Source of the DNA: Streptomyces sp. NBC_01260 | GTDB taxonomy: Bacteria > Actinomycetota > Actinomycetes > Streptomycetales > Streptomycetaceae | Assembly (NCBI RefSeq): GCF_036226405.1 | Contig: NZ_CP108464.1 | Location: 1,178,001 to 1,242,000 of the forward strand | Length of the DNA stretch: 64,000 bases | Direction: 5' to 3' | Shown here: positions 1 through 64,000 of the stretch, piece after piece | Layout: each line of letters starts with the position of its first letter | How positions within the stretch are numbered: position 1 is the stretch's first letter | Translations under genes and position numbers: made by a program | Notes under the pieces: generated by a model | What the model was told of the DNA's origin: nothing | The model's database searches: none | The model's input: only the letters and a program-made list of their open reading frames with translations

Positions 1-734
1 CGCGCGACGGCTCCGGCGACTTCACCGCCCAGGTCGGCGGCACCCCGGCCGGCCTGCGCGACGCGCTGGCTGCCACGCTCGGCAACCGCGTCGTCGAGGA
101 GGACCGCGAGATCCCGTTCCGTACGTCCCCGGCGATCGCCCGCGGCGAAGCGGCCCTGGTGCGCACCGACCCGGCGGTCGGCGCACTCGCCTCGTATGTC
201 CTGAACTCCGCCCTCGACGGCGAGGCCGAGGGGCCCCGCCCGGCCCGCCGCTGCGGAGTCGTCACCACGGACGCGGTCACCGTCCGCACCACGCTCCTCC
301 TGGTCCGCTACCGCTTCCACCTCACCCTTCCGTCCCGTACGGGCGAGAAGCAGCTGGTCGCCGAGGACGCCCGGCTGCTCGCCTTCGAGGGGATGCCGCA
401 CCGCGCCCGCTGGCTCGACGACGACACGGCGGCCGAACTCCTCGCGGCCCGCGCCTCGGCCAACACGAACCCGCAGGCGGCCCGCAACCAGATCACCCGC
501 ACCCTGGACGGCCTGGGCGAGCTGACCGCGCACCTGGAGGAGTACGGGGAGCACCTGGCCGCCGAACTGGATGCCTCGCACCGCCGGGTCCGCAAGGCGA
601 ATCGGTCCAACCAGGAGATCGTCCGCGGCTTGAAGGTCGTCCCGCAGAAGCCCGCCGACATCCTCGGCGCCTATGTCTACCTGCCCGCGAACCCGGCCGC
701 CGCCGGTGTGAACCCCGCTGGAGCTGTCGCCTGA
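1..734 (+). CDS. C-terminal part of a probable DISARM-type helicase (DrmD-like), 5' end outside window
   Basis: The reading frame is open from base 3 to a TGA at 732-734, so only the last 243 or so residues of a larger protein are visible. No helicase motif lies in this part. It is mostly charged and helical, with a probable coiled coil near 480-610 and a basic segment around RRVRKANRSNQEIVRGLK. The identification rests on context: the stop overlaps the start of an Eco57I-like adenine methylase (TGATG), the class 1 DISARM arrangement of a SNF2-like helicase (DrmD) followed by DrmMI. Several other restriction or BREX-like systems also pair a helicase with such a methylase, so this is an inference. 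The upstream sequence would settle it. Confidence 0.5.
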   Translation, partial: RDGSGDFTAQVGGTPAGLRDALAATLGNRVVEEDREIPFRTSPAIARGEAALVRTDPAVGALASYVLNSALDGEAEGPRPARRCGVVTTDAVTVRTTLLLVRYRFHLTLPSRTGEKQLVAEDARLLAFEGMPHRARWLDDDTAAELLAARASANTNPQAARNQITRTLDGLGELTAHLEEYGEHLAAELDASHRRVRKANRSNQEIVRGLKVVPQKPADILGAYVYLPANPAAAGVNPAGAVA

Positions 735-3700
735 TGTCCGCCGCCACCCGCACCGCCCCGGCCTTCACCTCCGTCACCACAGTCGGCGGCCTGCTCCCCT
801 CCGACATGCTGCTGCGCATCGCGGAGGCAGCGAAGCTGCCCGGCACGAAGCCGGCCGACTACCACCTGCCCGCCTCCGTCGCCGTCCGAGACGAGGCCGA
901 GCGCGCCTGGGAGTACCTCAAGCCGCTCTGGCGCGACCTCCGCACAGCCCTCCCCTCGGACCCGACCACGGGCTCCCCGGCGGCTGACCCGACGGGCCGC
1001 GCGGGCAACGACTGGCTCGCCCAGCTCTTCCGCAAGCTCGACTTCGGCCGCCTCACGGAAATCGGCCCCTCCGGCATCCCTGCCGACTCCGACCCGGCCA
1101 AGCACTTCCCCGTCTCTCACCGCCACGGAGCGGCCCTGGTCCACCAGATCCCCTGGAACCAGGAACTCGACAAGCGCGCGACGGCCGGGCAGATGCCGGC
1201 CCAGTCGATGCTCCAGGACTGCCTCAACCGCACTGGGGCCCATCTGTGGGCAATCCTCACCAACGGCCGCCGTGTACGCCTGCTGCGCGACTCGTCGGCG
1301 ATGGCGACGGCGGCGTACGTCGAGTTCGACCTCGAGTCGATCTTCGACGGCGAACTTTTCAGCGAGTTCGTGCTGCTGTACATGACGCTGCACGCGTCGC
1401 GCTTCGAGGTGGCCGAGGGGCAGCCGGCGTCGGGGTGCTGGCTGGAGAAGTGGCGGACGATCGCCATCGAGTCCGGCAGCCGCGCCCTCGACCACTTCCG
1501 CGACGGCGTCCAGGCGGCCCTCACCACCCTAGGCACAGGATTCCTGAGCCACCCGCACAACAACGACCTCCGCCAGAACCTGGACGTCCACGCGTTCCAG
1601 ACGTCGCTGCTGCGGCTCGTCTACCGGATGATCTTCCTCTTCGTCGCTGAGGACCGCGGCGCGCTCCTGGACCCGGCGGCCGACGAGCAGACCCGCGAGC
1701 GCTACGCCCGCTACTTCTCAACTGCGCGGCTGCGCCGCCACGCCCTGCGCCGCCTGGGCACCGCACACGACGACCAGTACCGCGCCCTGGCGCTGCTGGT
1801 CGACGCCCTCGGTTCCGAGGACGGCCGCCCCGAGCTGGGCTTGATGGGTCTCGGCGGACTGTTCAACGACACCGGAGCGGACGTACCTCTGCGTAACGTC
1901 CGCCTGTCCAACCGCCACCTCTTCGAAGCCGTACGACACCTGGCACGGGTCCGCGACGCGGGATCCGCCCGCTGGCGCCCCGTCGACTACCTGCACATGG
2001 GCTCCGAGGAACTCGGCTCAGTTTACGAGGCGCTCCTCGAGTTGGTGCCCAAGCACAGCCCCGCCGACCGCACCTTCGAACTGGTCGACCGCATCGGCAA
2101 CGACCGCAAGAAGACCGGAAGCTACTACACCCCGGCCCCACTCACCGAAACGCTCCTGGACTCCACGCTGAACCCGGTGATCGACGCCGCCACCAAGCGT
2201 GGCGAGCGGAATGCCGCCGCCAACGGCCACCCCGACCCCACCGACACGATCGTCGACGAACTGCTGTCGCTGACCGTGTGCGACCCTGCCTGCGGCTCCG
2301 GCCACTTCCTGGTGGGCGCCGCCCGCCGCATCGCCAAGCGGGTGGCGGCGGTCCGCGAGCACAACCCCGAGCCAACGGCCGAGGCCGTACGCCACGCCAT
2401 GCACGAGGTCGTCGCACGTTGCGTCTACGGCGTCGACCTCAACCCGATGGCGGTCGAACTGGCAAAGGTCTCCTTGTGGCTGGAGGCCATGGAACCCGGC
2501 CGGCCGCTCGGCTTCCTCGACTCTCACATCAAGTACGGCAACGGGCTGATCGGGACGACTCCGGCCCTGCTGCGGGACGGCATCCCGGACAAGGCGTTCA
2601 AGAGCGCCGAGGGCGACGACGACAAGTGGGCCAAGCAGCTCCTGAAGCGCAATACGGAGGAACGCCGGGGACAAGGGGGCCTGTTCGAGGTCGAGACGGA
2701 GACAAAGGTCGCCAACTCCTCGTTCGCGCGCGGCCTGCGCCGGATCACCTCCGCCCCGGCCGACAATCTCGCCGATGTACGCCGCAAGGAGACCGCCTAC
2801 CGCGACTGGTCGACGTCGGCCGAGTACCTGCGCGCTCTGCACCTGGCAGACGCATGGTGCGCGGCATTCGTCTGGGTCAAGAACGAGGACGCGCCCCCGG
2901 CCATCACGCACAAGATCTTCCGCAGCCTGGAGAACCCCGAGGGCGACGCGGCCCCGCAATCCACGCATGACGAGATCGTGTGGCTGCGCGACCAATACGC
3001 CTTCTTCCACTGGCACCTGGAGTTCCCAGAGGTCTTCCACGTGCCGGAAGACCCGGCCCTGACCGAGGCTGGAAGGGTGTCCGAAGCAATCGCCCCGGGC
3101 ACGGGTTGGGGCGGCGGGTTCTCGTGCGTGGTGGGCAACCCGCCGTGGGACAAGGTCGACTTCGAGGACAAGAAGTACTTCAGCGTGGTCGCCCCCGAGA
3201 TCGCGGAGATCGCGGGCACGGCGCGGCGCACGGCCATCACCGAGTGGGAGGCGGAGCACCCAGAGGGCGGGAAGCGATACCGGGAGGCGCGGCGCGCAGT
3301 CAAGGGGACGTTCCACTTCGCCGGGGACTCGGGAGGGTTCCCGTTGTGCGCGGAGGGGTTGACGGTCAAGGGCGTCAACTCCCTCCAGACGGACACCTTG
3401 TTCGCCGAGCGTATGGCGAACGTCGTCGCGGCCGAAGGCCGCTTCGGCCTGATCCTGCAGACAGCCATCGCGACAGGGGCCGGCTCCCAACATCTCTTCG
3501 GGGACTTCACCCGGCGGGGGGCGCTGGCCTCGCTCTACGACTTCGAGAACAGGCGCCCCAAGTCGGCCACGCTCCCCAAGGGCGGCAAGTGGTTCGAGAG
3601 CGTGGATTCCCGCATCAAGTTTTGCCTGCTGTCCCTCACCGGGCGCGCCGCGCGTGCGGACGCCAGCCGCGTCGGCTTCTTCCTTTCTGACACCACGGAC

Positions 3701-4942
3701 ATCGAGGACCCGAACCGCGTCTTCGCCCTGGACCCGGAGGACTTGGCCCGGATCAACCCCAACACTGGCACGCTCCCAGTGTTCCGCACCCAGCGGGACG
3801 CCGACATCACGGCTGCGGTATACCGACGAATTCCGGTGCTGTGGGAGGAAGCGCGGCGGGACGGCAACCCATGGGGCATCGCTTTCAAGCGACTCTTCGA
3901 CATGACCGACGACTCCGACCTCTTCCGCAGCCGCGAGAGGCTTGAGGCCGAGGGGTGGGAACTGCGCGGGAATGTGTTCGCGCGGGGCGGGGAGCGGATG
4001 CTGCCCCTGTACGAAGGCAAGATGGTCAACTTCTTCAATCACCGCGCGGCCGACGTCGTGAAGAGTCTCACCGCCGTCAACCGCCAGAACCAGCCCCGCT
4101 ACCTTCCCGTCGAGGACCTGCAGGACGCCACGCGCCTGGCCGTCCCGCTGAACTGGATCCAGCGGGACGGTAAGATCCCCACCCGCCGCAACAACAAGGA
4201 CGTCAAAGTCAAGGGAGTCGAACTTCGCCTCAATGAGGAGCACTGGGACCGTGACTGGCTCTGCGGCTGGTGCGACGTCACCGCATCGACAAACGAGCGC
4301 ACCGCCATCCCCGCCTTCCTTCCCCGCACCGCCGTAGGGCACAAGTTCCCTCTGATGTTCCCCCGCGTCGCGCCCCCGCTGATGGCCGCCCTGATCGCCG
4401 CCCAGTCCTCCCTGATTTTCGACTTCGTCAGCCGCCAGAAGATCGGCGGCGTCAGCATGGGCCTCTTCATCTGGAAGCAACTCCCCGTCCCCACTCCCCC
4501 CACTCTCAAGCCCCATCTCCCCTTCCTCCTCCCGCGCGTCCTCGAACTCGTCTACACCGCCTACGACATGACTCCCCTCGCCCGCGATTTGAGCGACGAC
4601 GGCGAGCCGTTCCGCTGGGACGAGAACCGCCGCGCCCAGCTGCGCGCTGAGCTGGACGCGTACTTCTTCCACCTCTACGGGATCGACCGCGAGGACACCG
4701 GCTACATCCTCGAGTCGTTCCAGTCTGAGTCAGGCGGACTGAAGAACAACGAGATCGCCAAGCACGGCGAGTACCGCACCAAGCGCTTGATCCTCGCCGA
4801 GTACGACCGCATGACCGCCGCTGGCCTCACCCTCGAAACCCCGCTCGCCGAAGGCGAATCCGGCACCTACCGCTCCACCCTCACCCCACCCCCCGGCCAC
4901 GGCCCGCGGCACAGCCCCGCGCGAAACGGAGAGACTGGATGA
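734..4942 (+). CDS. drmMI: Large Eco57I-type adenine-specific DNA methyltransferase, DISARM class 1 (DrmMI-like)
   Basis: This 1402-aa protein should methylate adenine using S-adenosylmethionine. SAM motif I, DPACGSGHFLVGAARR, lies at about residue 516. The catalytic motif IV, NPPW, is at about residue 803 in VVGNPPWDKVDFEDKKYF, typical of Eco57I/class I N6-adenine methylases. The long N-terminal third has no motif I recognise, and the C-terminal half probably carries target recognition. No separate nuclease motif is obvious. The start overlaps the upstream stop by one base and the stop overlaps the EcsC gene (ATGA), so these genes are cotranscribed. Length and order fit DrmMI of class 1 DISARM. 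A PglX-like BREX methylase is the main alternative, but no PglZ or BrxC is visible here. Confidence 0.8.
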   Translation: MSAATRTAPAFTSVTTVGGLLPSDMLLRIAEAAKLPGTKPADYHLPASVAVRDEAERAWEYLKPLWRDLRTALPSDPTTGSPAADPTGRAGNDWLAQLFRKLDFGRLTEIGPSGIPADSDPAKHFPVSHRHGAALVHQIPWNQELDKRATAGQMPAQSMLQDCLNRTGAHLWAILTNGRRVRLLRDSSAMATAAYVEFDLESIFDGELFSEFVLLYMTLHASRFEVAEGQPASGCWLEKWRTIAIESGSRALDHFRDGVQAALTTLGTGFLSHPHNNDLRQNLDVHAFQTSLLRLVYRMIFLFVAEDRGALLDPAADEQTRERYARYFSTARLRRHALRRLGTAHDDQYRALALLVDALGSEDGRPELGLMGLGGLFNDTGADVPLRNVRLSNRHLFEAVRHLARVRDAGSARWRPVDYLHMGSEELGSVYEALLELVPKHSPADRTFELVDRIGNDRKKTGSYYTPAPLTETLLDSTLNPVIDAATKRGERNAAANGHPDPTDTIVDELLSLTVCDPACGSGHFLVGAARRIAKRVAAVREHNPEPTAEAVRHAMHEVVARCVYGVDLNPMAVELAKVSLWLEAMEPGRPLGFLDSHIKYGNGLIGTTPALLRDGIPDKAFKSAEGDDDKWAKQLLKRNTEERRGQGGLFEVETETKVANSSFARGLRRITSAPADNLADVRRKETAYRDWSTSAEYLRALHLADAWCAAFVWVKNEDAPPAITHKIFRSLENPEGDAAPQSTHDEIVWLRDQYAFFHWHLEFPEVFHVPEDPALTEAGRVSEAIAPGTGWGGGFSCVVGNPPWDKVDFEDKKYFSVVAPEIAEIAGTARRTAITEWEAEHPEGGKRYREARRAVKGTFHFAGDSGGFPLCAEGLTVKGVNSLQTDTLFAERMANVVAAEGRFGLILQTAIATGAGSQHLFGDFTRRGALASLYDFENRRPKSATLPKGGKWFESVDSRIKFCLLSLTGRAARADASRVGFFLSDTTDIEDPNRVFALDPEDLARINPNTGTLPVFRTQRDADITAAVYRRIPVLWEEARRDGNPWGIAFKRLFDMTDDSDLFRSRERLEAEGWELRGNVFARGGERMLPLYEGKMVNFFNHRAADVVKSLTAVNRQNQPRYLPVEDLQDATRLAVPLNWIQRDGKIPTRRNNKDVKVKGVELRLNEEHWDRDWLCGWCDVTASTNERTAIPAFLPRTAVGHKFPLMFPRVAPPLMAALIAAQSSLIFDFVSRQKIGGVSMGLFIWKQLPVPTPPTLKPHLPFLLPRVLELVYTAYDMTPLARDLSDDGEPFRWDENRRAQLRAELDAYFFHLYGIDREDTGYILESFQSESGGLKNNEIAKHGEYRTKRLILAEYDRMTAAGLTLETPLAEGESGTYRSTLTPPPGHGPRHSPARNGETG

Positions 4943-5952
4943 GCACGGACTCGGCGATGCCCGCCGAGGGCATACCCGCAATGAGCGCGTACGACCAGAA
5001 GGTCTGGGACGTGCTGAACGAGCACTGGGAGCGCCGCAACAACCCCCGTGGGCTGCCGAACTGGGCGGGCAACGCGCTGAGCCGTTCCGGTGAGGCCGCG
5101 GGGAAGGTCGTGAGCCGCACAAGGCAAGCCGTGCCGGAGGCCGTGAAAGCGCCGATCCGCCGCACGGGCGACGCCGTCACCGCCGCGGCCCTGCGCCCGG
5201 CCCTTGAGGGCGCGATCGCGCTGCTCGAACTGGCCAACACTGCAGCGCTGGAACTCAACGATCCGAAGAGGGTCGAGGCCCTCGCCCGTAAGCAGGGCGT
5301 CGAGCTGGACACGTTCGCCGCGCTGCGGATGGAGGACCTCAAGACCTGCGACCGGCTGCTGACGTCGAACATCCTCAAGTGGCGGACGGTCGGCGCAGCC
5401 GAAGGGGGCGCCATGGGTGTCCTGGCCATGGTCCCCGTCGCCGGCACGCTCGCGGCGATCTCCGCGGACATCCTCGTCATCCAGGTACTCAGCACCGCGA
5501 TCGCCGCGCGCGTCGCGTACTCCTACGGCTACGACGCCAGGGACCCTGACGAGCAGGCGTTCATCGAGCGTCTGGTGCGCCGGTCCTTCATGGCGCAGGC
5601 GGCGAAGGCCAAGCCGATGACCGAGGCCGCGCGGGCCGCGAACGCGATCCAGGGGCGCGTCAGGTGGTCGGAGAAGCTCCGTAGCGACCACCGTCTGCTG
5701 GCCGCCATCGAGAAGTTGTTGAAGCAGCTCGGTCCGGCCGGCGCCCGGGTTCCGGTCAAGGACGTAGCCAAGTTCGTACCGGTCGTGGGCATCCTCATCG
5801 GTGCCGGCGCGAACGCCGCCATCCTCGGTCGCGTCGCCGCGGACGCCCAGCGGTACTGCCAGACCCGGTTCCTGTGCGAGAAGTACGGGATTCCGTTGCC
5901 CGCCGCTCTGGCGACCGTCTGGGACGACGAGCCGCATACCGACGCCATGTGA
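4939..5952 (+). CDS. EcsC-family protein
   Basis: A 337-aa protein that looks like the EcsC family (PF12787). A central hydrophobic stretch (AEGGAMGVLAMVPVAGTLAA, then ISADILVIQVLST, about residues 154-185) and a second glycine/alanine-rich segment near 275-295 (VPVVGILIGAGANAAILGRV) match the membrane-associated regions of this family. The function of EcsC proteins is not established. The ATG overlaps the methylase stop (ATGA) and is preceded by GGAGAG, so the gene is translationally coupled to the methylase and probably belongs to the same defence operon, where it could attach the system to the membrane or act as an accessory effector. That role is inference only. A later start at 4981 (MSAYDQ) is possible. 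Confidence 0.75.
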   Translation: MSTDSAMPAEGIPAMSAYDQKVWDVLNEHWERRNNPRGLPNWAGNALSRSGEAAGKVVSRTRQAVPEAVKAPIRRTGDAVTAAALRPALEGAIALLELANTAALELNDPKRVEALARKQGVELDTFAALRMEDLKTCDRLLTSNILKWRTVGAAEGGAMGVLAMVPVAGTLAAISADILVIQVLSTAIAARVAYSYGYDARDPDEQAFIERLVRRSFMAQAAKAKPMTEAARAANAIQGRVRWSEKLRSDHRLLAAIEKLLKQLGPAGARVPVKDVAKFVPVVGILIGAGANAAILGRVAADAQRYCQTRFLCEKYGIPLPAALATVWDDEPHTDAM

Positions 5953-6094
5953 ACAGCGTTTCGCCGCCTCGGCATGCACGGTCGCAGGTCTGGGGACTCC
6001 TCCTCGAGAGCCCGCCCCTCGGCCCGAGGCCAGTCCCCGACACAGCGGGGAAGAACAGTCCGGTAGGTCTCACACCCTCGGGGGGATGATCGTC

Positions 6095-7741
6095 ATGGAA
6101 CCGCGCGGCTACCGCATGGTCGTGTCGACTGAGCAGAGCTTCGTCGACACCTGCGCTATCGCGGAACGGCAGTTGTACACATGGCTCGGCGAGAAGCGGT
6201 ACGACACCTCCGGAATCGACGAGGGTCGGACCGACATCGCCCCGCACGTCTTTCTGGACCGTGACTCCGCCTCAGGACGGAAGGGATCGTACAGCCGGTG
6301 GCGTATGCGGGAGACGCCGTCCGCCGACTCGGGTACCTGGCAGTCGACCCTCGTCGTCCGCTCCGGCTCGCGGGAGGACGAGCGCCGCACCTGGGTCCAG
6401 GTCGACATCGAGCACCAGCCCGCGCGGGAGGACCAGTTCCCCACCCCCGCCAAGCCCCCGCGGCTCGCACGCCTGCTCCTGGACACCCTGGAGGCCCGAG
6501 ACGTCCTCGCTGACGTCGCAACCGCTCCGGCCTTCATCGAGGCGGACGACGTCGACGACCTGATCGAGGAGCTCTGCGACGCGGGACGCAGGATGCCCGT
6601 CGTCATCGCCTCCGTGCCGTATGGGCAGAACCCGGACACCTGGTCGAAGAACGTCGTGGAGCCCCTCTTCCAACATCTGCACGGGCTGGCCGTGCTGTAC
6701 GTCCTCACCCCCGGGGCGCAGTCGCTGCTCAACCGGGCGCTGGAGCTCCACCCCGTGTTCGGCGGCGGTGTGCGCACCTACCTGCCGGGCGTCGACCCGG
6801 CCTGGCGGCCGGACGCCCAGCGCCACCCCGTGATGTCCCGTCGGACCATTGAGGCCAACCCGCGCAAAGCTGCGGCGGTGCTCGCAGTCCTCCCCCAACG
6901 GCTTGCCATGCGCCAGCCGCTGCCAACCGCTCTCCTCAGCGTCCCACGCCTGCGGGCCCGCCCCCGCCCCGCCGTCGACGGTGCCGACCTTGCCGCGCTC
7001 CGCTCGGAGAACGTGACCCTCACCGAGATGCTGGGCGAGGCGGAGCGCGCGGAGTCCGTCCGCGTCAGCGAGGTCAACGACCTCTACGCGGAGCTCGCCC
7101 GCACCGAGCGCAGCAGTGAAGAACTGCGCGACGAGAACGAGGAGTTGTACGACAAGTTCCAGGAGTTCCAGAACACCGTCCGCTTCCTCCGCGGAAGGCT
7201 GGACGCCGCCGGAGACCACTCCGCCCGGCACGCCCAGGTCGACACCCCGGACGTCAGCTACCCGGAGACGTTCGCCGACCTTCTCGACCGGTTGCACGAG
7301 TTGCCCCGCATCACCTTCACCGGCGCCGCCAAGACCACGCGCGGCCTGGACAGCCAGTCGGTCGACAACTGGCTGCGGGTCGCCTGGGACGGGCTGCTGG
7401 CGCTGAACGAGTTCGCCGAGGCTTCCAGCGGTGCGTCGTTCTCGGGCGACTTCCTCAGCTGGTGCAAGTCGGACGTCAACGGCTCGCTCTCCTTCCCGGC
7501 TGCCAAGGTGAAGATGCGCGAGTCGGACTACGTGGCCAACAACGGGAAGTTGCGCACGGAACGCATGCTTCCGGTCCCCGAGGCAGTGGATCCCTCCGGC
7601 CAGGCCTTCATGCAGGCCCACTTGAAGATCGGCGGCGGCAACACGATCGCCCCTCGCCTCCACTTCTTCGACGACACACCCCGCAGCGGGCTGCTCTACG
7701 TCGGCTACCTCGGCCCCCACCTGCGGAACTCTCTCACCTGA
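6095..7741 (+). CDS. Coiled-coil protein of unknown function in the methylase operon
   Basis: I do not recognise this protein of about 548 residues. The open frame extends upstream to 5801, but that part overlaps the EcsC gene. ATG 6095 has a G-rich ribosome site (GGGGGG, 6080-6085) at the right distance; ATG 6086 is an alternative. Residues 1-120 look globular. Residues 125-260 hold alternating strands and helices (MPVVIASVPYG, GLAVLYVLTPG). A clear coiled coil spans about 310-370 (LTEMLGEAERAESVRVSEV and following). The C-terminal 150 residues form a compact domain ending GLLYVGYLGPHLRNSLT, where the repeated GYLGPHL-type ending suggests a conserved fold. The gene lies 142 bp after the EcsC gene on the same strand and may be a sensor or adaptor of the same system. 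Confidence 0.65.
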   Translation: MEPRGYRMVVSTEQSFVDTCAIAERQLYTWLGEKRYDTSGIDEGRTDIAPHVFLDRDSASGRKGSYSRWRMRETPSADSGTWQSTLVVRSGSREDERRTWVQVDIEHQPAREDQFPTPAKPPRLARLLLDTLEARDVLADVATAPAFIEADDVDDLIEELCDAGRRMPVVIASVPYGQNPDTWSKNVVEPLFQHLHGLAVLYVLTPGAQSLLNRALELHPVFGGGVRTYLPGVDPAWRPDAQRHPVMSRRTIEANPRKAAAVLAVLPQRLAMRQPLPTALLSVPRLRARPRPAVDGADLAALRSENVTLTEMLGEAERAESVRVSEVNDLYAELARTERSSEELRDENEELYDKFQEFQNTVRFLRGRLDAAGDHSARHAQVDTPDVSYPETFADLLDRLHELPRITFTGAAKTTRGLDSQSVDNWLRVAWDGLLALNEFAEASSGASFSGDFLSWCKSDVNGSLSFPAAKVKMRESDYVANNGKLRTERMLPVPEAVDPSGQAFMQAHLKIGGGNTIAPRLHFFDDTPRSGLLYVGYLGPHLRNSLT

Positions 7742-7828
7742 GCCACCCTCGGCCCGCCGCCGGGAGACGCGCGCACGCAACAGCCGCCCGCCCCCGATTC
7801 CCCTCGGTGACGGGCGACTCCGGGCCAC

Positions 7829-8020
7829 TCAGCGCGTCGACGCGAAGCCCAGGAACGACGTCCACCCTTCGCGCCCCACCGCGAAGGCGGGCCGCTCAAC
7901 ATCCTTGGAGTCCCGTACGTGGACGGCCTGTTCGGCGAAGGCGACCTCCACGCAGCTGTCGCCCTGACTGCCGCTGTAGCTGGACTTGAACCAGGAAAGT
8001 TCCGTCCTACCGCTGTTCAT
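7829..8020 (-). CDS. DUF397 domain protein
   Basis: A 63-aa protein with the standard DUF397 pattern: WFKSSYSGSQGDSCVEVAF, then VRDSKDVERPAFAVGREGW. DUF397 proteins are small actinobacterial partners of Scr1-type XRE regulators, with toxin/antitoxin-like or developmental roles reported for some pairs. Its ATG is at 8018-8020 and overlaps the stop of the upstream regulator (ATGA), with GAGGAG as ribosome site, so the two are translationally coupled. Confidence 0.9.
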   Translation of the reverse strand: MNSGRTELSWFKSSYSGSQGDSCVEVAFAEQAVHVRDSKDVERPAFAVGREGWTSFLGFASTR

Positions 8021-8904
8021 TGCTCTCCTCGTAGTCGCTCCAGCAAGGCCCGGGATTTTTCTGGGCTCAGGGCCTGCGAGCGCAGTGTTTCATAACGGTG
8101 ACAGACCACACTCACCTCTTTCGGGTCAGAGATCAGCCGCCCGTTCTCCTGACCCTCCGAGTACCCGAACCGACGCCCCTCCCTCGTCTCCAGGACCTGC
8201 ACCGGCCCGTCCAGACAAGCATGTAACCCGCCCTCCAGCGGCACCACCTGCAGTGTCACGTTGCGCGGCGCACTGCGCTCCAGCACATGGTCGAGCAGTC
8301 CGCGCATCGCCTCCGCATCCCCGAACCTTCGCCGGAACACGTGTTCCTCGACGATGAAGCTGAACGGCACGGTCGGCCGCCGACGCATCAGCTCTTGGCG
8401 TTCCATCCGGGCACTGAGCTGCACCTCCAGCTCCTCATCCGTCCGCAACGGAATCGTGCCCTCGAACACCGCCCGCGCGTACCCCTCCGACTGCAACAGC
8501 CCCGGCACCAGCCGGCACTCGTACGTACACAGGCTCGCCGCCTCCCGCTCCAGCCGGGCCCACCTTCGGAACCACGCCGCGAGACCGGCCTCCCCGCGGC
8601 TGAGGTGGCGGGCCGCCTTCCGTATGGCGCCCGTGTTGCCGAGCGCCTCCTCCGCGCGCTCGACAAACGCCTCGTCCGGCATCCGGCGGCCCAGCTCCAC
8701 CGACTCCACGGTGTGCCTGGAATACCGGACCCGGGCGGCGAGTTCCGCCCGGCTGAGCCCCGCGTGCTCACGCAGCGCCTGGACGACCGCGCCGAACGTG
8801 CGCAGGCTGTCCGACGGCTGAGGTTCGCGCTCCCAGTCGCCCTCTGGCGCGGCCCGCGTCCCGACACCCCCGGTTCGCTCCCGGTCCTCGTCGACGTAGT
8901 CCAT
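8017..8904 (-). CDS. XRE-family regulator of the Scr1 type
   Basis: The protein (295 aa from ATG 8904) has an N-terminal helix-turn-helix at about residues 30-85 (FGAVVQALREHAGLSRAELA, then YSRHTVESVELG). It is followed by the long C-terminal domain typical of Scr1-family proteins (WFRRWARLEREAASLCTYEC, and the FRRRFGDAEAMRGLLDHVLE segment). The longer open frame back to 9132 lies in the divergent promoter and is not needed, because ATG 8904 has a strong GAGGAGAGGG site. It is cotranscribed with DUF397 and divergent from an ATP-binding protein, the trio seen at whiJ/abaA-like loci in Streptomyces that affect development and antibiotic production. The ligand and targets are not visible. Confidence 0.9.
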   Translation of the reverse strand: MDYVDEDRERTGGVGTRAAPEGDWEREPQPSDSLRTFGAVVQALREHAGLSRAELAARVRYSRHTVESVELGRRMPDEAFVERAEEALGNTGAIRKAARHLSRGEAGLAAWFRRWARLEREAASLCTYECRLVPGLLQSEGYARAVFEGTIPLRTDEELEVQLSARMERQELMRRRPTVPFSFIVEEHVFRRRFGDAEAMRGLLDHVLERSAPRNVTLQVVPLEGGLHACLDGPVQVLETREGRRFGYSEGQENGRLISDPKEVSVVCHRYETLRSQALSPEKSRALLERLRGEQ

Positions 8905-9065
8905 CCGCGGCCCCTCTCCTCGCACCCGTACCCTGCCGCACAGATCGTGCCCACACAGCGTGACGAACACCGCACCGTACTGTCCACCCCATGTGTCCGT
9001 ACGCTGACTCCGCGTACGTGGTGTCAGCCTCGCCATGGGCACCCAGCACCCACCACTCTGGCGCC

Positions 9066-9671
9066 ATGAACCAAGCGCTCCCCCAACCGGCACAACCAGT
9101 ACGTACGTTCTCGCAGTTGCTGTCGTCCACACCGCGCGGTGCCCGTCTCGCCCGCCTTCTCACCGTGACCGAGCTGCAGTCCTGGGATGCACCGCCCGAC
9201 CTCACGGAGCGTGCCGAACTCGTCGTGGCCGAGCTCGCCGCGAACGCCGTCCTTCACGGTCGCGTCCCCGGCCGCGACTTCCGCCTGGCGCTCGCCTACG
9301 CTCCGCCCACCGAGCACCTCCGCATCGAGGTCACCGACGCCCGCGGCGACCGGCGACCCGAACTGCCGCCCTACGAGCCCGCATCGCTCGGGGACGGCGG
9401 GCGCGGGCTGCTGCTCGTCGACGCGCTCGCCGACCACTGGGACTGCGCGCCCTATCCGCCCTCCGGCAAGACCGTACGCGCCGAGCTCTCGTCAGCGCGG
9501 TCGGTCTCAGCGCCACCGCGGCCCACGGAAGCCGTTGAAGCCACGGGGTGCGTAGCAGAGCACATCAGCGGAACTTGGGGCGCACAGACCCTGCCTCTGA
9601 CTCACCTGTTCAGTCCGGGATCTGCGGGCCCCTCAACAGGGCCGGCCTCACTCCTGCCGCGCACCTTGTAG
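9066..9671 (+). CDS. ATP-binding protein, anti-sigma-factor-like HATPase
   Basis: A 201-aa protein with a GHKL/HATPase_c core: N box ELVVAELAANAVLHG at about residues 52-66, G1 box TDARGDRRPEL near 92, and G2 box GDGGRGLLLVDALADHW near 110. This matches small Streptomyces RsbW/SpoIIAB-like proteins that sit next to XRE/DUF397 pairs. They may act as anti-sigma or kinase-like regulators, although many are uncharacterised. The domain proper ends near residue 140 (KTVRAEL). The last 60 residues are proline/glycine-rich and unlike the family, so the true end may have been altered by a frameshift. The gene is divergent from the XRE regulator across about 160 bp. Confidence 0.85.
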   Translation: MNQALPQPAQPVRTFSQLLSSTPRGARLARLLTVTELQSWDAPPDLTERAELVVAELAANAVLHGRVPGRDFRLALAYAPPTEHLRIEVTDARGDRRPELPPYEPASLGDGGRGLLLVDALADHWDCAPYPPSGKTVRAELSSARSVSAPPRPTEAVEATGCVAEHISGTWGAQTLPLTHLFSPGSAGPSTGPASLLPRTL

Positions 9672-9736
9672 GTGATGCCTGACTCGGGCGGCTCGGCCTT
9701 CGTAGCTCACGTGAACAGTGACCTGAGTGACACATG

Positions 9737-9773
9737 ACACGCCTTGTGCCATCGGAACACGCCTTGTGCCATC
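9737..9773. repeat. Two 17-bp direct repeats with 20-bp period upstream of the Rhs gene
   Basis: ACACGCCTTGTGCCATC occurs at 9737-9753 and again at 9757-9773, separated by three bases. The 20-bp period puts both copies on the same face of the helix. They lie 62 bp upstream of the PrsW-Rhs start in a 163-bp region without genes. Binding by a cooperative regulator is the natural guess, but no partner protein is identified. Confidence 0.7.
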
Positions 9774-9834
9774 AGAATCGGGCCCACATGCTCGCCCTCA
9801 GGAGTATTCGCGATTCGGCGGGGGTGCGTGAGGG

Positions 9835-12800
9835 ATGGCGTTCTGGATGGCCGCGGCGTCGGTCTGGGCGGTGCTGCAGCTGTTACTCCTGTCCTGGCCT
9901 GCCCGGACGGTGCGCTGGCCCTTGGTGGCGCTGGCCTTCGGCGTCGGAATGTACGGCTGCGGTGTCGCCTCGATGTTCGTCGAGCTGGTAACAGCACGGC
10001 AGTTGGCAGCCTCTCGGCACGAGTCGCTGAGCGCGGTCATGGACACGGTGTCCTGGACGACGGCCCCGGCGGCCGAAGAGTTGATCAAGATCCTGCCGCT
10101 GCTGATCGCCGGTTGGGCGCTGCGCAGGCGGATGCAGTGGGGGCTGACCGACTTCGTGGTCCTGGGCAGTGCCACGGGGGCGGGCTTCGGCCTGCTGGAG
10201 TCACTCTCGATGTACGGCGGCTCCGCGGGCCGGGCCGTCGACCTGCCCGCCGGCGGCTGGCGGATCGTCGAGAGCCTTGGCTCACATCCGTACGTCCCCG
10301 ACTTCTGGCACATCGTGGGGAGTCTGTTCCCCGCCTCGACCGGCACTGAAGAACTCGAACAGCCGGTCATGCCCTACGACCTACACATCTTCGCCAGCAC
10401 ACTGGGCGGACTCGCGGTCGGCCTGCTGTGGTGCGCACGCCGCCCACTGCTCCGGGCAGCGGGGTTGCTGCCCCTGGCCGCAGCCGTCGCCATCCATGGG
10501 GTGAACAACTACGCCGCCGTCTTCTCCAACAGCGACGACGACACCGCGATGTGGTGGCGGGAACAGCTGACCGAGACCTGGGGACTATGGATCGTCCTCG
10601 GCACGCTGGCCGCCGCCTGGTTGTGGGACTGGCGGCGCGCCCGCCTCGGCAAGGACCGCGAGCCCGGAGTCCGGCTGACCGCCGAGCGCGAAGGCCGCAC
10701 CTCCTGGCAAGCCCTCCTCGACTACGCACTGCTGCATGTCCCGGCCACCTGGATCATTGCCTTCGGATATGCCCGCCGGCGCCGAGCCCTGCTGTACGCA
10801 GCGGCCCATCCGCGCAGCGACCCCGACCGGCTCGCCGCCCTGCGCGAGGCACTGGCCGAGCAGACCCGGCGCATGGATGCCACCCACAACCGGGAATCGT
10901 GGCAGGGCACTTCACTACGTGAGCTGTGGAAGCGGGCCCGTGCACAGCGCCGCCGATGGCCGCTGCAGGAGAAGCTGCTCCTCGTACTCGGTCTGCTCAT
11001 CGCCATCCCCTCCCTCCTCTATCTGGGCGTGGGCTCCTTCAAGTCCACCCAGGACCTGCAGAAGTACTTCGCCGAGGGCACCGGCCTGCGCCTGCTGATC
11101 GGCGTGGCCCTCGCGGGCCTGGCCCTGACCGCGTGGCGCCTGGCGCTGACCTTGCGCGGCTACCGTCCGGCCGCCGCCCAGCCGCAGGCCGAGGCCCTTG
11201 CCCTGGTCCAATTCCGCCTTGTCCTGTGCACCGGCTCCCTGGCGATCGGTCTTCTGCTCCTGTACCGCTGGGAGGAGATCGCGGACGACGGGAACCTGTT
11301 CAACGCCTACGAAACCTTGGGCACCGGCGGTTTCCTACTGGAGAAGCTCCTCGAGGTCGACCTCCCGCTGCTGTTGAGCATCGCCATGCTGGCGCTGATG
11401 TTCACCCCGATGGGTGGCGCGGCCGGACTCCTGATGGGCGGTTCGATGTCCGAGCTGCTCCTTGGCGCACTGGCTCCGCGGCTGGTTGCGCCACTCGCGG
11501 CCCGGCTTGGTACCCGGTTGGCGGCCCGGTCGGTGATGGGCTGGGCACGGGGTGCTTTGGGCCGGGGGCGGGGTGCGTTCGCGCGGGGCCGGAACCGGCT
11601 CCGGCACGGCCGGACCGACCCGGTGGATCTGGCGACGGGTCGGATGTTCCTGACCCTCACCGACCTGGAGCTGCCCGGGACACTGCCGCTGGTGTTCTCC
11701 CGGCGGGTGGACTCGGGCTATCGGGCCGGGGGGTGGTTCGGACCTACCTGGGCCTCCACGGTCGATCAGCGCCTGGAGTTCGACGAGCACGGGGCGGTGT
11801 TCTTCACCGCGGACAGCTGGCTCCTTGCCTACCCACATCCGCTCACGGGTGGCGCACCGGTGTGGCCGGCCGAGGGAGACCGGTGGCCGCTGGCCCTGAC
11901 CGATAGCGGCACGTACACCCTCACCGACCCGGACAGCGGCTGGATACACCGGTTCGCCCCGGCCGGCGAGGGCCTCGCCCTGCTGCGGCAGATCACGGAC
12001 CGCCACGGTAACCGGATCACCTTCTCCTACGACGCCGAAGGCGCCCCGACCGAGATCACGCACTCCGGCGGTTACCGGCTGCAGCTCACCACCGCCGGTA
12101 ACCGGGTCACCGCCCTGCACCTGGGCGAGACCCTGGTGCAGAGCTACCGCTACGACCAGGCGGGAAATCTCACCGAGACGGTCAACTCCTCGGGTCTACC
12201 ACTGGCCTTCGGCTATGACGGCGCGGGCCGGATCACTTCCTGGACCGACACCAACCACCGCTCCTACGCGTACACCTACGACGAGCAGGACCGGGTGATC
12301 GCCGAGGGCGGTGAGGGGGGCCACTACACCTGCAGCCTGGAGTACGACGACACCCATCCCGAGCACCCCGGCCTGAAGGTCACCACCCTCACCTCGGCCG
12401 ACGGGGCCGTCTCCCGCTATCTGATCGACCACCGGCATCTGGTGGTCGGCGAGATCGACCCGGTCGGAACGCTCACCCGCACCACCTACGACGACCACGG
12501 CCGCACCCTGGCCGAGACAGATGCCCTGGGCCGCACCACGGGCCTGCGCTACGACGCTTCCGCACAGCCGGCCGCGGTGATTCACCCGGACGGCAGCGAG
12601 ACCCTCATCTCCTGCGACAGCACAGGAAACCCGGTCCAGATCACCGGCCCCGACGGTGCAGTCTGGCGCCAGACCTTCGACGCGGCGGGCAACCGCACCA
12701 CCCTGACAGACCCGCTCGGCGCGAGCACCCACTACCTCTACGACCCCCACGGCGGCCTCCTCGCCGTCACCGACCCACTGGGCGCCACCACCCGCGTCCA

Positions 12801-15078
12801 CTGCAACCCGGCCGGCCTGCCGGTGGAGATCACCGACCCGCTCGGTCACACCACCCGCCTGGAGCGGGACGCCTTCGGCCGCGTCAGCTCCGAGACGGAC
12901 CCCCTCGGCGCGGTTACCTCCTACACCTGGTCGCCGGAAGGGCAGTTACTGAGGTGCACCACCCCCGACGGGGCCACCGAAGCGTGGGCCTATGACGGTG
13001 AAGGCAACCGCACCAGCCACACCAACCCGGCAGGCGGGGTGACGTACTACGAGTACACCCATTTCGACCTGCTCACCGCCCGCACCGACCCTGACGGGGC
13101 CCGCTACACCTTCGCCCACGACGCCCAGGCCCGCCTCACCCAGGTCACCAACCCCCAGCACCTGACCTGGAGCTACACCTACGATCCGGCCGGACACCTC
13201 ATATCCGAGACCGACTTCGACGACCGCACCCTCACCTACGACCACGACCCGGCAGGCCAACTCACGGCCTCCACCGACGCCTTGGGTCAGATCACCCGCT
13301 ACACCTACGACACCCTGGGCCGCCTCGCCGCCAAGGACGCAGCGGGCCGACAGTCAACCTTCGCCTGGACCCCCACCGGCGACCTCGCCCGAGCCACCAA
13401 CCCGGATGCGCGGCTCTCCCGGGAGTACGACCCGGTGGGCCGGCTGCTCTCGGAGACCGTCAATGGCCACGCCCTGCACCTGTCCTACGACCCGGCCGGA
13501 CAGCTCACCGGCCGCCGCACCCCCACCGGCGCCGAAAGCAGCCACACCTACGACCTGTCGGGCCGACGCACCACCCTGACCACCGCCGGCCGCGAACTGA
13601 CCACCGCCTACGACGCGGCGGGACGCCAGACCCGCCGCCGCTGGAGCACCGGCCAGGCGCTCACCCAGAGCTGGGACCCCGCAGGGCGCCTCCTCGCATC
13701 GCAGCACACCGCACCCACCGGCCAGACACTCCTCGAGCGGGCCTACACCTGGCGCCAGGACGGCTACCTCACCTCCACCGGCGAGGAGCACTACACCCTC
13801 GACCCGGCCGGCCGTATCACCGCCGTTCAGGCCGCTAACTGGAGCGAGGCCTACGCCTACGACCGGGCGGGCAACCAAACCCACGCCGCCTGGCCCGAAC
13901 GACACCCCGGCTCCGACGCCGCAGGCCCACGCACGTACACCGGCACCCGCATCCACACCGCCGGCACCCTCCGCTACGAACACGACGCCGCCGGCCGCAC
14001 CACCCTGCGCCAAAAAACCCGCGACTCCCGCAAACCCGACACCTGGCGCTACACCTGGGACACCGAGGACCACCTCACGGCGGTCACCACCCCCGACGGC
14101 ACCCGCTGGCACTACCTGTATGACCCCCTCGGCCGCCGCATCGCGAAGCAACGCCTCACCGACAACGACACCATCATCGAGGAGACCCGCTTCACCTGGC
14201 ACGACACCACTCTCATCGAGCAAGTCGCCACCTCCCCCGACTGGCCCGGACACCAAAGCCTGACCTGGGACTACGACGACACCAGCCTCGTTCCCCTGGC
14301 CCAGACCACCCGCTACACCCCGGCCGCCGACGCACCCCCATCCGAGATCGACACCCGCTTCCACACGATCATCACGGACCTCATCGGCACCCCCACCCAC
14401 CTCGTCGACGAAACCGGCACGATCACCTGGCAGACCCGCACCACCCTGTGGGGCACCACCACCTGGAACCAGGGCGCCACCGCCTACACCCCCCTCCGCT
14501 TCCCCGGCCAATACCACGACCTCGAAACCGGCCACCACTACAACCTCCACCGCCACTACGACCCCGAAACCGCCCGCTACCTCACCCCCGACCCCCTCGG
14601 CCTCGAAGCCGCGGACAACCCTCTGGCATACGTCCACAACCCCCATAATTGGAGCGACCCGCATGGCCTGGCACCCTGCCGACCGCTGATTTGGCAAGTA
14701 GAAAATCAGGGTGCCGGGTCAAGGAATATCTGGACAACCGACCTCAGCCATGTGACCGGAAGGACAGCCAGATCCAGGAACCGTGCAATCGATATAATGA
14801 TCAGGCGCGACTTCCCCAACCTGAGGTTCACGCATCAGCCTAAATACAGCCCATGGGTGAGCACCGGGATCGCGAGGCGTGGAACTGGAACACAGATAGG
14901 GAAGAGTCGCTTCGGGAGTTCAAACGATCTGCGTAACACTCTTGTACACGAAGAGCTTCACCATCGATGGTTCTCCAGAAATCTGAGCGGCGCTCACCAT
15001 CCGAGAAATGGATCGGGGAATAGTGCACGTTTCTACGGGATCGTGGAGCGGTACATGAGAATGAGAGGATGGGAATGA
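9835..15078 (+). CDS. PrsW-type intramembrane protease fused to Rhs polymorphic toxin with HExxH tip
   Basis: This 1747-aa membrane-anchored toxin has three parts. Residues 1-270 look like a PrsW glutamic-type intramembrane protease: EELIK at 81-85, GAGFGLLES with E123, HIFAST with H185, and IHGVNNY with H222, set in hydrophobic helices. More transmembrane segments follow at about 380-550. From about residue 595 a DUF6531-like entry (DPVDLATGRMFLTLTDLELP) leads into dozens of YD/Rhs repeats, closed by the conserved core end FPGQYHDLETGHHYN...DPLGLEA near 1560-1590. The last 135 residues, after DPHGLAPCRP, are a variable tip with HEELH at 1705-1709, a zinc-peptidase-like motif. The DNA is clearly less GC-rich from about 14.68 kb on, as expected for an exchanged tip. 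Two in-frame TTA codons (9883 and 12946) predict bldA dependence. Confidence 0.85.
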   Translation: MAFWMAAASVWAVLQLLLLSWPARTVRWPLVALAFGVGMYGCGVASMFVELVTARQLAASRHESLSAVMDTVSWTTAPAAEELIKILPLLIAGWALRRRMQWGLTDFVVLGSATGAGFGLLESLSMYGGSAGRAVDLPAGGWRIVESLGSHPYVPDFWHIVGSLFPASTGTEELEQPVMPYDLHIFASTLGGLAVGLLWCARRPLLRAAGLLPLAAAVAIHGVNNYAAVFSNSDDDTAMWWREQLTETWGLWIVLGTLAAAWLWDWRRARLGKDREPGVRLTAEREGRTSWQALLDYALLHVPATWIIAFGYARRRRALLYAAAHPRSDPDRLAALREALAEQTRRMDATHNRESWQGTSLRELWKRARAQRRRWPLQEKLLLVLGLLIAIPSLLYLGVGSFKSTQDLQKYFAEGTGLRLLIGVALAGLALTAWRLALTLRGYRPAAAQPQAEALALVQFRLVLCTGSLAIGLLLLYRWEEIADDGNLFNAYETLGTGGFLLEKLLEVDLPLLLSIAMLALMFTPMGGAAGLLMGGSMSELLLGALAPRLVAPLAARLGTRLAARSVMGWARGALGRGRGAFARGRNRLRHGRTDPVDLATGRMFLTLTDLELPGTLPLVFSRRVDSGYRAGGWFGPTWASTVDQRLEFDEHGAVFFTADSWLLAYPHPLTGGAPVWPAEGDRWPLALTDSGTYTLTDPDSGWIHRFAPAGEGLALLRQITDRHGNRITFSYDAEGAPTEITHSGGYRLQLTTAGNRVTALHLGETLVQSYRYDQAGNLTETVNSSGLPLAFGYDGAGRITSWTDTNHRSYAYTYDEQDRVIAEGGEGGHYTCSLEYDDTHPEHPGLKVTTLTSADGAVSRYLIDHRHLVVGEIDPVGTLTRTTYDDHGRTLAETDALGRTTGLRYDASAQPAAVIHPDGSETLISCDSTGNPVQITGPDGAVWRQTFDAAGNRTTLTDPLGASTHYLYDPHGGLLAVTDPLGATTRVHCNPAGLPVEITDPLGHTTRLERDAFGRVSSETDPLGAVTSYTWSPEGQLLRCTTPDGATEAWAYDGEGNRTSHTNPAGGVTYYEYTHFDLLTARTDPDGARYTFAHDAQARLTQVTNPQHLTWSYTYDPAGHLISETDFDDRTLTYDHDPAGQLTASTDALGQITRYTYDTLGRLAAKDAAGRQSTFAWTPTGDLARATNPDARLSREYDPVGRLLSETVNGHALHLSYDPAGQLTGRRTPTGAESSHTYDLSGRRTTLTTAGRELTTAYDAAGRQTRRRWSTGQALTQSWDPAGRLLASQHTAPTGQTLLERAYTWRQDGYLTSTGEEHYTLDPAGRITAVQAANWSEAYAYDRAGNQTHAAWPERHPGSDAAGPRTYTGTRIHTAGTLRYEHDAAGRTTLRQKTRDSRKPDTWRYTWDTEDHLTAVTTPDGTRWHYLYDPLGRRIAKQRLTDNDTIIEETRFTWHDTTLIEQVATSPDWPGHQSLTWDYDDTSLVPLAQTTRYTPAADAPPSEIDTRFHTIITDLIGTPTHLVDETGTITWQTRTTLWGTTTWNQGATAYTPLRFPGQYHDLETGHHYNLHRHYDPETARYLTPDPLGLEAADNPLAYVHNPHNWSDPHGLAPCRPLIWQVENQGAGSRNIWTTDLSHVTGRTARSRNRAIDIMIRRDFPNLRFTHQPKYSPWVSTGIARRGTGTQIGKSRFGSSNDLRNTLVHEELHHRWFSRNLSGAHHPRNGSGNSARFYGIVERYMRMRGWE

Positions 15079-15503
15079 TCGAGCAGTCGGTAGAATTTAT
15101 GCAAGAATGCACAACTTGCAACCATCCCTGCGAGGGGTGGATGACTCAATTCATCAAGCAGCAGAAATTGCACTGGGCCGTCGAATGGTCCTGCAGTGAC
15201 TGCGGAATTGAAGCGCACGACGAAGAGTCCGGAGTAGCTCCTGACTATATTCGACAAGCCCTCCTTTCTGAACATGGATCAGCTTGCATCGTTTCTAAAT
15301 CCGTCAACAAAAGAGGCAGATCACTGAAGGTCTTCCGCGATGTATTTGAGCTGCCCATTCAAGGTGCGAAGAATTATTCTGCGCAACTGTCAACAACAGG
15401 GTGGCGAGGAACTTACGTAGAAGTTTCCTTGCTCTCCGAACTCCTCGAGTCGGCAGGGATCGAAGTTGAAACATGCGACCGGCCCGACGCAGTTGATCTC
15501 TAA
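15075..15503 (+). CDS. Probable immunity protein for the Rhs tip
   Basis: A 142-aa protein with no family I recognise. It starts within the stop codon of the Rhs gene (ATGA, 15075-15078) with AGAGG as ribosome site; ATG 15069 is an alternative start. The N-terminus carries a possible zinc knuckle (CTTCNHPC near residue 13, CSDC near 40). The C-terminal half is a mixed strand/helix domain. Its base composition is far lower in GC than the surrounding genes and matches the Rhs tip, so tip and this gene moved together. Position and coupling are those of a cognate immunity protein; the identity of the toxin activity is unproved. Confidence 0.75.
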   Translation: MIEQSVEFMQECTTCNHPCEGWMTQFIKQQKLHWAVEWSCSDCGIEAHDEESGVAPDYIRQALLSEHGSACIVSKSVNKRGRSLKVFRDVFELPIQGAKNYSAQLSTTGWRGTYVEVSLLSELLESAGIEVETCDRPDAVDL

Positions 15504-15815
15504 GCTGACTTGAGTTGGCTTGCCCGTCGGAATGGCTTGGCTTGCGAACGAGCGCGACCCCTTAGGGCCTGCCGGAAATCAACACGGCGGTTTGATCTGG
15601 GGTGTTCACTGATCGGCGGATCCGGTGATCAAGGAAACGCCGGATGAGCGACACCACCATCGGCTCGAAATGCGCGACGTGTGCGCCATGGGCAACGAGG
15701 ACAAGGGCTTCTCCTGCCTGACGGCAATGGTACAGGCTCCGCGCGCCGCCGCACGGTTCGACGGAATGCGCCCCTCTGGCCACGGCGCGGCCGTATTTCC
15801 GCGGCTCGCCGACCT
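15504..15815. other. Gene-free remnant DNA downstream of the Rhs immunity gene
   Basis: About 310 bp with no convincing gene on either strand. Short open frames exist but lack good ribosome sites and do not resemble any family I know. With the GNAT and AbiEii wreckage that follows, this is best read as decayed DNA at a recombination-prone Rhs downstream end. I could not identify insertion-sequence ends. Confidence 0.5.
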
Positions 15816-15985
15816 TCATGCCTGCGAGCGCAATGTCGCCCACTCGCTCTCCAGCATCGAGTGCACGACCGAGCCGTGCCACCGCCCTGCCTTCTCAATG
15901 TGCTGCCGAATGACGCCCTCCTCGACCATGCCGGCCTTGGTCATGGTTCGGGCCGCGACCTCACCAGGGACGGAATACCTGGTCA
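15816..15985 (-). pseudogene. C-terminal remnant of a GNAT acetyltransferase
   Basis: On the minus strand one frame reads RTMTKAGMVEEGVIRQHIEK, then AGRWHGSVVHSMLESEW, ending at a TGA (15816-15818). This is the familiar end of RimJ/RimL-type N-acetyltransferases, where a KAGM.EEGVLR segment leads to a DS.VYS.L..EW ending. Only about 55 residues survive; the frame joins the end of the AbiEii-like gene with no acetyl-CoA-binding region. It is a deletion remnant. Confidence 0.55.
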
Positions 15986-16634
15986 GCAGTTTTCGTCGTG
16001 CAACCGTTCGCCCAGGTCAGTCGCCCACTCCCCCGCCCACGTCTTGAGCTCGGCGACCTGTCGCAGGGTGAGCCCGTAGGCGGTGTAGTCCTCGTCCTCG
16101 TACCAGTCCGCACCCGTCAGCCGGTCGCGAAGGTCCGCGAGACTGAACTCGTCCTGGGCGCGCCGACGACCGAGGGACTCAAGGTCGGCGAGGGAACGGT
16201 GGCGAGACGCGGCCTGGACGTCGATGAGGTCACGGACCGTGCCTCGGTCGGCGAGAGCCCGTACCTTGGTGCCGATCACGTCATCCAACGAAAGAACGGG
16301 ACCGTACGGAGTCTGGGCGGGTGGCGCCCAGAACGCCTCTTTGAGTACGCCGACCTCGCACGCCTCGCCGGTGACTGGGTCCGTGACCAAAAAGCGCCCG
16401 CTGAGCGGGTCCGTCTAGACATGGGTGGTCTGCCAGCCACGCTCAGTGAGGCCTGCCGTGAGAGAGGCGACGATCTCGCGCATCGGCGCAGGGTTCTCGG
16501 TGGCAACGTCGAGGTCCCGACTGAATCGCTCCACCAGACCGTGCGCCTGCACGGCGTATCCACCGGTAAGCACCAGAGGAACGGAGATCGATGATGTCCG
16601 CTAGGAGCCTCTCGTGCAGCGGCGGCAGCTTCAC
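15983..16634 (-). pseudogene. Broken AbiEii/AbiGii-type nucleotidyltransferase toxin gene
   Basis: The protein would belong to the AbiEii nucleotidyltransferase toxins of type IV abortive-infection systems. It starts at GTG 16634, overlapping the upstream stop (GTGA), as VKLPPLHERLLADIID. An extra base near 16583 shifts the frame; the next frame continues VPLVLTGGYAVQAHGL and ERFSRDLDVATENPAPM, containing the GGYA and SRDLDV nucleotidyltransferase motifs. An in-frame TAG follows at 16415-16417. The remainder (LSGRFLVTDPVTGEACEV, VLSLDDVIGTKVRALADR) keeps the family's C-terminal DDVIGTKV..L..R motif. With one frameshift and one stop it cannot make an intact toxin, unless both are sequence errors. 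Confidence 0.8.
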
Positions 16635-16990
16635 GCAGCGGTCCCCGCCGACGGAGCGGACCGGACCAGCTCCGGAAAGGCGTCTTCCCACGCATCACGC
16701 AGATGCGGGCTGATCAGCCTGCGCAGTACGGGCCACTGCTCCAGCAACAGCCTTCGGTTCAGGAAGACGGCCAGATCCTCACGCATCCCCTCCGCGAGGA
16801 CGGTCCGGTACAGGGTCATGCACGACTTGGGGCGGTCCAGGCTGTAGTTCGTGCGGCCGGACCAGACAATGTGAAGTGGCAGATCGACCGCCCCGTGAAC
16901 AGGACCGTCGAGCTCCTCCAGGCGATGGGGCAGCCGACGGCGGTACCGGTCACGCAGTGTCTCGGCTCGGGGGGCGGGCGGAACGTTCAT
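16631..16990 (-). CDS. Hypothetical partner of the AbiEii-type gene, possible antitoxin
   Basis: About 119 aa from ATG 16990; the frame is open back to 17038, which would give 135 aa. Neither start has a well-spaced ribosome site. The protein is arginine/leucine-rich with mostly helical prediction (LRDRYRRRLPHRLEELDG, FLNRRLLLEQWPVLRRL). It ends in GTGA overlap with the AbiEii-like gene, so the two formed an operon in which this is the first gene, the place of an antitoxin. It does not look like the winged-helix AbiEi antitoxin. It seems intact although its partner is broken. Confidence 0.55.
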   Translation of the reverse strand: MNVPPAPRAETLRDRYRRRLPHRLEELDGPVHGAVDLPLHIVWSGRTNYSLDRPKSCMTLYRTVLAEGMREDLAVFLNRRLLLEQWPVLRRLISPHLRDAWEDAFPELVRSAPSAGTAA

Positions 16991-17203
16991 GTCCTTATTA
17001 TCGCTGATGCGCACGGTGACACCGCAAAATTGAGGCATCCTCCCGGCTTCCCCAGGACGTGAAGATCACCTCTACGTGGGCGGGCCTCCGGGCCCGGCGA
17101 AATCGCGCCAAGATCGACCCACACCTCAAGAATGCGTTGACATCGCCAACACACCTCCCTACGGTTGCTCTCCTCGCATGGGGGATCGAAGGGACGACAG
17201 CAC

Positions 17204-19039
17204 GTGCAGCTGGAAGGCGCCGGAGGACCGGCCCCGGACTTCACAGCGGAATCCCTGCTGAATGCGGCGGAACAGGCCTTTCTGCGAGCCGAGTTCCAGG
17301 TCGTTCGACCGCTTCTGCAGCAACTCCAGGGAGAGTTCGGCCTGTCCGGCACCGGTCCCGTCGCCGTGCGCTACGACGCTCTGCTCGGCGCGCTGGCCGC
17401 GCGAGCCGGCAACTGGGCCGAGGCGGTGCGGCGGTGCCCCGAGGACCTGGACGAGGTGGCGACCGGCGTCCTCCACTCCCTCGCGCTGAATGCTCTCCGT
17501 GAATTGGGTCAGGAAGGCCGCCACACCGACGCCGGGATCGCGTCAGTCGCCATCGTGCTGTGGGCCTATCTCCTGGACGAAGAGGACCCTGGGAACTTCC
17601 GCGCGCTGCTCACCGAACGGCGCGGTGCGCCTGTGGCCGATGCCCTCTGGGGCCAGAGCCTCGCCCGGCTGCGCGATCGTATCTCCAGCCTGCTGCACGC
17701 CCTGGACGTCCGGGGCGGACGGGACGACCTCGCCGCATGGCACACAGCCTGGCACGTCCAGCTCATGGACCCGACCGTCATCCCTGGCTACCTCCCGACA
17801 GACGCTGGACCGCATGCCCTGGTCGACCTCGAGGAAGCCTCCTGGCATCTCATCGACGAAGGCAGAGGCGGCGACCTTCTCACCGCCTTCACCGCCCGCC
17901 GCCCCGACCCCGGCACCTGGCCGACCAAGCTGCTCGGCCACCGCACGTGCGCCATCCCGCTGGCCCGGGCCCTCGCCACCCGGGGAATGGACCGGGTACG
18001 GGGCGGCAAGTGGAGCGAGGCACTTGCCGACTTCGGTACGGCGGTGCGACTCGGGCACACCCTCCCGGAGGACGAGCGGGCTGCCGTCCGCCGGGCGGGG
18101 AACAATGTCGGGCGCAGCCGTACCGGGGGCAACAACTCTCCCCTCGTACGCATCGAAGGACTCGAGCAGGCCCATGCACTCCTGCCCGGGGACACCGCTC
18201 TGGCTGCCGAACTGACCGCAGAACTGGTCCGTCAGGGCCAGGAGATCGTCGGCTCCGACCCCACGATGAGCCGGTGTCGCTTCGCCCGAGCCCTGACCCT
18301 GGCGCCCGGGCACCCGGACGCCCGCGCAGGTCTCGACGACCACCTGAGGGCGGATCTGCGCCGGGCGCTCAACGGTGCGGACGTGGGGGACGGACTCGCC
18401 GCCGAGAAGGTGCGGGACCTGCTCAAGCGGGATCCGGACTGTGCGGCGGCACGGATGTGGCTGGAGGACCACTACGCGACACTGGCCGTCTCCGCCGCGG
18501 TCCGGGGACATACGGCCGACGCACAGCATGCAACCCACGCGATGCTCGTCTGCGTCGGCCCAGAAGACTTCCACGACGCGGCAGACGTCGACGAGCAGCT
18601 CATCGACCTCCTGGTCACCGCCGCCGATGGCCTCGTCCCGGAAGGAGACCGGGACGCCCTTGAGCACCGGGTCGAACTGCTGCACACGGCCCTGACGCTG
18701 TCCGATCCAGCCGGCCGCGACATCCGGAAAGACCTCGACACAGCGCTCCTCGACCTCGCGGAGCATCTGGAGAGCGCAGCGCCGCCTTCCGCCGTCATCG
18801 AGCTGTTCCTGCGGGATCTGATGCGGACCGGGACGGAAGGGCGATTCGATCAGGTCGTGAAGGCTGCCTATCTGCACCGCGCCAGGGACCGCGAAGAGGC
18901 GGGAGACCTGGGAGGCGCACGGCGCGACCGAGACTGCGCCGAACGGATCGGTGCCGGGATGCCGCCCCAAGTCCCGCTTTTCGGCCCCGCTCTCCGCCCC
19001 TCCCGCCGAGCCGACCTCGAACAGGACACCCTCTTTTGA
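17204..19039 (+). CDS. Helical-repeat (TPR-like) protein, first gene of the Hsp70 operon
   Basis: A 611-aa protein from GTG 17204, chosen because GAAGGGA lies about ten bases upstream; the open frame extends back to 17165. It is built of alanine/leucine-rich helical pairs, such as LLNAAEQAFLRAEFQVVRPL at the N-terminus, GAVRLGHTLPEDERAAVRRA-like repeats in the middle and CRFARALTLAPGHPDARAGL near residue 360, reading like degenerate TPR units. No catalytic motif was seen. The stop overlaps the next small gene (TTGA), then a GrpE-like gene and an Hsp70 follow, so it may be a client-binding or co-chaperone subunit. That role is inferred from context. Confidence 0.75.
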   Translation: MQLEGAGGPAPDFTAESLLNAAEQAFLRAEFQVVRPLLQQLQGEFGLSGTGPVAVRYDALLGALAARAGNWAEAVRRCPEDLDEVATGVLHSLALNALRELGQEGRHTDAGIASVAIVLWAYLLDEEDPGNFRALLTERRGAPVADALWGQSLARLRDRISSLLHALDVRGGRDDLAAWHTAWHVQLMDPTVIPGYLPTDAGPHALVDLEEASWHLIDEGRGGDLLTAFTARRPDPGTWPTKLLGHRTCAIPLARALATRGMDRVRGGKWSEALADFGTAVRLGHTLPEDERAAVRRAGNNVGRSRTGGNNSPLVRIEGLEQAHALLPGDTALAAELTAELVRQGQEIVGSDPTMSRCRFARALTLAPGHPDARAGLDDHLRADLRRALNGADVGDGLAAEKVRDLLKRDPDCAAARMWLEDHYATLAVSAAVRGHTADAQHATHAMLVCVGPEDFHDAADVDEQLIDLLVTAADGLVPEGDRDALEHRVELLHTALTLSDPAGRDIRKDLDTALLDLAEHLESAAPPSAVIELFLRDLMRTGTEGRFDQVVKAAYLHRARDREEAGDLGGARRDRDCAERIGAGMPPQVPLFGPALRPSRRADLEQDTLF

Positions 19040-19326
19040 CCACCGGCGCTCCCTCCCCTCAAAACCCTGGGACCGAACCGTCCCCTCTCCCCTGGTTCGG
19101 CCCCACCCTCCACGAACTCCTCCCGGACGCCCCGCTCGGTACCCGTCCCCTGGGTCTCCGGAGGCTGGCGGCGCCTGAGCTCACTGCCTCCGCGGCTCTT
19201 AAGGATTCGGCCAGACACGCGCTCGTTCGCCGGGCCAACCAGAATTCGCACACACCCGTCGACGCCCTCGTCGCCGAGATGCTCACCCCGCCCCTGCCCG
19301 GTCACAGCACCGAGGAGCGCCCATGA
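19036..19326 (+). CDS. Small hypothetical protein between TPR-like and GrpE-like genes
   Basis: A 96-aa protein, apparently starting with TTG at 19036 inside the stop of the previous gene (TTGA), and overlapping the GrpE-like start (ATGA) at its end. The N-terminus is proline-rich; the second half has a short helical region (LRRLAAPELTASAALKDSAR). No family is recognised. The overlaps on both sides support it as a real coupled gene despite the weak start codon. Confidence 0.55.
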   Translation: MTTGAPSPQNPGTEPSPLPWFGPTLHELLPDAPLGTRPLGLRRLAAPELTASAALKDSARHALVRRANQNSHTPVDALVAEMLTPPLPGHSTEERP

Positions 19327-19931
19327 CCGACCCCGGTCCCACCTCCGCTGTCGGCGGCGGCCCGCCGTCCGAGCTCGACAAGATGCGGCACAGGGTCGCC
19401 ATCCTGTCCGAAAAGCGGAAGACCGCCGAAGGGCAGCTGAGGGGCCTGCTGGGTTCGCTGCTCGCTCTGGACGACGTGCTGGCCGACACGCGTGTCCGCG
19501 CCGACGCCCTGCACACGGCTCGGTCTGCCCGCCAGACGGCTTCGGCCGCGCTCGCACTGGGCGAGCAGATTTATGCGGCCCACCTGATGCTGCGTCGGGA
19601 ACTCGAGCAGCACGACGTCAGGCCGATGGTTGTCGTAGGCAGGGCCGTCGACCCGGCGGAGATGCGCGTCGTGGACACCGAGCCGCACCCGAGCCGTCCG
19701 GAAGGCACCGTGCTGCGGGAGAAGGCCACCGGCTTCCGTCAGGGGTCCGCCACGTTGAGGCCCGCTGAGGTTGTCGTCGCAGTGCCTGGGCCCGCGCCCG
19801 ATCTCGTACAAGAGCCCGACCCCGGGGCCGGACCTGTGCGTGCTCAACCTCGGCGCACCACTCGTTCCCAACGGCAGCTTCTGCGCAAGCCGTCGGTGGT
19901 TGCAAAGCGCCGCCGATCCCGCCGCGCCTGA
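19323..19931 (+). CDS. GrpE-like nucleotide exchange factor
   Basis: A 202-aa protein with GrpE architecture. A long N-terminal helix region is at about residues 15-85 (LDKMRHRVAILSEKRKTAEG, LLGSLLALDDVLADTRVRAD). It is followed by a small beta domain near 95-150 (VRPMVVVGRAVDPAEMRVVD, PEGTVLREKATGFRQGSATL, RPAEVVVA) that parallels the canonical G..FDP..HEAV, GTV..V...GY..G...LRPA.V.V pattern. It would release ADP from the Hsp70 encoded 51 bp downstream. The basic C-terminal tail (RTTRSQRQLLRK, AKRRRSRRA) is unusual and could bind nucleic acid. It is a divergent accessory copy, not the housekeeping grpE. Confidence 0.8.
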   Translation: MTDPGPTSAVGGGPPSELDKMRHRVAILSEKRKTAEGQLRGLLGSLLALDDVLADTRVRADALHTARSARQTASAALALGEQIYAAHLMLRRELEQHDVRPMVVVGRAVDPAEMRVVDTEPHPSRPEGTVLREKATGFRQGSATLRPAEVVVAVPGPAPDLVQEPDPGAGPVRAQPRRTTRSQRQLLRKPSVVAKRRRSRRA

Positions 19932-19982
19932 CCGCGCGTCCGCTCCTCCGCCATACCAAGACGATCAGGAAGTACGCCTTTC

Positions 19983-22484
19983 ATGCACCGGACTCTCGGT
20001 ATCGATCTCGGCACCACCAACTCCGTCACGGCCTGGATGCACGACGGCGTCCCCGTCGTCCTGCCCAACCGGGACGGCGGCCGGGCGACCCCCTCGGCCG
20101 TCGGGGTCGGCCCCGACGGCGGCCTGCTCGTCGGGCAGGAGGCCCTCAGCTGGCGCGGCGGTGCCCCCCGTTCCGTGATCACGGAGGTCAAGCGCCTCAT
20201 CGGACGACGCTGGAACGACGGGCTCGTCCAGAAGGCGCTGAAGACCCGGCCCGACGACGCCCCGCCCGTCCGGGAGAGCCCTGATGGTGCCGTGGAGATC
20301 CAGGTCGGCTCACACTGGCTCTCCCCCGTGCAGGTGTCCGCCATCCTGCTCCGCCGGCTCAGAAAGGACGCCGAGGACGCAGCGAGGGCCTCGTTCCGAC
20401 GTGCGGTGATCACCGTGCCCGCGTACTTCGCCGAGCCCCAGTTCGACGCGGTGCGGTCGGCCGGGCGACTGGCCGGTTTCCACGTGGCGCGCATCGTGCA
20501 GGAACCGACGGCCGCCGCGCACGCCTTCGGGGTCCGCCCCGGCGAGGACGGGCTCAAGGACTACGCCACTGTGCTCGTCTTCGATCTGGGCGGCGGCACC
20601 TTCGACGTGTCGCTCCTGGCGATCGGCCCCGGACACTTCTCCGTAGCCGCGCTGGGCGGGGACAACCTACTCGGCGGCGCCGACTTCGATGCGCTGCTCG
20701 ACACGCAATTGAGGACACGTCTCGGCGAGCGCGACCACGGCGGGGACGGAGACGCATCCCGCATCCGGGCCGCCGCCGAGCGGGCAAAGATCGAACTGTC
20801 CGCACAGGACGCCGCCGAGGTCGTCCTCGCCCCGCTCGGAAAGCAAGGCGGCGCCTGGTCCGGGACCCTGCGGCGTGCCGACTTCGAATCACTCCTCACC
20901 GGCCACCTGAGCAGGATGAGGGAGACGGTCGAAACAGTGCTCACCGAGTACAGCGCGACACCCGAGGACGTCCAGCGGGTCCTCCTCGTCGGTGGTTCCA
21001 CTCTCGTGCCGGCCGTCCGGCGCGGGCTCCAGGACCTCTTCGGTGCCGACACAGTGTCCGACGCGGTGGACCCCATGACAGCCGTCGCTCACGGCGCGGC
21101 GGTAGAGGCCGGCCTCCTCCAGACGCTCGACTGCCCGTCCGAGACGTGCACTGTCGAGAAGATTCCCGTCGATTCCGAGGCCTGCCCGGCCTGCGCCGTG
21201 CCGCTGCTCGGTACGCCCACAGTCGACTGCCCGGACTGCCACGTCCCGGCCCCCGAACTCACCGCTGCCTGCCCGGTGTGCGCCACGGACCTGTCCGGAC
21301 TGCGCTCGGCCACCCCGGCCGTCGCTCCCTCCGAATGCCCGGCCTGCGGCCGGGATGACAACCCCGCCGGAGCGACCATCTGCGGTGACTGCGACGCCGC
21401 CCTGGACTCCGGCGGCCTGAAGTGCCCCGGCTGCTCCATGGTCAACGCCGCGGGTTTCAGCTCCTGTTCATTCTGCGGCGGCGACTTCGGCACCGCTCTC
21501 CCCCAGCAGGTCACGGCCCAGACCATCGGGGTCGAGCTTGCGGACGGCACCGTGGGGGCTCTCTTCCCCGGCGGTACCCCGTACCCGACCGAATGGCATC
21601 GGGTGGACGGCCTCGCAGTCCGCAGCAACAACGCCACCTCCGTGGGAATCAATCTCTGGGAAGGGCCGCATCTGCGCTCTGCCCGGCGCAACGAGTTCTG
21701 CGGCGGCTTCGTCCATGAGCGCCCCGGTGGCCTCCGGGGCGAAGTACCGCTCACCCTCCAGGTGCGGCTCGACGCCGACCGGACCATCGGGCTGCGGTAT
21801 CGCATCGGCTCCGACGACTGGTGCGGTGCCAAACTCCGGCGCAACCCGGTGTCCCCCGCCGTCGGGCGGAAGGCGGCCGAACTACAGGCCCGCTACGCCG
21901 ACTTCCTGGACACCTGGAAGCAGGATCTCACCCACGCGGAGCGCGACGCGCTCACCGAGACCATGCACGACCTTGCGGCGCTCGGCCGCGGGGAGAGCCT
22001 GAGCCACTCCCTCGATGGACTGCTTGACTCCGCTCGCGACACCCTTGATCTCTGCACACGCGCCCGAAGCACCCAGGCCGGCGCGAGGATCTTCGCCCAG
22101 GGGGGACGCGGACTGCTGCCTGCGGTACTCGTGGAGGACCTGCGGAACGCGGCCGAGGCAGTCCGGGACGCGCGCGAGGCCATGGACACGGCTGCGATGC
22201 GGGAGGCCACGGAGCGGGTGGATGACTTGTCGACCGGCATCGACCCGTCCATCCGAAACGCGCTCTACGCCATCCGACTCGCTGAACAGGACGCCTACCC
22301 CACGACAATCCGAACTGAGGTCATCGCCGCCCGCGATGCCCTGCGCAGCGCCGTGTCGCGTAACGACAAGAGTGCCCTCGATGCCCAACTCGTCCTCCTC
22401 GGACGGCTTGGCAAGCAGGGGCTCGATCAGTTCGCGGAGGGCGCTCCGTCGATCTCGGGGATCGTCCGGCCGTCCCGGCGGTGA
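19983..22484 (+). CDS. Hsp70-family ATPase with inserted zinc-ribbon array
   Basis: An 833-aa protein. Residues 1-375 are an actin-fold Hsp70 ATPase: phosphate 1 LGIDLGTTNSVTAW at the N-terminus, phosphate 2 VLVFDLGGGTFDVSLLAIG near 197, and adenosine loop VLLVGGSTLVPAVRRGLQ near 335. Where DnaK continues into its linker, residues about 382-502 carry at least seven CxxC pairs (CPAC, CPDC, CPVC, CPAC, CGDC, CPGC, CSFC), enough for about four zinc ribbons. A beta-rich substrate-binding-like segment (TIGVELADG, near 512) and a helical lid-like tail follow. AGGAAG precedes ATG 19983. The array may recruit nucleic acid or a partner protein. It is an accessory Hsp70 with its own GrpE. Confidence 0.9.
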   Translation: MHRTLGIDLGTTNSVTAWMHDGVPVVLPNRDGGRATPSAVGVGPDGGLLVGQEALSWRGGAPRSVITEVKRLIGRRWNDGLVQKALKTRPDDAPPVRESPDGAVEIQVGSHWLSPVQVSAILLRRLRKDAEDAARASFRRAVITVPAYFAEPQFDAVRSAGRLAGFHVARIVQEPTAAAHAFGVRPGEDGLKDYATVLVFDLGGGTFDVSLLAIGPGHFSVAALGGDNLLGGADFDALLDTQLRTRLGERDHGGDGDASRIRAAAERAKIELSAQDAAEVVLAPLGKQGGAWSGTLRRADFESLLTGHLSRMRETVETVLTEYSATPEDVQRVLLVGGSTLVPAVRRGLQDLFGADTVSDAVDPMTAVAHGAAVEAGLLQTLDCPSETCTVEKIPVDSEACPACAVPLLGTPTVDCPDCHVPAPELTAACPVCATDLSGLRSATPAVAPSECPACGRDDNPAGATICGDCDAALDSGGLKCPGCSMVNAAGFSSCSFCGGDFGTALPQQVTAQTIGVELADGTVGALFPGGTPYPTEWHRVDGLAVRSNNATSVGINLWEGPHLRSARRNEFCGGFVHERPGGLRGEVPLTLQVRLDADRTIGLRYRIGSDDWCGAKLRRNPVSPAVGRKAAELQARYADFLDTWKQDLTHAERDALTETMHDLAALGRGESLSHSLDGLLDSARDTLDLCTRARSTQAGARIFAQGGRGLLPAVLVEDLRNAAEAVRDAREAMDTAAMREATERVDDLSTGIDPSIRNALYAIRLAEQDAYPTTIRTEVIAARDALRSAVSRNDKSALDAQLVLLGRLGKQGLDQFAEGAPSISGIVRPSRR

Positions 22485-22544
22485 GCGGGGGCATCGCTGT
22501 GGGGCGAGGTCATGCCGCACGACCCGCGGCTCGTCCCACGCCGC

Positions 22545-23672
22545 TCAGCGCATCGTGGCCCAGCCGCCCAGCCCCTCCAGATGCCGCGGCAGCCGCGACC
22601 CCTGCCAGCCCAGGATCAGGCGCTGGCGGGCTCTGGTGATCATGACGTAGTACGCCATGCGGAGGGACGCTTCGGTCGGGTCGGCGGCGGAGTCGGTCTC
22701 GGCGTCGGCGACGACCACCGTGTCGAAGCCGAGACCCTTGGCGCTGGCACGGTGGACGAAGACGACGCCGGGGCGGGTCAGATCGAGGTTGCGGTAGCGG
22801 TCGCTCTGAGCCGCCGAGCTGTACAGCTGAGGTTCGGTTGGGAGGTTGGCCCGTTCGAGGCGGCGCATCAGGTCTGCGGCCGTGGGGAGGGAGTTCACGA
22901 TGACACCGATGCGCTGCTTCGGTGCGCGTAGAGCCAGGCCGGCGATGTCGTCGGCGAGGTCCTTCGGGCCCGAGTAGCGACGGATGGCAGGAAGCGTGCC
23001 GCTGCGGACCGGCATATCCGGCTGTGTGCCACCGACTCGGAAGTGTTCGGCGAGGGAGGCGATCTCGCGGGTGTTGCGGTGGTTGCCGCTGATCTCGACG
23101 CGGCTCGTCGAGTGGCCGAGCGTGGATGCGATCTCGTTCAGGGTGGAATTCGTCTCCGTGAGGCGCTGGCATTCGTCGGCGAACACCGTGGTCGACACGG
23201 CGGACAGGCGGACCATCCGATAGAAGCCGGGAGGCAGGTCCTGGCCCTCGTCCACGACGAGGTGCGGAGTCACCGTCGTCTCGCTCGCGTCGATCGTGGC
23301 GGCGGCCAGGCCCGTGAGTTCAGTCCAGTCGAACCAGCCGTCCGCAGTACGCACCGCGCCGCGTCCATACCGGCGCATGATCCAGGCGTGGGCGGTGGAT
23401 GCCTCGATCGCCGCGCCCGGCACCGTGAGGTCGTCGAGTGTGGCCTGGAGGAGCCGGCAGAGCAGTTTGGAGCGAGTGAGCAGCACGGTGGGGCGGCCGG
23501 TGAGGGCGAGGTGTACGGCCCGGTGGGCAGCGAGCAGGCTCTTGCCGCTGCCGGGCGGTCCGCTGACGAGGTGGTTGCCCGTCAGTGGCAGTGCGTCGAG
23601 GCAGTCGCGCTGTGCCGGGGTGAGGTCCGGGTGGAGTACGGGACCCGTCGTGGCCGGGTTCGTGGTGGTCAT
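22545..23672 (-). CDS. Short superfamily 1 (UvrD/Rep-like) helicase, last gene of the drmAB operon
   Basis: A 375-aa protein with UvrD-like SF1 motifs in order: Q-motif-like LTPAQRDCLDALPLTG, Walker A SGPPGSGKSLLAAH (near 38), Walker B LVVDEGQDLP (near 138), motif III-like TTVFADECQRL, motif IV NHRNTREIASLAEHF, and a C-terminal end YYVMITRARQRLILGW matching motif VI. It is much shorter than full UvrD, lacking the large 1B/2B insertions. Its ATG lies three bases after the drmB stop, so it is cotranscribed with drmA and drmB, in the position where DISARM loci usually encode the phospholipase-D-like DrmC. Whether it replaces DrmC functionally is inference. Confidence 0.85.
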   Translation of the reverse strand: MTTTNPATTGPVLHPDLTPAQRDCLDALPLTGNHLVSGPPGSGKSLLAAHRAVHLALTGRPTVLLTRSKLLCRLLQATLDDLTVPGAAIEASTAHAWIMRRYGRGAVRTADGWFDWTELTGLAAATIDASETTVTPHLVVDEGQDLPPGFYRMVRLSAVSTTVFADECQRLTETNSTLNEIASTLGHSTSRVEISGNHRNTREIASLAEHFRVGGTQPDMPVRSGTLPAIRRYSGPKDLADDIAGLALRAPKQRIGVIVNSLPTAADLMRRLERANLPTEPQLYSSAAQSDRYRNLDLTRPGVVFVHRASAKGLGFDTVVVADAETDSAADPTEASLRMAYYVMITRARQRLILGWQGSRLPRHLEGLGGWATMR

Positions 23673-23675
23673 GGG

Positions 23676-25553
23676 TCATCCCAGGGCGGTTGCGGCCGCC
23701 GCTTCGCGGCTGGCGTTGAGGACGTCGGTGAAGTAGCCGGGGACGCCGGCGGAGCCGACGACGAGGGCGCGGTCGAGGAGCGTGTTGCCGGTCTGACAGC
23801 TTGTCTCGGGGAGCAGGGTGCAGGCGTGGCAGGCGGCCCGGTTGAGGTTGCCGAAGCCCTGGCCGGTGTGTTCGGCGCAGAGCGGGTCGGCGGAGCACCA
23901 GGCGGCCGCCTCGAGCATGCGGATGAGCGTCTCGGTGAACTGCGGGGCTTCGCCCTGGCGGACCAGGCCGCCGAGGGTGCCCTCGGCGTCTCCGGCCGCC
24001 GTGTAGATCAGTACGCCTCGCTGGCCGAACTCAGGCCGCCCGTACACGCGTTCACGCAGGCTGGACGTGGTGTAGCCGGAGTCGAAGGACAGCTGGCGGA
24101 TCAAGAGGTGAGCGAGGGTGTGCAGGAGCGCGAATCGCGGGGAGAGCTCTGCGCCGACGGTTTCGTCCAGTTGCTCCTTGCGGAACGACTCGTCGAGGTC
24201 CGTACGGACGCCTGCGACGTGGGCCCGGACTCGCGGATCCGACTCCCAGTCGGTGAGGCGCTTCTCGTCGAGGCTGAGCACGATGCCTTCGCCGTAGACC
24301 TCGTTGGCGGGCAACCAGCGCAGCCGGCCACTGGTGTCGGAGGGGACGAGGGTGCCGGTCGGCGTGTGGCGCCGGAAGCCGGTCAGTGCGCGTACCTCGC
24401 GCAGGCGGTCGACGAGGACGACTCCGTCGACGAGCGAGGCGAGGGTGACCCAGGGCTCCTCCTTCTCCCCGTCGAGGCCGAGGTCCGTGCGACGTGCCGC
24501 AAAGTCTCTCTCAGGTTCGGGGAGTTGGTTGGCGGCGAAAGCGTTCCACTCGTCTCGACTGAGGTCGAGCTTCGCGGTCGCGGGCTTGATCTCCGCCAGG
24601 GGTGCGGGCGCGCCCGTGGCCTCCGCGATGAGCCGGTCGATGAGATCGTCCGAGGCTTCGGTGTCCTCTTTGATCATGTCGCGGAAGGTCGCGGCACGGG
24701 GCTTGCCGAGTGCGCCGAGCAGGTGATCCCAGTAGACGTGGCCGCGTACCGCTTCAGCCTTGTCCTGGTTGATCTGTGGCTGCTCGTCGGACGTGGGGAT
24801 GTCCAGCGCCGAGTAGACGGCCGGGTAGTAGACGTTGCCCGCGGTCCGCTGCACGATGTGGACCTGCTGGCCGCAGGTCGCTCGCTCCTTCCAGTGCTGC
24901 CACGGGTTGCGGCCGGAGCAGCTGCCGCCCTGCGGCCCGAGGATGTCGAGCAGGTCGCGACGGGCACCACACGTTCCGCCGCCGGGGCGGGTGGCGCCGC
25001 AGTGGACGGAGAGGGCTTCAAGGCCGGAGGCGCGGTCTGCGACGAGGAAACTGAGCCGGCGCGCCCTCCAGGTGTTGCTCGCCTCGGAGCAGGCTTCCCG
25101 GGCTTCGGGCGAGAGCTTCGAGTGCGTCCAGTACCACCAGTCGACATCGTCGAGATGGCCGTCCGGGCAGATCCGGACGAACCTCATCGGGGTGAGGCGC
25201 GGTGCGGCACCGCAGGAGGTGCAGACGGCCGGCTCGCCAGGACGCTCGTCCTCGCGCAGGAAGCGGACCATGGCCCGGCAGGCACCGCAGAACAGCCAGC
25301 CGGGGAATCGGACGTAGGGCGCGCCGGGCTGCTCGGCCTTGTCGTAGCGGTCGTTGAGGGTGTGCGGGGCGGCAAAGAAGCCGGTGACGCCGAGGCGGGC
25401 GGCGAGGCGGGCGGACTCGACCGGGGTCTTACCCTTGTACGGCCAGGCCTCGATGCCGGCGGCGACGAACGACTCGCCCTGGATGTCGAGGACGGCTCCG
25501 ACACCGAACGGCAGCACCGTCTGCGCCTGACGGACCCTGAGTTTGCGCGTCAC
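23676..25553 (-). CDS. drmB: DISARM protein DrmB (DUF1998 domain)
   Basis: A 625-aa protein from GTG 25553, which overlaps the drmA stop (GTGA) and has GGAG upstream; the open frame beyond that is shadow. The N-terminus VRQAQTVLPFGVGAVLDIQG is characteristic of DrmB. Several cysteine pairs (CGACRAMV, CTSCG, CPDGH, CGARRD) suggest zinc sites. The C-terminal DUF1998 domain shows LLHTLAHLLIRQLSFDSGY, ERVYG, GVLIYTAAGDAEGTLGGL and the final cysteine cluster C.ADPLC, CHACTLLPETSC. DrmA and DrmB form the conserved core of DISARM and load on phage DNA. The gene is second in a sigma factor-drmA-drmB-helicase operon. Confidence 0.9.
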   Translation of the reverse strand: MTRKLRVRQAQTVLPFGVGAVLDIQGESFVAAGIEAWPYKGKTPVESARLAARLGVTGFFAAPHTLNDRYDKAEQPGAPYVRFPGWLFCGACRAMVRFLREDERPGEPAVCTSCGAAPRLTPMRFVRICPDGHLDDVDWWYWTHSKLSPEAREACSEASNTWRARRLSFLVADRASGLEALSVHCGATRPGGGTCGARRDLLDILGPQGGSCSGRNPWQHWKERATCGQQVHIVQRTAGNVYYPAVYSALDIPTSDEQPQINQDKAEAVRGHVYWDHLLGALGKPRAATFRDMIKEDTEASDDLIDRLIAEATGAPAPLAEIKPATAKLDLSRDEWNAFAANQLPEPERDFAARRTDLGLDGEKEEPWVTLASLVDGVVLVDRLREVRALTGFRRHTPTGTLVPSDTSGRLRWLPANEVYGEGIVLSLDEKRLTDWESDPRVRAHVAGVRTDLDESFRKEQLDETVGAELSPRFALLHTLAHLLIRQLSFDSGYTTSSLRERVYGRPEFGQRGVLIYTAAGDAEGTLGGLVRQGEAPQFTETLIRMLEAAAWCSADPLCAEHTGQGFGNLNRAACHACTLLPETSCQTGNTLLDRALVVGSAGVPGYFTDVLNASREAAAATALG

Positions 25554-28500
25554 TTTCCTGCTCCCGTCACCGTGATCTGGCATTCGCGGTCCACGCTGCG
25601 CATGGAGTTGAGGGTCTCCCACAGTCCGTACCGCTGCTCGAAGCCCTTGAGCAGGTTGTGCTGGCCCTTGCCCTGGCTGCGGTAGTAGAGGTCCTTGCCC
25701 TCTGCGGCAGCGCACTCGGCCTGCTTGCACCAGTCGTCCAGGTGGTAGCCGAGCTCGCGGCGCACCTCGGCGCGCACGGCGTCGCCGCGCGCTCCGTCAG
25801 TGCCGCCGCACTCGGCTGTCGCCGCGCGGGCAGCCAATGCGTCGGCGATCTTGTCGGCCTCGGCCCGTCGCCCGGTGATCTGTCCCGCCGCGCTCTCGGC
25901 GGCCAGGCCGAGGCGGTGGCGAACGAGGATGACAAGCGCGGCATGCAGGGCTCGACGGCGCGCGGGGATCGACCAGGGCGTGATGCTGGCGGGTTCGACG
26001 AAGCGGTAGAGGGCGCTGTGGTAGTCGATGAACGTCTCGTAGTGGGAGCGGTCGCGGGGGCGCGTCGCGTTGAAGTACGTGACGACAAGGCCGGGCACCC
26101 GGTGGCGGCCCACGCGGCTGGTGGCCTGAATGTACTCGGCGGTGGTCTTGGGCTGGCCCTGCATGAGCATGTAGGCGAGACGCTTCACGTCGACGCCTAC
26201 GGACAGCATGTTGGTGCAGGGCAGGAAGGAAACCGAGCGTGGGTCCGTCCAGGGCTGTTCGAGGCGGTCGAGGAGAATGGGCTGTTCGGCCCTCGGCAGG
26301 TTGCTGGTGAGTTCCTCGACATCACTGTCACCGAGCGTGCGGACACCGGTGCCTTCGTCGAGGCCGCGGATCTGAGCGGGGATGTCATCACCGGCGGCGG
26401 TGACGGTACGGCCGAGCTCGCGCAGGCTGTGGTGGTAGGCGACGAGGGTCCAGTAGTCGTCGCGGTGATCCTCGGGGAGCTCGTGGACGCCTTGGAGCAT
26501 GGCCGCCGTGGTGGCGACGGCTCCGCGGCCCGCGGTATGTCCCTGCGCCATGACGCCGAGATAGAGGCGGCCGGGGCGGCCCTTGTCGGGGATGGCGAAG
26601 AAGCTGTCGCGGGCGTCGAGGCCGGACGGTGGGAACAGTTGGACGTCCTGGTTGTGGAGGGCGCGGACCTGTTCCGCAGACCGCCGGATGGTGGCGGTCG
26701 CGGCGACGATCTTCGGGGGGCGGCGGTCGGCACCGGTGCACAGTTCGAGGATCGCGGACTCGTACAGGCCGACGGTGGTGCCGAGCGGTCCCGTGAGCAG
26801 GTGCAGCTCGTCCTGAATGATCAGCGACGGAGGCGGGTTGTCGGTGCCCGCGCCGAAGAGCCGGCCGGAATCGCGCTCCCAGGCGAGCCGGGCGAACTTG
26901 TCGACGGTGCCGAGCACGAATGTGGGCGGGTTCCGGTAGAGGTGCTGGTCGACCACGGCAACGGGCAGGCCGTCGTGGAAGCGGCAGTCGTCGCGGGTAC
27001 AGAAGAACGAGAACTCGTCCGGCTCCGCACGAATTCCGTAGTCCGCACGCACGCTGGACCTGGCAGCGGGCAGGATGCGCGTGCCGCACCAGGGACAGCG
27101 GTCCAGGATGAAGACGTCCTCGGGGCGGGCAGCCACGCGCTGATCGTCGAACGCCTTCTTCGCGGACTCGAAGCTGTTGGGCGTGGTGGTCTCGCCGACC
27201 CAGAGGCCGATGGTGATCGGTTCGGCGCCGAGGCCGAGGGCCGGCTCGGTCAGACGGAGGTGCTCCATGGCGCAGATCGTGGTGGCGGCTCGCTGGAACT
27301 GCTGTGTGGTGAGCAGGCTGAGCGTGTAGCGGCTGAGGACGGCTGTTCCGTCCCCTTCATTGCGGATGCGGCGCAGGGCGATGGTGAACGCGGCGAGCAG
27401 CAGGTACGCCTCGGTCTTGCCACCACCGGTCGGAAACCAGATCAGGTCGGTCGTCTCGCGGTCGGGGTGCTCCGGGTCCGCGACGCCGTCGAGGGCGAGG
27501 AGAAAGAACGCGAGCTGGAAGGGGCGCCAGGCCGCCGTGTCGTCGACAGTCGGGTCGGTGACGGCCGCATCAGCGCGCTGCCGTCGCTGCCCTGCGAGGT
27601 CGGGTGCGGAGTGCCGCATCTGCAGCTGCATGGTGCGCTGCGCGATGCGGAAGGCGGCGAGGAGCTCGGGACGATTCTGGTCGCAGAGGGTTCGTACGCC
27701 CGACTCGATGCGCACGACGGCCCGACCGATGCGGTCGAGGATCCTGTCGGCGGCCTCCTGGCCCCAGGAAGGCACTTCGACGGCACGTTGACCCACGTAC
27801 CAGGCGTGGTACGTGGATGCGAACTCGGCCAGCTCCTCCCTGAGTTGATCAGCGCCGATGGCAGGATCCGCCAAATGGGAAAGTGCGAGCGCAGGCGAGT
27901 CGAGCGGGCCTCCGGCTCGGATGGCCGGGACTTCGGCGCGCGGGAGTGTCTCGCAGGAGAGCTTCTCGATCGATCCGTCCTCGGCCAGGACTTCTCTCAC
28001 GGCACAGCCGTGGCCGACGGCACGGGTGATGACGTGCTGGTACTGCAGTCGCAGTTCGCGCTCCTCAGGGTCGCGGCTGGCGAGCCGCACACTGGGATAC
28101 GGGAGGACACTGCCGTCAACGGGCCGGGCAGTCAGTTCGCACTGGAACAGCATGTCGTCCCAGCTCGGCGGCTTACTGTCGGCCGCCTCATGCCGGGCCG
28201 CATTGACCAAGGCGACGGTGACGAGTGTGCCCTTGCCGTACGGACGGCGGGTCAGCCGGATCTCGGCTCGCCCTTCGAGGACGGGCACGCAGTCGCGGTC
28301 CGGCTCGATCAGGTGCGTCTCGGGCTTGAGCGCGATGCGGCGCCAGCGGCGACCACGCCCGGGCTCGCTCTTCAGCGTCTCGTAACGAGACGCGGTGCAG
28401 CCGACCTCGACCGCGGGCGCGTCGGTGTAGAAGCTGAGGCCGAGAGAGGCGGGGAGCCAGCTGTTGCCCTCGGGCAACGGGTCGCCGGCCGGGCTCGCGT

Positions 28501-28702
28501 CGGGGGCGTCCTGTTCGGCACCCTGGCTCTCCGGATCCTCAGCGGCGTGGGAGAGGCGCCGCTGGAGTTCGGCCTGCTGCGGGTACAGGGTGCCCATCAG
28601 GTACTGGCGGTCGGGCGGGGCATCGAGCACCTCGTCGTCTCCGGCAGCCGGGCCTACGAGTTGGCGGGTGAGGTAGTCGACCAGGTCTTGGCGGGGGTCC
28701 AT
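25550..28702 (-). CDS. drmA: DISARM helicase DrmA
   Basis: A 1050-aa SF2-type helicase, the core ATPase of DISARM. The start ATG 28702 (MDPRQDLVDYLTRQLVGP) matches the usual DrmA beginning and has AAGGA seven bases upstream. Motif I is WFPTGGGKTEAYLLLAAF (near 420), motif II IIQDELHLLTGPLG (near 627), motif III VAATATIRRS. Motifs V/VI are in TNMLSVGVDVKRLAYML and YIQATSRVGRH. A cysteine pair set (CPWCGTRI, then CTRDDC) between motifs I and II marks a probable zinc site. It ends in GTGA overlap with drmB. A sigma-factor gene lies 63 bp upstream on the same strand. Confidence 0.92.
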   Translation of the reverse strand: MDPRQDLVDYLTRQLVGPAAGDDEVLDAPPDRQYLMGTLYPQQAELQRRLSHAAEDPESQGAEQDAPDASPAGDPLPEGNSWLPASLGLSFYTDAPAVEVGCTASRYETLKSEPGRGRRWRRIALKPETHLIEPDRDCVPVLEGRAEIRLTRRPYGKGTLVTVALVNAARHEAADSKPPSWDDMLFQCELTARPVDGSVLPYPSVRLASRDPEERELRLQYQHVITRAVGHGCAVREVLAEDGSIEKLSCETLPRAEVPAIRAGGPLDSPALALSHLADPAIGADQLREELAEFASTYHAWYVGQRAVEVPSWGQEAADRILDRIGRAVVRIESGVRTLCDQNRPELLAAFRIAQRTMQLQMRHSAPDLAGQRRQRADAAVTDPTVDDTAAWRPFQLAFFLLALDGVADPEHPDRETTDLIWFPTGGGKTEAYLLLAAFTIALRRIRNEGDGTAVLSRYTLSLLTTQQFQRAATTICAMEHLRLTEPALGLGAEPITIGLWVGETTTPNSFESAKKAFDDQRVAARPEDVFILDRCPWCGTRILPAARSSVRADYGIRAEPDEFSFFCTRDDCRFHDGLPVAVVDQHLYRNPPTFVLGTVDKFARLAWERDSGRLFGAGTDNPPPSLIIQDELHLLTGPLGTTVGLYESAILELCTGADRRPPKIVAATATIRRSAEQVRALHNQDVQLFPPSGLDARDSFFAIPDKGRPGRLYLGVMAQGHTAGRGAVATTAAMLQGVHELPEDHRDDYWTLVAYHHSLRELGRTVTAAGDDIPAQIRGLDEGTGVRTLGDSDVEELTSNLPRAEQPILLDRLEQPWTDPRSVSFLPCTNMLSVGVDVKRLAYMLMQGQPKTTAEYIQATSRVGRHRVPGLVVTYFNATRPRDRSHYETFIDYHSALYRFVEPASITPWSIPARRRALHAALVILVRHRLGLAAESAAGQITGRRAEADKIADALAARAATAECGGTDGARGDAVRAEVRRELGYHLDDWCKQAECAAAEGKDLYYRSQGKGQHNLLKGFEQRYGLWETLNSMRSVDRECQITVTGAGK

Positions 28703-28765
28703 AGGTGGATCCTTCGATGTGATGTTCGTGGTGAGAGCCGGTGCCGACAAGCGGGGTGTGCGCGT

Positions 28766-30286
28766 TCAGCGGAGCGCGCGATGTGACGGCGCCAATCCGA
28801 GGCGAATCGCCTGCCCGCGGAACTTCGCCTTCGCCTTCGACTCGACCTGCCGGATACGTTCGCGAGTGACACCGAAGACCACTCCGAGCTCCTCCAACGT
28901 GGCCGGCTCGTCACCGTCGAGGCCGGTCCTTCGAATGAGGATGTGCCGCTCCCGCTCGACCAGGCCCTCCAACGCCAGCCGCACGCGCGCCTGAAGCTCC
29001 TTGCGGAGCAGCACGACAAGCGGTCCGGGAAGCCGGCTCGGCCCGATGATGAGGTTTCCCAATGCCGTGTCGTCGCCGATGATTCGGTCCAACGAGTCGG
29101 TAGGGCGGCTGATCCTGCGTACCTCCTCCACCTGGACGAACGTCAGGCCCGTGGCGTAGGCGACGTTGTCGACGGTCCTGGGGCGGCCTTCGTTCAGGAG
29201 ATTGCGCTCGGCGTTGGCGACCTTGCTGACACGCTCATGGATGTACACGGGAATCCGGATCGTGGTGCCTTCGTCGGCGATGGCGCGGCTGATGCTCTGC
29301 TTGATCCACCACGTCGCGTAGGTGGAGAATTTGAAGCCCTTGGAGCCGTCGAACTTCCGGGCCGCGCGCAGCAGTCCGAACATCCCATGCTGGTCGAGAT
29401 CATCACCGTCGAGTCCACGCCCCTCGTAATGACGGGCGATCTTCCACGCCAACCGCTGGTTGTGGAGGACCAGGCACTCATATGCGCGCCACCGCTCACC
29501 GGTGCGCGAAAGCCCAGCGATCTCCTCTTTTGGAACGTCACGGCCAAGGTCCCCGGTACCTCCGCGCAGGAGGACGGCGAGCCCCACCTCCTCTTCCGCT
29601 TTCAGTAGCGTTTTGTAACGATCCCGACACCACCGGTCCTCCTCCAGTGCGGCCCGGGCCGCACGGACGGCACCCTCATGCTGTGCCTCCAGCGCGGAGA
29701 CAGACACTCTGTCCCGCTTCTTGCCGCTCGACGGCTTGGGGGACGCCGAAGCGACCGGGGACACGGTTCCGGAACGAACCGGGAGCGGTCGCGTCACCGG
29801 GAAGTCCGCGGTCAGTCCCTGTGTGTCGGCGGCGCTGAGCCCGTGCAGCCGCGCGACGCCGTCGCGGGCGAGCCTGCTGACCGTGCCGCCGGAGTCGGCG
29901 TAGCGCGCCAGCATGCGACGGGCCGACGCCAGGCGCTTGGCCGCCTCGGAAGGCACGAGCGAGGGCAGTACGGGTGCGGCCACCGGCTCGGTCTTGGCCG
30001 TCCGGGGCAAAGATGATGGCCTCACCACACCGGAGGGCTTGGAGGCGATCTGAGATTTCGGTTCGAGCGTTCGACGCGGCGACCTCACGCGAATCCCCTC
30101 GGCGGCCAGGCCGCTACGGAGACCCCGTCGCTGTTCATCCGACGTGAGCCCGAGGAGGGCCGCCTCCGCGACGAAGACCCGCTGACTCACCACGCCCGCA
30201 CGGGTCGCACAACTCTTCAGCCGCTCGATGACGGAGGGCAACTCCGCAGCGATGGCCTGCCGTTCCGTGCCCAGGTCCCCACCCAT
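28766..30286 (-). CDS. Sigma-70-family factor at the head of the drmAB operon
   Basis: A 506-aa sigma factor. Residues 10-55 resemble sigma region 1.1 (VIERLKSCATRAGVVSQRVF, RRGLRSGLAAEGIRV), and about 60-240 is a divergent linker. Region 2 lies near 270-350 (NQRLAWKIARHYEGRGLDGD, FKFSTYATWWIKQSISRAIA), region 3 near 345-420 and a helix-turn-helix region 4 at the end (LEELGVVFGVTRERIRQVES). It is close to group 2/3 factors and has no ECF brevity. ATG 30286 has AGGGG upstream. The gene precedes drmA by 63 bp on the same strand, so it may direct transcription of the defence operon or be used in sensing infection; this is inference. Confidence 0.85.
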   Translation of the reverse strand: MGGDLGTERQAIAAELPSVIERLKSCATRAGVVSQRVFVAEAALLGLTSDEQRRGLRSGLAAEGIRVRSPRRTLEPKSQIASKPSGVVRPSSLPRTAKTEPVAAPVLPSLVPSEAAKRLASARRMLARYADSGGTVSRLARDGVARLHGLSAADTQGLTADFPVTRPLPVRSGTVSPVASASPKPSSGKKRDRVSVSALEAQHEGAVRAARAALEEDRWCRDRYKTLLKAEEEVGLAVLLRGGTGDLGRDVPKEEIAGLSRTGERWRAYECLVLHNQRLAWKIARHYEGRGLDGDDLDQHGMFGLLRAARKFDGSKGFKFSTYATWWIKQSISRAIADEGTTIRIPVYIHERVSKVANAERNLLNEGRPRTVDNVAYATGLTFVQVEEVRRISRPTDSLDRIIGDDTALGNLIIGPSRLPGPLVVLLRKELQARVRLALEGLVERERHILIRRTGLDGDEPATLEELGVVFGVTRERIRQVESKAKAKFRGQAIRLGLAPSHRALR

Positions 30287-30348
30287 TACGCACCCCTGAC
30301 ATCCAGAGCCTTCCTCACCGCTACGAAGAGAGCGGGTTGGCGTGCCTT

Positions 30349-30378
30349 ACTCTAGAGTCGACCCGTTTACAACGTCAA
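30349..30378 (-). promoter_or_regulatory. Probable promoter of the sigma factor-drmAB operon
   Basis: Reading the minus strand, TTGACG (30373-30378) and TAGAGT (30349-30354) are separated by 18 bp, a good housekeeping-type promoter. It is 63 bp upstream of the sigma-factor start, within a 283-bp divergent region shared with mcrB. No convincing counterpart for the mcrB side was found. Confidence 0.6.
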
Positions 30379-30569
30379 CAGAACCTTCCGGAAAGCTCCC
30401 TCCTCCGCACCCAATCTCGAGTGCGATCCCAGCCAGCAATGACCCGCAGGGCGCAGTTGGAGCACGCCTGACGCATAGTCTCGCCCACGTGTGGAAATTG
30501 AAGCCGTTAGCACCGTCAACGGATACACTGCTCGCAAGCCCGCCCTCGTCGCACGGAAGGCCGCCCTCC

Positions 30570-32342
30570 ATGCAGCACCCGGACTACCCCGAGTTCCGCC
30601 TCAAGCTTCCCGGCGGCGGTCCCACCGCGCACGGATGCCTCCTCACCGAATTCGGGAACAACGGCTCCCTCAGGTTTCTGGTACGCCGGGGGTCACCTGT
30701 CAGCGCCCTCGAATGGCCCGGCCTGAGCGACCACACCCGTCGGCAGCGGACCGCACTCCGCGCCGACGGCTCCCTCACCGACGCCCCCGACGACGTGAGC
30801 CGGTACTGGCTGGCGACCCGGGACATCGAATGCAACTCCGCCTCCGCCGCCGCCTCACTCGTCATCGGCTACGGCGTGAGCGGCCCGGAGGCGTGGCGGG
30901 ACGCCTCCGGCCATCCGCTCTCGGACTACCTCACCCCGAGCTGGCGCGCGCCGCGCAAGTCCTGGCTGGTGCGCGGTTCCAACGTGTCCGGCAGGGATCT
31001 TGTGCATCGGATGTGGCTGAGCGAAGGGCTTGTCTCCCTGTCCGGCGCCCACCTGCCGCCACTGGATGAGCAGGACCCGACGAAGAGCAGCCTGCGCCGA
31101 TACGTCGAGGACGGCTACGAAGGCACCGCCTCCTACAGTCAGAAGCGTGGCCTGGTCGACGACCTGCACGCCTTCCTGACGCAGATGCGCGTCGGAGACA
31201 CCCTCACCACCCTGTCCGAGGGGCAGCTCCATCTCGGGCAGATCACCGGCGAGGCCCAGCAGACCGACTCCCCCGGCGGTCTGACCAACCTGCGGCGCAC
31301 CGTCTCATGGCAGCCTGAGGGGCATCCGTACGACGAACTGCCGGAAGAACTGCAGCAGAAGCTCTCCGTGCAGCACGACGTCGTAGATCTGACCTCCGTC
31401 GCGGATTCACTCGCCACGCTCGGCGCCCCTGCTGCCCCGGTCGCAGACGAGGAAGTACCCCCGGCGCTGGCGAAGGAACTGGCACTGCCCCCGGTCACGG
31501 ATGCTCTCGCCTCGGAACTCCTGATCCACGACCGGGCCTGGCTCGACGAAGTACGAGACCTTCTCTGGGACGAACGGCAGTTGGTTCTCTACGGGCCGCC
31601 TGGAACCGGCAAAACCTACCTGGCGATGAAGCTCGCCGAGCACTTCGGGGGCGGCGCCGAGCAGGTCAAGTTGGTGCAGTTCCACCCGTCGTACGCGTAC
31701 GAGGACTTCTTCGAGGGGTTTCGTCCCGTCGAGGATCCGGAGACCCGCGAGGTCGCGTTCCGACTGAACGCCGGCCCGCTGCGTGAGCTCGCCGACCTCG
31801 CGTCGCGAGACGGAAACAAGCACATCCCGTACTTCCTGATCATCGATGAGATCAACCGCGCCAATCTGGCCAAGGTGTTCGGCGAGCTGTACTTCCTGCT
31901 GGAGTACCGCAAGAAGACGGTCCGCCTCACCTATTCCGGGGACGACTTCGCCCTGCCGCCCAACCTGTTCGTGATCGGCACCATGAACACCGCCGACCGC
32001 TCCATCGCTCTCGTCGACGCCGCGATGCGCCGCCGGTTCGCCTTCATAGAGCTCTCCCCCCGCACCGAACCGACGCGCGGACTGCTGGCCCGTTGGCTTG
32101 AGCGCGAAGGCAAGGACGACGAGCCCGCCCGCCTCCTCGACACCCTCAACAACCGTCTGGCAGACCCCGACTTCGCCATCGGCCCTTCGTACCTGATGAA
32201 GCCCGGCGCCTATCGGACCGGGGGTCTCGATCGCACGTGGCGGACGAAGATCCTTCCGTTGCTGAACGAGTACCACTACGGCGAGGGCATCGACGTCGAG
32301 GACCGGTACGGGCTCGACGCCCTGCGGAAGGCACAGGGGTGA
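30570..32342 (+). CDS. mcrB: McrB-like GTPase of a modification-dependent restriction system
   Basis: A 590-aa protein from ATG 30570 (GGAAGG upstream); the open frame runs back to 30342 but that part does not look coded. The C-terminal half is an McrB AAA+ GTPase: Walker A LYGPPGTGKTYLAMKLAEHF at about 343, the McrB signature VQFHPSYAYEDFFEGFRPV, Walker B FLIIDEINRANLAKVFGE near 424, and the guanine-specificity motif IGTMNTADRSI near 468 followed by DAAMRRRFAFIEL. The N-terminal 230 residues should recognise modified bases; they are unlike the standard McrB DNA-binding domain. Stop and mcrC start overlap (GTGA). Confidence 0.92.
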   Translation: MQHPDYPEFRLKLPGGGPTAHGCLLTEFGNNGSLRFLVRRGSPVSALEWPGLSDHTRRQRTALRADGSLTDAPDDVSRYWLATRDIECNSASAAASLVIGYGVSGPEAWRDASGHPLSDYLTPSWRAPRKSWLVRGSNVSGRDLVHRMWLSEGLVSLSGAHLPPLDEQDPTKSSLRRYVEDGYEGTASYSQKRGLVDDLHAFLTQMRVGDTLTTLSEGQLHLGQITGEAQQTDSPGGLTNLRRTVSWQPEGHPYDELPEELQQKLSVQHDVVDLTSVADSLATLGAPAAPVADEEVPPALAKELALPPVTDALASELLIHDRAWLDEVRDLLWDERQLVLYGPPGTGKTYLAMKLAEHFGGGAEQVKLVQFHPSYAYEDFFEGFRPVEDPETREVAFRLNAGPLRELADLASRDGNKHIPYFLIIDEINRANLAKVFGELYFLLEYRKKTVRLTYSGDDFALPPNLFVIGTMNTADRSIALVDAAMRRRFAFIELSPRTEPTRGLLARWLEREGKDDEPARLLDTLNNRLADPDFAIGPSYLMKPGAYRTGGLDRTWRTKILPLLNEYHYGEGIDVEDRYGLDALRKAQG

Positions 32343-33673
32343 ACACTCTGAGGAGCGCAGGCTGTGCCACTTCAGCGGCATCATCGCGCCGCCCCGCCAG
32401 CTCGGGCCTGTTGATCACGCTGCGCGAGCACGCCACGGCCCGCTCCATCCCGCTCGACGCCGTCACCGGTCGCGCACTGGCCGTCTCCGGCGTGCTGAAG
32501 AGCGCCACCCCCGATCCCGAACGACCCGGCAACTGGCTCCTGCGGGCAGGCAGCCGCGTCGGGGCCATCCGCCTCCCGGTCGCCGCCCCGCGTGTCCCGA
32601 CCACCCGGGCGCACGATGCAGTGACGCTGCGCATCGTGCCGAAGACCCCCGTCCGTCGCCTGTTCTTTCTCCTCGGCTTCAGCCTCGACCCCGCACGGGC
32701 CTGGCGGCAGGAGCGCGACGGCACCGTCGACATCGGCGCGCACGAGGACGTCGTGCCCGCACTCGCGTACGCCGTGGAGCGGCAGATCGACCGTGCTTTG
32801 CGCCAAGGGCTCCTTCAGGGCTACCAGCGGGTGGAGGAGTCGGCGCTGGTCCTACGTGGGCGGGTCCGCGAGGCGGAGCAGATCCGGCGTCACTTCGGCC
32901 GGACCCCGCCGGTCGAGATCACGTACGACGCCTACACCGCGGACACCCCGGAGAACCGGATCCTGCGCGCGGCCTGCGAAGCTCTGCTCCGGCTTCCTGA
33001 CGTCCCCGGCGACGTGCGGCGGCGGCTGGGCCATCAACGGGTGCGGCTCGCCGATGCCGCGCCACTGATCCGAGGCCGGGACCTGCCCGAGTGGACGCCC
33101 TCCCGGCTCAACGCCCGCTACCAGCCCGCGCTGCGGCTCTCCGAGGCAGTTCTCCGCGGCACATCGCCCGAGCACCGGGCCGGTGGACTTTCCCTCGATG
33201 GGTTCCTCTTCGACATGAACGTCCTCTTCGAGGACTTCGTCACCGGGGCCCTGCGCGAGGCCGTCCGTGAGCACGGGTTCACCGGACGGCTCCAAGACCC
33301 GCATCACCTCGACACCGCTTGCAAAGTCCGGATGCGCCCGGACCTGGTCGTCCACCGGCCGGACGGGCGTACCCCGGTCGCGGTCGTCGACGCCAAGTAC
33401 AAGACGGATAAGACCGGCTCGTACCCGAGCGCGGACCTGTACCAGATGCTTGCCTACTGCACTGTTCTCGGCCTGCGCGAGGGGCACCTGGTGTACGCCG
33501 CCGGACAGCACGGAGAGCGGTTCCACGAGGTGCGCGGCAGCGGCCGGCCGGGCGGCTACGGAAGCGTGCGCCTGTACCAGCACGTGCTGGACCTGGACCG
33601 TGATCCGGCCGAATTGCTGGACACGTTCAGGGCCTTGGCCGCCCGCCTGGCGGCCGATCACCATCAACAATGA
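32339..33673 (+). CDS. mcrC: McrC-like endonuclease subunit
   Basis: A 444-aa protein starting at GTG 32339 inside the mcrB stop (GTGA). The N-terminal half is the McrC adaptor domain. The C-terminal half is a PD-(D/E)xK nuclease: KVRMRPDLVVHRP carries the catalytic aspartate at about residue 333 and VAVVDAKYK the DxK pair at about 351, followed by the usual SADLYQMLAYC. McrC is recruited to the McrB GTPase ring and cuts methylated or otherwise modified DNA. With the methylase 28 kb upstream, the island could restrict both unmodified and foreign-modified phage DNA. Confidence 0.92.
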   Translation: MNTLRSAGCATSAASSRRPASSGLLITLREHATARSIPLDAVTGRALAVSGVLKSATPDPERPGNWLLRAGSRVGAIRLPVAAPRVPTTRAHDAVTLRIVPKTPVRRLFFLLGFSLDPARAWRQERDGTVDIGAHEDVVPALAYAVERQIDRALRQGLLQGYQRVEESALVLRGRVREAEQIRRHFGRTPPVEITYDAYTADTPENRILRAACEALLRLPDVPGDVRRRLGHQRVRLADAAPLIRGRDLPEWTPSRLNARYQPALRLSEAVLRGTSPEHRAGGLSLDGFLFDMNVLFEDFVTGALREAVREHGFTGRLQDPHHLDTACKVRMRPDLVVHRPDGRTPVAVVDAKYKTDKTGSYPSADLYQMLAYCTVLGLREGHLVYAAGQHGERFHEVRGSGRPGGYGSVRLYQHVLDLDRDPAELLDTFRALAARLAADHHQQ

Positions 33674-33731
33674 TCTACGGGTACACGCTCCACGTGCATG
33701 ATCCGTGTTCACACACACCGGGGGGAATCTG

Positions 33732-35873
33732 ATGCCACGTCTCGCATTCGCCAATAGCTTCTGGGACGGATACGACAGTCTGGAGAAGCCGATCCGTGCT
33801 GGTGTGCGCAAGGCGATGGCCAAGTTCCAGGCCCTGACCGTCGCCGAACTCAACGCCGACAAGGGTCTCCACCTGGAGAGTGTCGAGCGGGCCCGCGACC
33901 CGCGGATGCGAACCATCCGGATCAGCGACTTCTGGCGTGGAGTCGTCCTCGCCCCGGACGACGGCAGTGACGTCTTCCTGCTGGTGAACGTTCTTCCGCA
34001 TGACGACGCGTACAGCTGGGCGGCCAAGCGCCTCTACAGCGCGAACACCGCGACGCGCGCCCTGGAAGTCCGCAACGCGGTCGCGCTCGACCAGCTGACG
34101 CCTCTGTACGAGGAGGCCGCGCGTACGGCGCCGGAACTACTCTTCGCGAAGGTGTCGGACGGCGCGCTGCGCGAACTCGGCATCGATCATCAGGTACTGC
34201 GCGCGGTCCGTTCGATTGCGGACAAAGCACAGCTGGAGGCGTTCGCCACACTTCTGCCCGAGGACCAGCTGGAAGTGCTGCAGTACCTCGCCGAAGGGTT
34301 CGGCCCCGACGAGGTCTACCGGGACGTCGTCGCCGTACGCCGGCCGGTCGACGCGCCCGCGGAGCCGGTCGAGGACCTCGCGACCGTGATCGCGAACACC
34401 TCCGCACGCATCCGGCTCGTCACCGGGCCGCAGGAGCTCGCAGAGGTGCTGGACAAGCCGTTCGCCGCGTGGCGCGTCTTCCTCCACCCGTCGCAGCGCC
34501 GCGTCGCCTACCGCACTTCCTACGGTGGTCCGGTGCAGGTCACCGGCGGCCCGGGGACAGGCAAGACGGTCGCCGCCCTGCATCGCGTCAAGCACCTGCT
34601 CGGGCGTGCCGACGGGAGTCGTGTTCTCCTGACAACATTCACCAACGCTCTGGCCGCCGGCCTGCGCGAGAACCTCGCGCTGCTCCTGGACGACGACCAG
34701 GATCTACTGAAGCGCGTCGACATCACCACCGTCGACGCGTTCGCGAGCACGGTCGTCCGAAACCATGACGCGCGGCCCGCACAGCCCGTCGGTGACCGAG
34801 TACAGCGGCAGCTGTGGGGCAAGGTCGTCAAGCGTCTCCGGCTGCCGTTCAGCGAGCAGTTCCTGGCGCAGGAGTACCGGCACATCGTCCTCGGGCAGGA
34901 CGTCCGCGATCTCGCTTCCTACCTCTCGGTCTCGCGCCGCGGTCGCGGCACGGCTCTCGGGGCCGGACGGCGGAATTTGGTGTGGGAAGCTGTCGAACAA
35001 TTCGAGCGGCTACTGCAGGAGCGGGGGGAGACCACGCACCTGAGCGTGTGCGCCCGCGCTGCCGAACTGCTGAGCGAGCACGGCCCGGCGTACCGGCACA
35101 TCGTCGTCGACGAGGCGCAGGACCTGCACCCCGCTCAATGGCGGGTGCTGCGTGAAGCCGTCGCGGCCGGACCGGACGATCTCTTCCTCACCGGCGATCC
35201 TCATCAGCGGATCTACGATTCCCGCGTCACGCTCGGGTCTCTCGGGGTGCAGACCGCCGGCCGCAGTTTCCGGCTTCGCGTCAACTACCGTTCCACAGAG
35301 GAGATTCTCTCCTGGTCGGCACGACTCCTGGCACCGGTGACGGTGGAGGCGATGGACGGCGAGGGCAATGATTCACTCGCCGGCTACCGCTCCTTGCTGC
35401 ACGGCCGCCGCCCGGAGGCCGTGGGCTGCGCGAGCCAGCAGGATGAGGCATCGGCGCTGGCAGAACGGATTCAGGAGTGGATCGCAGACGGCGTGGCACC
35501 GGCCGAGATCGGGGTCAGCGCACGGTTCAACCTGACCCTCGACAAGGCCGCGGACCACCTACGGATGGCCGGGATTCCCGTCACACGGGTCAAGGGGTCG
35601 ATTCCGCCCGGCTCAGAGGGTGTACGCCTTGCGACGATGCATGCCATGAAGGGGCTGGAGTTCCGTGCGGTCGCCGTGCTCGGCGTCTCGGCGGGTGTGA
35701 TGCCGTTCGCTCGGGAGATCACACCCGCCGAGGTGGATTGGCTTCAGCACGAGGGCGACATCCTTCGCGAACGCTGCCTACTGTTCGTCGCCTGTACGCG
35801 CGCCCGGGAGGTGCTAAGGGTGTCGTGGAGCGGGAAGGCAAGCGAGTTCATCCCGGTGGCTGTAGGCGCTTAG
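33732..35873 (+). CDS. RelE-like domain fused to a UvrD-type SF1 helicase
   Basis: A 713-aa protein from ATG 33732 (GGGGGA upstream). Residues 1-110 resemble the RelE/ParE fold: FANSFWDGYDSLEKPIRAGV, then RTIRISDFWRGVVLAPDDG and VFLLVNVLPHDDAYSWAAKR, the last two matching RelE core strands and the H(D/E)xAY.WA helix. The helicase follows: Walker A VTGGPGTGKTVAALHRVKHL near 271, Walker B VVDEAQDLHPAQW near 457, LTGDPHQRIYD, NYRSTEEIL, and motifs V/VI in TMHAMKGLEFRAVAV and LFVACTRAREVLRVSW. It lies 58 bp after mcrC on the same strand and is probably part of that operon. The RelE-like part may sense RNA or nucleotides rather than act as a toxin. Confidence 0.85.
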   Translation: MPRLAFANSFWDGYDSLEKPIRAGVRKAMAKFQALTVAELNADKGLHLESVERARDPRMRTIRISDFWRGVVLAPDDGSDVFLLVNVLPHDDAYSWAAKRLYSANTATRALEVRNAVALDQLTPLYEEAARTAPELLFAKVSDGALRELGIDHQVLRAVRSIADKAQLEAFATLLPEDQLEVLQYLAEGFGPDEVYRDVVAVRRPVDAPAEPVEDLATVIANTSARIRLVTGPQELAEVLDKPFAAWRVFLHPSQRRVAYRTSYGGPVQVTGGPGTGKTVAALHRVKHLLGRADGSRVLLTTFTNALAAGLRENLALLLDDDQDLLKRVDITTVDAFASTVVRNHDARPAQPVGDRVQRQLWGKVVKRLRLPFSEQFLAQEYRHIVLGQDVRDLASYLSVSRRGRGTALGAGRRNLVWEAVEQFERLLQERGETTHLSVCARAAELLSEHGPAYRHIVVDEAQDLHPAQWRVLREAVAAGPDDLFLTGDPHQRIYDSRVTLGSLGVQTAGRSFRLRVNYRSTEEILSWSARLLAPVTVEAMDGEGNDSLAGYRSLLHGRRPEAVGCASQQDEASALAERIQEWIADGVAPAEIGVSARFNLTLDKAADHLRMAGIPVTRVKGSIPPGSEGVRLATMHAMKGLEFRAVAVLGVSAGVMPFAREITPAEVDWLQHEGDILRERCLLFVACTRAREVLRVSWSGKASEFIPVAVGA

Positions 35874-36368
35874 CGGCGCGTTCCGAGTACGCCTCGCGTC
35901 CGACGCCGGATACCGGCCCCGCTGGGCGACCCGGAGTCCACCCTGATCCTGACGTTCGGCGAGGCGTATCCCATCGATCCCCCGGATCCCGATGAGTACG
36001 GGCACGACTCGCTCGTCGAGCTGATCGGGGACTGGGCCGCGCTGCCGGGCTGGGAGCTGCTCGAGGAGCCCGCCGAGGCGGATTGCGAGGCCGTGCTCGA
36101 CCGGGCGGCGGAGGCCGTCGCCGCCGAGCTCGGTCCACCCCTGCGCACCCTTCGTGCCAACGACTGGCTCGGTCTTGGGCCTCATCTGCGGTGCCGGATA
36201 TGGCGCATGGGCGAGCACGGGGTCGTGCTCGCCCCGCGCGAGGACGGCGGGCCCTACGGCTATCTGACCCATCTGACGCTGACCGTGCACCCCTGGCCGG
36301 CGGGCGAGGAGCTGCCGGCCGGGGACGAGGACTGTCTGCGACTGGTGCGGGACCGCATCATCCTGTGA
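35874..36368 (+). pseudogene. 5'-truncated conserved protein at the island edge
   Basis: A frame that codes strongly from about 35922 (LGDPESTLILTFGEAYPIDP, then DEYGHDSLVELIGDWAALPG) to a stop at 36366-36368 (...LRLVRDRIIL). It has no ATG, GTG or TTG before 36093, where a GTG would remove the first 57 residues of evident coding sequence. CTG 35922 is the only near-start. The frame is closed at 5' by the stop of the UvrD-type gene itself. The simplest reading is that the original 5' end was lost when the defence island joined here. I do not recognise the family. Confidence 0.55.
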
Positions 36369-36378
36369 CGCGGCGGGT

Positions 36379-36418
36379 GGCCGGTCCGCGGGGTCCGGCG
36401 GGACTCAGCGGACCGGCC
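36379..36418. terminator. Bidirectional terminator between convergent genes
   Basis: Perfect 11-bp inverted repeat GGCCGGTCCGC (36379-36389) and GCGGACCGGCC (36408-36418) with an 18-nt loop, sited between the end of the truncated ORF and the end of the chitinase gene. No T-run, as is usual in Streptomyces. Confidence 0.75.
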
Positions 36419-36429
36419 GTGGGGAACGG

Positions 36430-38721
36430 CTACTTCTTCAGACCGGTGTCGAGCGCACCCAGCAGGGTCCCCTGCGGGGTGTCCCCCGACATCTCCCAGA
36501 CCATGACGCCGAGCAGCCCCTTGTCCTTCACATAGGCCGTCTTCTTGCCGATGGACCAGGTGTCGTCGAAGGACCACCACTGGTTCCCGGTGTAGCCGTA
36601 CGTGGAGACCGACTGCGCGTCGTGATGGACCGTCATCGTCGGGTAGGCGCCGATGAGGTTGGAGTAGCCGCGGGTGCCGGCCTCCTCGGCGAACTGGCCG
36701 GGGGCGGCTCCGCCCGCGGACTGCCATTCGCCCGCCGCACCGCCGTCGGCGACGTTCTGCCAGCCGCGGCCGTAGAACGGGATGCCCAGGGTCAGCTTGC
36801 GGGGTTCGACGCCCGCGTCCGTGTACGCCTTGATCGCGGTGTCCGCGCTGAAGTGGAAGTTGTACGGGTCCTGGTCGTCGTTGTAGAGGTTGGCCTGGTG
36901 GCCGGTGCGGTTCGGTTCCCAGGAGTTGTCACTGCCGGAGCCGTGGAAGTCGTACCCCTGGACGTTGGCCACGTCGAGGGAGTCGAAGACCTTGCTCAGG
37001 TCCCAGCCGTCACCGATCTTCTGCGGGTCGGCGGGGGTGAAGGCCGTGAGCAGGCGGTGGCCGCCGCCGAGCGCGTCCATCTGCTTGCGGAACTCGGCGA
37101 GCAGCAGGGTGAGGTTGTTCTTGTCGTTCGGCGAGTAGTGGTTGCCGGGGTGCCCGGTGCCGGTGCCCGGCCACTCCCAGTCGATGTCGAAGCCGTCGAA
37201 GATGCCGGCCGCGGTGCCGGGGCCCCCCGCGCCGCCGTACTCGGGCAGGTTGCCCTTGATGTACATGTCGATGCAGGAGGAGACGAACTTCTTGCGGGCC
37301 GCGTCGGTGGCCGCCACGTCGGAGAAGTACTTCGAGTACGTCCAGCCGCCGAGCGAGACCACGATCTTCAGGTTCGGGTGGAGCTTCTTCAGCTTCTTCA
37401 ACTGGTTGAAGTTGCCGCGCAGTTTGCCCCAGCCGTCGTCCGCGACGCCGTCCACCGACTGGGCTGCGCTGAAGGGGCGGGTGTAGTCGGCATCGGCGTC
37501 ACCGGCGCCGGTTCCCTGCTCGGGGTCCTCGGGGTCGGCGGTGGTGCCCTTGGTGACGCCGTTCAGGCAGGTGAGGTTGTTGGGGTCGATGTTGGCGAAG
37601 GCGTAGTTGACGATGTCGAGCTTGTCGGCGGCCCCGGAGGTCTGGAGGTTCTTCACGAAGTACTGGCGGCCGTAGATGCCCCACTGGACGAAGTAGCCGA
37701 CCTTCGCGTAGTTGCCGGCGCCGACGATGTCGGCGGTCTTCGCTGTGAGGGTGTTACTGGCCGGCGAGGCGTTGTCCGCGGGATCGCGTGCCTTGACGGT
37801 GAAGGTGTACGAGGTCGAGGGGGACAGCCCGCCGATGGTCGCGGTGGTCGTGGTACCGGAGACCGTGGTGGCCAGGGTGGCGCCCCGGTAGATGTCGTAC
37901 GCGGCGACCCGCTGGTTGTCCTTGGAGGCGGTCCAGGCCAGGGTGACGGACGAGGAGTCGGCCGCGGTGGAGTGCAGGGCGCCGGGGGCCGTCGGCGGGG
38001 AGGTGTCGGTGGCCGGGTCGACGGTGGTGACGGTCAGCGGGGCGCTCTGGGCGGAGGTGTTGCCCCGGGTGTCCTTGGCCCGGACGGTGAAGGAGTAGGC
38101 GGTGGCGGGGGTGAGTCCGGTGACCGTGGCGGTCGTGGCCGCGGTGGCCGTGCCGAGCACCTTGCCGCCCGCCAGGATGTCGTACGACGCCACGGGGAAG
38201 TCCCCCGCCGTGGCGGCCGTCCAGGACAGCGAGGCGGTACGGGCGGTGACATCGGTCTGCTTCAGCCCGCCGGGTGCGCCCGGCGGGGCGTCCGCGGAGC
38301 CGTCGCACTTGTCGCCGTTGATCCGGCAGCCGGTCGGCGCGGTGATCGGCCCGGTGGCGACGAACCAGTAGCTGTACGGCTCGGTGGTGCTGTGCGCGGC
38401 GACCGTGCCGTTGTAGTGGGCGTTGACCGCGGTGATGTGGCGGCCCTGCGTGGTGACGGTGCCGTTGTAAGAGCTGTCGATCGTGACCCCGGCCGGCAGA
38501 TCGAATTCGAGGCTCCAGCCGGTGACGGCGGTGTCGGTGTCGTTGCGCAGGATGTACGTCCCCTTCCACCAGGGGCCGTTGTCGGCCGAGGTGAAAGCGG
38601 CCGTCAGCTTGCCCGCCGCGTGCGCGGGGGTGGCCTGGAGGGACAGCAGGGCGAGTAGGAGGGCGAGGGCGGCGACCAGCGCGGTCACCGTTCTCCGTCG
38701 GAGAGGCATGTGCTCGAACAT
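36430..38721 (-). CDS. Secreted GH18 chitinase with CBM2-like and FN3 domains
   Basis: A 763-aa exoenzyme hydrolysing chitin. ATG 38721 has AAGGGAG upstream; earlier in-frame starts lack one. A signal peptide (RRRTVTALVAALALLLALLS, ending ATPAHA) is followed by a CBM2-type binding domain at about 30-150 (AAFTSADNGPWWKGTYIL, TGWSLEFDLPAGVTID). Two fibronectin III domains follow at about 160-250 and 260-345, and a GH18 barrel from about 360. The catalytic DxxDxDxE motif is in FDGFDIDWEWPG near 505. The order binding module-FN3-FN3-catalytic is common in Streptomyces chitinases. A DasR-like operator lies upstream, so induction by chitin-derived aminosugars is expected. Confidence 0.95.
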   Translation of the reverse strand: MFEHMPLRRRTVTALVAALALLLALLSLQATPAHAAGKLTAAFTSADNGPWWKGTYILRNDTDTAVTGWSLEFDLPAGVTIDSSYNGTVTTQGRHITAVNAHYNGTVAAHSTTEPYSYWFVATGPITAPTGCRINGDKCDGSADAPPGAPGGLKQTDVTARTASLSWTAATAGDFPVASYDILAGGKVLGTATAATTATVTGLTPATAYSFTVRAKDTRGNTSAQSAPLTVTTVDPATDTSPPTAPGALHSTAADSSSVTLAWTASKDNQRVAAYDIYRGATLATTVSGTTTTATIGGLSPSTSYTFTVKARDPADNASPASNTLTAKTADIVGAGNYAKVGYFVQWGIYGRQYFVKNLQTSGAADKLDIVNYAFANIDPNNLTCLNGVTKGTTADPEDPEQGTGAGDADADYTRPFSAAQSVDGVADDGWGKLRGNFNQLKKLKKLHPNLKIVVSLGGWTYSKYFSDVAATDAARKKFVSSCIDMYIKGNLPEYGGAGGPGTAAGIFDGFDIDWEWPGTGTGHPGNHYSPNDKNNLTLLLAEFRKQMDALGGGHRLLTAFTPADPQKIGDGWDLSKVFDSLDVANVQGYDFHGSGSDNSWEPNRTGHQANLYNDDQDPYNFHFSADTAIKAYTDAGVEPRKLTLGIPFYGRGWQNVADGGAAGEWQSAGGAAPGQFAEEAGTRGYSNLIGAYPTMTVHHDAQSVSTYGYTGNQWWSFDDTWSIGKKTAYVKDKGLLGVMVWEMSGDTPQGTLLGALDTGLKK

Positions 38722-38806
38722 GGTTCTCCCTTGTGGCAGGGACCCGTGAGGAGGTCCTGAGGGGGGAGCTGGTGTCCTTCGTTCCATGGAGCACAGGGGA
38801 AGCTAA

Positions 38807-38841
38807 TTGGTCTGGACCATCCCGTCAATAGGTACAGACCA
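38807..38841 (-). promoter_or_regulatory. DasR-like operator pair upstream of the chitinase
   Basis: TTGGTCTGGACCAT at 38808-38821 contains the palindrome TGGTCTGGACCA, one base from the DasR dre core TGGTCTAGACCA. A second, weaker half-site GGTACAGACC is at 38831-38840. Streptomyces chitinase promoters characteristically carry such repeats near the -35 region. This pair is about 85-120 bp upstream of the start, fitting repression by DasR and relief by aminosugar phosphate. Confidence 0.7.
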
Positions 38842-38903
38842 CTTGCGGTCGGCCGGCCGCCCGCACCCCGGCCGCACCCGCGGCCCCCGCCTCGTTCCGC
38901 CTC

Positions 38904-40433
38904 TCACGTCCCCACCGCCCCCAGCGCGACGAACGCGCAGATCAGCACCGCCAGAACGGCGAGCAGCGGCCAGACGAAGCGCAGGTACCTGTCGTATCCC
39001 ACCTTGGCCAGCGCCACCCCGCCGATCGTGACCGCCGTCGTGGGCACCCACAGGTTCATCCAGCCGCTGGCCGCCTGCCAGGCCGTGACGACGACCGCGC
39101 GCGAGACGCCCGCGAAGTCGGCCAGCGGGGCCAGGATCGGCATGGCCAGGGTCGCGTGGCCGGAGGTGGACGGGATCAGGAACGCCAGCGGGAGGTTGAC
39201 GACGAACACGGCGATGGCGAACAGCGCGGAGGAGGTGCCGGAGACCAGACCCTCGATGGAGTGCAGGACGGTGTCGGTGATCCGGGAGTTGTTCATGATG
39301 ACCGTGACCCCGCGGGCCAGCACGATGACCAGTGCGGGCGAGATGAAGTCGGCGGCCCCCTGGACGACCGTCGCGCTGATCTTCTGCTCCCCGAACCGGG
39401 CCACGATGCCGACGAGGACGGCCGCGACCAGGAAGAGCGCGGCCAGCTGCGGGAAGGACCAGCCCAGTTCGAAGCCGTACGGGGTGGCGTCCGCCTCCCC
39501 CGTCAGGGCGCTGGACCACGGGACCACCGAGAAGATCATGAAGGTGAAGGTCAGGCCGACCAGGACCAGGACCACGCGGTGGAGCGGGGTGAGTTCGGGG
39601 GGTTCGCCCGCGTCGGCCGCCGCCTGTTCGCGGTCGCCGGGCAGGAAGCCGGAGAGCGACCGGCCCGGGTCCTCGCGGACGCGCTTGGCGTACCGGATGA
39701 CGTAGGTGATCGTCACCGCCGTCAGGGCGACCCACATCACCGCCCGCAGCACGATCCCGTCGCCGAGCGAGATGTCGGCGGCCGCGGAGGCGACCCCGGT
39801 GGCGAACGGGTTGACCGTGGAGCAGAGCACGCCGACGCCCGCGCCGAGGATGATCGTGCCGGTGGCGACCATGCGGTCGTAGCCGAGGGCCAGCATCAGC
39901 GGGACGATCAGCCCGTAGAAGCCGAGGGTCTCCTCGGCGAAGCCCTCGACCGTGCCGAGCAGCGAGAACACGAGCATCACGCCCGCGATGAGCAGTGCGC
40001 CGCGGTCGCGCAGCCGGTGGGCGAGGCGGCCGATGCCGAGGTCGAGCGCGCCGGTGGCGAAGACGACGGTGATGAACGCGCCGATCGCGATGACGAAGAG
40101 GAACACGCCCGCGCTGCCGTACAGTTCGCCGGCCAGGTCCGGGCCGACCTGGCCGGTCCTGGCGTCCTGCACCCCGTACAGGCCGTTGACGGGCGAGAGG
40201 AAGAGGTCGTTCAGCCGGTCGACGACGCTCTGGCCGGAGTCGACGCGGTGGTACGTGCCCTGGATCGGCGCACCGCCCTTGGTGCGGTCGTACGCGCCGG
40301 ACGGGATCAGGAAGGCCACGGCCCAGACCGCGAGCGTGACGACGACCAGCACGGTCAGGGCACTGGGGAAGACGAACTTCCTTCCGGCCGGCGGCTTCTC
40401 CCCCGGCGGGGCCCCGGTGTCCAGCGTGCTCAC
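38904..40433 (-). CDS. YfcC-family (DcuC-like) carrier
   Basis: A 509-aa membrane protein with 12 or more hydrophobic helices, from GTG 40433 (GGGAG upstream). It resembles the YfcC/DcuC anaerobic C4-dicarboxylate and arginine/ornithine carrier family: first helix FPSALTVLVVVTLAVWAVAF, then LIPSGAYDR, the conserved GTVEGFAEETLGFYGLIVPL and STVNPFATGVASAAAD re-entrant regions, and LIPSTSGHATLAMPILAPLA. Its start overlaps the M20 peptidase stop (GTGA). A coupled carrier and dipeptidase suggests uptake and hydrolysis of a dipeptide or acyl amino acid. Substrate cannot be told from sequence. Confidence 0.85.
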   Translation of the reverse strand: MSTLDTGAPPGEKPPAGRKFVFPSALTVLVVVTLAVWAVAFLIPSGAYDRTKGGAPIQGTYHRVDSGQSVVDRLNDLFLSPVNGLYGVQDARTGQVGPDLAGELYGSAGVFLFVIAIGAFITVVFATGALDLGIGRLAHRLRDRGALLIAGVMLVFSLLGTVEGFAEETLGFYGLIVPLMLALGYDRMVATGTIILGAGVGVLCSTVNPFATGVASAAADISLGDGIVLRAVMWVALTAVTITYVIRYAKRVREDPGRSLSGFLPGDREQAAADAGEPPELTPLHRVVLVLVGLTFTFMIFSVVPWSSALTGEADATPYGFELGWSFPQLAALFLVAAVLVGIVARFGEQKISATVVQGAADFISPALVIVLARGVTVIMNNSRITDTVLHSIEGLVSGTSSALFAIAVFVVNLPLAFLIPSTSGHATLAMPILAPLADFAGVSRAVVVTAWQAASGWMNLWVPTTAVTIGGVALAKVGYDRYLRFVWPLLAVLAVLICAFVALGAVGT

Positions 40434-41782
40434 GTGGTGCTCCCGCCGCGGTGCGCGGCCGCGTACTCCCGCAGGAACGCCGCCTCGGCGATGACGGCCG
40501 AGCGGAGTTCCGAGAAGAGGACCCGCTCGTTGGGCGCGTGCAGATTGCACAGGCTGTCCTGTGCGCCGAAGAGCAGGATCTCGGCGCCGGGCACTGCCTT
40601 GGCCAGGCCGTTGACGAGCGGGATCGAGCCGCCGCCGGCGACGAACGCGGGTTCTGCGCCCCAGCCCTCGCGCAGGGCCGTCAGCGCGGCCCGGTAGGCG
40701 GGGCCACCGGTCGCGGGCTCGAATCCGGGGCCGGTGTCGCCCGGGGTGACGGTGAGCGGGATTCCGAACGGACGCAATGACTCCAGATGGGTGACGAGCA
40801 GCCCCTGCGCCTGTCTTGGGTCCTGCTCCGGGTGGAAGCGCAGGTTCAGCTTGGCCCTGGCGTACGGGACGACGGCGGAGGCCGCACGGTCTACGCCCGG
40901 GGCGTCGATGCCGACGACGGTGACGGCGGGTCCGCTCCACAGCCGCTCGCCCAGGCTGCCGGAGCCGATGAGCGGCATCCCGTCGCGGACCCCGGCGAGG
41001 GTGCGGAATTCCTCCTCGGTGTACGTCGTGCCGCTCCACTCCTCGCGGCGCAGGCCCTCGACGGCGACGTCCCCGTGCACGTCGTGCAGGGTGGCAAGCG
41101 CCTTGAGCAGGGCGAGCAGGGCATCGGGGGCCGCGCCGCCGAACTCGCCGCTGTGGCGGGGCTCGTCCAGGGTCCGGACCTCGACCACGATCTCCGAGGC
41201 GCCGCGCAGGCCCGTGGTGAGGGTGGGGCTGCCGGGGCGGAGGTTTCCCACGTCGGCGATGACCATCGCATCGCAGGCGAAGCGGGCGGGGTCGGTGGGC
41301 GGGTAGTCGTCGAAGGCGCTGCCGTACTCCTCCTGGCCCTCCAGGACGATTCTGAGGCCGGTCGGCGGCCTGCCCCCGTACGCCCTCAGCACGCCGAGGT
41401 GCACGATCAGGTTCGACTTGTCGTCGGCGATGCCCCGGGCGCGCAGTCCGCCCTCCACGGGGGTGGGTTCGAAGGGCGGTGAGAGCCACAGGCTCTCGTC
41501 CCCGGGGGGCTGCACGTCGTAGTGGCCGTAGAGCAGCACGGTCGGGGCGTCCGGCGTCGGCGGCGGCACCTCGGCGACGATGACCGGTGCGGTGTCCGGC
41601 AGGTCGAGCCGCTCGACGCGTTCGACGCCCGCGCCCCGCAGCAGGTCCACGAGGAGGTCGTGGGCCCGCCGCACGGGCTCGTCGGGAAAGCCGGGGAACG
41701 CGACGGACGGAATGGCCGTCAGCCGCACCAGGTCCGCGGTGAGCCCGTCCATCAGTGTGTCGACGCGGGAGCCCAGATCCAT
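40430..41782 (-). CDS. M20-family metallopeptidase (dipeptidase)
   Basis: A 450-aa cytoplasmic zinc peptidase from ATG 41782. The first metal ligands are in VLLYGHYDVQP (H and D near residue 75-77). ARGIADDKSNLIVHL carries the bridging aspartate. LEGQEEYGS carries the catalytic and metal glutamates near 142-143, and a late histidine is in LCNLHAPNERV. A dimerisation domain lies in the middle (about 185-310), with the GEFGGAAPDAL segment common to CNDP-like dipeptidases. It is cotranscribed with a YfcC-type carrier. Confidence 0.9.
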   Translation of the reverse strand: MDLGSRVDTLMDGLTADLVRLTAIPSVAFPGFPDEPVRRAHDLLVDLLRGAGVERVERLDLPDTAPVIVAEVPPPTPDAPTVLLYGHYDVQPPGDESLWLSPPFEPTPVEGGLRARGIADDKSNLIVHLGVLRAYGGRPPTGLRIVLEGQEEYGSAFDDYPPTDPARFACDAMVIADVGNLRPGSPTLTTGLRGASEIVVEVRTLDEPRHSGEFGGAAPDALLALLKALATLHDVHGDVAVEGLRREEWSGTTYTEEEFRTLAGVRDGMPLIGSGSLGERLWSGPAVTVVGIDAPGVDRAASAVVPYARAKLNLRFHPEQDPRQAQGLLVTHLESLRPFGIPLTVTPGDTGPGFEPATGGPAYRAALTALREGWGAEPAFVAGGGSIPLVNGLAKAVPGAEILLFGAQDSLCNLHAPNERVLFSELRSAVIAEAAFLREYAAAHRGGSTT

Positions 41783-41873
41783 CGCCCATCCCCTGTTCCT
41801 CGTGGAGGCCGTCAATGAGGTTCTGGGATCAAATGGATCATATGGGGCGGCCCCTCGCACGCCTGAGGGCTGG

Positions 41874-42851
41874 TCAGCCGCCGAGCACCACCGTCCGCGC
41901 GGCGGAGAAGTCCCCCCACTTCCCGTCCGGGAGCCTGGCGCGGATCTTCATCGAGTAGCGGGTGCCGCGCGGGTCGCTGACGGTGAGCCGGTAGCTCGCC
42001 CGGCCCGTGGGCGGCTTGCCTCCCCAGACGATCGTGGTGGTCAGCCGGCCGTCCAGGTAGAGCTGGTAGGCCGGGATCCCACCGCCGGTCCCCGGCTGCT
42101 TCCAGTCCAGGTCGACGGCGTACTCCTTGCCCTGGGCGGTGCTGGTGATCCGCAGGTCGGTGGGGGCGGTGGAGGCGGGCGCGCCGGGGGCGGACGCGGT
42201 GGTGAGGTCGAAGGCGTTGCTGTCCTTCGACGAGGTGTCGGCCGCGTCGCGGGCGCGGACGGTGAAGGTGTAGGCCGTGCCGGGCCGCAGCCCGGTCAGA
42301 CGCGCCGTGGTCTGCGTGCCGGGCACGCTGTGGATGCGCGAGCCCTCCTGGTAGATGTCGTACGAGGTGACGCCGACGTCGTCCGTGGAGCCGCCCCAGG
42401 ACAGCGTCGCCGCCCGGCTGCCGTCGGCCTTGCCGCGCAGCTTGACCGGCCGGGTCGGGGCCTCGTGGTCCGCCGGGGTCGGGGCGGGCGTGGTGACGGA
42501 TGCGGCGGCGCTCGGCGCGGAGAGGTTCCCGGCGGCGTCGCGGGCACGGACGGTGAAGGTGTACGCGGTCGAGGCGGTCAGCCCGTCGATGTCGATCATC
42601 ACCCGGGCCGCCGGGACGGTCTTGACCTTCTCGCCCTTGCGGTAGATCTCGTACGCGGTGACGGCCTTGTCGTCGGTGGCCGCCTCCCACATCACGTGCG
42701 CGGAAGTGGCACTGCCGGCCTGCACCGTCACCCCGCGCGGCGTCGTGGGGCTGCGGGTGTCGGCCTCTGCCTCGGAGCCGCAGGCGGTGAGTGTGACGAG
42801 GAGCAGGGCGGCTGAGCAGGCCAACGCGGCGGGTGCGTGGGGGCGTTGCAC
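41874..42851 (-). CDS. FN3-repeat lipoprotein
   Basis: A 325-aa surface lipoprotein from GTG 42851 (GGAAGG upstream). The signal ends in lipobox LVTLTAC, so a cysteine near residue 24 would be lipidated. Three fibronectin III domains follow at about 38-125, 135-225 and 230-325, with the typical ..W.A.TDD..V..Y.IYR and STAYTFTVRARDAAGNLS patterns. No catalytic domain is present. Such proteins may bind wall or polysaccharide; its FN3 units resemble those of the chitinase 3 kb away. Confidence 0.85.
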   Translation of the reverse strand: MQRPHAPAALACSAALLLVTLTACGSEAEADTRSPTTPRGVTVQAGSATSAHVMWEAATDDKAVTAYEIYRKGEKVKTVPAARVMIDIDGLTASTAYTFTVRARDAAGNLSAPSAAASVTTPAPTPADHEAPTRPVKLRGKADGSRAATLSWGGSTDDVGVTSYDIYQEGSRIHSVPGTQTTARLTGLRPGTAYTFTVRARDAADTSSKDSNAFDLTTASAPGAPASTAPTDLRITSTAQGKEYAVDLDWKQPGTGGGIPAYQLYLDGRLTTTIVWGGKPPTGRASYRLTVSDPRGTRYSMKIRARLPDGKWGDFSAARTVVLGG

Positions 42852-43011
42852 GGTCTTGCCTTCCGTCCGGCAGCAATGGTCCAGACCTGTATCGCACGGC
42901 GTGGGGGTCGCCGACAAGAGGACGGAGCGGAACGTTCCGCAATGTGCCGGTGTGCACCGCACCCCGATCGGACTCCGGCCGGGGCGGGGCCGGCTGACGT
43001 ACGGTCGGGCG

Positions 43012-44073
43012 ATGCTGTGCATACGAGGTGTGGTGCTCCCCGAGCGCGAGGAGCGGGCGTTCTGGATCGACGGAGAGGTGCTGCGGGCGGGGATGCCGCC
43101 CGGCGGCTTCGCCGGGCGGCACGCCGAGACCGTCGTCGACGGCGGCTGGCTGCTTCCCGGTCTGGTCGACGTGCATACGCATCCTGGGGCCGAGGGGCTG
43201 GACATCCCGTTCGACGAGGAGTTGCTGCGCCGGCATCTGGAACAGCACCGGGACGCCGGGGTGCTCGCGGTGCGCACTCCCGGGACGGCCGCCCGGATGC
43301 CCTCCTGGGTGGACAAGGACCCGGAGCTGCCCCGGGTGACGTCGGCGGGGCGGTGGCTCGCCACGCCCGGCCGGTTCTTTCCCGGCTTCGGCCGGGATGT
43401 CAGCGAGGAGGACCTCGTCAGGGCCGCGGTGGAGGAGGCGGCCGCGTCCTCCGGGTGGTGCAAGGTCATCGGCGACTGGCGCGCGGACGAGCCCGCTCTG
43501 CCGCTCGCGCTGCTGACCCGCGTGGTGAGCGCGGTGCACGCGGTCGGCGGCAAGGTGGCGGTGCACTGCCAGACCGCCGAGGGCAGCCGCAACGCCGTGC
43601 TGGCGGGCGCCGACAGCCTGGAGCACGGGATGCATCTGGACCCGGCGCTACTGGATCGGATGGCCGCGCAGGGCACCGCTTTCGTGCCGACGCTGAGTGC
43701 CTTCGGCCGGGGCGTGGACGCGATGCGGGCACGGGAGCCGAGCGTGCGGCGCGATCTGTGGCTGGCCGGCTGGGAGACCATGTTCGCCCATGTGCGGGCC
43801 GCCGCCGAGTCGGGCGTCACCGTGCTGGCCGGCACCGACTCCTTCCCCTGCGGAACGGTCGCGGGCGAGGCGTCCTGGCTGGCGCGGGCCGGACTGTCCG
43901 CCGAGGCGGCGCTGGGTGCGGCGTCCTGGACGGCACGGGCCTGGCTGGGGCTGCCGGGACTCGTGGACGGGGCCCCGGCCGACCTCGTCGCGTACGCCAC
44001 CGACCCGACCACCGATCCGGCGGTGCTGGATCACCCGAGCCGGATCGTCCTGCGCGGGCGCGTGGTGCGCTGA
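43012..44073 (+). CDS. Amidohydrolase-family protein
   Basis: A 353-aa metal-dependent hydrolase from ATG 43012. The entry motif GLVDVHTHPGAEG (near 51) supplies the first histidines. A middle histidine is in GKVAVHCQTAEGSRNAV near 185, another in DSLEHGMHL, and the catalytic aspartate is in TVLAGTDSFPCG near 278. Closing elements GAPADLVAYATDP and RIVLRGRVVR are those of imidazolonepropionase/prolidase-like amidohydrolases. The substrate is unknown. It is divergent from the FN3 lipoprotein. Confidence 0.85.
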   Translation: MLCIRGVVLPEREERAFWIDGEVLRAGMPPGGFAGRHAETVVDGGWLLPGLVDVHTHPGAEGLDIPFDEELLRRHLEQHRDAGVLAVRTPGTAARMPSWVDKDPELPRVTSAGRWLATPGRFFPGFGRDVSEEDLVRAAVEEAAASSGWCKVIGDWRADEPALPLALLTRVVSAVHAVGGKVAVHCQTAEGSRNAVLAGADSLEHGMHLDPALLDRMAAQGTAFVPTLSAFGRGVDAMRAREPSVRRDLWLAGWETMFAHVRAAAESGVTVLAGTDSFPCGTVAGEASWLARAGLSAEAALGAASWTARAWLGLPGLVDGAPADLVAYATDPTTDPAVLDHPSRIVLRGRVVR

Positions 44074-44142
44074 GCGAGGAGTCCGGGGCACCTGGTGTGT
44101 CGCCGGGCGATGAGTTCGGGGCACCGGGGGAGTCTGCACTGC

Positions 44143-44748
44143 ATGGACAACGAGACGACGACCGCTCCCTCGCAGGATCTGGAACCCGCGGCCCGGCGGA
44201 TCACCGGGCTGCTCGACGCAGTCGATGACACGCGGCTGTCCGCACCGACCCCCTGCCCCGGCGTGACGGTGAGCGCCCTGCTCGCCCACATCGGCGGGCT
44301 CGCCGTGGCCTTCCGCGATGCCGCGCGCAAGGAGCTGGGGCCGACGACCGACACGGCGCCCTCGGTGGCGGAGATGGTGCTCGATGACGACTGGCGCAGC
44401 ACGCTGCCCGAGGCGCTCGACGAGATGGTCATCGCCTGGCGCTCCCCCGACGCCTGGCAGGGCATGAGCCGGGCGGGCAGCGTGGACCTGCCGGGTGAGG
44501 TGGCGGGCATGGTCGGGCTGAACGAGCTGGTGCTGCACGGCTGGGACCTGGCCAGGTCGACCGGGCAGCCGTTCGGGGCACAGGAGGCGCATCTGCACTC
44601 CACGCTGGCGCTGCTGGCCGCCCTGGGCGACAGCCCTCCGGCCGGCTCGCCGTTCGGCCCGCCGGTCCCGGTGCCGGACGACGCGCCGCTGCTGGACCGG
44701 GCGGTCGCCCGGAGCGGCCGGCGCCCCGACTGGCAGCCGGGCGGCTGA
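44143..44748 (+). CDS. TIGR03086-type, DinB-like metal-binding protein
   Basis: A 201-aa helical-bundle protein from ATG 44143 (GGGGGAG upstream). The features are LEPAARRITGLLDAVDDTRL, the TPCPGVTVSALLAHIGGLAV motif with the metal histidine at about residue 48, and NELVLHGWDLARSTGQPFG with a second conserved histidine at about 129. These are shared with the mycothiol-dependent maleylpyruvate isomerase/DinB superfamily. Activity is not established for this subfamily. Confidence 0.85.
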   Translation: MDNETTTAPSQDLEPAARRITGLLDAVDDTRLSAPTPCPGVTVSALLAHIGGLAVAFRDAARKELGPTTDTAPSVAEMVLDDDWRSTLPEALDEMVIAWRSPDAWQGMSRAGSVDLPGEVAGMVGLNELVLHGWDLARSTGQPFGAQEAHLHSTLALLAALGDSPPAGSPFGPPVPVPDDAPLLDRAVARSGRRPDWQPGG

Positions 44749-44841
44749 CACCCGGCCACGGGGCAGCCGGTCAGCCGGTCAGCCGATGAAGCGCTCCGTG
44801 AATGGGTGAGGACCGCTCCCCCGGCCTGGCAGGCTGGAGCG

Positions 44842-45681
44842 GTGAAGCTCAGCACGCGTTCCCTGATCGCATCGGCCGCCGCCCTCGTCATGGCCGCGGC
44901 CGTGCTCTCCGGATGCTCGGGGGCCGGACCGGACACCGCGTACGGCAAGGAGGCCGCCGCGACCGGGCTCGACGATCCGGCGAAGAAGGACATCGCCATG
45001 CAACTGGTCTCCAGCGCGGAGAACTCCTCGCTGGACTGGAAGTCCCAGTACAAGTACATCGAGGACATCGGCGACGGCCGCGGCTACACCGCGGGCATCA
45101 TCGGCTTCTGCTCCGGAACCGGCGACATGCGACGCGTCGTCGAGCGGTACGCGAAGGCCCGGCCCGGGAATCCGCTGGAGCGGTTCCGCCCCGCGCTGCG
45201 TGCGGTGGAGGGCACCGGCGCGCACACCGGGCTCGGCCGCCCGTTCACCGAGGCATGGGCGGATGCGGCCGGCGACGCGGCCTTCCGGTCGGCGCAGGAC
45301 GCCGAGCGGGACGCGTCGTACTTCGGCCCCGCGGTCGCACAGGCCAAGGCGGACGGGCTCGGCGCGCTGGGCCAGTTCATCTACTACGACGCCTATGTGA
45401 TGCACGGGTCCGGCGACGCGGACGGCACGGTCGGCTTCCGTACGATGCGCCGGCACGCGCTCGCAAAGGCCCGCGCCCCCTCGCGGGGCGGCGCCGAGGC
45501 GGCCTATCTCGACGCGTTCCTGGACGCCCGGGTCGCGGCGATGCGCAAGGAGCCCTCGCACACCGACACCAGCCGGGTCGAGACGGCTCAGCGGGTGTTC
45601 GTGCGCGAGGGCAGACTCGGCCTGGAGGCACCACTGAGGTGGAAGGTGTACGGCGACAGCTACCGGATCGAGAGTACGTAG
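44842..45681 (+). CDS. csn: GH46 chitosanase, lipoprotein form
   Basis: A 279-aa enzyme that hydrolyses chitosan. GTG 44842 begins a lipoprotein signal (STRSLIASAAALVMAAAVLS followed by GC), so it is probably tethered to the membrane, unlike the neighbour copy. The GH46 catalytic glutamate is in QLVSSAENSSLDW (near residue 62) and the catalytic aspartate in YIEDIGDGRGYTAG (near 79). All structural blocks through RVFVREGRLGLEAPL are present, so it should be active. The ribosome site (GGAG) is only two bases from the start, which may limit expression. No palindromic operator like the one before the second copy was seen. Confidence 0.92.
   Translation: MKLSTRSLIASAAALVMAAAVLSGCSGAGPDTAYGKEAAATGLDDPAKKDIAMQLVSSAENSSLDWKSQYKYIEDIGDGRGYTAGIIGFCSGTGDMRRVVERYAKARPGNPLERFRPALRAVEGTGAHTGLGRPFTEAWADAAGDAAFRSAQDAERDASYFGPAVAQAKADGLGALGQFIYYDAYVMHGSGDADGTVGFRTMRRHALAKARAPSRGGAEAAYLDAFLDARVAAMRKEPSHTDTSRVETAQRVFVREGRLGLEAPLRWKVYGDSYRIEST
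44948..45129 (+). repeat. 182-bp block nearly identical to 46007-46188
   Basis: Bases 44948-45129 match 46007-46188 with a single difference (G at 45071, A at 46130). The rest of the two chitosanase genes is clearly divergent. It covers the catalytic N-terminal region. Confidence 0.9.
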
Positions 45682-45700
45682 CCGGCCGGCCGCTCCGTTC

Positions 45701-45752
45701 CCTGGTCGCGGACCAGGCCCCCGCGTGCCCGGTCCGGGGCGTGCGGGTTTTT
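45701..45752 (+). terminator. Probable terminator of the first chitosanase gene
   Basis: Hairpin CCTGGTC-GCG-GACCAGG at 45701-45717, then a second GC-rich inverted segment (CCCGCG...GCGGG) leading directly into TTTTT at 45748-45752. It lies 20 bp after the stop. Confidence 0.55.
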
Positions 45753-45811
45753 CCCGGGCCACTCCCAACTCATATGCGTCGCAGGGGTGTACGACAGTCG
45801 TTCGACTCTGA

Positions 45812-45826
45812 TAGGAAAGCTTCCTA
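45812..45826 (+). promoter_or_regulatory. Palindromic operator before the second chitosanase (CsnR-box-like)
   Basis: TAGGAA-AGC-TTCCTA at 45812-45826 is a perfect 6-3-6 inverted repeat, 38 bp upstream of the start codon. Streptomyces chitosanase genes are known to be repressed through a palindromic TAGGAAA/TTTCCTA-type operator by CsnR, and this fits in sequence and position. Confidence 0.65.
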
Positions 45827-45864
45827 ACAGAAGGATCGGAACGACGAACTCCCTTGGAGGACTG

Positions 45865-46728
45865 GTGAACGCTCCCCACAAGCGCACCGCACGTCGCAAC
45901 ACCCGTACCCTGCGCGTCGCGCTCGTCGCACTCGGGCTGACGCTCACGGCTGTTCCCGCCACCGCCTTCGCCGGCACCGCACCCGCGCCGCCGGCCGTCC
46001 ACCACCAGGAGGCCGCCGCGACCGGGCTCGACGATCCGGCGAAGAAGGACATCGCCATGCAACTGGTCTCCAGCGCGGAGAACTCCTCGCTGGACTGGAA
46101 GTCCCAGTACAAGTACATCGAGGACATCGACGACGGCCGCGGCTACACCGCGGGCATCATCGGCTTCTGCTCCGGAACCGGCGACATGCTCGACCTCGTG
46201 GAGCTGTACACGAAGCGGGATCCCGGCAACCCGCTCGCGAAGTACCTGCCGGCCCTGCGCAAGGTGGACGGCACCGATTCGCACAAGGGGCTCGACCCGG
46301 GCTTCACCAAGGCCTGGGAGACTGCGGCCGGCGATCCTGCGTTCCAGCAGGCGCAGAACGACGAGCGCGACCGGGTGTACTTCGACCCGGCGGTCAGCCG
46401 GGGCAAGAGCGACGGACTGGGCACGCTCGGCCAGTTCGCGTACTACGACGCCATCGTCATGCACGGCGACGGCGGCGACAGCACGAGCTTCAGCAGCATC
46501 CGCAAGCGGGCCCTGGCGAAGGCGAAGCCGCCGGCCCAGGGCGGCAACGAGGTCACCTACCTCAACGCCTTCCTGGACGCGCGGGTCTGGGCCATGCAGC
46601 AGGAGGAGGCCCACTCGGACACCAGCCGCGTGGACACCGCCCAGCGGGTCTTCCTGAAGAAGGGCAATCTGAACCTGAACCCGCCGCTCGACTGGAAGGT
46701 GTACGGCGACAGCTTCCACATCGGCTGA
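45865..46728 (+). CDS. csn: GH46 chitosanase, secreted form
   Basis: A 287-aa secreted chitosanase from GTG 45865 with GGAGG four bases upstream. A twin-arginine-like basic start (KRTARRNTRTLRVALVALGL) leads to a signal ending AVPATAFA. The catalytic glutamate (SAENSSLDW, near 70) and aspartate (EDIDDGRGYTAG, near 88) are present. One residue differs from the first copy within the shared block (G to D beside the catalytic aspartate). It is preceded by a CsnR-like palindrome, so it is probably the chitosan-induced enzyme, with the upstream lipoprotein as a tethered paralogue. Confidence 0.93.
   Translation: MNAPHKRTARRNTRTLRVALVALGLTLTAVPATAFAGTAPAPPAVHHQEAAATGLDDPAKKDIAMQLVSSAENSSLDWKSQYKYIEDIDDGRGYTAGIIGFCSGTGDMLDLVELYTKRDPGNPLAKYLPALRKVDGTDSHKGLDPGFTKAWETAAGDPAFQQAQNDERDRVYFDPAVSRGKSDGLGTLGQFAYYDAIVMHGDGGDSTSFSSIRKRALAKAKPPAQGGNEVTYLNAFLDARVWAMQQEEAHSDTSRVDTAQRVFLKKGNLNLNPPLDWKVYGDSFHIG
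46007..46188 (+). repeat. Second copy of the 182-bp chitosanase block
   Basis: Partner of 44948-45129 with one mismatch at 46130, offset exactly 1059 bp. Confidence 0.9.
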
Positions 46729-46745
46729 CGGTCCCGGGCACGGCT

Positions 46746-46790
46746 GTGGCGCGTACGGCTCCCCCTCGCGGGCGGGTCCGTACGCGCCAC
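46746..46790. terminator. Bidirectional terminator between chitosanase and permease
   Basis: Perfect 13-bp arms GTGGCGCGTACGG (46746-46758) and CCGTACGCGCCAC (46778-46790) with a 19-nt loop, between two convergent genes. Confidence 0.8.
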
Positions 46791-46807
46791 GGCGCTGTGA
46801 CGTTACG

Positions 46808-48256
46808 TCAGTGCGCGCCCACCGAGGCGGCGCCGACCGTCTCCTCGTGCACCGCCCCGGCATCCTCCTCGGCCTCCGCCTTCCGACCCAGGTGGTTGAA
46901 GGCGAGGTTGAGGACGATCGCCACGACGCACCCGGTGGATATCCCGGAATCCAGCACGACGAGCAGGTCCTTCGGGAACGCGTGGTAGAAGTCCGGCGCG
47001 GCGATCGGTATCAGGCCTATGCCGACGGCGGCGGCCACGATCAGCGCGTTCTCGCCCTTCTCAAGCGCGGCGGTCGCCAGGGTCTGGATGCCGCTCGCGG
47101 CGACCGAGCCGAAGAGCACGATGCCGGCGCCGCCGAGCACCGGCAGCGGTACCAGCGCGATGACGGACGCGGCCACCGGGAACAGGCCGAGCAGGATGAG
47201 GATGCCCCCGCCCGCGGCGACGACGAAGCGGCTGCGGACCTTGGTCATCGCGACCAGCCCTATGTTCTGGGCGAAGGCGCTGCACATGAAGCCGTTGAAC
47301 AGCGGGCTGATGGCGCTGCCCAGGGTGTCGGCGCGCAGACCTCCCTCGATGGTCCGCTCGTCGGCCGGACGGTCGACGATCTTGCCGAGCGCCAGCATGT
47401 CCGCGGTCGACTCGGTCATGCAGACCAGCATGACGATGCACATCGAGACGATCGCGGCGATCTCGAACTGCGGCGCCCCGAAGTGGAACGGGGTGGGGAA
47501 ACCGACCAGGTCGGCGTCCTTGATGGCGCCGAAGTCGGTGATGCCGACCGGGATCGCGATGAGGGTGCCGGCCACGAGTCCGAGCAGGATCGCGATCTGC
47601 TGGAGGAAGCCGCGCAGCAGCTTCCTCAGCGCGAGGACGATCACCAGGGTGACCGCCGCCATGATGATGTTGGTGGTGGAACCGTAGTCGTCGGCCATGG
47701 CGTTGCCGCCCTGGGACCAGTTGAAGGCGACCGGCAGCAGGGAGACACCGATCAGCGTGATGACGGTGCCGGTGACGACGGGCGGGAAGAATCGGACCAG
47801 TTTGCAGAAGTAGGGGGCGAGGACGAAGCCGAGGAGGCTCGCGACGATGATCGCGCCGAAGATGACGGCGATGCCGTCGTGTCCCCGGTCCTTGCCTATC
47901 GCCACCATGGGCGTCACCCCGGCGAACGAGACGCCGTTGACGAACGGCAGCCGGGCGCCGATGCGCCAGAAGCCGAGGGTCTGGAGCAGGGTGGCTATGC
48001 CCGCGGTGAACAGGCTCGCCCCCATCAGGAAGGCGGTCTCCTTCGGGCTGAGCCCCACGGCGGGGCCCACGATCATGGGCGGGGCCACCACACCCGCGTA
48101 CATCGCGGCCACGTGCTGGAGGCCGCTGGTGAACATCTTCAGTGGGGGAAGTGTCTCGTCGACCGGATGGCTCCGGCCGGTCCGGCCCGGCTCCGACGTG
48201 TCGTCGGGGCCGGGTGCTGCGTCTGCGTCATTGCGAAACCTGGGCGTAGCTGCCAC
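46808..48256 (-). CDS. NCS2-family purine (urate/xanthine) permease
   Basis: A 482-aa nucleobase:cation symporter from GTG 48256 (GGAGGA upstream). The NCS2 hallmarks are GLQHVAAMYAGVVAPPMIVG in TM1, ARLPFVNGVSFAGVTPM in TM3, the substrate motif MTESTADMLALGKI, and NGFMCSAFAQNIGLVAMTKV with the conserved QNxGxxxxTxVxSR signature. It is separated from the urate operon by a very strong hairpin, so it has its own promoter. It is a paralogue of the permease at 49.9-51.3 kb. Precise purine specificity cannot be read from sequence. Confidence 0.92.
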   Translation of the reverse strand: MAATPRFRNDADAAPGPDDTSEPGRTGRSHPVDETLPPLKMFTSGLQHVAAMYAGVVAPPMIVGPAVGLSPKETAFLMGASLFTAGIATLLQTLGFWRIGARLPFVNGVSFAGVTPMVAIGKDRGHDGIAVIFGAIIVASLLGFVLAPYFCKLVRFFPPVVTGTVITLIGVSLLPVAFNWSQGGNAMADDYGSTTNIIMAAVTLVIVLALRKLLRGFLQQIAILLGLVAGTLIAIPVGITDFGAIKDADLVGFPTPFHFGAPQFEIAAIVSMCIVMLVCMTESTADMLALGKIVDRPADERTIEGGLRADTLGSAISPLFNGFMCSAFAQNIGLVAMTKVRSRFVVAAGGGILILLGLFPVAASVIALVPLPVLGGAGIVLFGSVAASGIQTLATAALEKGENALIVAAAVGIGLIPIAAPDFYHAFPKDLLVVLDSGISTGCVVAIVLNLAFNHLGRKAEAEEDAGAVHEETVGAASVGAH

Positions 48257-48356
48257 GGCGGTTCCTCCGGTCGGGTACACGTCTGCGGCGACGTGGGTAT
48301 CAGGGAGGTGGTGCGTTGGTGCAGGTCGTGCAGCTGGTGCGGGCAGCTCGGTTCAG

Positions 48357-48400
48357 CGGTACGGGGGGCGCGTAGGTCTGAGTACGCGCCCCCCGTACCG
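48357..48400. terminator. Very strong terminator at the end of the urate operon
   Basis: Perfect 18-bp inverted repeat: CGGTACGGGGGGCGCGTA at 48357-48374 and its complement at 48383-48400, with an 8-nt loop. It follows the deaminase-like gene and isolates the downstream permease. Confidence 0.85.
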
Positions 48401-48482
48401 GTTGCCGTGGACCCCGCTCGGGTCCACGGCGGCCGGTCGAGGGCCGTCCCCCTCGGCCGGCCGGTTCGGGGGCGCCGGGCTG

Positions 48483-49880
48483 TCAGGCCCCGGCGGCGAT
48501 CTGCGCGAGGCGCCGGGCCTCGTCGCGGGTGGCGCGGGCGATGCTGTCCTCGTCCACGGTGATGAGGTGGTTGCCCTCGACGACGGGCTTGCCGTTGACG
48601 AGGGAGAGGGTGACGGGGGCCGCGGCGCCGAAGATCAGGGCGGTCACCGGGTCGGCGATGGAGGCGTGGGCGATGGTGTCCAGCTTCCAGAGCACCAGGT
48701 CGGCGAGCTTGCCGGGCTCCAGGGAGCCGATCTGGTCGGCGCGGCCGAGGACCTGGGCCCCGCCGTACGTACCCAGGCGCAGGGCCTGACGGGCGTTCAG
48801 GGCGCGTTCGCGGTGCGGGCCGAGGCGGTTGATGAGGAGGGCGTTGCGCAGTTCGGTGTGGAGCTCGCCGGACTCGTTGGACGCGGTGCCGTCGACGCCG
48901 AGGCCGACCGGGACGCCCGCGGCGAGCATGTCCGGCACCCGGGCGATGCCCGCGGCGAGCCGGGCGTTGGAGGACGGGCAGTGCGCGACGCCGGTGCCCG
49001 TGCGGGCGAAGGCGGCGATGTCGGAGTCGTTCATGTGGACGCAGTGCGCCATCCACACGTCGTCGCCGAGCCAGCCGGTCGACTCGAAGTAGTCGGTCGG
49101 GCCCATGCCGAACAGTTCGTGGCAGAACTTCTCCTCCTCCACGGTCTCCGAGCCGTGGGTGTGCAGCCGCACTCCGCGGCGGCGGGCCAACTCGGCTCCC
49201 TGCCGCATGAGTTCGGTGGATACGGAGAACGGTGAGCAGGGTGCGACGGCGATCTGGGTCATCGCGTCGAAGGAGGCGTCGTGGTGCGCGTCGATCGTCG
49301 CCTCGGTGGCGGCGAGCGCACCTTCGAGGGTCTCCACGGCGAAGTCCGGCGGCAGCCCGCCGTCCTTCTCGCTGCGGTCCATGGAGCCGCGCGCGAGGGT
49401 GAACCGTACGCCCATCTCGCGGGCGGCGCCGATGATCGCGCCGGACAGGTCGCCGGAGCCCCGCGGGTACACGTAGTGGTGGTCCATCGCGGTGGTGACA
49501 CCGCCGCGGGCGAGCATGGCGAGCGAGCCCTGCGCGGCGGCGCGGGCCATCGGCTCGTCGATGCGCGCCCAGGTCGGGTACAGCGCGACCAGCCACTCGA
49601 AGAGGTTGTGGTCGGTGGCCAGGCCGCGGGTGATCCACTGGTAGAAGTGGTGGTGCGTGTTGATCAGCCCCGGCGTGACGAGATGGCCCGTGCCGTCGAT
49701 CCGGCGTACGACGTTCTCCAGGCCCTCCGGTGCCCGGCCGGCGCCGACGGACTCGATGCGGTTGCCCGCGACGACGACATGGCCCGAGGCGTACTCGGTG
49801 TCGTCGGCGTCGACAGTCGCGATCGAGCAGTTCTCGATGACGATGCGTTCCACGCGCTCGGGCGCTGCCTGTGCTGCCAT
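48483..49880 (-). CDS. 8-oxoguanine deaminase-like amidohydrolase
   Basis: A 465-aa zinc hydrolase of the TrzN/AtzB/guanine-deaminase group from ATG 49880 (GAAGGA upstream). Metal ligands: GLINTHHHFYQW near 70, RLHTHGSETVEEEKF near 238 with the glutamate, VWMAHCVHM near 270, and the catalytic aspartate in GLGVDGTASNE near 324. The closing GSLEPGKLADLVLW is typical. Placed between a purine permease and another NCS2 gene in a urate operon, 8-oxoguanine or guanine deamination is the best guess, producing urate or xanthine for the pathway. Confidence 0.85.
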   Translation of the reverse strand: MAAQAAPERVERIVIENCSIATVDADDTEYASGHVVVAGNRIESVGAGRAPEGLENVVRRIDGTGHLVTPGLINTHHHFYQWITRGLATDHNLFEWLVALYPTWARIDEPMARAAAQGSLAMLARGGVTTAMDHHYVYPRGSGDLSGAIIGAAREMGVRFTLARGSMDRSEKDGGLPPDFAVETLEGALAATEATIDAHHDASFDAMTQIAVAPCSPFSVSTELMRQGAELARRRGVRLHTHGSETVEEEKFCHELFGMGPTDYFESTGWLGDDVWMAHCVHMNDSDIAAFARTGTGVAHCPSSNARLAAGIARVPDMLAAGVPVGLGVDGTASNESGELHTELRNALLINRLGPHRERALNARQALRLGTYGGAQVLGRADQIGSLEPGKLADLVLWKLDTIAHASIADPVTALIFGAAAPVTLSLVNGKPVVEGNHLITVDEDSIARATRDEARRLAQIAAGA

Positions 49881-49922
49881 GGTGCTTCCTTCTCTCATCA
49901 ACGATGTGGGCACGGCAGGACC

Positions 49923-51320
49923 CTAGGAGGATTTGAGTGCCACGGCCGTGCGGCTGTGGGTGCCGAGATGGTGGAAGAAGAGATTGAGCAGGACCGCGAC
50001 GAGCGCTCCGGCGCTGATGCCGGAACCCAGTACGGTCTGTGCCCAGGACGGGAACCCCGCGTAGAAGCCGGGGGCGGCGAGCGGGATGATGCCCGCGCCG
50101 AGCGCCACGGCGACCAGGATGATGTTGGAGCTGTCGTCGAGCCCGGCCTCGGAGAGCGTCCGGATGCCGCTCACCGCGATCGAGCCGAACAGGACGATGC
50201 CGGCGCCGCCGAGCACGGGCATCGGGACGAGCGAGACGACCGCGCCGAGCACCGGGAAGACGCCGAGGATCAGCAGGGCGCCGCCGGCTGCCGCGACGAC
50301 GTAGCGGCTCCGTACCTTCGTGAGGGAGACCACGCCGACGTTCTGCGCGAAGGCACTGGTCGGGAAGCCACCGAAGACCGGTCCGATGAGGGTGGCGATG
50401 CCGTCGGTGCGCAGTCCGCGGGTGATGGTCCGGCCGTCGGTGCGCCGGTCGCAGATCTCGCCGAGCGCCAGCATTCCGGCGGACGACTCGGTCATCAGGA
50501 CGAGCATCACGATGCAGAGGGAGAGGATCGCGGCAGGCTGGAACTCCGGTGCGCCGAAGGCGAAGGGGGTGGGCAGTGCGGCGAGCGGCGCGGAGCGCAG
50601 GGCGGAGAAGTCGGCGAGGCCGAAGGGGATGGCGGCCAGGGTACCGATCAACAGCCCCATCAACAGGGCGACTTGCTTGAGGAACCCGCGGCCGAACCGC
50701 TGGATGACCAGGATGACGGCCAGCGTGAAGGCGGCGAGCGCGAGGTACTTCATCGAGCCGAAGTCGGCCGCGGTCTTGTCGCCGCCCTGCGCCCAGGAGA
50801 CGGGGACCGGCATCAGGGTGACGCCGATGAGGGTGATGACGACCCCGGTGACGAGGGGCGGGAAGAACCGCAGCAGCCTGCCGAAGAACGGACCGATGAG
50901 CAGGCAGAACACGCCTGCGACGAGCACCGCCCCGTAGATCGCGGGGAGTTGGTGGCCCGGCGCGCTGGTCTCGGCGATGGCGAGCATCGGGGCGATCCCG
51001 GCGGACGAGGCGGCGTTGACGAACGGCAGCCGGTTGCCGGCGAAGCCCCCGATGCCGAGGGTCTGCAGGAGGGTGGCGCAGCCGGCGATGAGGAGGCTAG
51101 CGGCGATCAGCCGGGTCATGCCGGCCGGGTCGAGGCCGACGGCCTGCCCGATGATGAGCGGAGGGGTGACGACGCCCGCGTACATGGCGGCGATGTGCTG
51201 GAGCGCGGCGGGCAGGAGCCGCGACGGGGCAAGCTTTTCGTCCACCGGATGGATCGGACCGTCCGGCTGGGTTGGACATGGACCTATCGCTGCCGCAGGC
51301 CCAAGTACAGGCTGTGCCAT
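49923..51320 (-). CDS. NCS2-family purine permease of the urate operon
   Basis: A 465-aa symporter from ATG 51320 (GGAGGGAA upstream). Same signatures as the other copy: ALQHIAAMYAGVVTPPLIIG, RLPFVNAASSAGIAPM, MTESSAGMLALGEI and FGGFPTSAFAQNVGVVSLTK. It sits 42 bp before the deaminase-like gene and 67 bp after urate oxidase, so urate, xanthine or a related purine is the likely substrate. Confidence 0.92.
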   Translation of the reverse strand: MAQPVLGPAAAIGPCPTQPDGPIHPVDEKLAPSRLLPAALQHIAAMYAGVVTPPLIIGQAVGLDPAGMTRLIAASLLIAGCATLLQTLGIGGFAGNRLPFVNAASSAGIAPMLAIAETSAPGHQLPAIYGAVLVAGVFCLLIGPFFGRLLRFFPPLVTGVVITLIGVTLMPVPVSWAQGGDKTAADFGSMKYLALAAFTLAVILVIQRFGRGFLKQVALLMGLLIGTLAAIPFGLADFSALRSAPLAALPTPFAFGAPEFQPAAILSLCIVMLVLMTESSAGMLALGEICDRRTDGRTITRGLRTDGIATLIGPVFGGFPTSAFAQNVGVVSLTKVRSRYVVAAAGGALLILGVFPVLGAVVSLVPMPVLGGAGIVLFGSIAVSGIRTLSEAGLDDSSNIILVAVALGAGIIPLAAPGFYAGFPSWAQTVLGSGISAGALVAVLLNLFFHHLGTHSRTAVALKSS

Positions 51321-51387
51321 GGGAGTTCCCTCCGGCCCGGCCGGCCCTCGTCCGCTGTGGACGGACGGGGACCGGCGCGGCGCCGCG

Positions 51388-52311
51388 TCAGAGGTTGGTC
51401 ATGTCGACCGGGATCTGCGGCTCGATGCCGTCCCGCAGCACGGTGGCCTCGATGAGCCCGTACGGACGGTCGGCCGCGAAGTAGACCTCATTGTCGTTCT
51501 TGAGGCCGAACGGCTCCAGGTCCACCAGGAAGTGGTGGTTGTTCGGCAGCGAGAAGCGGATCTCGTCGATCTCGCTGCGGCTGTTGATGATGCGCGAACC
51601 CATCTGGTAGAGGGTCTGCTGGAGGGAGAGGGAGTACGTCTCTGCGAAGGCTTCGAGCATGTGCTTGCGCGCCTGCTCGTAGGACTTCTCCCAGTTCGGC
51701 ATGCGCGCCTCGTCGCTGGTCCAGTTGTACCGCCACCTGGCGGACACGTCGGTGGCCAGGACGCGGTCGTACGCCTCCTTGAGCGTCGTGTACTTGTCCT
51801 TGACGTAGCCCCAGAACTCGGAGTTGGTCGAGTTCATCACCGAGAGTTCCTTGAGGCCGGAGATGACCTGCCACTTTTCACCGTCGTAGGTGATCTGGGT
51901 GGTGCGGGTCTCCTGGCCCTTGCGCACGAAGGAGTGCTTCACCTCGTCGGCGCCGATGAACCGCGAGTTGCCTCCGGAGGTCGCGATGCGCTCCCAGGAG
52001 TACTCCTCGATCCGGATCCGGGCGGTCTGGATCGGCTCCTGCGAGGACACGAAGTGCCGGGCGAGGTGGATGCCGAACTGCTCGGCGGACTCGATGCCGT
52101 ACTCCTTGGCGAACGCGAACACCGTGTTCTTGGTGGTGTCGGTCGGCAGGACGTTCGCGTTGGAGCCGGAGTAGTGGACGTCGTCCATGTCGCCGGAGAG
52201 GGCGACCGAGACGTTCAGGTCCTTGATGTGGTGGGTGTCGCCGTCCCGCGTGATCCTGACGACGCGGTTCTCTGCTTTGCCGTACTGGTTCTGGCCGAGA
52301 ATCGTGGGCAT
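51388..52311 (-). CDS. pucL: Urate oxidase (uricase)
   Basis: A 307-aa cofactor-free enzyme oxidising urate to 5-hydroxyisourate and producing hydrogen peroxide. The active-site threonine is in NVLPTDTTKNTVFAFAKEYG (near residue 58). The uricase signature GLKELSVMNSTNSEFWGYVK and the C-terminal PNNHHFLVDLEPFGL are present. It starts at ATG 52311, seven bases after the hydrolase stop, in one operon with the next two pathway enzymes. The peroxide formed explains the co-regulated catalase at 60.4 kb. Confidence 0.97.
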   Translation of the reverse strand: MPTILGQNQYGKAENRVVRITRDGDTHHIKDLNVSVALSGDMDDVHYSGSNANVLPTDTTKNTVFAFAKEYGIESAEQFGIHLARHFVSSQEPIQTARIRIEEYSWERIATSGGNSRFIGADEVKHSFVRKGQETRTTQITYDGEKWQVISGLKELSVMNSTNSEFWGYVKDKYTTLKEAYDRVLATDVSARWRYNWTSDEARMPNWEKSYEQARKHMLEAFAETYSLSLQQTLYQMGSRIINSRSEIDEIRFSLPNNHHFLVDLEPFGLKNDNEVYFAADRPYGLIEATVLRDGIEPQIPVDMTNL

Positions 52312-52318
52312 GTGTCTG

Positions 52319-52720
52319 CTAGCTCCCTCGGTATACGGAGTAGCCGAACGGGTTGAGCAGCAGCGGTACGTGATAGTGCTCGCCCGGGGTGACGGCGAAA
52401 GTGATCGCCACCTCCGGGAAGAACGCACCGCTGTCCCTTACGCGGGGGGCGTCCTGCTGCGCCTCGGCTTGCTTCTTGCTGGCGAAGTACGACTCTGTCT
52501 CGAAGTCGAGCCGTACGTGGGTGGTGCCCTCCGGCAGGGCCGGCAGGTCCTTGCAGCGCCCGTCCGCATCGGTCGCCGAGCCGCCGATCGCCACCCACTG
52601 CGCGTCACTGCCCGTGCGGGCGGCGAGCGAGACGGCGACGTCCGCGGCGGGGCGGCCGATGCTGGTGTCCAGGATGTGGGTGGACACCGATGCGGCGGCG
52701 AAGGTGCTCAAGACCTTCAC
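52319..52720 (-). CDS. uraH: 5-hydroxyisourate hydrolase
   Basis: A 133-aa transthyretin-like enzyme, step two of urate breakdown. VSTHILDTSIGRPAADVAV holds the N-terminal active-site histidine. Further signatures are the central TDADGRC and the family-defining C-terminus GYSVYRGS. Start GTG 52720 overlaps the upstream decarboxylase stop (GTGA), with AAGGAG as ribosome site. Confidence 0.97.
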   Translation of the reverse strand: MKVLSTFAAASVSTHILDTSIGRPAADVAVSLAARTGSDAQWVAIGGSATDADGRCKDLPALPEGTTHVRLDFETESYFASKKQAEAQQDAPRVRDSGAFFPEVAITFAVTPGEHYHVPLLLNPFGYSVYRGS

Positions 52721-53226
52721 TCTCCTTCTGTGACGAGACGGGTCAGCCTGATGCGGTTGATCTTGCCCAGTTCGGTGCGCACATGTCCGCGCTCCTGCTC
52801 GGGCGAGTTCCCGGACCGGGCCTTCACCGCGTCGCGCATCTGCTCACCGGTGGCCCCGGTGGCGCAGATCAGGAAGACATGTCCGAACCGCTCCTGGTAG
52901 GCCAGGTTGAGTTCGAGCATCTCGGCCCTGAGTTCCTCGGTGGCGCCGGCCATCCCCCGCTGTTCGCGGGAGGAGGTCGGGTCCCCGGGCTTCGGGCGGC
53001 CGATCGGCGGGTGACCGGCCATGGCCTCGGCCAGGTCCTCCGCGTCGAGGGCCGCCGTGGCGGCGTCGCTCGCGAAGAACAGGGCTTCCGCCGTGTCGTA
53101 GGGGCGCCCGGAGAGGATCGCTCTTCCCCAGGCCGCACTGGCACACACCTCGTGCAGTGCGGCGGCCGCCTCACGGTCCGCCAGGGTGTTGAACCGGGCC
53201 AGGCCCGGTGTGGAGCTCGAAGTCAC
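52717..53226 (-). CDS. uraD: OHCU decarboxylase
   Basis: A 169-aa enzyme giving S-allantoin from 2-oxo-4-hydroxy-4-carboxy-5-ureidoimidazoline. The catalytic histidine is in AMAGHPPIGRPKPGD (near 69), with the conserved ELNLAYQERFGHVFLICATG near 110. GTG 53226 has GGAGG upstream and follows a promoter with an operator palindrome, so this is the first gene of the five-gene urate operon. Confidence 0.95.
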   Translation of the reverse strand: MTSSSTPGLARFNTLADREAAAALHEVCASAAWGRAILSGRPYDTAEALFFASDAATAALDAEDLAEAMAGHPPIGRPKPGDPTSSREQRGMAGATEELRAEMLELNLAYQERFGHVFLICATGATGEQMRDAVKARSGNSPEQERGHVRTELGKINRIRLTRLVTEGE

Positions 53227-53273
53227 GGGAGCCTCCGTGGCTGTTTTTCGCTGTGCGTCGGTCGGGCTGCGGA

Positions 53274-53314
53274 TAGCTAACGCCCTCCACAACACCACGT
53301 CAACACTTTGTTGA
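53274..53314 (-). promoter_or_regulatory. Promoter and operator of the urate operon
   Basis: On the minus strand, TTGACG (53298-53303) and TAGCTA (53274-53279) are 18 bp apart. The -35 box overlaps a perfect palindrome TCAACA-N3-TGTTGA (53300-53314). The same arrangement occurs before the catalase gene. The geometry is that of repression by a dimeric regulator; in S. coelicolor the IclR-type AllR controls this pathway, so an AllR-like repressor is a fair inference. Confidence 0.75.
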
Positions 53315-53330
53315 AATTACGTTCATGTAA

Positions 53331-53364
53331 AAGGCCGTCGCCCGATGATCCGGACGACGGCCTT
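53331..53364. terminator. Terminator after the HTH regulator
   Basis: AAGGCCGTCG (53331-53340) pairs with CGACGGCCTT (53355-53364) over a 14-nt loop, about 40 bp beyond the HTH gene stop and just upstream of the urate promoter. Confidence 0.75.
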
Positions 53365-53403
53365 CCGTCACGCCGCGCGGACCGCACCCGTCCGCGGGCC
53401 CAA

Positions 53404-53781
53404 CTACTCGCCCTTCGGCCCGATATCCCTGTTCAGGTAGTTGTAGACGGTGAACCGGCTGACCCCCAGGGCCCCCGCCACCGTCTCCACGCCGTGGCGT
53501 ACGGAGAAGGCACCGCGTGCCTCCAGGGTCCGTACGACCGCCTGCTTGGTCCTGCGGTCCAGCTCGGCGAGCGGCATGCCGTGCCGGCGCTCCATGGCGG
53601 CCAGGATGTGGTCCAGCGAGTCCGAGAGCTGCGGCAGCCGGACCGCTATGACGTCCAGACCCTCCCAGGCCAGCACGACATCGTCGGGGAGCGCCTGCTC
53701 GGGGCCGAGCAGCTCGGCGCCCATGGCGTCCACGAGCGGCTTGACCGCGGCGACGAGGGGGTGGTCCGCGGGCTCGGTCAC
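53404..53781 (-). CDS. Small DauR-like HTH regulator
   Basis: A 125-aa protein. The C-terminal helix-turn-helix (VETVAGALGVSRFTVYNYLN, near 100-120) is preceded by LDRRTKQAVVRTLEARGAFS, the arrangement of the DauR/YheO HTH group. The N-terminal 70 residues may be a reduced PAS-like sensor. Its ATG (53781) overlaps the stop of the thiamine-binding-like gene (ATGA). A role in regulating the adjacent urate genes is plausible but unproved. Confidence 0.8.
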   Translation of the reverse strand: MTEPADHPLVAAVKPLVDAMGAELLGPEQALPDDVVLAWEGLDVIAVRLPQLSDSLDHILAAMERRHGMPLAELDRRTKQAVVRTLEARGAFSVRHGVETVAGALGVSRFTVYNYLNRDIGPKGE

Positions 53782-54029
53782 TTGGAGTCCTCCGCGATCA
53801 CATTGACCTGGAGGGAGACCCGGGTGGCACCCGATGCCAGGGCCTTGCGCAGGAGGGAGTCCACCGCGGTGAGCACCTCGTCGGCGCCGCCCTCGGCCGT
53901 GTTGCCGAAGGGGCCGACGTCCACGGCGTCCAGGTCGGCCGACTGGACGACCTCGCGGGCCACGACCGCGTGGGCGGGTGCCTCGTCGAGATCGAAGGGC
54001 TCGGTGGTGAACTCCACTCTCAAGCGCAC
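53778..54029 (-). CDS. Small thiamine-binding-protein-like (MTH1187/YkoF-type) protein
   Basis: An 83-aa protein from GTG 54029 (GGAGG upstream). It looks like the PF01910 fold: beta strand RVEFTTEPF, helix HAVVAREVVQSADL, DVGPFGNTAEGGADEVLTAV and a final strand TRVSLQVNVIAED. Ligand unknown. Coupled to the HTH gene (ATGA), and may provide its ligand sensing. Confidence 0.6.
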   Translation of the reverse strand: MRLRVEFTTEPFDLDEAPAHAVVAREVVQSADLDAVDVGPFGNTAEGGADEVLTAVDSLLRKALASGATRVSLQVNVIAEDSK

Positions 54030-54119
54030 GGTGCCTCCATGGTGCGTGTCACCGCGGCGGGGAACCCCGCGGCTCGGGGACGACCCTAACGGACGGGCGC
54101 CACCTCGCCGGGGCGACCG

Positions 54120-55289
54120 CTACCGCGGCAGCACGCAGACCGCCGCCGGGGCCGCGAACGGCGTTCCCACGGACTCCAGGGCGCCGCTCTCCCCGTCGAC
54201 CCGGAACACCGTGACCGTGCCGGACTTCTGGTTGGCGGCCAGCAGCAGCGCCCCGTCCGGGGAGAAGGCGATGTGCCGCGGGAAGTCGCCGCCCACCGGA
54301 ACGGTGTCCAGCAGCCGCAGCACGGCCCCGCCGTCCTCGACGGCGTACCTGGTGAGGCTGTTGTGGCCGCGGTTGGCCAGATAGGCGAAGCGGCCGTCCC
54401 CGGTGACCAGCAGCTGGGCGGGGTAGCTGGTGCCGCTGCCCGTTCCGGTGGACTGCGGGGCGCCCGGGGTCAGCACACCGGTGGCGGGGTCGTAGCCGCA
54501 GACCACGACCGTGTTGTCGACCTCGCAGGCCAGGTAGGCGTAGCGGCCGCCGGGGTGGAAGGCGAGGTGGCGCGGTCCGGCGCCGGGGCGCAGCGCGGCG
54601 TACGAGAGCTGCTCCAGCGTGCCGCGGTCCTCGTCGAGCCGGTAGGTGTACACGGTGTCGTTGCCCAGGTCGACGGCGAGGATGTGGCCCCCGTCCGGCG
54701 CGGTGACGATCTGGTGGGCGTGCGGGCCGTCCTGGCCCGGTCCGGGCGCGGGGGCGGTGTGGGCGACCAGGCCGGTGCGCTCCCCCGGTGAGCCGTCGGC
54801 GGCGAGGGGGTGCACGGCGACGCTGCCGGAGGTGTAGTTGGCGCTGAACAGCCACCTTCCGCCGGGATGGACGGAGAGATGGCAGGGGCCCGCGCCACCG
54901 GTGGCCCGCGTCCCCAGCACCCGGAAGGTCCCGTCGCCGGCGAGCGCCACCGCGGTGACGCCGCCCTGTTCCTGCTCGTCGACGGCGTAGAGCGTGCCGC
55001 CCGAGGGGTGCAGAGCGAGGTACGAGGGGTTCTCGACGCCGGTGACGACGGTGCGGTCGGTGATGGTCCCGGTCGCCGGGTCGTACGAGGCGACGCCGAT
55101 ACCGGTGCCGCCCGGGGTGGTGGAGGTGTAGGTGCCGAGGAAGAGCGTCGCGGTCCTGCGCGCCCTCCCCTCGGCGGTGCGCGGCGTCCGCCCCGGATGT
55201 CCGGAGCGGGGAAGCGAGGGGGCGGCGGCGAGGGCGCCGCCCGCCAGGAGTGCTCCGAGGAGGGTGCGGCGGCTTGTGGGGGTGGTCAT
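54120..55289 (-). CDS. Secreted lactonase-family seven-bladed beta-propeller
   Basis: About 389 aa from ATG 55289, which has GAGGTG upstream. A twin-arginine-like export signal SRRTLLGALLAGGALAAAPS starts it. The rest is a 6-phosphogluconolactonase-type propeller with repeated blades such as NPSYLALHPSGGTLYAV, GPCHLSVHPGGRWLFSANYT, GPRHLAFHPGGRYAYLAC and FPRHIAFSPDGALLLAANQK. Export argues against a cytoplasmic sugar-phosphate substrate. It follows the frameshifted GntR gene on the same strand. Confidence 0.85.
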   Translation of the reverse strand: MTTPTSRRTLLGALLAGGALAAAPSLPRSGHPGRTPRTAEGRARRTATLFLGTYTSTTPGGTGIGVASYDPATGTITDRTVVTGVENPSYLALHPSGGTLYAVDEQEQGGVTAVALAGDGTFRVLGTRATGGAGPCHLSVHPGGRWLFSANYTSGSVAVHPLAADGSPGERTGLVAHTAPAPGPGQDGPHAHQIVTAPDGGHILAVDLGNDTVYTYRLDEDRGTLEQLSYAALRPGAGPRHLAFHPGGRYAYLACEVDNTVVVCGYDPATGVLTPGAPQSTGTGSGTSYPAQLLVTGDGRFAYLANRGHNSLTRYAVEDGGAVLRLLDTVPVGGDFPRHIAFSPDGALLLAANQKSGTVTVFRVDGESGALESVGTPFAAPAAVCVLPR

Positions 55290-55375
55290 GCGAGGCACCT
55301 CGTGGGGTCGGCTGCGTCGGATGTGTCAGCCACAGTGGCCTTCCCCAACGGGCGGCGCAAGACTCGCATCGGTCA

Positions 55376-55390
55376 TTGCGCAGGGCGCAA
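55376..55390. promoter_or_regulatory. Palindrome upstream of the lactonase-like gene
   Basis: TTGCGC-AGG-GCGCAA, a perfect 6-3-6 inverted repeat, lies 86 bp before the lactonase start and just after the GntR stop. It may be an operator, or part of the GntR terminator. Confidence 0.4.
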
Positions 55391-55424
55391 CGCGGATGCG
55401 GGTCGCACGGCGGGCGGTACCGAG

Positions 55425-56265
55425 TCAGCCGCCGGACTGGATGTCGCCGCGGGTGGACGAGGTGATCGGGTCCCGGTGGGCGAAGTCGCCCGGCGGAATC
55501 CCCGGATGGTGTCCGCCCTCGACGGGCCGCACGGCAGCGGCGGGGCCGAGGGCCAGCCGGGAGACGATCCGGTAGCGGTCGCCGCGGTAGAGCGAGTGCA
55601 CGTACTCCACAGGGCAGCCGGTGGTGTCCGAAGTCAGCCGCTCGAAGAGCAGGGCCGGGGAGAGCTCGGGCACGTCGAGGAGCCGGGCCTCGGCGCGGGT
55701 CACCATGGTCGGCTCGATCGCCTGGACCGCTTCGTGGACGTGCACGTCGTGGCGCTCGCGCAGGTGCTCGTACAGATCGCCGTCCTCCAACTCCTGGGCG
55801 GACAGGCCCGGCACCAGTTCGGCCCTGATGTGCAGGTGCTCGATCGCCATCGGGGCGCCGTCGACCAGCCTCAGCCGGGCGACGTACACGATGTCGGCGG
55901 CCGGTGACATGCGCAGCTTGCGCCCGACCCGGGCGCCGGCCTGGAGGGTGGTGAACTCCAGCAGCCGGCTCGACCAGGCCCCGGCCGCCTGCGGGACGGA
56001 CAGGGCCAGGTCGGCCGAGATCAGTTCCCGGGTGATCTTCGCAGGCGCGACGAACATCCCTCGGCCGTGCTCGCGCACGAGCAGCCCGGCGGCCACCAGT
56101 TCGTGGACCGCGGCACGCAGGGTGGGCCGGGAGACGCCGAGCGTGGCACACAGGGACCGCTCCGAGGGGATGGCGTCACCCCGGCCGGCGCGACTCGATC
56201 AGCTCCAGCACGGCGTCGCGGGCCCGTTCCCGTTTGAGCACCGTCCCCGGTGCGTCGGCGTCCAT
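55425..56265 (-). pseudogene. GntR-family (HutC-type, UTRA) regulator with a frameshift
   Basis: From ATG 56265 (AGGAGGGG upstream) the frame reads DAPGTVLKRERARDAVLELI, then ESRRPG and TGA (56176-56178). Removing one base from the GGGGT just before it continues the winged helix perfectly: DAIPSERSLCATLGVSRPTL, AAVHELVAAGLLVREHGRGM. A full UTRA ligand domain follows (VYVARLRLVDGAPMAIEHLH, VEYVHSLYRGDRYRIVSRLA). A product from the in-frame GTG 56096 would lack the DNA-binding helices. Either the regulator is inactive or there is a sequencing error in the G run. It is not DasR, whose effector domain differs. Confidence 0.85.
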
Positions 56266-56292
56266 GCGATGCCCCTCCTGACACATCCCTTA

Positions 56293-56309
56293 TTGACCAG
56301 TTGAGTCAA
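56293..56309. promoter_or_regulatory. Probable GntR operator
   Basis: TTGAC (56293-56297) and GTCAA (56305-56309) form an inverted repeat spaced by 7 bp, 28 bp upstream of the GntR start and 34 bp upstream of the divergent gene, the usual place for an autoregulatory site. Confidence 0.45.
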
Positions 56310-56342
56310 CGCCACCTACTAGGTCCCGCCTGGAGCAGTCCC

Positions 56343-57398
56343 GTGCCCCTGAACATCCAAGCCAAACTCCTCAGCGCCCTCGCCGGCGTGGCCGCCCTGG
56401 GCGCGACCGCCTTCCTGGTCCCGCTCGCCACCGACAGTCCCGAACGGCCCCATGTGATCATCGCCCAAGGCAAGGACGGCTTACCCAACAGATCGCCCAT
56501 CGACTGGGTCTCCTACGGGGACCAGGTCGCGGTCGTCAACGTCACCTCGGAGGCCGAGACCCCCGCCAGTGCCGAGGAGATCGCGGCAGGCGAGGGCTAC
56601 ATCAGCAGGCGCGTCGCCCTGGACATCGGCGAGGTGGTCTGGTCGCGCCCCGGCGCCCCCACCCCTCCGGCCACGCTGAGCCTGGTCGTGGACGGCTGGT
56701 CCTTCAAGGGCGACACCCGCACCCCGATAGCGCTGGAACAGAGCTCGCGTCTCGAACCGGGCCACGCCTACGTGCTGTCGCTGGCCCGGCTCTCCGACGG
56801 AACCTGGTCAGCGATCGGTTCCCAGGCAGCGCTGCCGTACGACAGCGAAACGATCGGCGCGGGTGAGTACCAGGGCCAGACCGTAACCGCAAAGCAGTTC
56901 GGCGCGGCCGTGAAGACGGACGACGACAAGCCGAAGGGCGGGGACTTCTCCCCCACCGGCGCCGAGGTGATCATGGAATCAGTCGCCGAGCTCACCGTCG
57001 GCAAGCCGGCGGACTACGTCGGAACCCTGCGGGCCACCACCGACCCCGACCCGCTGACTGAGGCCAACTTCGACCTCGACCCGATTGCGCGGTTCGACAC
57101 CGTCGCCGGTGTCGACGAACCCGCCAAGACCTTCTGCTCGATCGCCACACCTCTCGCCCTCTCCGAAGCGAGTCAGCTCACCTCAACCGAGCTGGGCGGC
57201 ATCCTGGCCCAGCTCGTCGCCGAGGAGAACGGAGAGGATGCCACGGACCTCGGCGTCCTGGCCGCGTACCACAACGGTGACAGCAGCCTGGCGTCCCAGG
57301 CCGACGCCATCCGCCCCGCGGTCATCACGAACATCGAGAGCCAGTGCGGGATCGAGGTGGGCGACCTGGCGCCCAACTCCACGGCGTCGCAGGAGTGA
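56343..57398 (+). CDS. Hypothetical exported or membrane-anchored protein
   Basis: A 351-aa protein from GTG 56343 (GGAG upstream). An N-terminal hydrophobic helix (NIQAKLLSALAGVAALGATA) acts as signal or anchor. The extracellular part has no family I know: strands (DQVAVVNVTSEAETP, PATLSLVVDGWSF), a conserved-looking RLEPGHAYVLSLARLSDGTW, and a helical acidic C-terminus with two cysteines (TFCSIATP, IESQCGIEVG). It carries a TTA codon (56481), so bldA-dependent, late expression is likely. Confidence 0.7.
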   Translation: MPLNIQAKLLSALAGVAALGATAFLVPLATDSPERPHVIIAQGKDGLPNRSPIDWVSYGDQVAVVNVTSEAETPASAEEIAAGEGYISRRVALDIGEVVWSRPGAPTPPATLSLVVDGWSFKGDTRTPIALEQSSRLEPGHAYVLSLARLSDGTWSAIGSQAALPYDSETIGAGEYQGQTVTAKQFGAAVKTDDDKPKGGDFSPTGAEVIMESVAELTVGKPADYVGTLRATTDPDPLTEANFDLDPIARFDTVAGVDEPAKTFCSIATPLALSEASQLTSTELGGILAQLVAEENGEDATDLGVLAAYHNGDSSLASQADAIRPAVITNIESQCGIEVGDLAPNSTASQE

Positions 57399-57432
57399 CA
57401 GCCGTCTGACCCGTGGCACCTGACGCACCGCA

Positions 57433-57467
57433 ATCGCCCCCGTCCCGCCTTCCGGAACGGGGGCGAT
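57433..57467. terminator. Bidirectional terminator between convergent genes
   Basis: ATCGCCCCCGT (57433-57443) and ACGGGGGCGAT (57457-57467), perfect 11-bp arms around a 13-nt loop. Confidence 0.8.
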
Positions 57468-57575
57468 CAGGCGGGGCGGACAGGGCTCGGGGACAGCACC
57501 CAAGCCTCCGCATCGATTCGCCAACAAAGTGTCGGATACCGTCGTCGAACTCCTTGGCGCCACTCAACAACGGAC

Positions 57576-57974
57576 TCAGGAAGCCGCGTCCAGCGGCGCG
57601 AGATCCGCACCCTGAACCGCCACCAGCACGGCCTCGGCCGGGGTCTTCCCCGCCGCCACGGCGACGGCCGGCGCGATGCCCTCGACCTCGTAGACGGTCA
57701 CCTTCTCCGGCGCTTCCGCGCCGTCGGCCCCGCCCGATTCGTCGCACCCGGGCAGCAGGCCGGTACCGAGGCTTTCGCCGACTGTGAACTTCCGGTCGGT
57801 CGTGGACCGCCCCCTCACGTCGAGGTAGGACCGCCCTTCGTACTTCACGACGTACGCGCACTTCCCCTCGGACGCGCCGCCCGCCTCAAGACCCCCGTCG
57901 CAGCCGGCGGCCATCAGGGCCATGGCCCCGGCCAGAGCCCCTGCCCACCTACGCGTCCGCGGCTTCGCTCGCAT
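57576..57974 (-). CDS. Small lipoprotein
   Basis: A 132-aa protein from ATG 57974 (GGAGGG upstream). A basic start and hydrophobic stretch RRWAGALAGAMALMAAGC end in a lipobox cysteine. The mature part contains CAYVVKYEGRSYLDVRG and a second cysteine (LLPGCDESG), suggesting one disulfide, and resembles uncharacterised Streptomyces lipoproteins of the DUF6281 type. Function unknown. Confidence 0.75.
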   Translation of the reverse strand: MRAKPRTRRWAGALAGAMALMAAGCDGGLEAGGASEGKCAYVVKYEGRSYLDVRGRSTTDRKFTVGESLGTGLLPGCDESGGADGAEAPEKVTVYEVEGIAPAVAVAAGKTPAEAVLVAVQGADLAPLDAAS

Positions 57975-58295
57975 CTTCCGCCCTCCTGCCTCTCCGGCAC
58001 CACCGGAGGCCCCTCGGCCCCTCAGTGACACGACGGAGCAGCCCCCCTTTTCGTTCAGCCCTGCCGTCAGCATGATGGCCCCGCCAGGCAGGCGGGGCGG
58101 ATCCGTCGGCGGAATTCCGCTGCCTGAGATCAGCCCGCGAGCGCGGTGCCGACCCCCCTGCCGCCCGACCTACCCGGAACAGTCCGGCGCGACGATGCGC
58201 GACAGCCGGGGCCAGCACCTGACCGGCCCGAATTCCGGGCACCCCCTTGACAGCCCGCCCACCATCCGGGCAATCTTCCGTTGAGCAGAAACTAA

Positions 58296-58312
58296 CTTCC
58301 GCAATACGGAAG
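58296..58312 (+). promoter_or_regulatory. Palindrome before the glyoxylate-branch operon
   Basis: CTTCCG-CAATA-CGGAAG, 6-bp arms with 5-bp spacer, ends next to the ribosome site GGAG and 16 bp before the start codon. The TTCCG-N5-CGGAA form resembles IclR-family operators. It differs from the operator before the catalase gene. Confidence 0.6.
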
Positions 58313-58328
58313 GAGCGCCGAAACCCTC

Positions 58329-59171
58329 ATGGGCTACCCGGACCAGCGCTTCGATGTGAACCTTTCGATCCTCTTCACGGAACTCCCGCTCCTGGAGCGC
58401 CCCGCGGCAGCATCCGCGGCGGGCTTCACCGCGGTCGAGCTGTGGTGGCCGTGGATCGAGACCCCCACCCCCGAGCAGGCCGAGCTCGACGCCCTCAAGA
58501 AGGCGCTCGACGACGCCGGCACTCAACTCGTGGGGCTGAACTTCTACGCCGGACAGCTGCCCGGCCCCGACCGCGGCGCACTCTCCGTGCCCGGCACGGA
58601 GTCGGACCGCTTCCGCGCCAACATCGAGGTGGCGGCCGACTTCGCCGCCTCGACCGGCTGCAAGGCGCTCAACGCGCTCTACGGCAACCGGATCGACGGC
58701 GTGGACCCCGCCGCGCAGGACGAACTCGCCCTGGAGAACCTGGTCCTCGCCGCCCACGCGGCCGACCGGATCGGGGCGATCCTGCTGATCGAGACCCTGA
58801 ACGCGCCGGAGTCGCCGCGCTATCCGCTCGTCAGCGCACCGGCCGGGATCGAGGTCGTCGACCGGATCAACGCGGCGACGGGCCTCGGCAACGCGAAGTT
58901 CCTGATGGACCTGTACCACCTGTCGATGAACGGCGAGGACCTCAGTCAGGTCATCACCGCGTACGCCGGCAGGACCGGTCACGTCCAGATCGCCGACAAC
59001 CCGGGGCGCGGCGCGCCCGGCACCGGCTCACTCCCCCTGGAGCAGCTCCTGGACGAGCTGGCGAAGGCCGGTTACGACGGCTGGGTCGGCCTGGAGTACA
59101 AGCCCGGCGACCGGCCGAGTGCCGAGTCCGTCGAGTGGCTCCCGGCCACCGCGCGGGCCGCCCGCCGATAG
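58329..59171 (+). CDS. hyi: Hydroxypyruvate isomerase-like TIM-barrel protein
   Basis: A 280-aa sugar-isomerase-type TIM barrel. FDVNLSILFTELPLLERPAA at the start, GFTAVELWWPW, the metal-site glutamate in GAILLIETLNAPESPRY, MDLYHLSMNGEDL, HVQIADNPGRGAPGTGSL and GWVGLEYKP are all hydroxypyruvate isomerase signatures. It interconverts hydroxypyruvate and tartronate semialdehyde, next to the reductase using the latter. First gene of the operon, controlled perhaps by the TTCCG palindrome. Confidence 0.93.
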   Translation: MGYPDQRFDVNLSILFTELPLLERPAAASAAGFTAVELWWPWIETPTPEQAELDALKKALDDAGTQLVGLNFYAGQLPGPDRGALSVPGTESDRFRANIEVAADFAASTGCKALNALYGNRIDGVDPAAQDELALENLVLAAHAADRIGAILLIETLNAPESPRYPLVSAPAGIEVVDRINAATGLGNAKFLMDLYHLSMNGEDLSQVITAYAGRTGHVQIADNPGRGAPGTGSLPLEQLLDELAKAGYDGWVGLEYKPGDRPSAESVEWLPATARAARR

Positions 59172-59215
59172 CGGCGGACTCCCCCTCGTACACACGCTTA
59201 TCGGAAGGCACCCTC

Positions 59216-60115
59216 ATGAGCAACAACCTCCCCAAGGTTGCGTGGATCGGGCTCGGCATCATGGGCTCGCCCATGTCCGAGAACCTGATCAAGGCCGGTT
59301 ACGACGTCACCGGTTACACCCTGGAGCAGGACAAGGTCGACCGGCTGGCGGCGGCCGGCGGCACCGGCGCGGGCTCGATCGCCGAGGCGGTCAGGGACGC
59401 GGACGTGGTCATCACGATGGTGCCCGCCTCCCCGCAGGTCGAGGCGATCGCGTACGGCTCCGACGGCATCCTGGAGAACGCGAAGCGCGGCGCGCTGCTG
59501 GTCGACATGTCCTCGATCACCCCGCAGACCTCCGTGGACCTCGCGAAGAACGCCGCCGAGAAGGGCATCCGGGTCCTGGACGCCCCCGTCTCCGGCGGCG
59601 AGGCCGGCGCGATCGAGGCCGTGCTGTCCATCATGGTCGGCGGCGAGCAGGCGGACTTCGACGCCGCGCGGCCGCTGCTGGAGGCGCTCGGCAAGACCAT
59701 CGTGCTCTGCGGCCCGCACGGCTCCGGCCAGACGGTGAAGGCCGCCAACCAGCTGATCGTCGCGGTCAACATCCAGGCCTGCGCCGAGGCCGTCGTCTTC
59801 CTGGAGAAGTCCGGGGTCGACCTCGCAGCCGCGCTCGACGTCCTCAACGGCGGACTGGCCGGCTCGACCGTGCTGACCCGCAAGAAGGCCAACTTCCTGA
59901 ACCGGGACTTCACGCCCGGCTTCCGGATCGACCTGCACCACAAGGACATGGGCATCGTCACGGACGCCGCCCGCAATGTCGGTGCCGCGCTGCCGGTCGG
60001 CGGAGTCGTCGCCCAGCTCGTCGCCTCGCTGCGCGCACAGGGTGACGGCGGCCTGGACCACTCGGCGCTGCTCCGCTCGGTCGAGCGCCTCTCCGGTCAG
60101 CCCGTCCAGGCCTGA
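59216..60115 (+). CDS. glxR: Tartronate semialdehyde reductase (2-hydroxy-3-oxopropionate reductase)
   Basis: A 299-aa NAD(P)-dependent beta-hydroxyacid dehydrogenase reducing tartronate semialdehyde to D-glycerate. The Rossmann motif is [20 protein letters not shown], the substrate loop [13 protein letters not shown] near residue 120, and the catalytic lysine is in [20 protein letters not shown] near 170. [20 protein letters not shown] near 240 completes the family. It starts at ATG 59216, 44 bp after the isomerase, in one operon. Confidence 0.95.
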
Positions 60116-60123
60116 CCCACCGC

Positions 60124-60149
60124 GGCCGGGCCCCCTCGCGGGCCCGGCC
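60124..60149 (+). terminator. Terminator after glxR
   Basis: GGCCGGGCCC (60124-60133) and GGGCCCGGCC (60140-60149) form a 10-bp stem with a 6-nt loop, 8 bp after the stop, separating glxR from the catalase promoter. Confidence 0.75.
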
Positions 60150-60189
60150 GGCACCGCCCCGCCGGGTGATCGCACCCCGGTCCACAGAC

Positions 60190-60251
60190 TTCCGGACGGC
60201 GTCGGCGCTGACACCTGTCCTGTCGCGCCCAGGCGTCGGCGCCGTCCGGAA
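60190..60251. repeat. Long inverted repeat between glxR and catalase
   Basis: TTCCGGACGGCG (60190-60201) and CGCCGTCCGGAA (60240-60251), 12 perfect bp extending to about 17 with wobble pairs, around a 38-nt spacer. Just upstream of the catalase operator; may be a second terminator or a regulatory structure. Confidence 0.6.
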
Positions 60252-60270
60252 CACCTCTCCACCACGAATT

Positions 60271-60311
60271 TCAACAAACTGTTGACGTCAGGTTCGGGGC
60301 GTACTTACGCT
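60271..60311 (+). promoter_or_regulatory. Promoter and operator of the catalase gene
   Basis: TCAACA-N3-TGTTGA (60271-60285) overlaps a -35 box TTGACG (60282-60287); TACGCT (60306-60311) follows after 18 bp. Same palindrome, overlap and spacing as at the urate operon 7 kb away. Confidence 0.75.
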
Positions 60312-60371
60312 CCTGGAGCCCCAGGACGTCGCAGTTCAGCAGCTCCCCGTACGGAAGGTCGCCCCGACACC

Positions 60372-61829
60372 ATGACGCAGCGTGTGCTTACGACCGAGTC
60401 AGGCGCCCCGGTCGCCGACAACCAGAACTCCGCCACCGCCGGCGTCGGTGGCCCGATCCTCCTCCAGGACGGTCATCTCCTGGAGAAGCTCGCCCGCTTC
60501 AACCGGGAGCGCATCCCGGAGCGCGTGGTGCACGCCCGGGGCTCCGGCGCGTACGGCTACTTCGAGGTGACCGACGACGTCACCGGCTTCACCCGCGCCG
60601 ACTTCCTCTCCGAGGTGGGCCGCCGCACCGAGACCTTCATCCGGTTCTCGACGGTCGCCGACTCGCTCGGCGGCGCGGACGCGGTACGCGACCCGCGCGG
60701 CTTCGCCCTCAAGTTCTATACGGACGAGGGCAATTACGACCTGGTCGGCAACAACACCCCGGTGTTCTTCATCAAGGACCCGATCAAGTTCCCCGACTTC
60801 ATCCACTCCCAGAAGCGCGACCCGTTCACGGGCCGTCAGGAGGCTGACAACGTCTGGGACTTCTGGGCCCACGCCCCCGAGGCGACGCACCAGGTGACCT
60901 GGCTCATGGGCGACCGCGGCATCCCCGCCTCGTACCGCCACATGAACGGCTACGGCTCGCACACCTACCAGTGGACGAACGCCGCGGGCGAGGCCTTCTT
61001 CGTCAAGTACCACTTCAAGACCAACCAGGGTGTGCGCTCACTCTCCGCCGACCAGGCGGCTGAACTCGTCGGCAAGGACGCCTCCTCGCACCAGACGGAC
61101 CTGCTACAGGCGATCGAGCGCGGCATGAACCCGTCCTGGACCTTGCACGTGCAGGTGATGCCGGCCGCCGACGCCGCGGACTACCGGTTCAACCCGTTCG
61201 ACCTGACCAAGGTGTGGCCGCACAGCGACTACCCGCTCCAGCGGGTGGGCCGGCTGGTGCTGGACCGCAACCCGGACAACGTCTTCGCGGAGGTCGAGCA
61301 GGCCGCGTTCTCCCCGAACAACTTCGTGCCCGGCATCGGTCCCTCCCCGGACAAGATGCTCCAGGGCCGTCTGTTCGCGTACGCGGACGCGCACCGCTAC
61401 CGGCTTGGCGTCAACCACACCCAGCTGCCGGTGAACGCGCCGCGCACGGCCGTCGTCGACAACTACGGCCGCGACGGGCTGCACGCCACCCGCTACGGCG
61501 CACGGCACGACAAGAACTACGAGCCCAACTCGTACGCGGGCCCGGCCCAGACGGACTCGGCGCACTCCGCCCCGCTGGCCGTCCAGGGCTGGACCGGCAC
61601 GCACGAGGCGCCCGCCCACACCAAGGACGACGACTTCTTCCAGGCGGGCGAGCTGTACCGGCTGATGTCGGACGACGAGAAGGGCCGGCTGATCGCCAAC
61701 ATCGCGGGCGGCCTGTCCCAGGTCACCCGGGACGACGTGATCGAGAAGAACCTCGCCCACTTCCACGCCGCGGACGCCGAGTACGGCAAGCGCGTGGAGG
61801 AGGCCGTCCGCGCCCTGCGCGAGGACTAG
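60372..61829 (+). CDS. Monofunctional haem catalase (clade 3 type)
   Basis: A 485-aa catalase that removes hydrogen peroxide. The distal histidine is in [20 protein letters not shown] (near 56) and the distal asparagine in [15 protein letters not shown] (near 129). The haem-ligand tyrosine is in [20 protein letters not shown] (near 339, RLFAYxDxxRxRxG). The size is that of small-subunit catalases. The shared operator with urate oxidase points to a dedicated role in clearing peroxide made in urate oxidation. Confidence 0.96.
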
Positions 61830-61840
61830 CCTCCCTCAGC

Positions 61841-61894
61841 CCTGCCCGCACAACGCGCCCGCCCGGATGAGGGGTTGCGCGCGGTGCGGGCAGG
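61841..61894 (+). terminator. Terminator of the catalase gene
   Basis: CCTGCCCGCAC (61841-61851) and GTGCGGGCAGG (61884-61894), perfect 11-bp arms, 12 bp after the stop. Confidence 0.75.
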
Positions 61895-62022
61895 ACGAGG
61901 CCGCGGCGGTTGTGCGACGCCAGTGCGGTGGTGCGGGTGGGGGTCCCGTCTCCTGACCTGAAGGAGCCGGGACCTCCCGCCCCCGTCGCACGCCCGCCGC
62001 GGCCCCTGTCACTCCCCGAACC

Positions 62023-62063
62023 AGGGCGTGGAGTACGGATTACGGTCCCGTACTCCACGCCCT
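62023..62063. terminator. Perfect 16-bp inverted repeat, probable bidirectional terminator
   Basis: AGGGCGTGGAGTACGG (62023-62038) and CCGTACTCCACGCCCT (62048-62063), 16 perfect bp with a 9-nt loop, in the 376-bp gene-free stretch between convergent catalase and gcl. It is stronger than the usual Streptomyces terminator. Confidence 0.75.
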
Positions 62064-62107
62064 TTGGCATGCGCGCACGGGGCCCGTCAGGTATCAGCCG
62101 GCGAAAT

Positions 62108-62131
62108 CAAGCCCGTCCGGCGATTGAGGAC
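62108..62131 (+). repeat. Common Streptomyces intergenic repeat
   Basis: CAAGCCCGTCCGGCGATTGA followed by GGAC matches a short element (core CCGTCCGGCGATTGAGGA) I know to recur many times between genes in Streptomyces genomes. Function unknown; usually next to terminators, as here. Confidence 0.6.
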
Positions 62132-62152
62132 ATCGTTTCGCCGCACAACGAA

Positions 62153-62190
62153 GCGGCCCCCGCCCCCCGTTGAAGGGGAGCGGGGGCCGC
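62153..62190 (-). terminator. Terminator of the glyoxylate carboligase gene
   Basis: GCGGCCCCCGC (62153-62163) and GCGGGGGCCGC (62180-62190), perfect 11-bp arms, 16 bp after the stop of gcl on the minus strand. Confidence 0.8.
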
Positions 62191-62205
62191 GGGGGCCGTG
62201 CGGGG

Positions 62206-63990
62206 TCAGGCCGTCGTCAGCGGGCGGATCGCCGTCGGCGCGTGGCCCGGCTCCGACGCGACGTCCTCGAACTCGTTGACCGAGGCGATGTCCGTACCGC
62301 TCATCGAGATGTTGGTGATCCGCTCCAGGATCGCCTCGACGACCACCGGCACCCGGAACTCCGCCGCCAGCTTCTTGGCCTCCTCGAAGGCCGGGAGCAA
62401 CTGGTCCGGCTCGGTGACCCGGATCGCCTTGCAGCCCAGGCCCTCGACGACCTTGACGTGGTCGACGCCATAGGCGCCCAGCTCCGGCGAGTTGATGTTC
62501 TCGAACTCCAGGTTGACCTGGAAGTCGATGTCGAAGTTGCGCTGCGCCTGCCGGATCAGCCCCAGGTAGGAGTTGTTCACCAGGACGTGCACGTACGGGA
62601 TGTTGTGCTGCGCGCCGACCGCGAGCTCCTCCAGCATGAACTGGAAGTCGTAGTCGCCGGAGAGCGCGACGACGGAGGCCTCGGGGTCGGCCGTCGCGAC
62701 GCCCAGCGCGGCCGGGATGGTCCAGCCGAGCGGGCCCGCCTGGCCGCAGTTGATCCAGTGGCGCGGCCGGTAGACGTGCAGCATCTGCGCGCCCGCGATC
62801 TGGGAGAGGCCGATCGTGGTGACGTACCGGGTCTCGGGGCCGAAGGCCCGGTTCATCTCCTCGTACACCCGCTGCGGCTTCAGCGGCACGTTGTCGAAGT
62901 GCGTGCGCCGCTGGAGCGTCGCCCTGCGCTCCTGGGTGGACGCGGCCCACCGCGAGCGGTCCTTCAGCTCGCCGGCCGTCTTCAGCTCGCGCGCCACCTC
63001 GACGAACAGCTCCAGCGCCGCCTTGGCGTCGGAGGCGATACCGAGGTCGGGGGCGAAGATCTTGCCCAGCTGGGTGGGCTCGATGTCGACGTGGACGAAC
63101 TTCCGGCCCCGCGTGTAGACGTCCAGCTTGCCGGTGTGGCGGTTGGCCCAGCGGTTGCCGATGCCGAGGACGAAGTCGGACTCCAGGAAGTTCGCGTTGC
63201 CGTAGCGGTGCGAGGTCTGGAGGCCGACCATGCCGGCGTTCAGCTCGTGGTCGTCGGCGAGGATGCCCCAGCCCATCAGGGTCGGGACGACCGGGACGCC
63301 GGTCAGTTCGGCGAACTCCACCAGGAGTTCGGACGCGTCGGCGTTGATGACGCCGCCGCCCGCGACGAGCAGCGGCCGCTCGGACGCGTTCAGCATCTCC
63401 AGCGCGCGCTCGATCTGCTTGCGGCTCGCGGCGGGCTTGTGCACCGGCAGCGGCTCGTACAGATCAGGGTCGAACTCGATCTCGGTCAGCTGCACGTCGA
63501 TCGGCAGGTCGATGAGGACCGGGCCGGGACGGCCGGTGCGCATCAGGTGGAAGGCCTGCTGGAAGACGCCGGGGACCTGCGCGGCCTCCAGGACGGTGGT
63601 GGCCGCCTTGGTGACCGGCTTGGCGATCGACGCGATGTCGACGGCCTGGAAGTCCTCCTTGTGCAGGACGGCGGTCGGGGCCTGGCCGGTGATGCACAGG
63701 ATCGGGATCGAGTCGGCGATGGCGGAGTAGAGGCCGGTGATCATGTCGGTGCCGGCGGGTCCCGACGTACCGATGCAGACGCCGATGTTCCCCGGGCGGG
63801 CCCGGGTGTAGCCCTCTGCCATGTGGGAGGCGCCCTCGACGTGGCGGGCGAGCGTGTGATGAACCCCGCCGGAGGCCTTGAGGGCCGCGTAGAAGGGGTT
63901 GATCGCCGCGCCCGGCACACCGAACGCGTTGCTGACGCCTTCGCGCTTGAGGATCTCAACTGCCGCTCGGGCAGCGGTCATTCGAGGCAT
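62206..63990 (-). CDS. gcl: Glyoxylate carboligase (tartronate semialdehyde synthase)
   Basis: A 594-aa ThDP enzyme joining two glyoxylates into tartronate semialdehyde. The N-terminal [20 protein letters not shown] and [20 protein letters not shown] match Gcl; valine in HVEG takes the place of the glutamate found in most ThDP enzymes, a hallmark of this enzyme. The cofactor site is [20 protein letters not shown] to [10 protein letters not shown] near 440-475. ATG 63990 has GGAG at 63997-64000, so the start is just inside the window and its promoter lies outside. It faces the isomerase/reductase/catalase genes and supplies their substrate. Confidence 0.97.
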
Positions 63991-64000
63991 TGAGTGCTCC

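Follow-up and report, generated by a model that had tools for sequence, protein, structure and literature searches.

What does an intramembrane protease do at the head of an Rhs toxin? The question is raised by a gene of Streptomyces sp. NBC_01260 that lies in the 64,000-nt stretch of DNA analysed here (NZ_CP108464.1, positions 1,178,001-1,242,000; hereafter the window, in whose positions all coordinates are given) and that joins a PrsW module, an Rhs shell and a Tox-MPTase5 tip in one chain (Table 1). The original prediction, made from the DNA letters alone, held that the built-in protease frees or senses the toxin at the membrane, perhaps by self-cleavage, in place of the autoproteolysis of other Rhs toxins. 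Both the fusion and the proposal date from 2012: the excerpted sections of Zhang et al. (2012; PMC3482391) describe PrsW-RHS-toxin fusions in Streptomyces and propose export with autoproteolysis. Their example (gi 307326465, Streptomyces) shares the N-terminal PrsW, the RHS repeats and a C-terminal toxin with ours, but its tip is Ntox9. The fusion studied here belongs to that class, with a tip not listed for it in those sections. Judged by title or the opening of the abstract, no other paper on this fusion was among those listed in a literature search for PrsW with toxins or RHS repeats that covered few subscription papers. New here are a ~590-aa module that comes in two forms, a topology prediction for it, the exchange of PrsW modules and type VII secretion (T7SS) signals on related toxins, and a candidate immunity protein.

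Architecture and integrity of the gene

The domains were called with Pfam and NCBIfam profiles, and PrsW, DUF6531, RHS, Rhs core-associated and Tox-MPTase5 all exceeded their cut-offs. PF13367 (PrsW) matched residues 28-153 with 38.2 bits (cut-off 23.5), the RHS repeats scored 314 bits, Rhs_assc_core reached 74.8 bits at 1538-1612 (cut-off 32.5) and PF15641 (Tox-MPTase5) 137.2 bits at 1636-1746 (cut-off 27.3). A single unbroken polypeptide and a recognizable PrsW domain had both been predicted, as had a complete Rhs core with a variable tip; the chain does hold the full Rhs set of DUF6531 plug, YD repeats and core-associated domain, and tips differ among family members (Tox-MPTase5, Scabin-like, Tox-REase-3, colicin-type DNase and RNase A in the Rhs forms). 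An ATG at 9847 (residue 5), at which the consensus of the family begins, is a possible alternative start codon. The G+C content is 0.70 in the PrsW module and Rhs region, 0.54 in the tip and 0.50 in the immunity gene.

Table 1. Features of the PrsW-Rhs locus, in window positions.
Feature	Position	Strand	Basis or remark
PrsW-Rhs-Tox-MPTase5 polymorphic toxin, 1747 aa	9835..15078	+	single ORF, open throughout
PrsW core, residues 1-269, ~7 TM helices	9835..10641	+	PF13367 and AlphaFold2 model
EELIK (EExxK), residues 81-85 (E81, E82, K85), third TM helix	10075..10089	+	
FGLLE, which we take to be the FxxxE motif, residues 118-122 (F118, E122)	10186..10200	+	
H184, fifth TM helix	10384..10386	+	
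HGVNN (HxxxN), residues 221-225 (H221, N225), sixth TM helix	10495..10509	+	
Charged helical region, residues 265-376, predicted cytoplasmic	10627..10962	+	charges, model
Second membrane block, residues 377-527, TM helices 8-11 (our count)	10963..11415	+	
Arg-rich linker, residues 558-594, predicted cytoplasmic in Rhs forms	11506..11616	+	charges
DUF6531 / Rhs N-terminal plug, residues 595-661	11617..11817	+	profile; starts DPVDLATG
Rhs YD-repeat shell, residues 662-1537	11818..14445	+	PF05593, TIGR01643
Rhs core-associated domain, residues 1538-1612	14446..14670	+	TIGR03696
Aspartyl tip-release motif DPLGL-x17-DPHGL, residues 1586-1612	14590..14670	+	DPLGL at 1586, DPHGL at 1608
Variable toxin tip, Tox-MPTase5	14671..15075	+	PF15641; HEELH (residues 1705-1709) at 14947-14961
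Probable cognate immunity protein, 144 aa, two CxxC pairs	15069..15503	+	homologues after Tox-MPTase5 tips

A search with residues 1-600, in which the best 8000 candidates were scored, returned at least 32 proteins, 997-1780 aa long, each of which carried RHS-repeat and DUF6531 domains in its precomputed annotation. Among the matches listed, all relatives with a named organism came from Streptomyces, the closest being 96% identical (Streptomyces sp. CEV 2-1). Within the genus, 39 of 392 genomes had a module match; ten of these carried the fusion at full length, in open frames of 1739-1784 aa that all contained the Rhs part, and two further, partial rows gave frames of 1394 and 1631 aa. A search for the same fusion in other actinobacteria had been proposed as a check, and within the genus it found such fusions. 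At the level of the class the module was matched in five of 394 genomes, three of the same genus (that of the window included) and two of other genera, whose weak hits covered only part of PrsW (E 1.6e-7 and 4.5e-5). PF13367 itself matched in at least 166 of 296 class-level genomes, and fusions outside Streptomyces may be among them.

That a frameshift error between about residues 550 and 600 had fused two genes was named beforehand as one of two observations that would undo the prediction, the other being the lack of a PrsW profile hit. Such breaks do occur in the family, one fusion (locus L056, genome G354) being split over two frames of 711 and 1177 aa. However, the frame here is continuous, 31 database relatives have the same motifs joined to Rhs, and every one of the 33 Rhs-form rows aligned across the module-to-Rhs junction (P0030 from its second part on). 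Because the junction is both continuous and conserved, we regard a frameshift or assembly error as excluded for all practical purposes.

The genome of the window also has the remnant of a second PrsW module (C1:3488706-3488999; a 111-aa frame, 48% identical to residues 2-99), and in another genome (L049, G165) a PrsW-Rhs gene and a gene for a short PrsW module point away from each other, with starts ~245 bases apart.

The PrsW motifs are invariant

The published PrsW rule places EExxK in TM3, a His in TM5 and HxxxD/N in TM6 (PMC4602095, in part), and the protein studied here matches it, with N for D in the last motif, a substitution also described for type II CAAX proteases. Bacillus subtilis PrsW likewise has EExxK (TM3) and the His (TM5), with HxxxD in TM6 where ours has HxxxN, but its substrate is the anti-sigma factor RsiW. 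To our knowledge, no toxin is fused to it. The original prediction had listed EELIK, E122, H184 and H221 as the expected residues, the last three numbered one too high (as E123, H185 and H222).

All eight motif residues were invariant in the 59 proteins of a mixed alignment (19 long, Rhs-bearing forms and 40 short ones, described below). They were also kept in 32 of the 33 rows of the Rhs-form alignment (32 relatives and the query), the exception, P0030, starting after the motif region, and in 22 of 22 rows of a separate alignment made up mostly of whole-genome ORFs (17 short forms). Were the 31 invariant columns scattered at random among 622 positions, the chance of this would be 1.5e-11, a figure that overstates the significance because conserved columns cluster. 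The PrsW site is probably active.

A membrane module with two forms

The conserved unit is wider than the PrsW domain: it is a module of ~590 aa and about 11 helices that includes the second membrane block (377-527), beyond the PF13367 match. In the excerpted text of Zhang et al. (2012; PMC3482391), by comparison, most PrsW proteins have eight TM helices. The module also occurs without Rhs, on short tips. A search with the 600 residues alone found 87 proteins, 80 of them only 615-752 aa long, and 79 of these 80 had no Rhs start. These short PrsW toxins of Streptomyces have a homologous module, mostly 38-45% identical to that of the query, with the same motifs; they differ in having no Rhs shell, their tips (RNase A, CdiA_C, Gln amidase and EndoU, among others) following the module directly. 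In a tree of 113 module sequences (six dropped for coverage; quick method, midpoint root), 32 Rhs-bearing rows and two short ones formed one group (SH-aLRT 100). The two short members are P0033 (538 aa, without a recognised tip) and P0036, whose Gln amidase tip within the Rhs group suggests that Rhs was lost. One protein, P0115, has pentapeptide repeats after its PrsW module and no toxin there.

Structure prediction, which had been proposed for the membrane part, gave an AlphaFold2 model with pLDDT >= 90 in 20 of the 27 ten-residue blocks of residues 1-270. It fell below 50 at 527-551 and 578-600, the very stretches that would settle on which side the linker lies, and a model of a short form (P0038) stayed below 50 from 468 to 605. 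Foldseek comparison with the PDB returned nothing at E <= 0.001; none of the fold matches was significant, and PrsW, RCE1 and APH-1 were absent from the titles among the matches listed.

The topology given here is a prediction from loop charges. With loops assigned alternately to the inside and outside, and with helix ends and orientation set by hand from the same sequences, the 19 long forms had on average 19.1 Lys+Arg over 72 aa of inside loops and 7.0 over 110 aa of outside loops, and the bias pointed the same way in all 59 sequences. This predicts an outside N-terminus, a PrsW active site in the outer half of the membrane and an inside linker leading into Rhs. The segment before Rhs carries a net charge of +5 to +11 in the 19 long forms (mean +8.1), as against -6 to +4 for the same segment in the 40 short ones, and a more hydrophobic stretch at the linker exceeded the threshold in 31 of 40 short but only one of 19 long forms. 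The hydrophobicity of this region in the short forms suggests that its membrane side may differ between forms, and the short ones may possess an extra TM helix before the tip.

The Rhs shell retains its own tip-release motif

In the T6SS Rhs effectors Rhs1 (PMC8636562) and TseI (PMC7170923), according to the excerpts of both papers, aspartyl autoproteolysis frees the tip after the second DPLGL motif, and this cleavage is blocked by mutating both aspartates of TseI or the second one of Rhs1; their N-terminal cut adjoins a PVxxxTGE-like motif. The shell, the double DPxGL and the PV..TG junction are shared with our family. Two DPxGL motifs stood exactly 17 residues apart in 30 of the 31 rows longer than 1400 aa, the exception (P0016, 1532 aa) having no residues aligned there. 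By analogy, tip release would be expected after L1612.

At the N-terminal junction, DPVD[LMV]ATG was found in all 31 rows longer than 1400 aa, and of the self-cleavage signature D-PVxxxTGE(E) the query has D595, P596, V597 and the TG, but R603 and M604 stand in place of the glutamates; RMF follows TG in 33 of 33 family rows, so that the two glutamates needed in TseI are replaced by R and M. Rhs1 and TseI differ from our family in this, having glutamate(s) after TG, and in their T6SS-linked N-terminus. We considered lost N-terminal autocleavage as a reason for PrsW and rejected it: the two T7SS-signal Rhs proteins examined also lack the first glutamate, with R or K at that position, so this lack does not set the PrsW forms apart.

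A probable immunity gene follows the tip

The ORF after the toxin begins within the end of the toxin gene, and a homologue lay directly downstream of the tip in all eight Tox-MPTase5 loci examined at the DNA level (the window, five loci from a tip survey of 295 genomes and two further PrsW fusions, L050 and L054). The homologues of the seven other genomes are 29-44% identical to the window's 144-aa protein, which no Pfam model matched at its cut-off. Orphan homologues lie ~460, 870 and 690 bases downstream of the fusions in L055, L056 and L057, respectively, three loci that yielded no Tox-MPTase5 tip; this is the pattern that tip replacement would leave if the former immunity genes persist. 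On this linkage, which is observed, the 144-aa protein is likely the cognate immunity protein, and the locus has the swappable tip with a probable immunity gene downstream by which Rhs polymorphic toxins are recognised. In the excerpted table of Zhang et al. (2012; PMC3482391), the entry for Tox-MPTase5 gives T2SS and RHS but only a dash in the place that names immunity proteins for other toxins; the 144-aa family is a candidate antidote for Tox-MPTase5 missing from that table.

The C-terminal half of the protein looks L7/L12-like by eye, and a role as an L7/L12 decoy was considered and dropped. In a profile search against PDB sequences L7/L12 (E 0.017) ranked behind a zinc-finger chain (0.006), and an hhalign comparison with the L7/L12 of the same genome yielded a probability of 2%.

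N-termini are exchanged on one kind of Rhs core

Tox-MPTase5 tips occurred in six of 295 genomes of the genus. Two of these toxins (L060 and L062, the latter broken over two frames) carry the T7SS signal PF21725 at the N-terminus (301 and 332 bits) in place of the PrsW module. They have the Tox-MPTase5 tip, the same immunity family as the window and a related Rhs core, 51-57% identical to the query, as compared with 64-66% for five PrsW forms. A single type of Rhs core plus tip thus occurs with exchanged N-termini, and the PrsW module holds the place of a trafficking domain, in line with the proposal of Zhang et al. (2012). A third toxin (L061) has a distant Rhs (about 25%), an SpvB match below cut-off and, by eye, a signal peptide.

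As for export partners, the excerpted text of PMC12704120 describes the passage of very large Rhs/WapA proteins through the Gram-positive envelope as unresolved. Neighbouring ORFs (chosen by third-position G+C, grouped by BLAST) held no family common to all 11 loci (the window and ten other fusions), the widest-shared families occurring at eight (XRE-regulator-like by eye) and seven (sigma-factor-like by eye). The genome of the window has one contractile-sheath match, far from the locus.

The window likely holds a defence island, with DISARM-type genes resembling DrmA (734-4942, +) and DrmB (23676-28750, -) and a DrmMI-like methylase. Between 28766 and 35873 lie a gene matched by the MzaA profile (by eye like a sigma factor), an AAA gene with the look of McrB followed by a 478-aa gene (McrC by look) and a UvrD/GajB-like helicase. 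The protein encoded at 19983-22484 resembles Hsp70 by eye, and its middle holds several zinc-ribbon-like repeats with Cys pairs.

What might the PrsW module do?

We infer, as the probable reading, that the locus directs a polymorphic Rhs toxin of the PrsW class at competing bacteria and supplies the matching immunity gene. The toxin's first ~590 residues would be a polytopic module in the membrane by which the Rhs protein is trafficked or anchored, in the position that a T7SS signal takes in other Rhs toxins of Streptomyces; the shell would enclose a swappable metallopeptidase tip, cut free after L1612 by its own aspartyl motif, and the neighbouring 144-aa protein would protect the producer. 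Because the predicted PrsW site lies towards the outer side, its substrate would more likely lie outside the cytoplasm, in the module itself or in a partner, than in the Rhs linker. The self-processing export of Zhang et al. (2012), shared by the original prediction, has PrsW pass the chain through the membrane core, cut it and free the toxin. The strict conservation of the PrsW motifs is in keeping with this, as are the short forms, which have no Rhs and hence no Rhs autoprotease, leaving PrsW the only protease recognised before the tip; the absence of TseI's N-terminal glutamates points the same way, but is not PrsW-specific. In the long forms, however, linker and active site are predicted to lie on different sides, which makes cutting of the linker by PrsW unlikely on that prediction (the model being unsure there), and the retained tip motif argues against a built-in protease that replaces Rhs autoproteolysis. 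We consider self-processing export doubtful, and the mechanism as first proposed only partly supported.

The module might instead be a membrane sensor whose toxin acts inside the producing cell, in abortive or toxin-antitoxin fashion. The predicted cytoplasmic position of Rhs would suit this, and DrmA, DrmB and other defence-like genes share the window. Yet of the window ORFs at 4000-21000, a slice outside which the DrmA and DrmB genes lie, a single family (the XRE-regulator-like one) recurs beside the ten fusions, and T7SS signals, which point outward, are found on Rhs cores and tips of this kind; we think an own-cell role improbable. It is also conceivable, if rather improbable, that PrsW faces away from the cargo: the module would hold the shell at the cytoplasmic face, and a cut in a target within or outside the membrane (an outer loop of the module or a contact partner) would gate the shell's hand-over, replacing the T7SS, while the short forms, their tip put outside by the extra helix, would represent an ancestral or alternative mode of secretion.

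Some genomes place a T7SS signal, and others a PrsW module, ahead of related Rhs cores that bear the same tip; this natural set offers a clean comparison for the 2012 proposal that PrsW is an export device. If the last scheme is true, an outward-facing PrsW would provide a one-protein delivery route in Streptomyces for the same kind of Rhs cargo.
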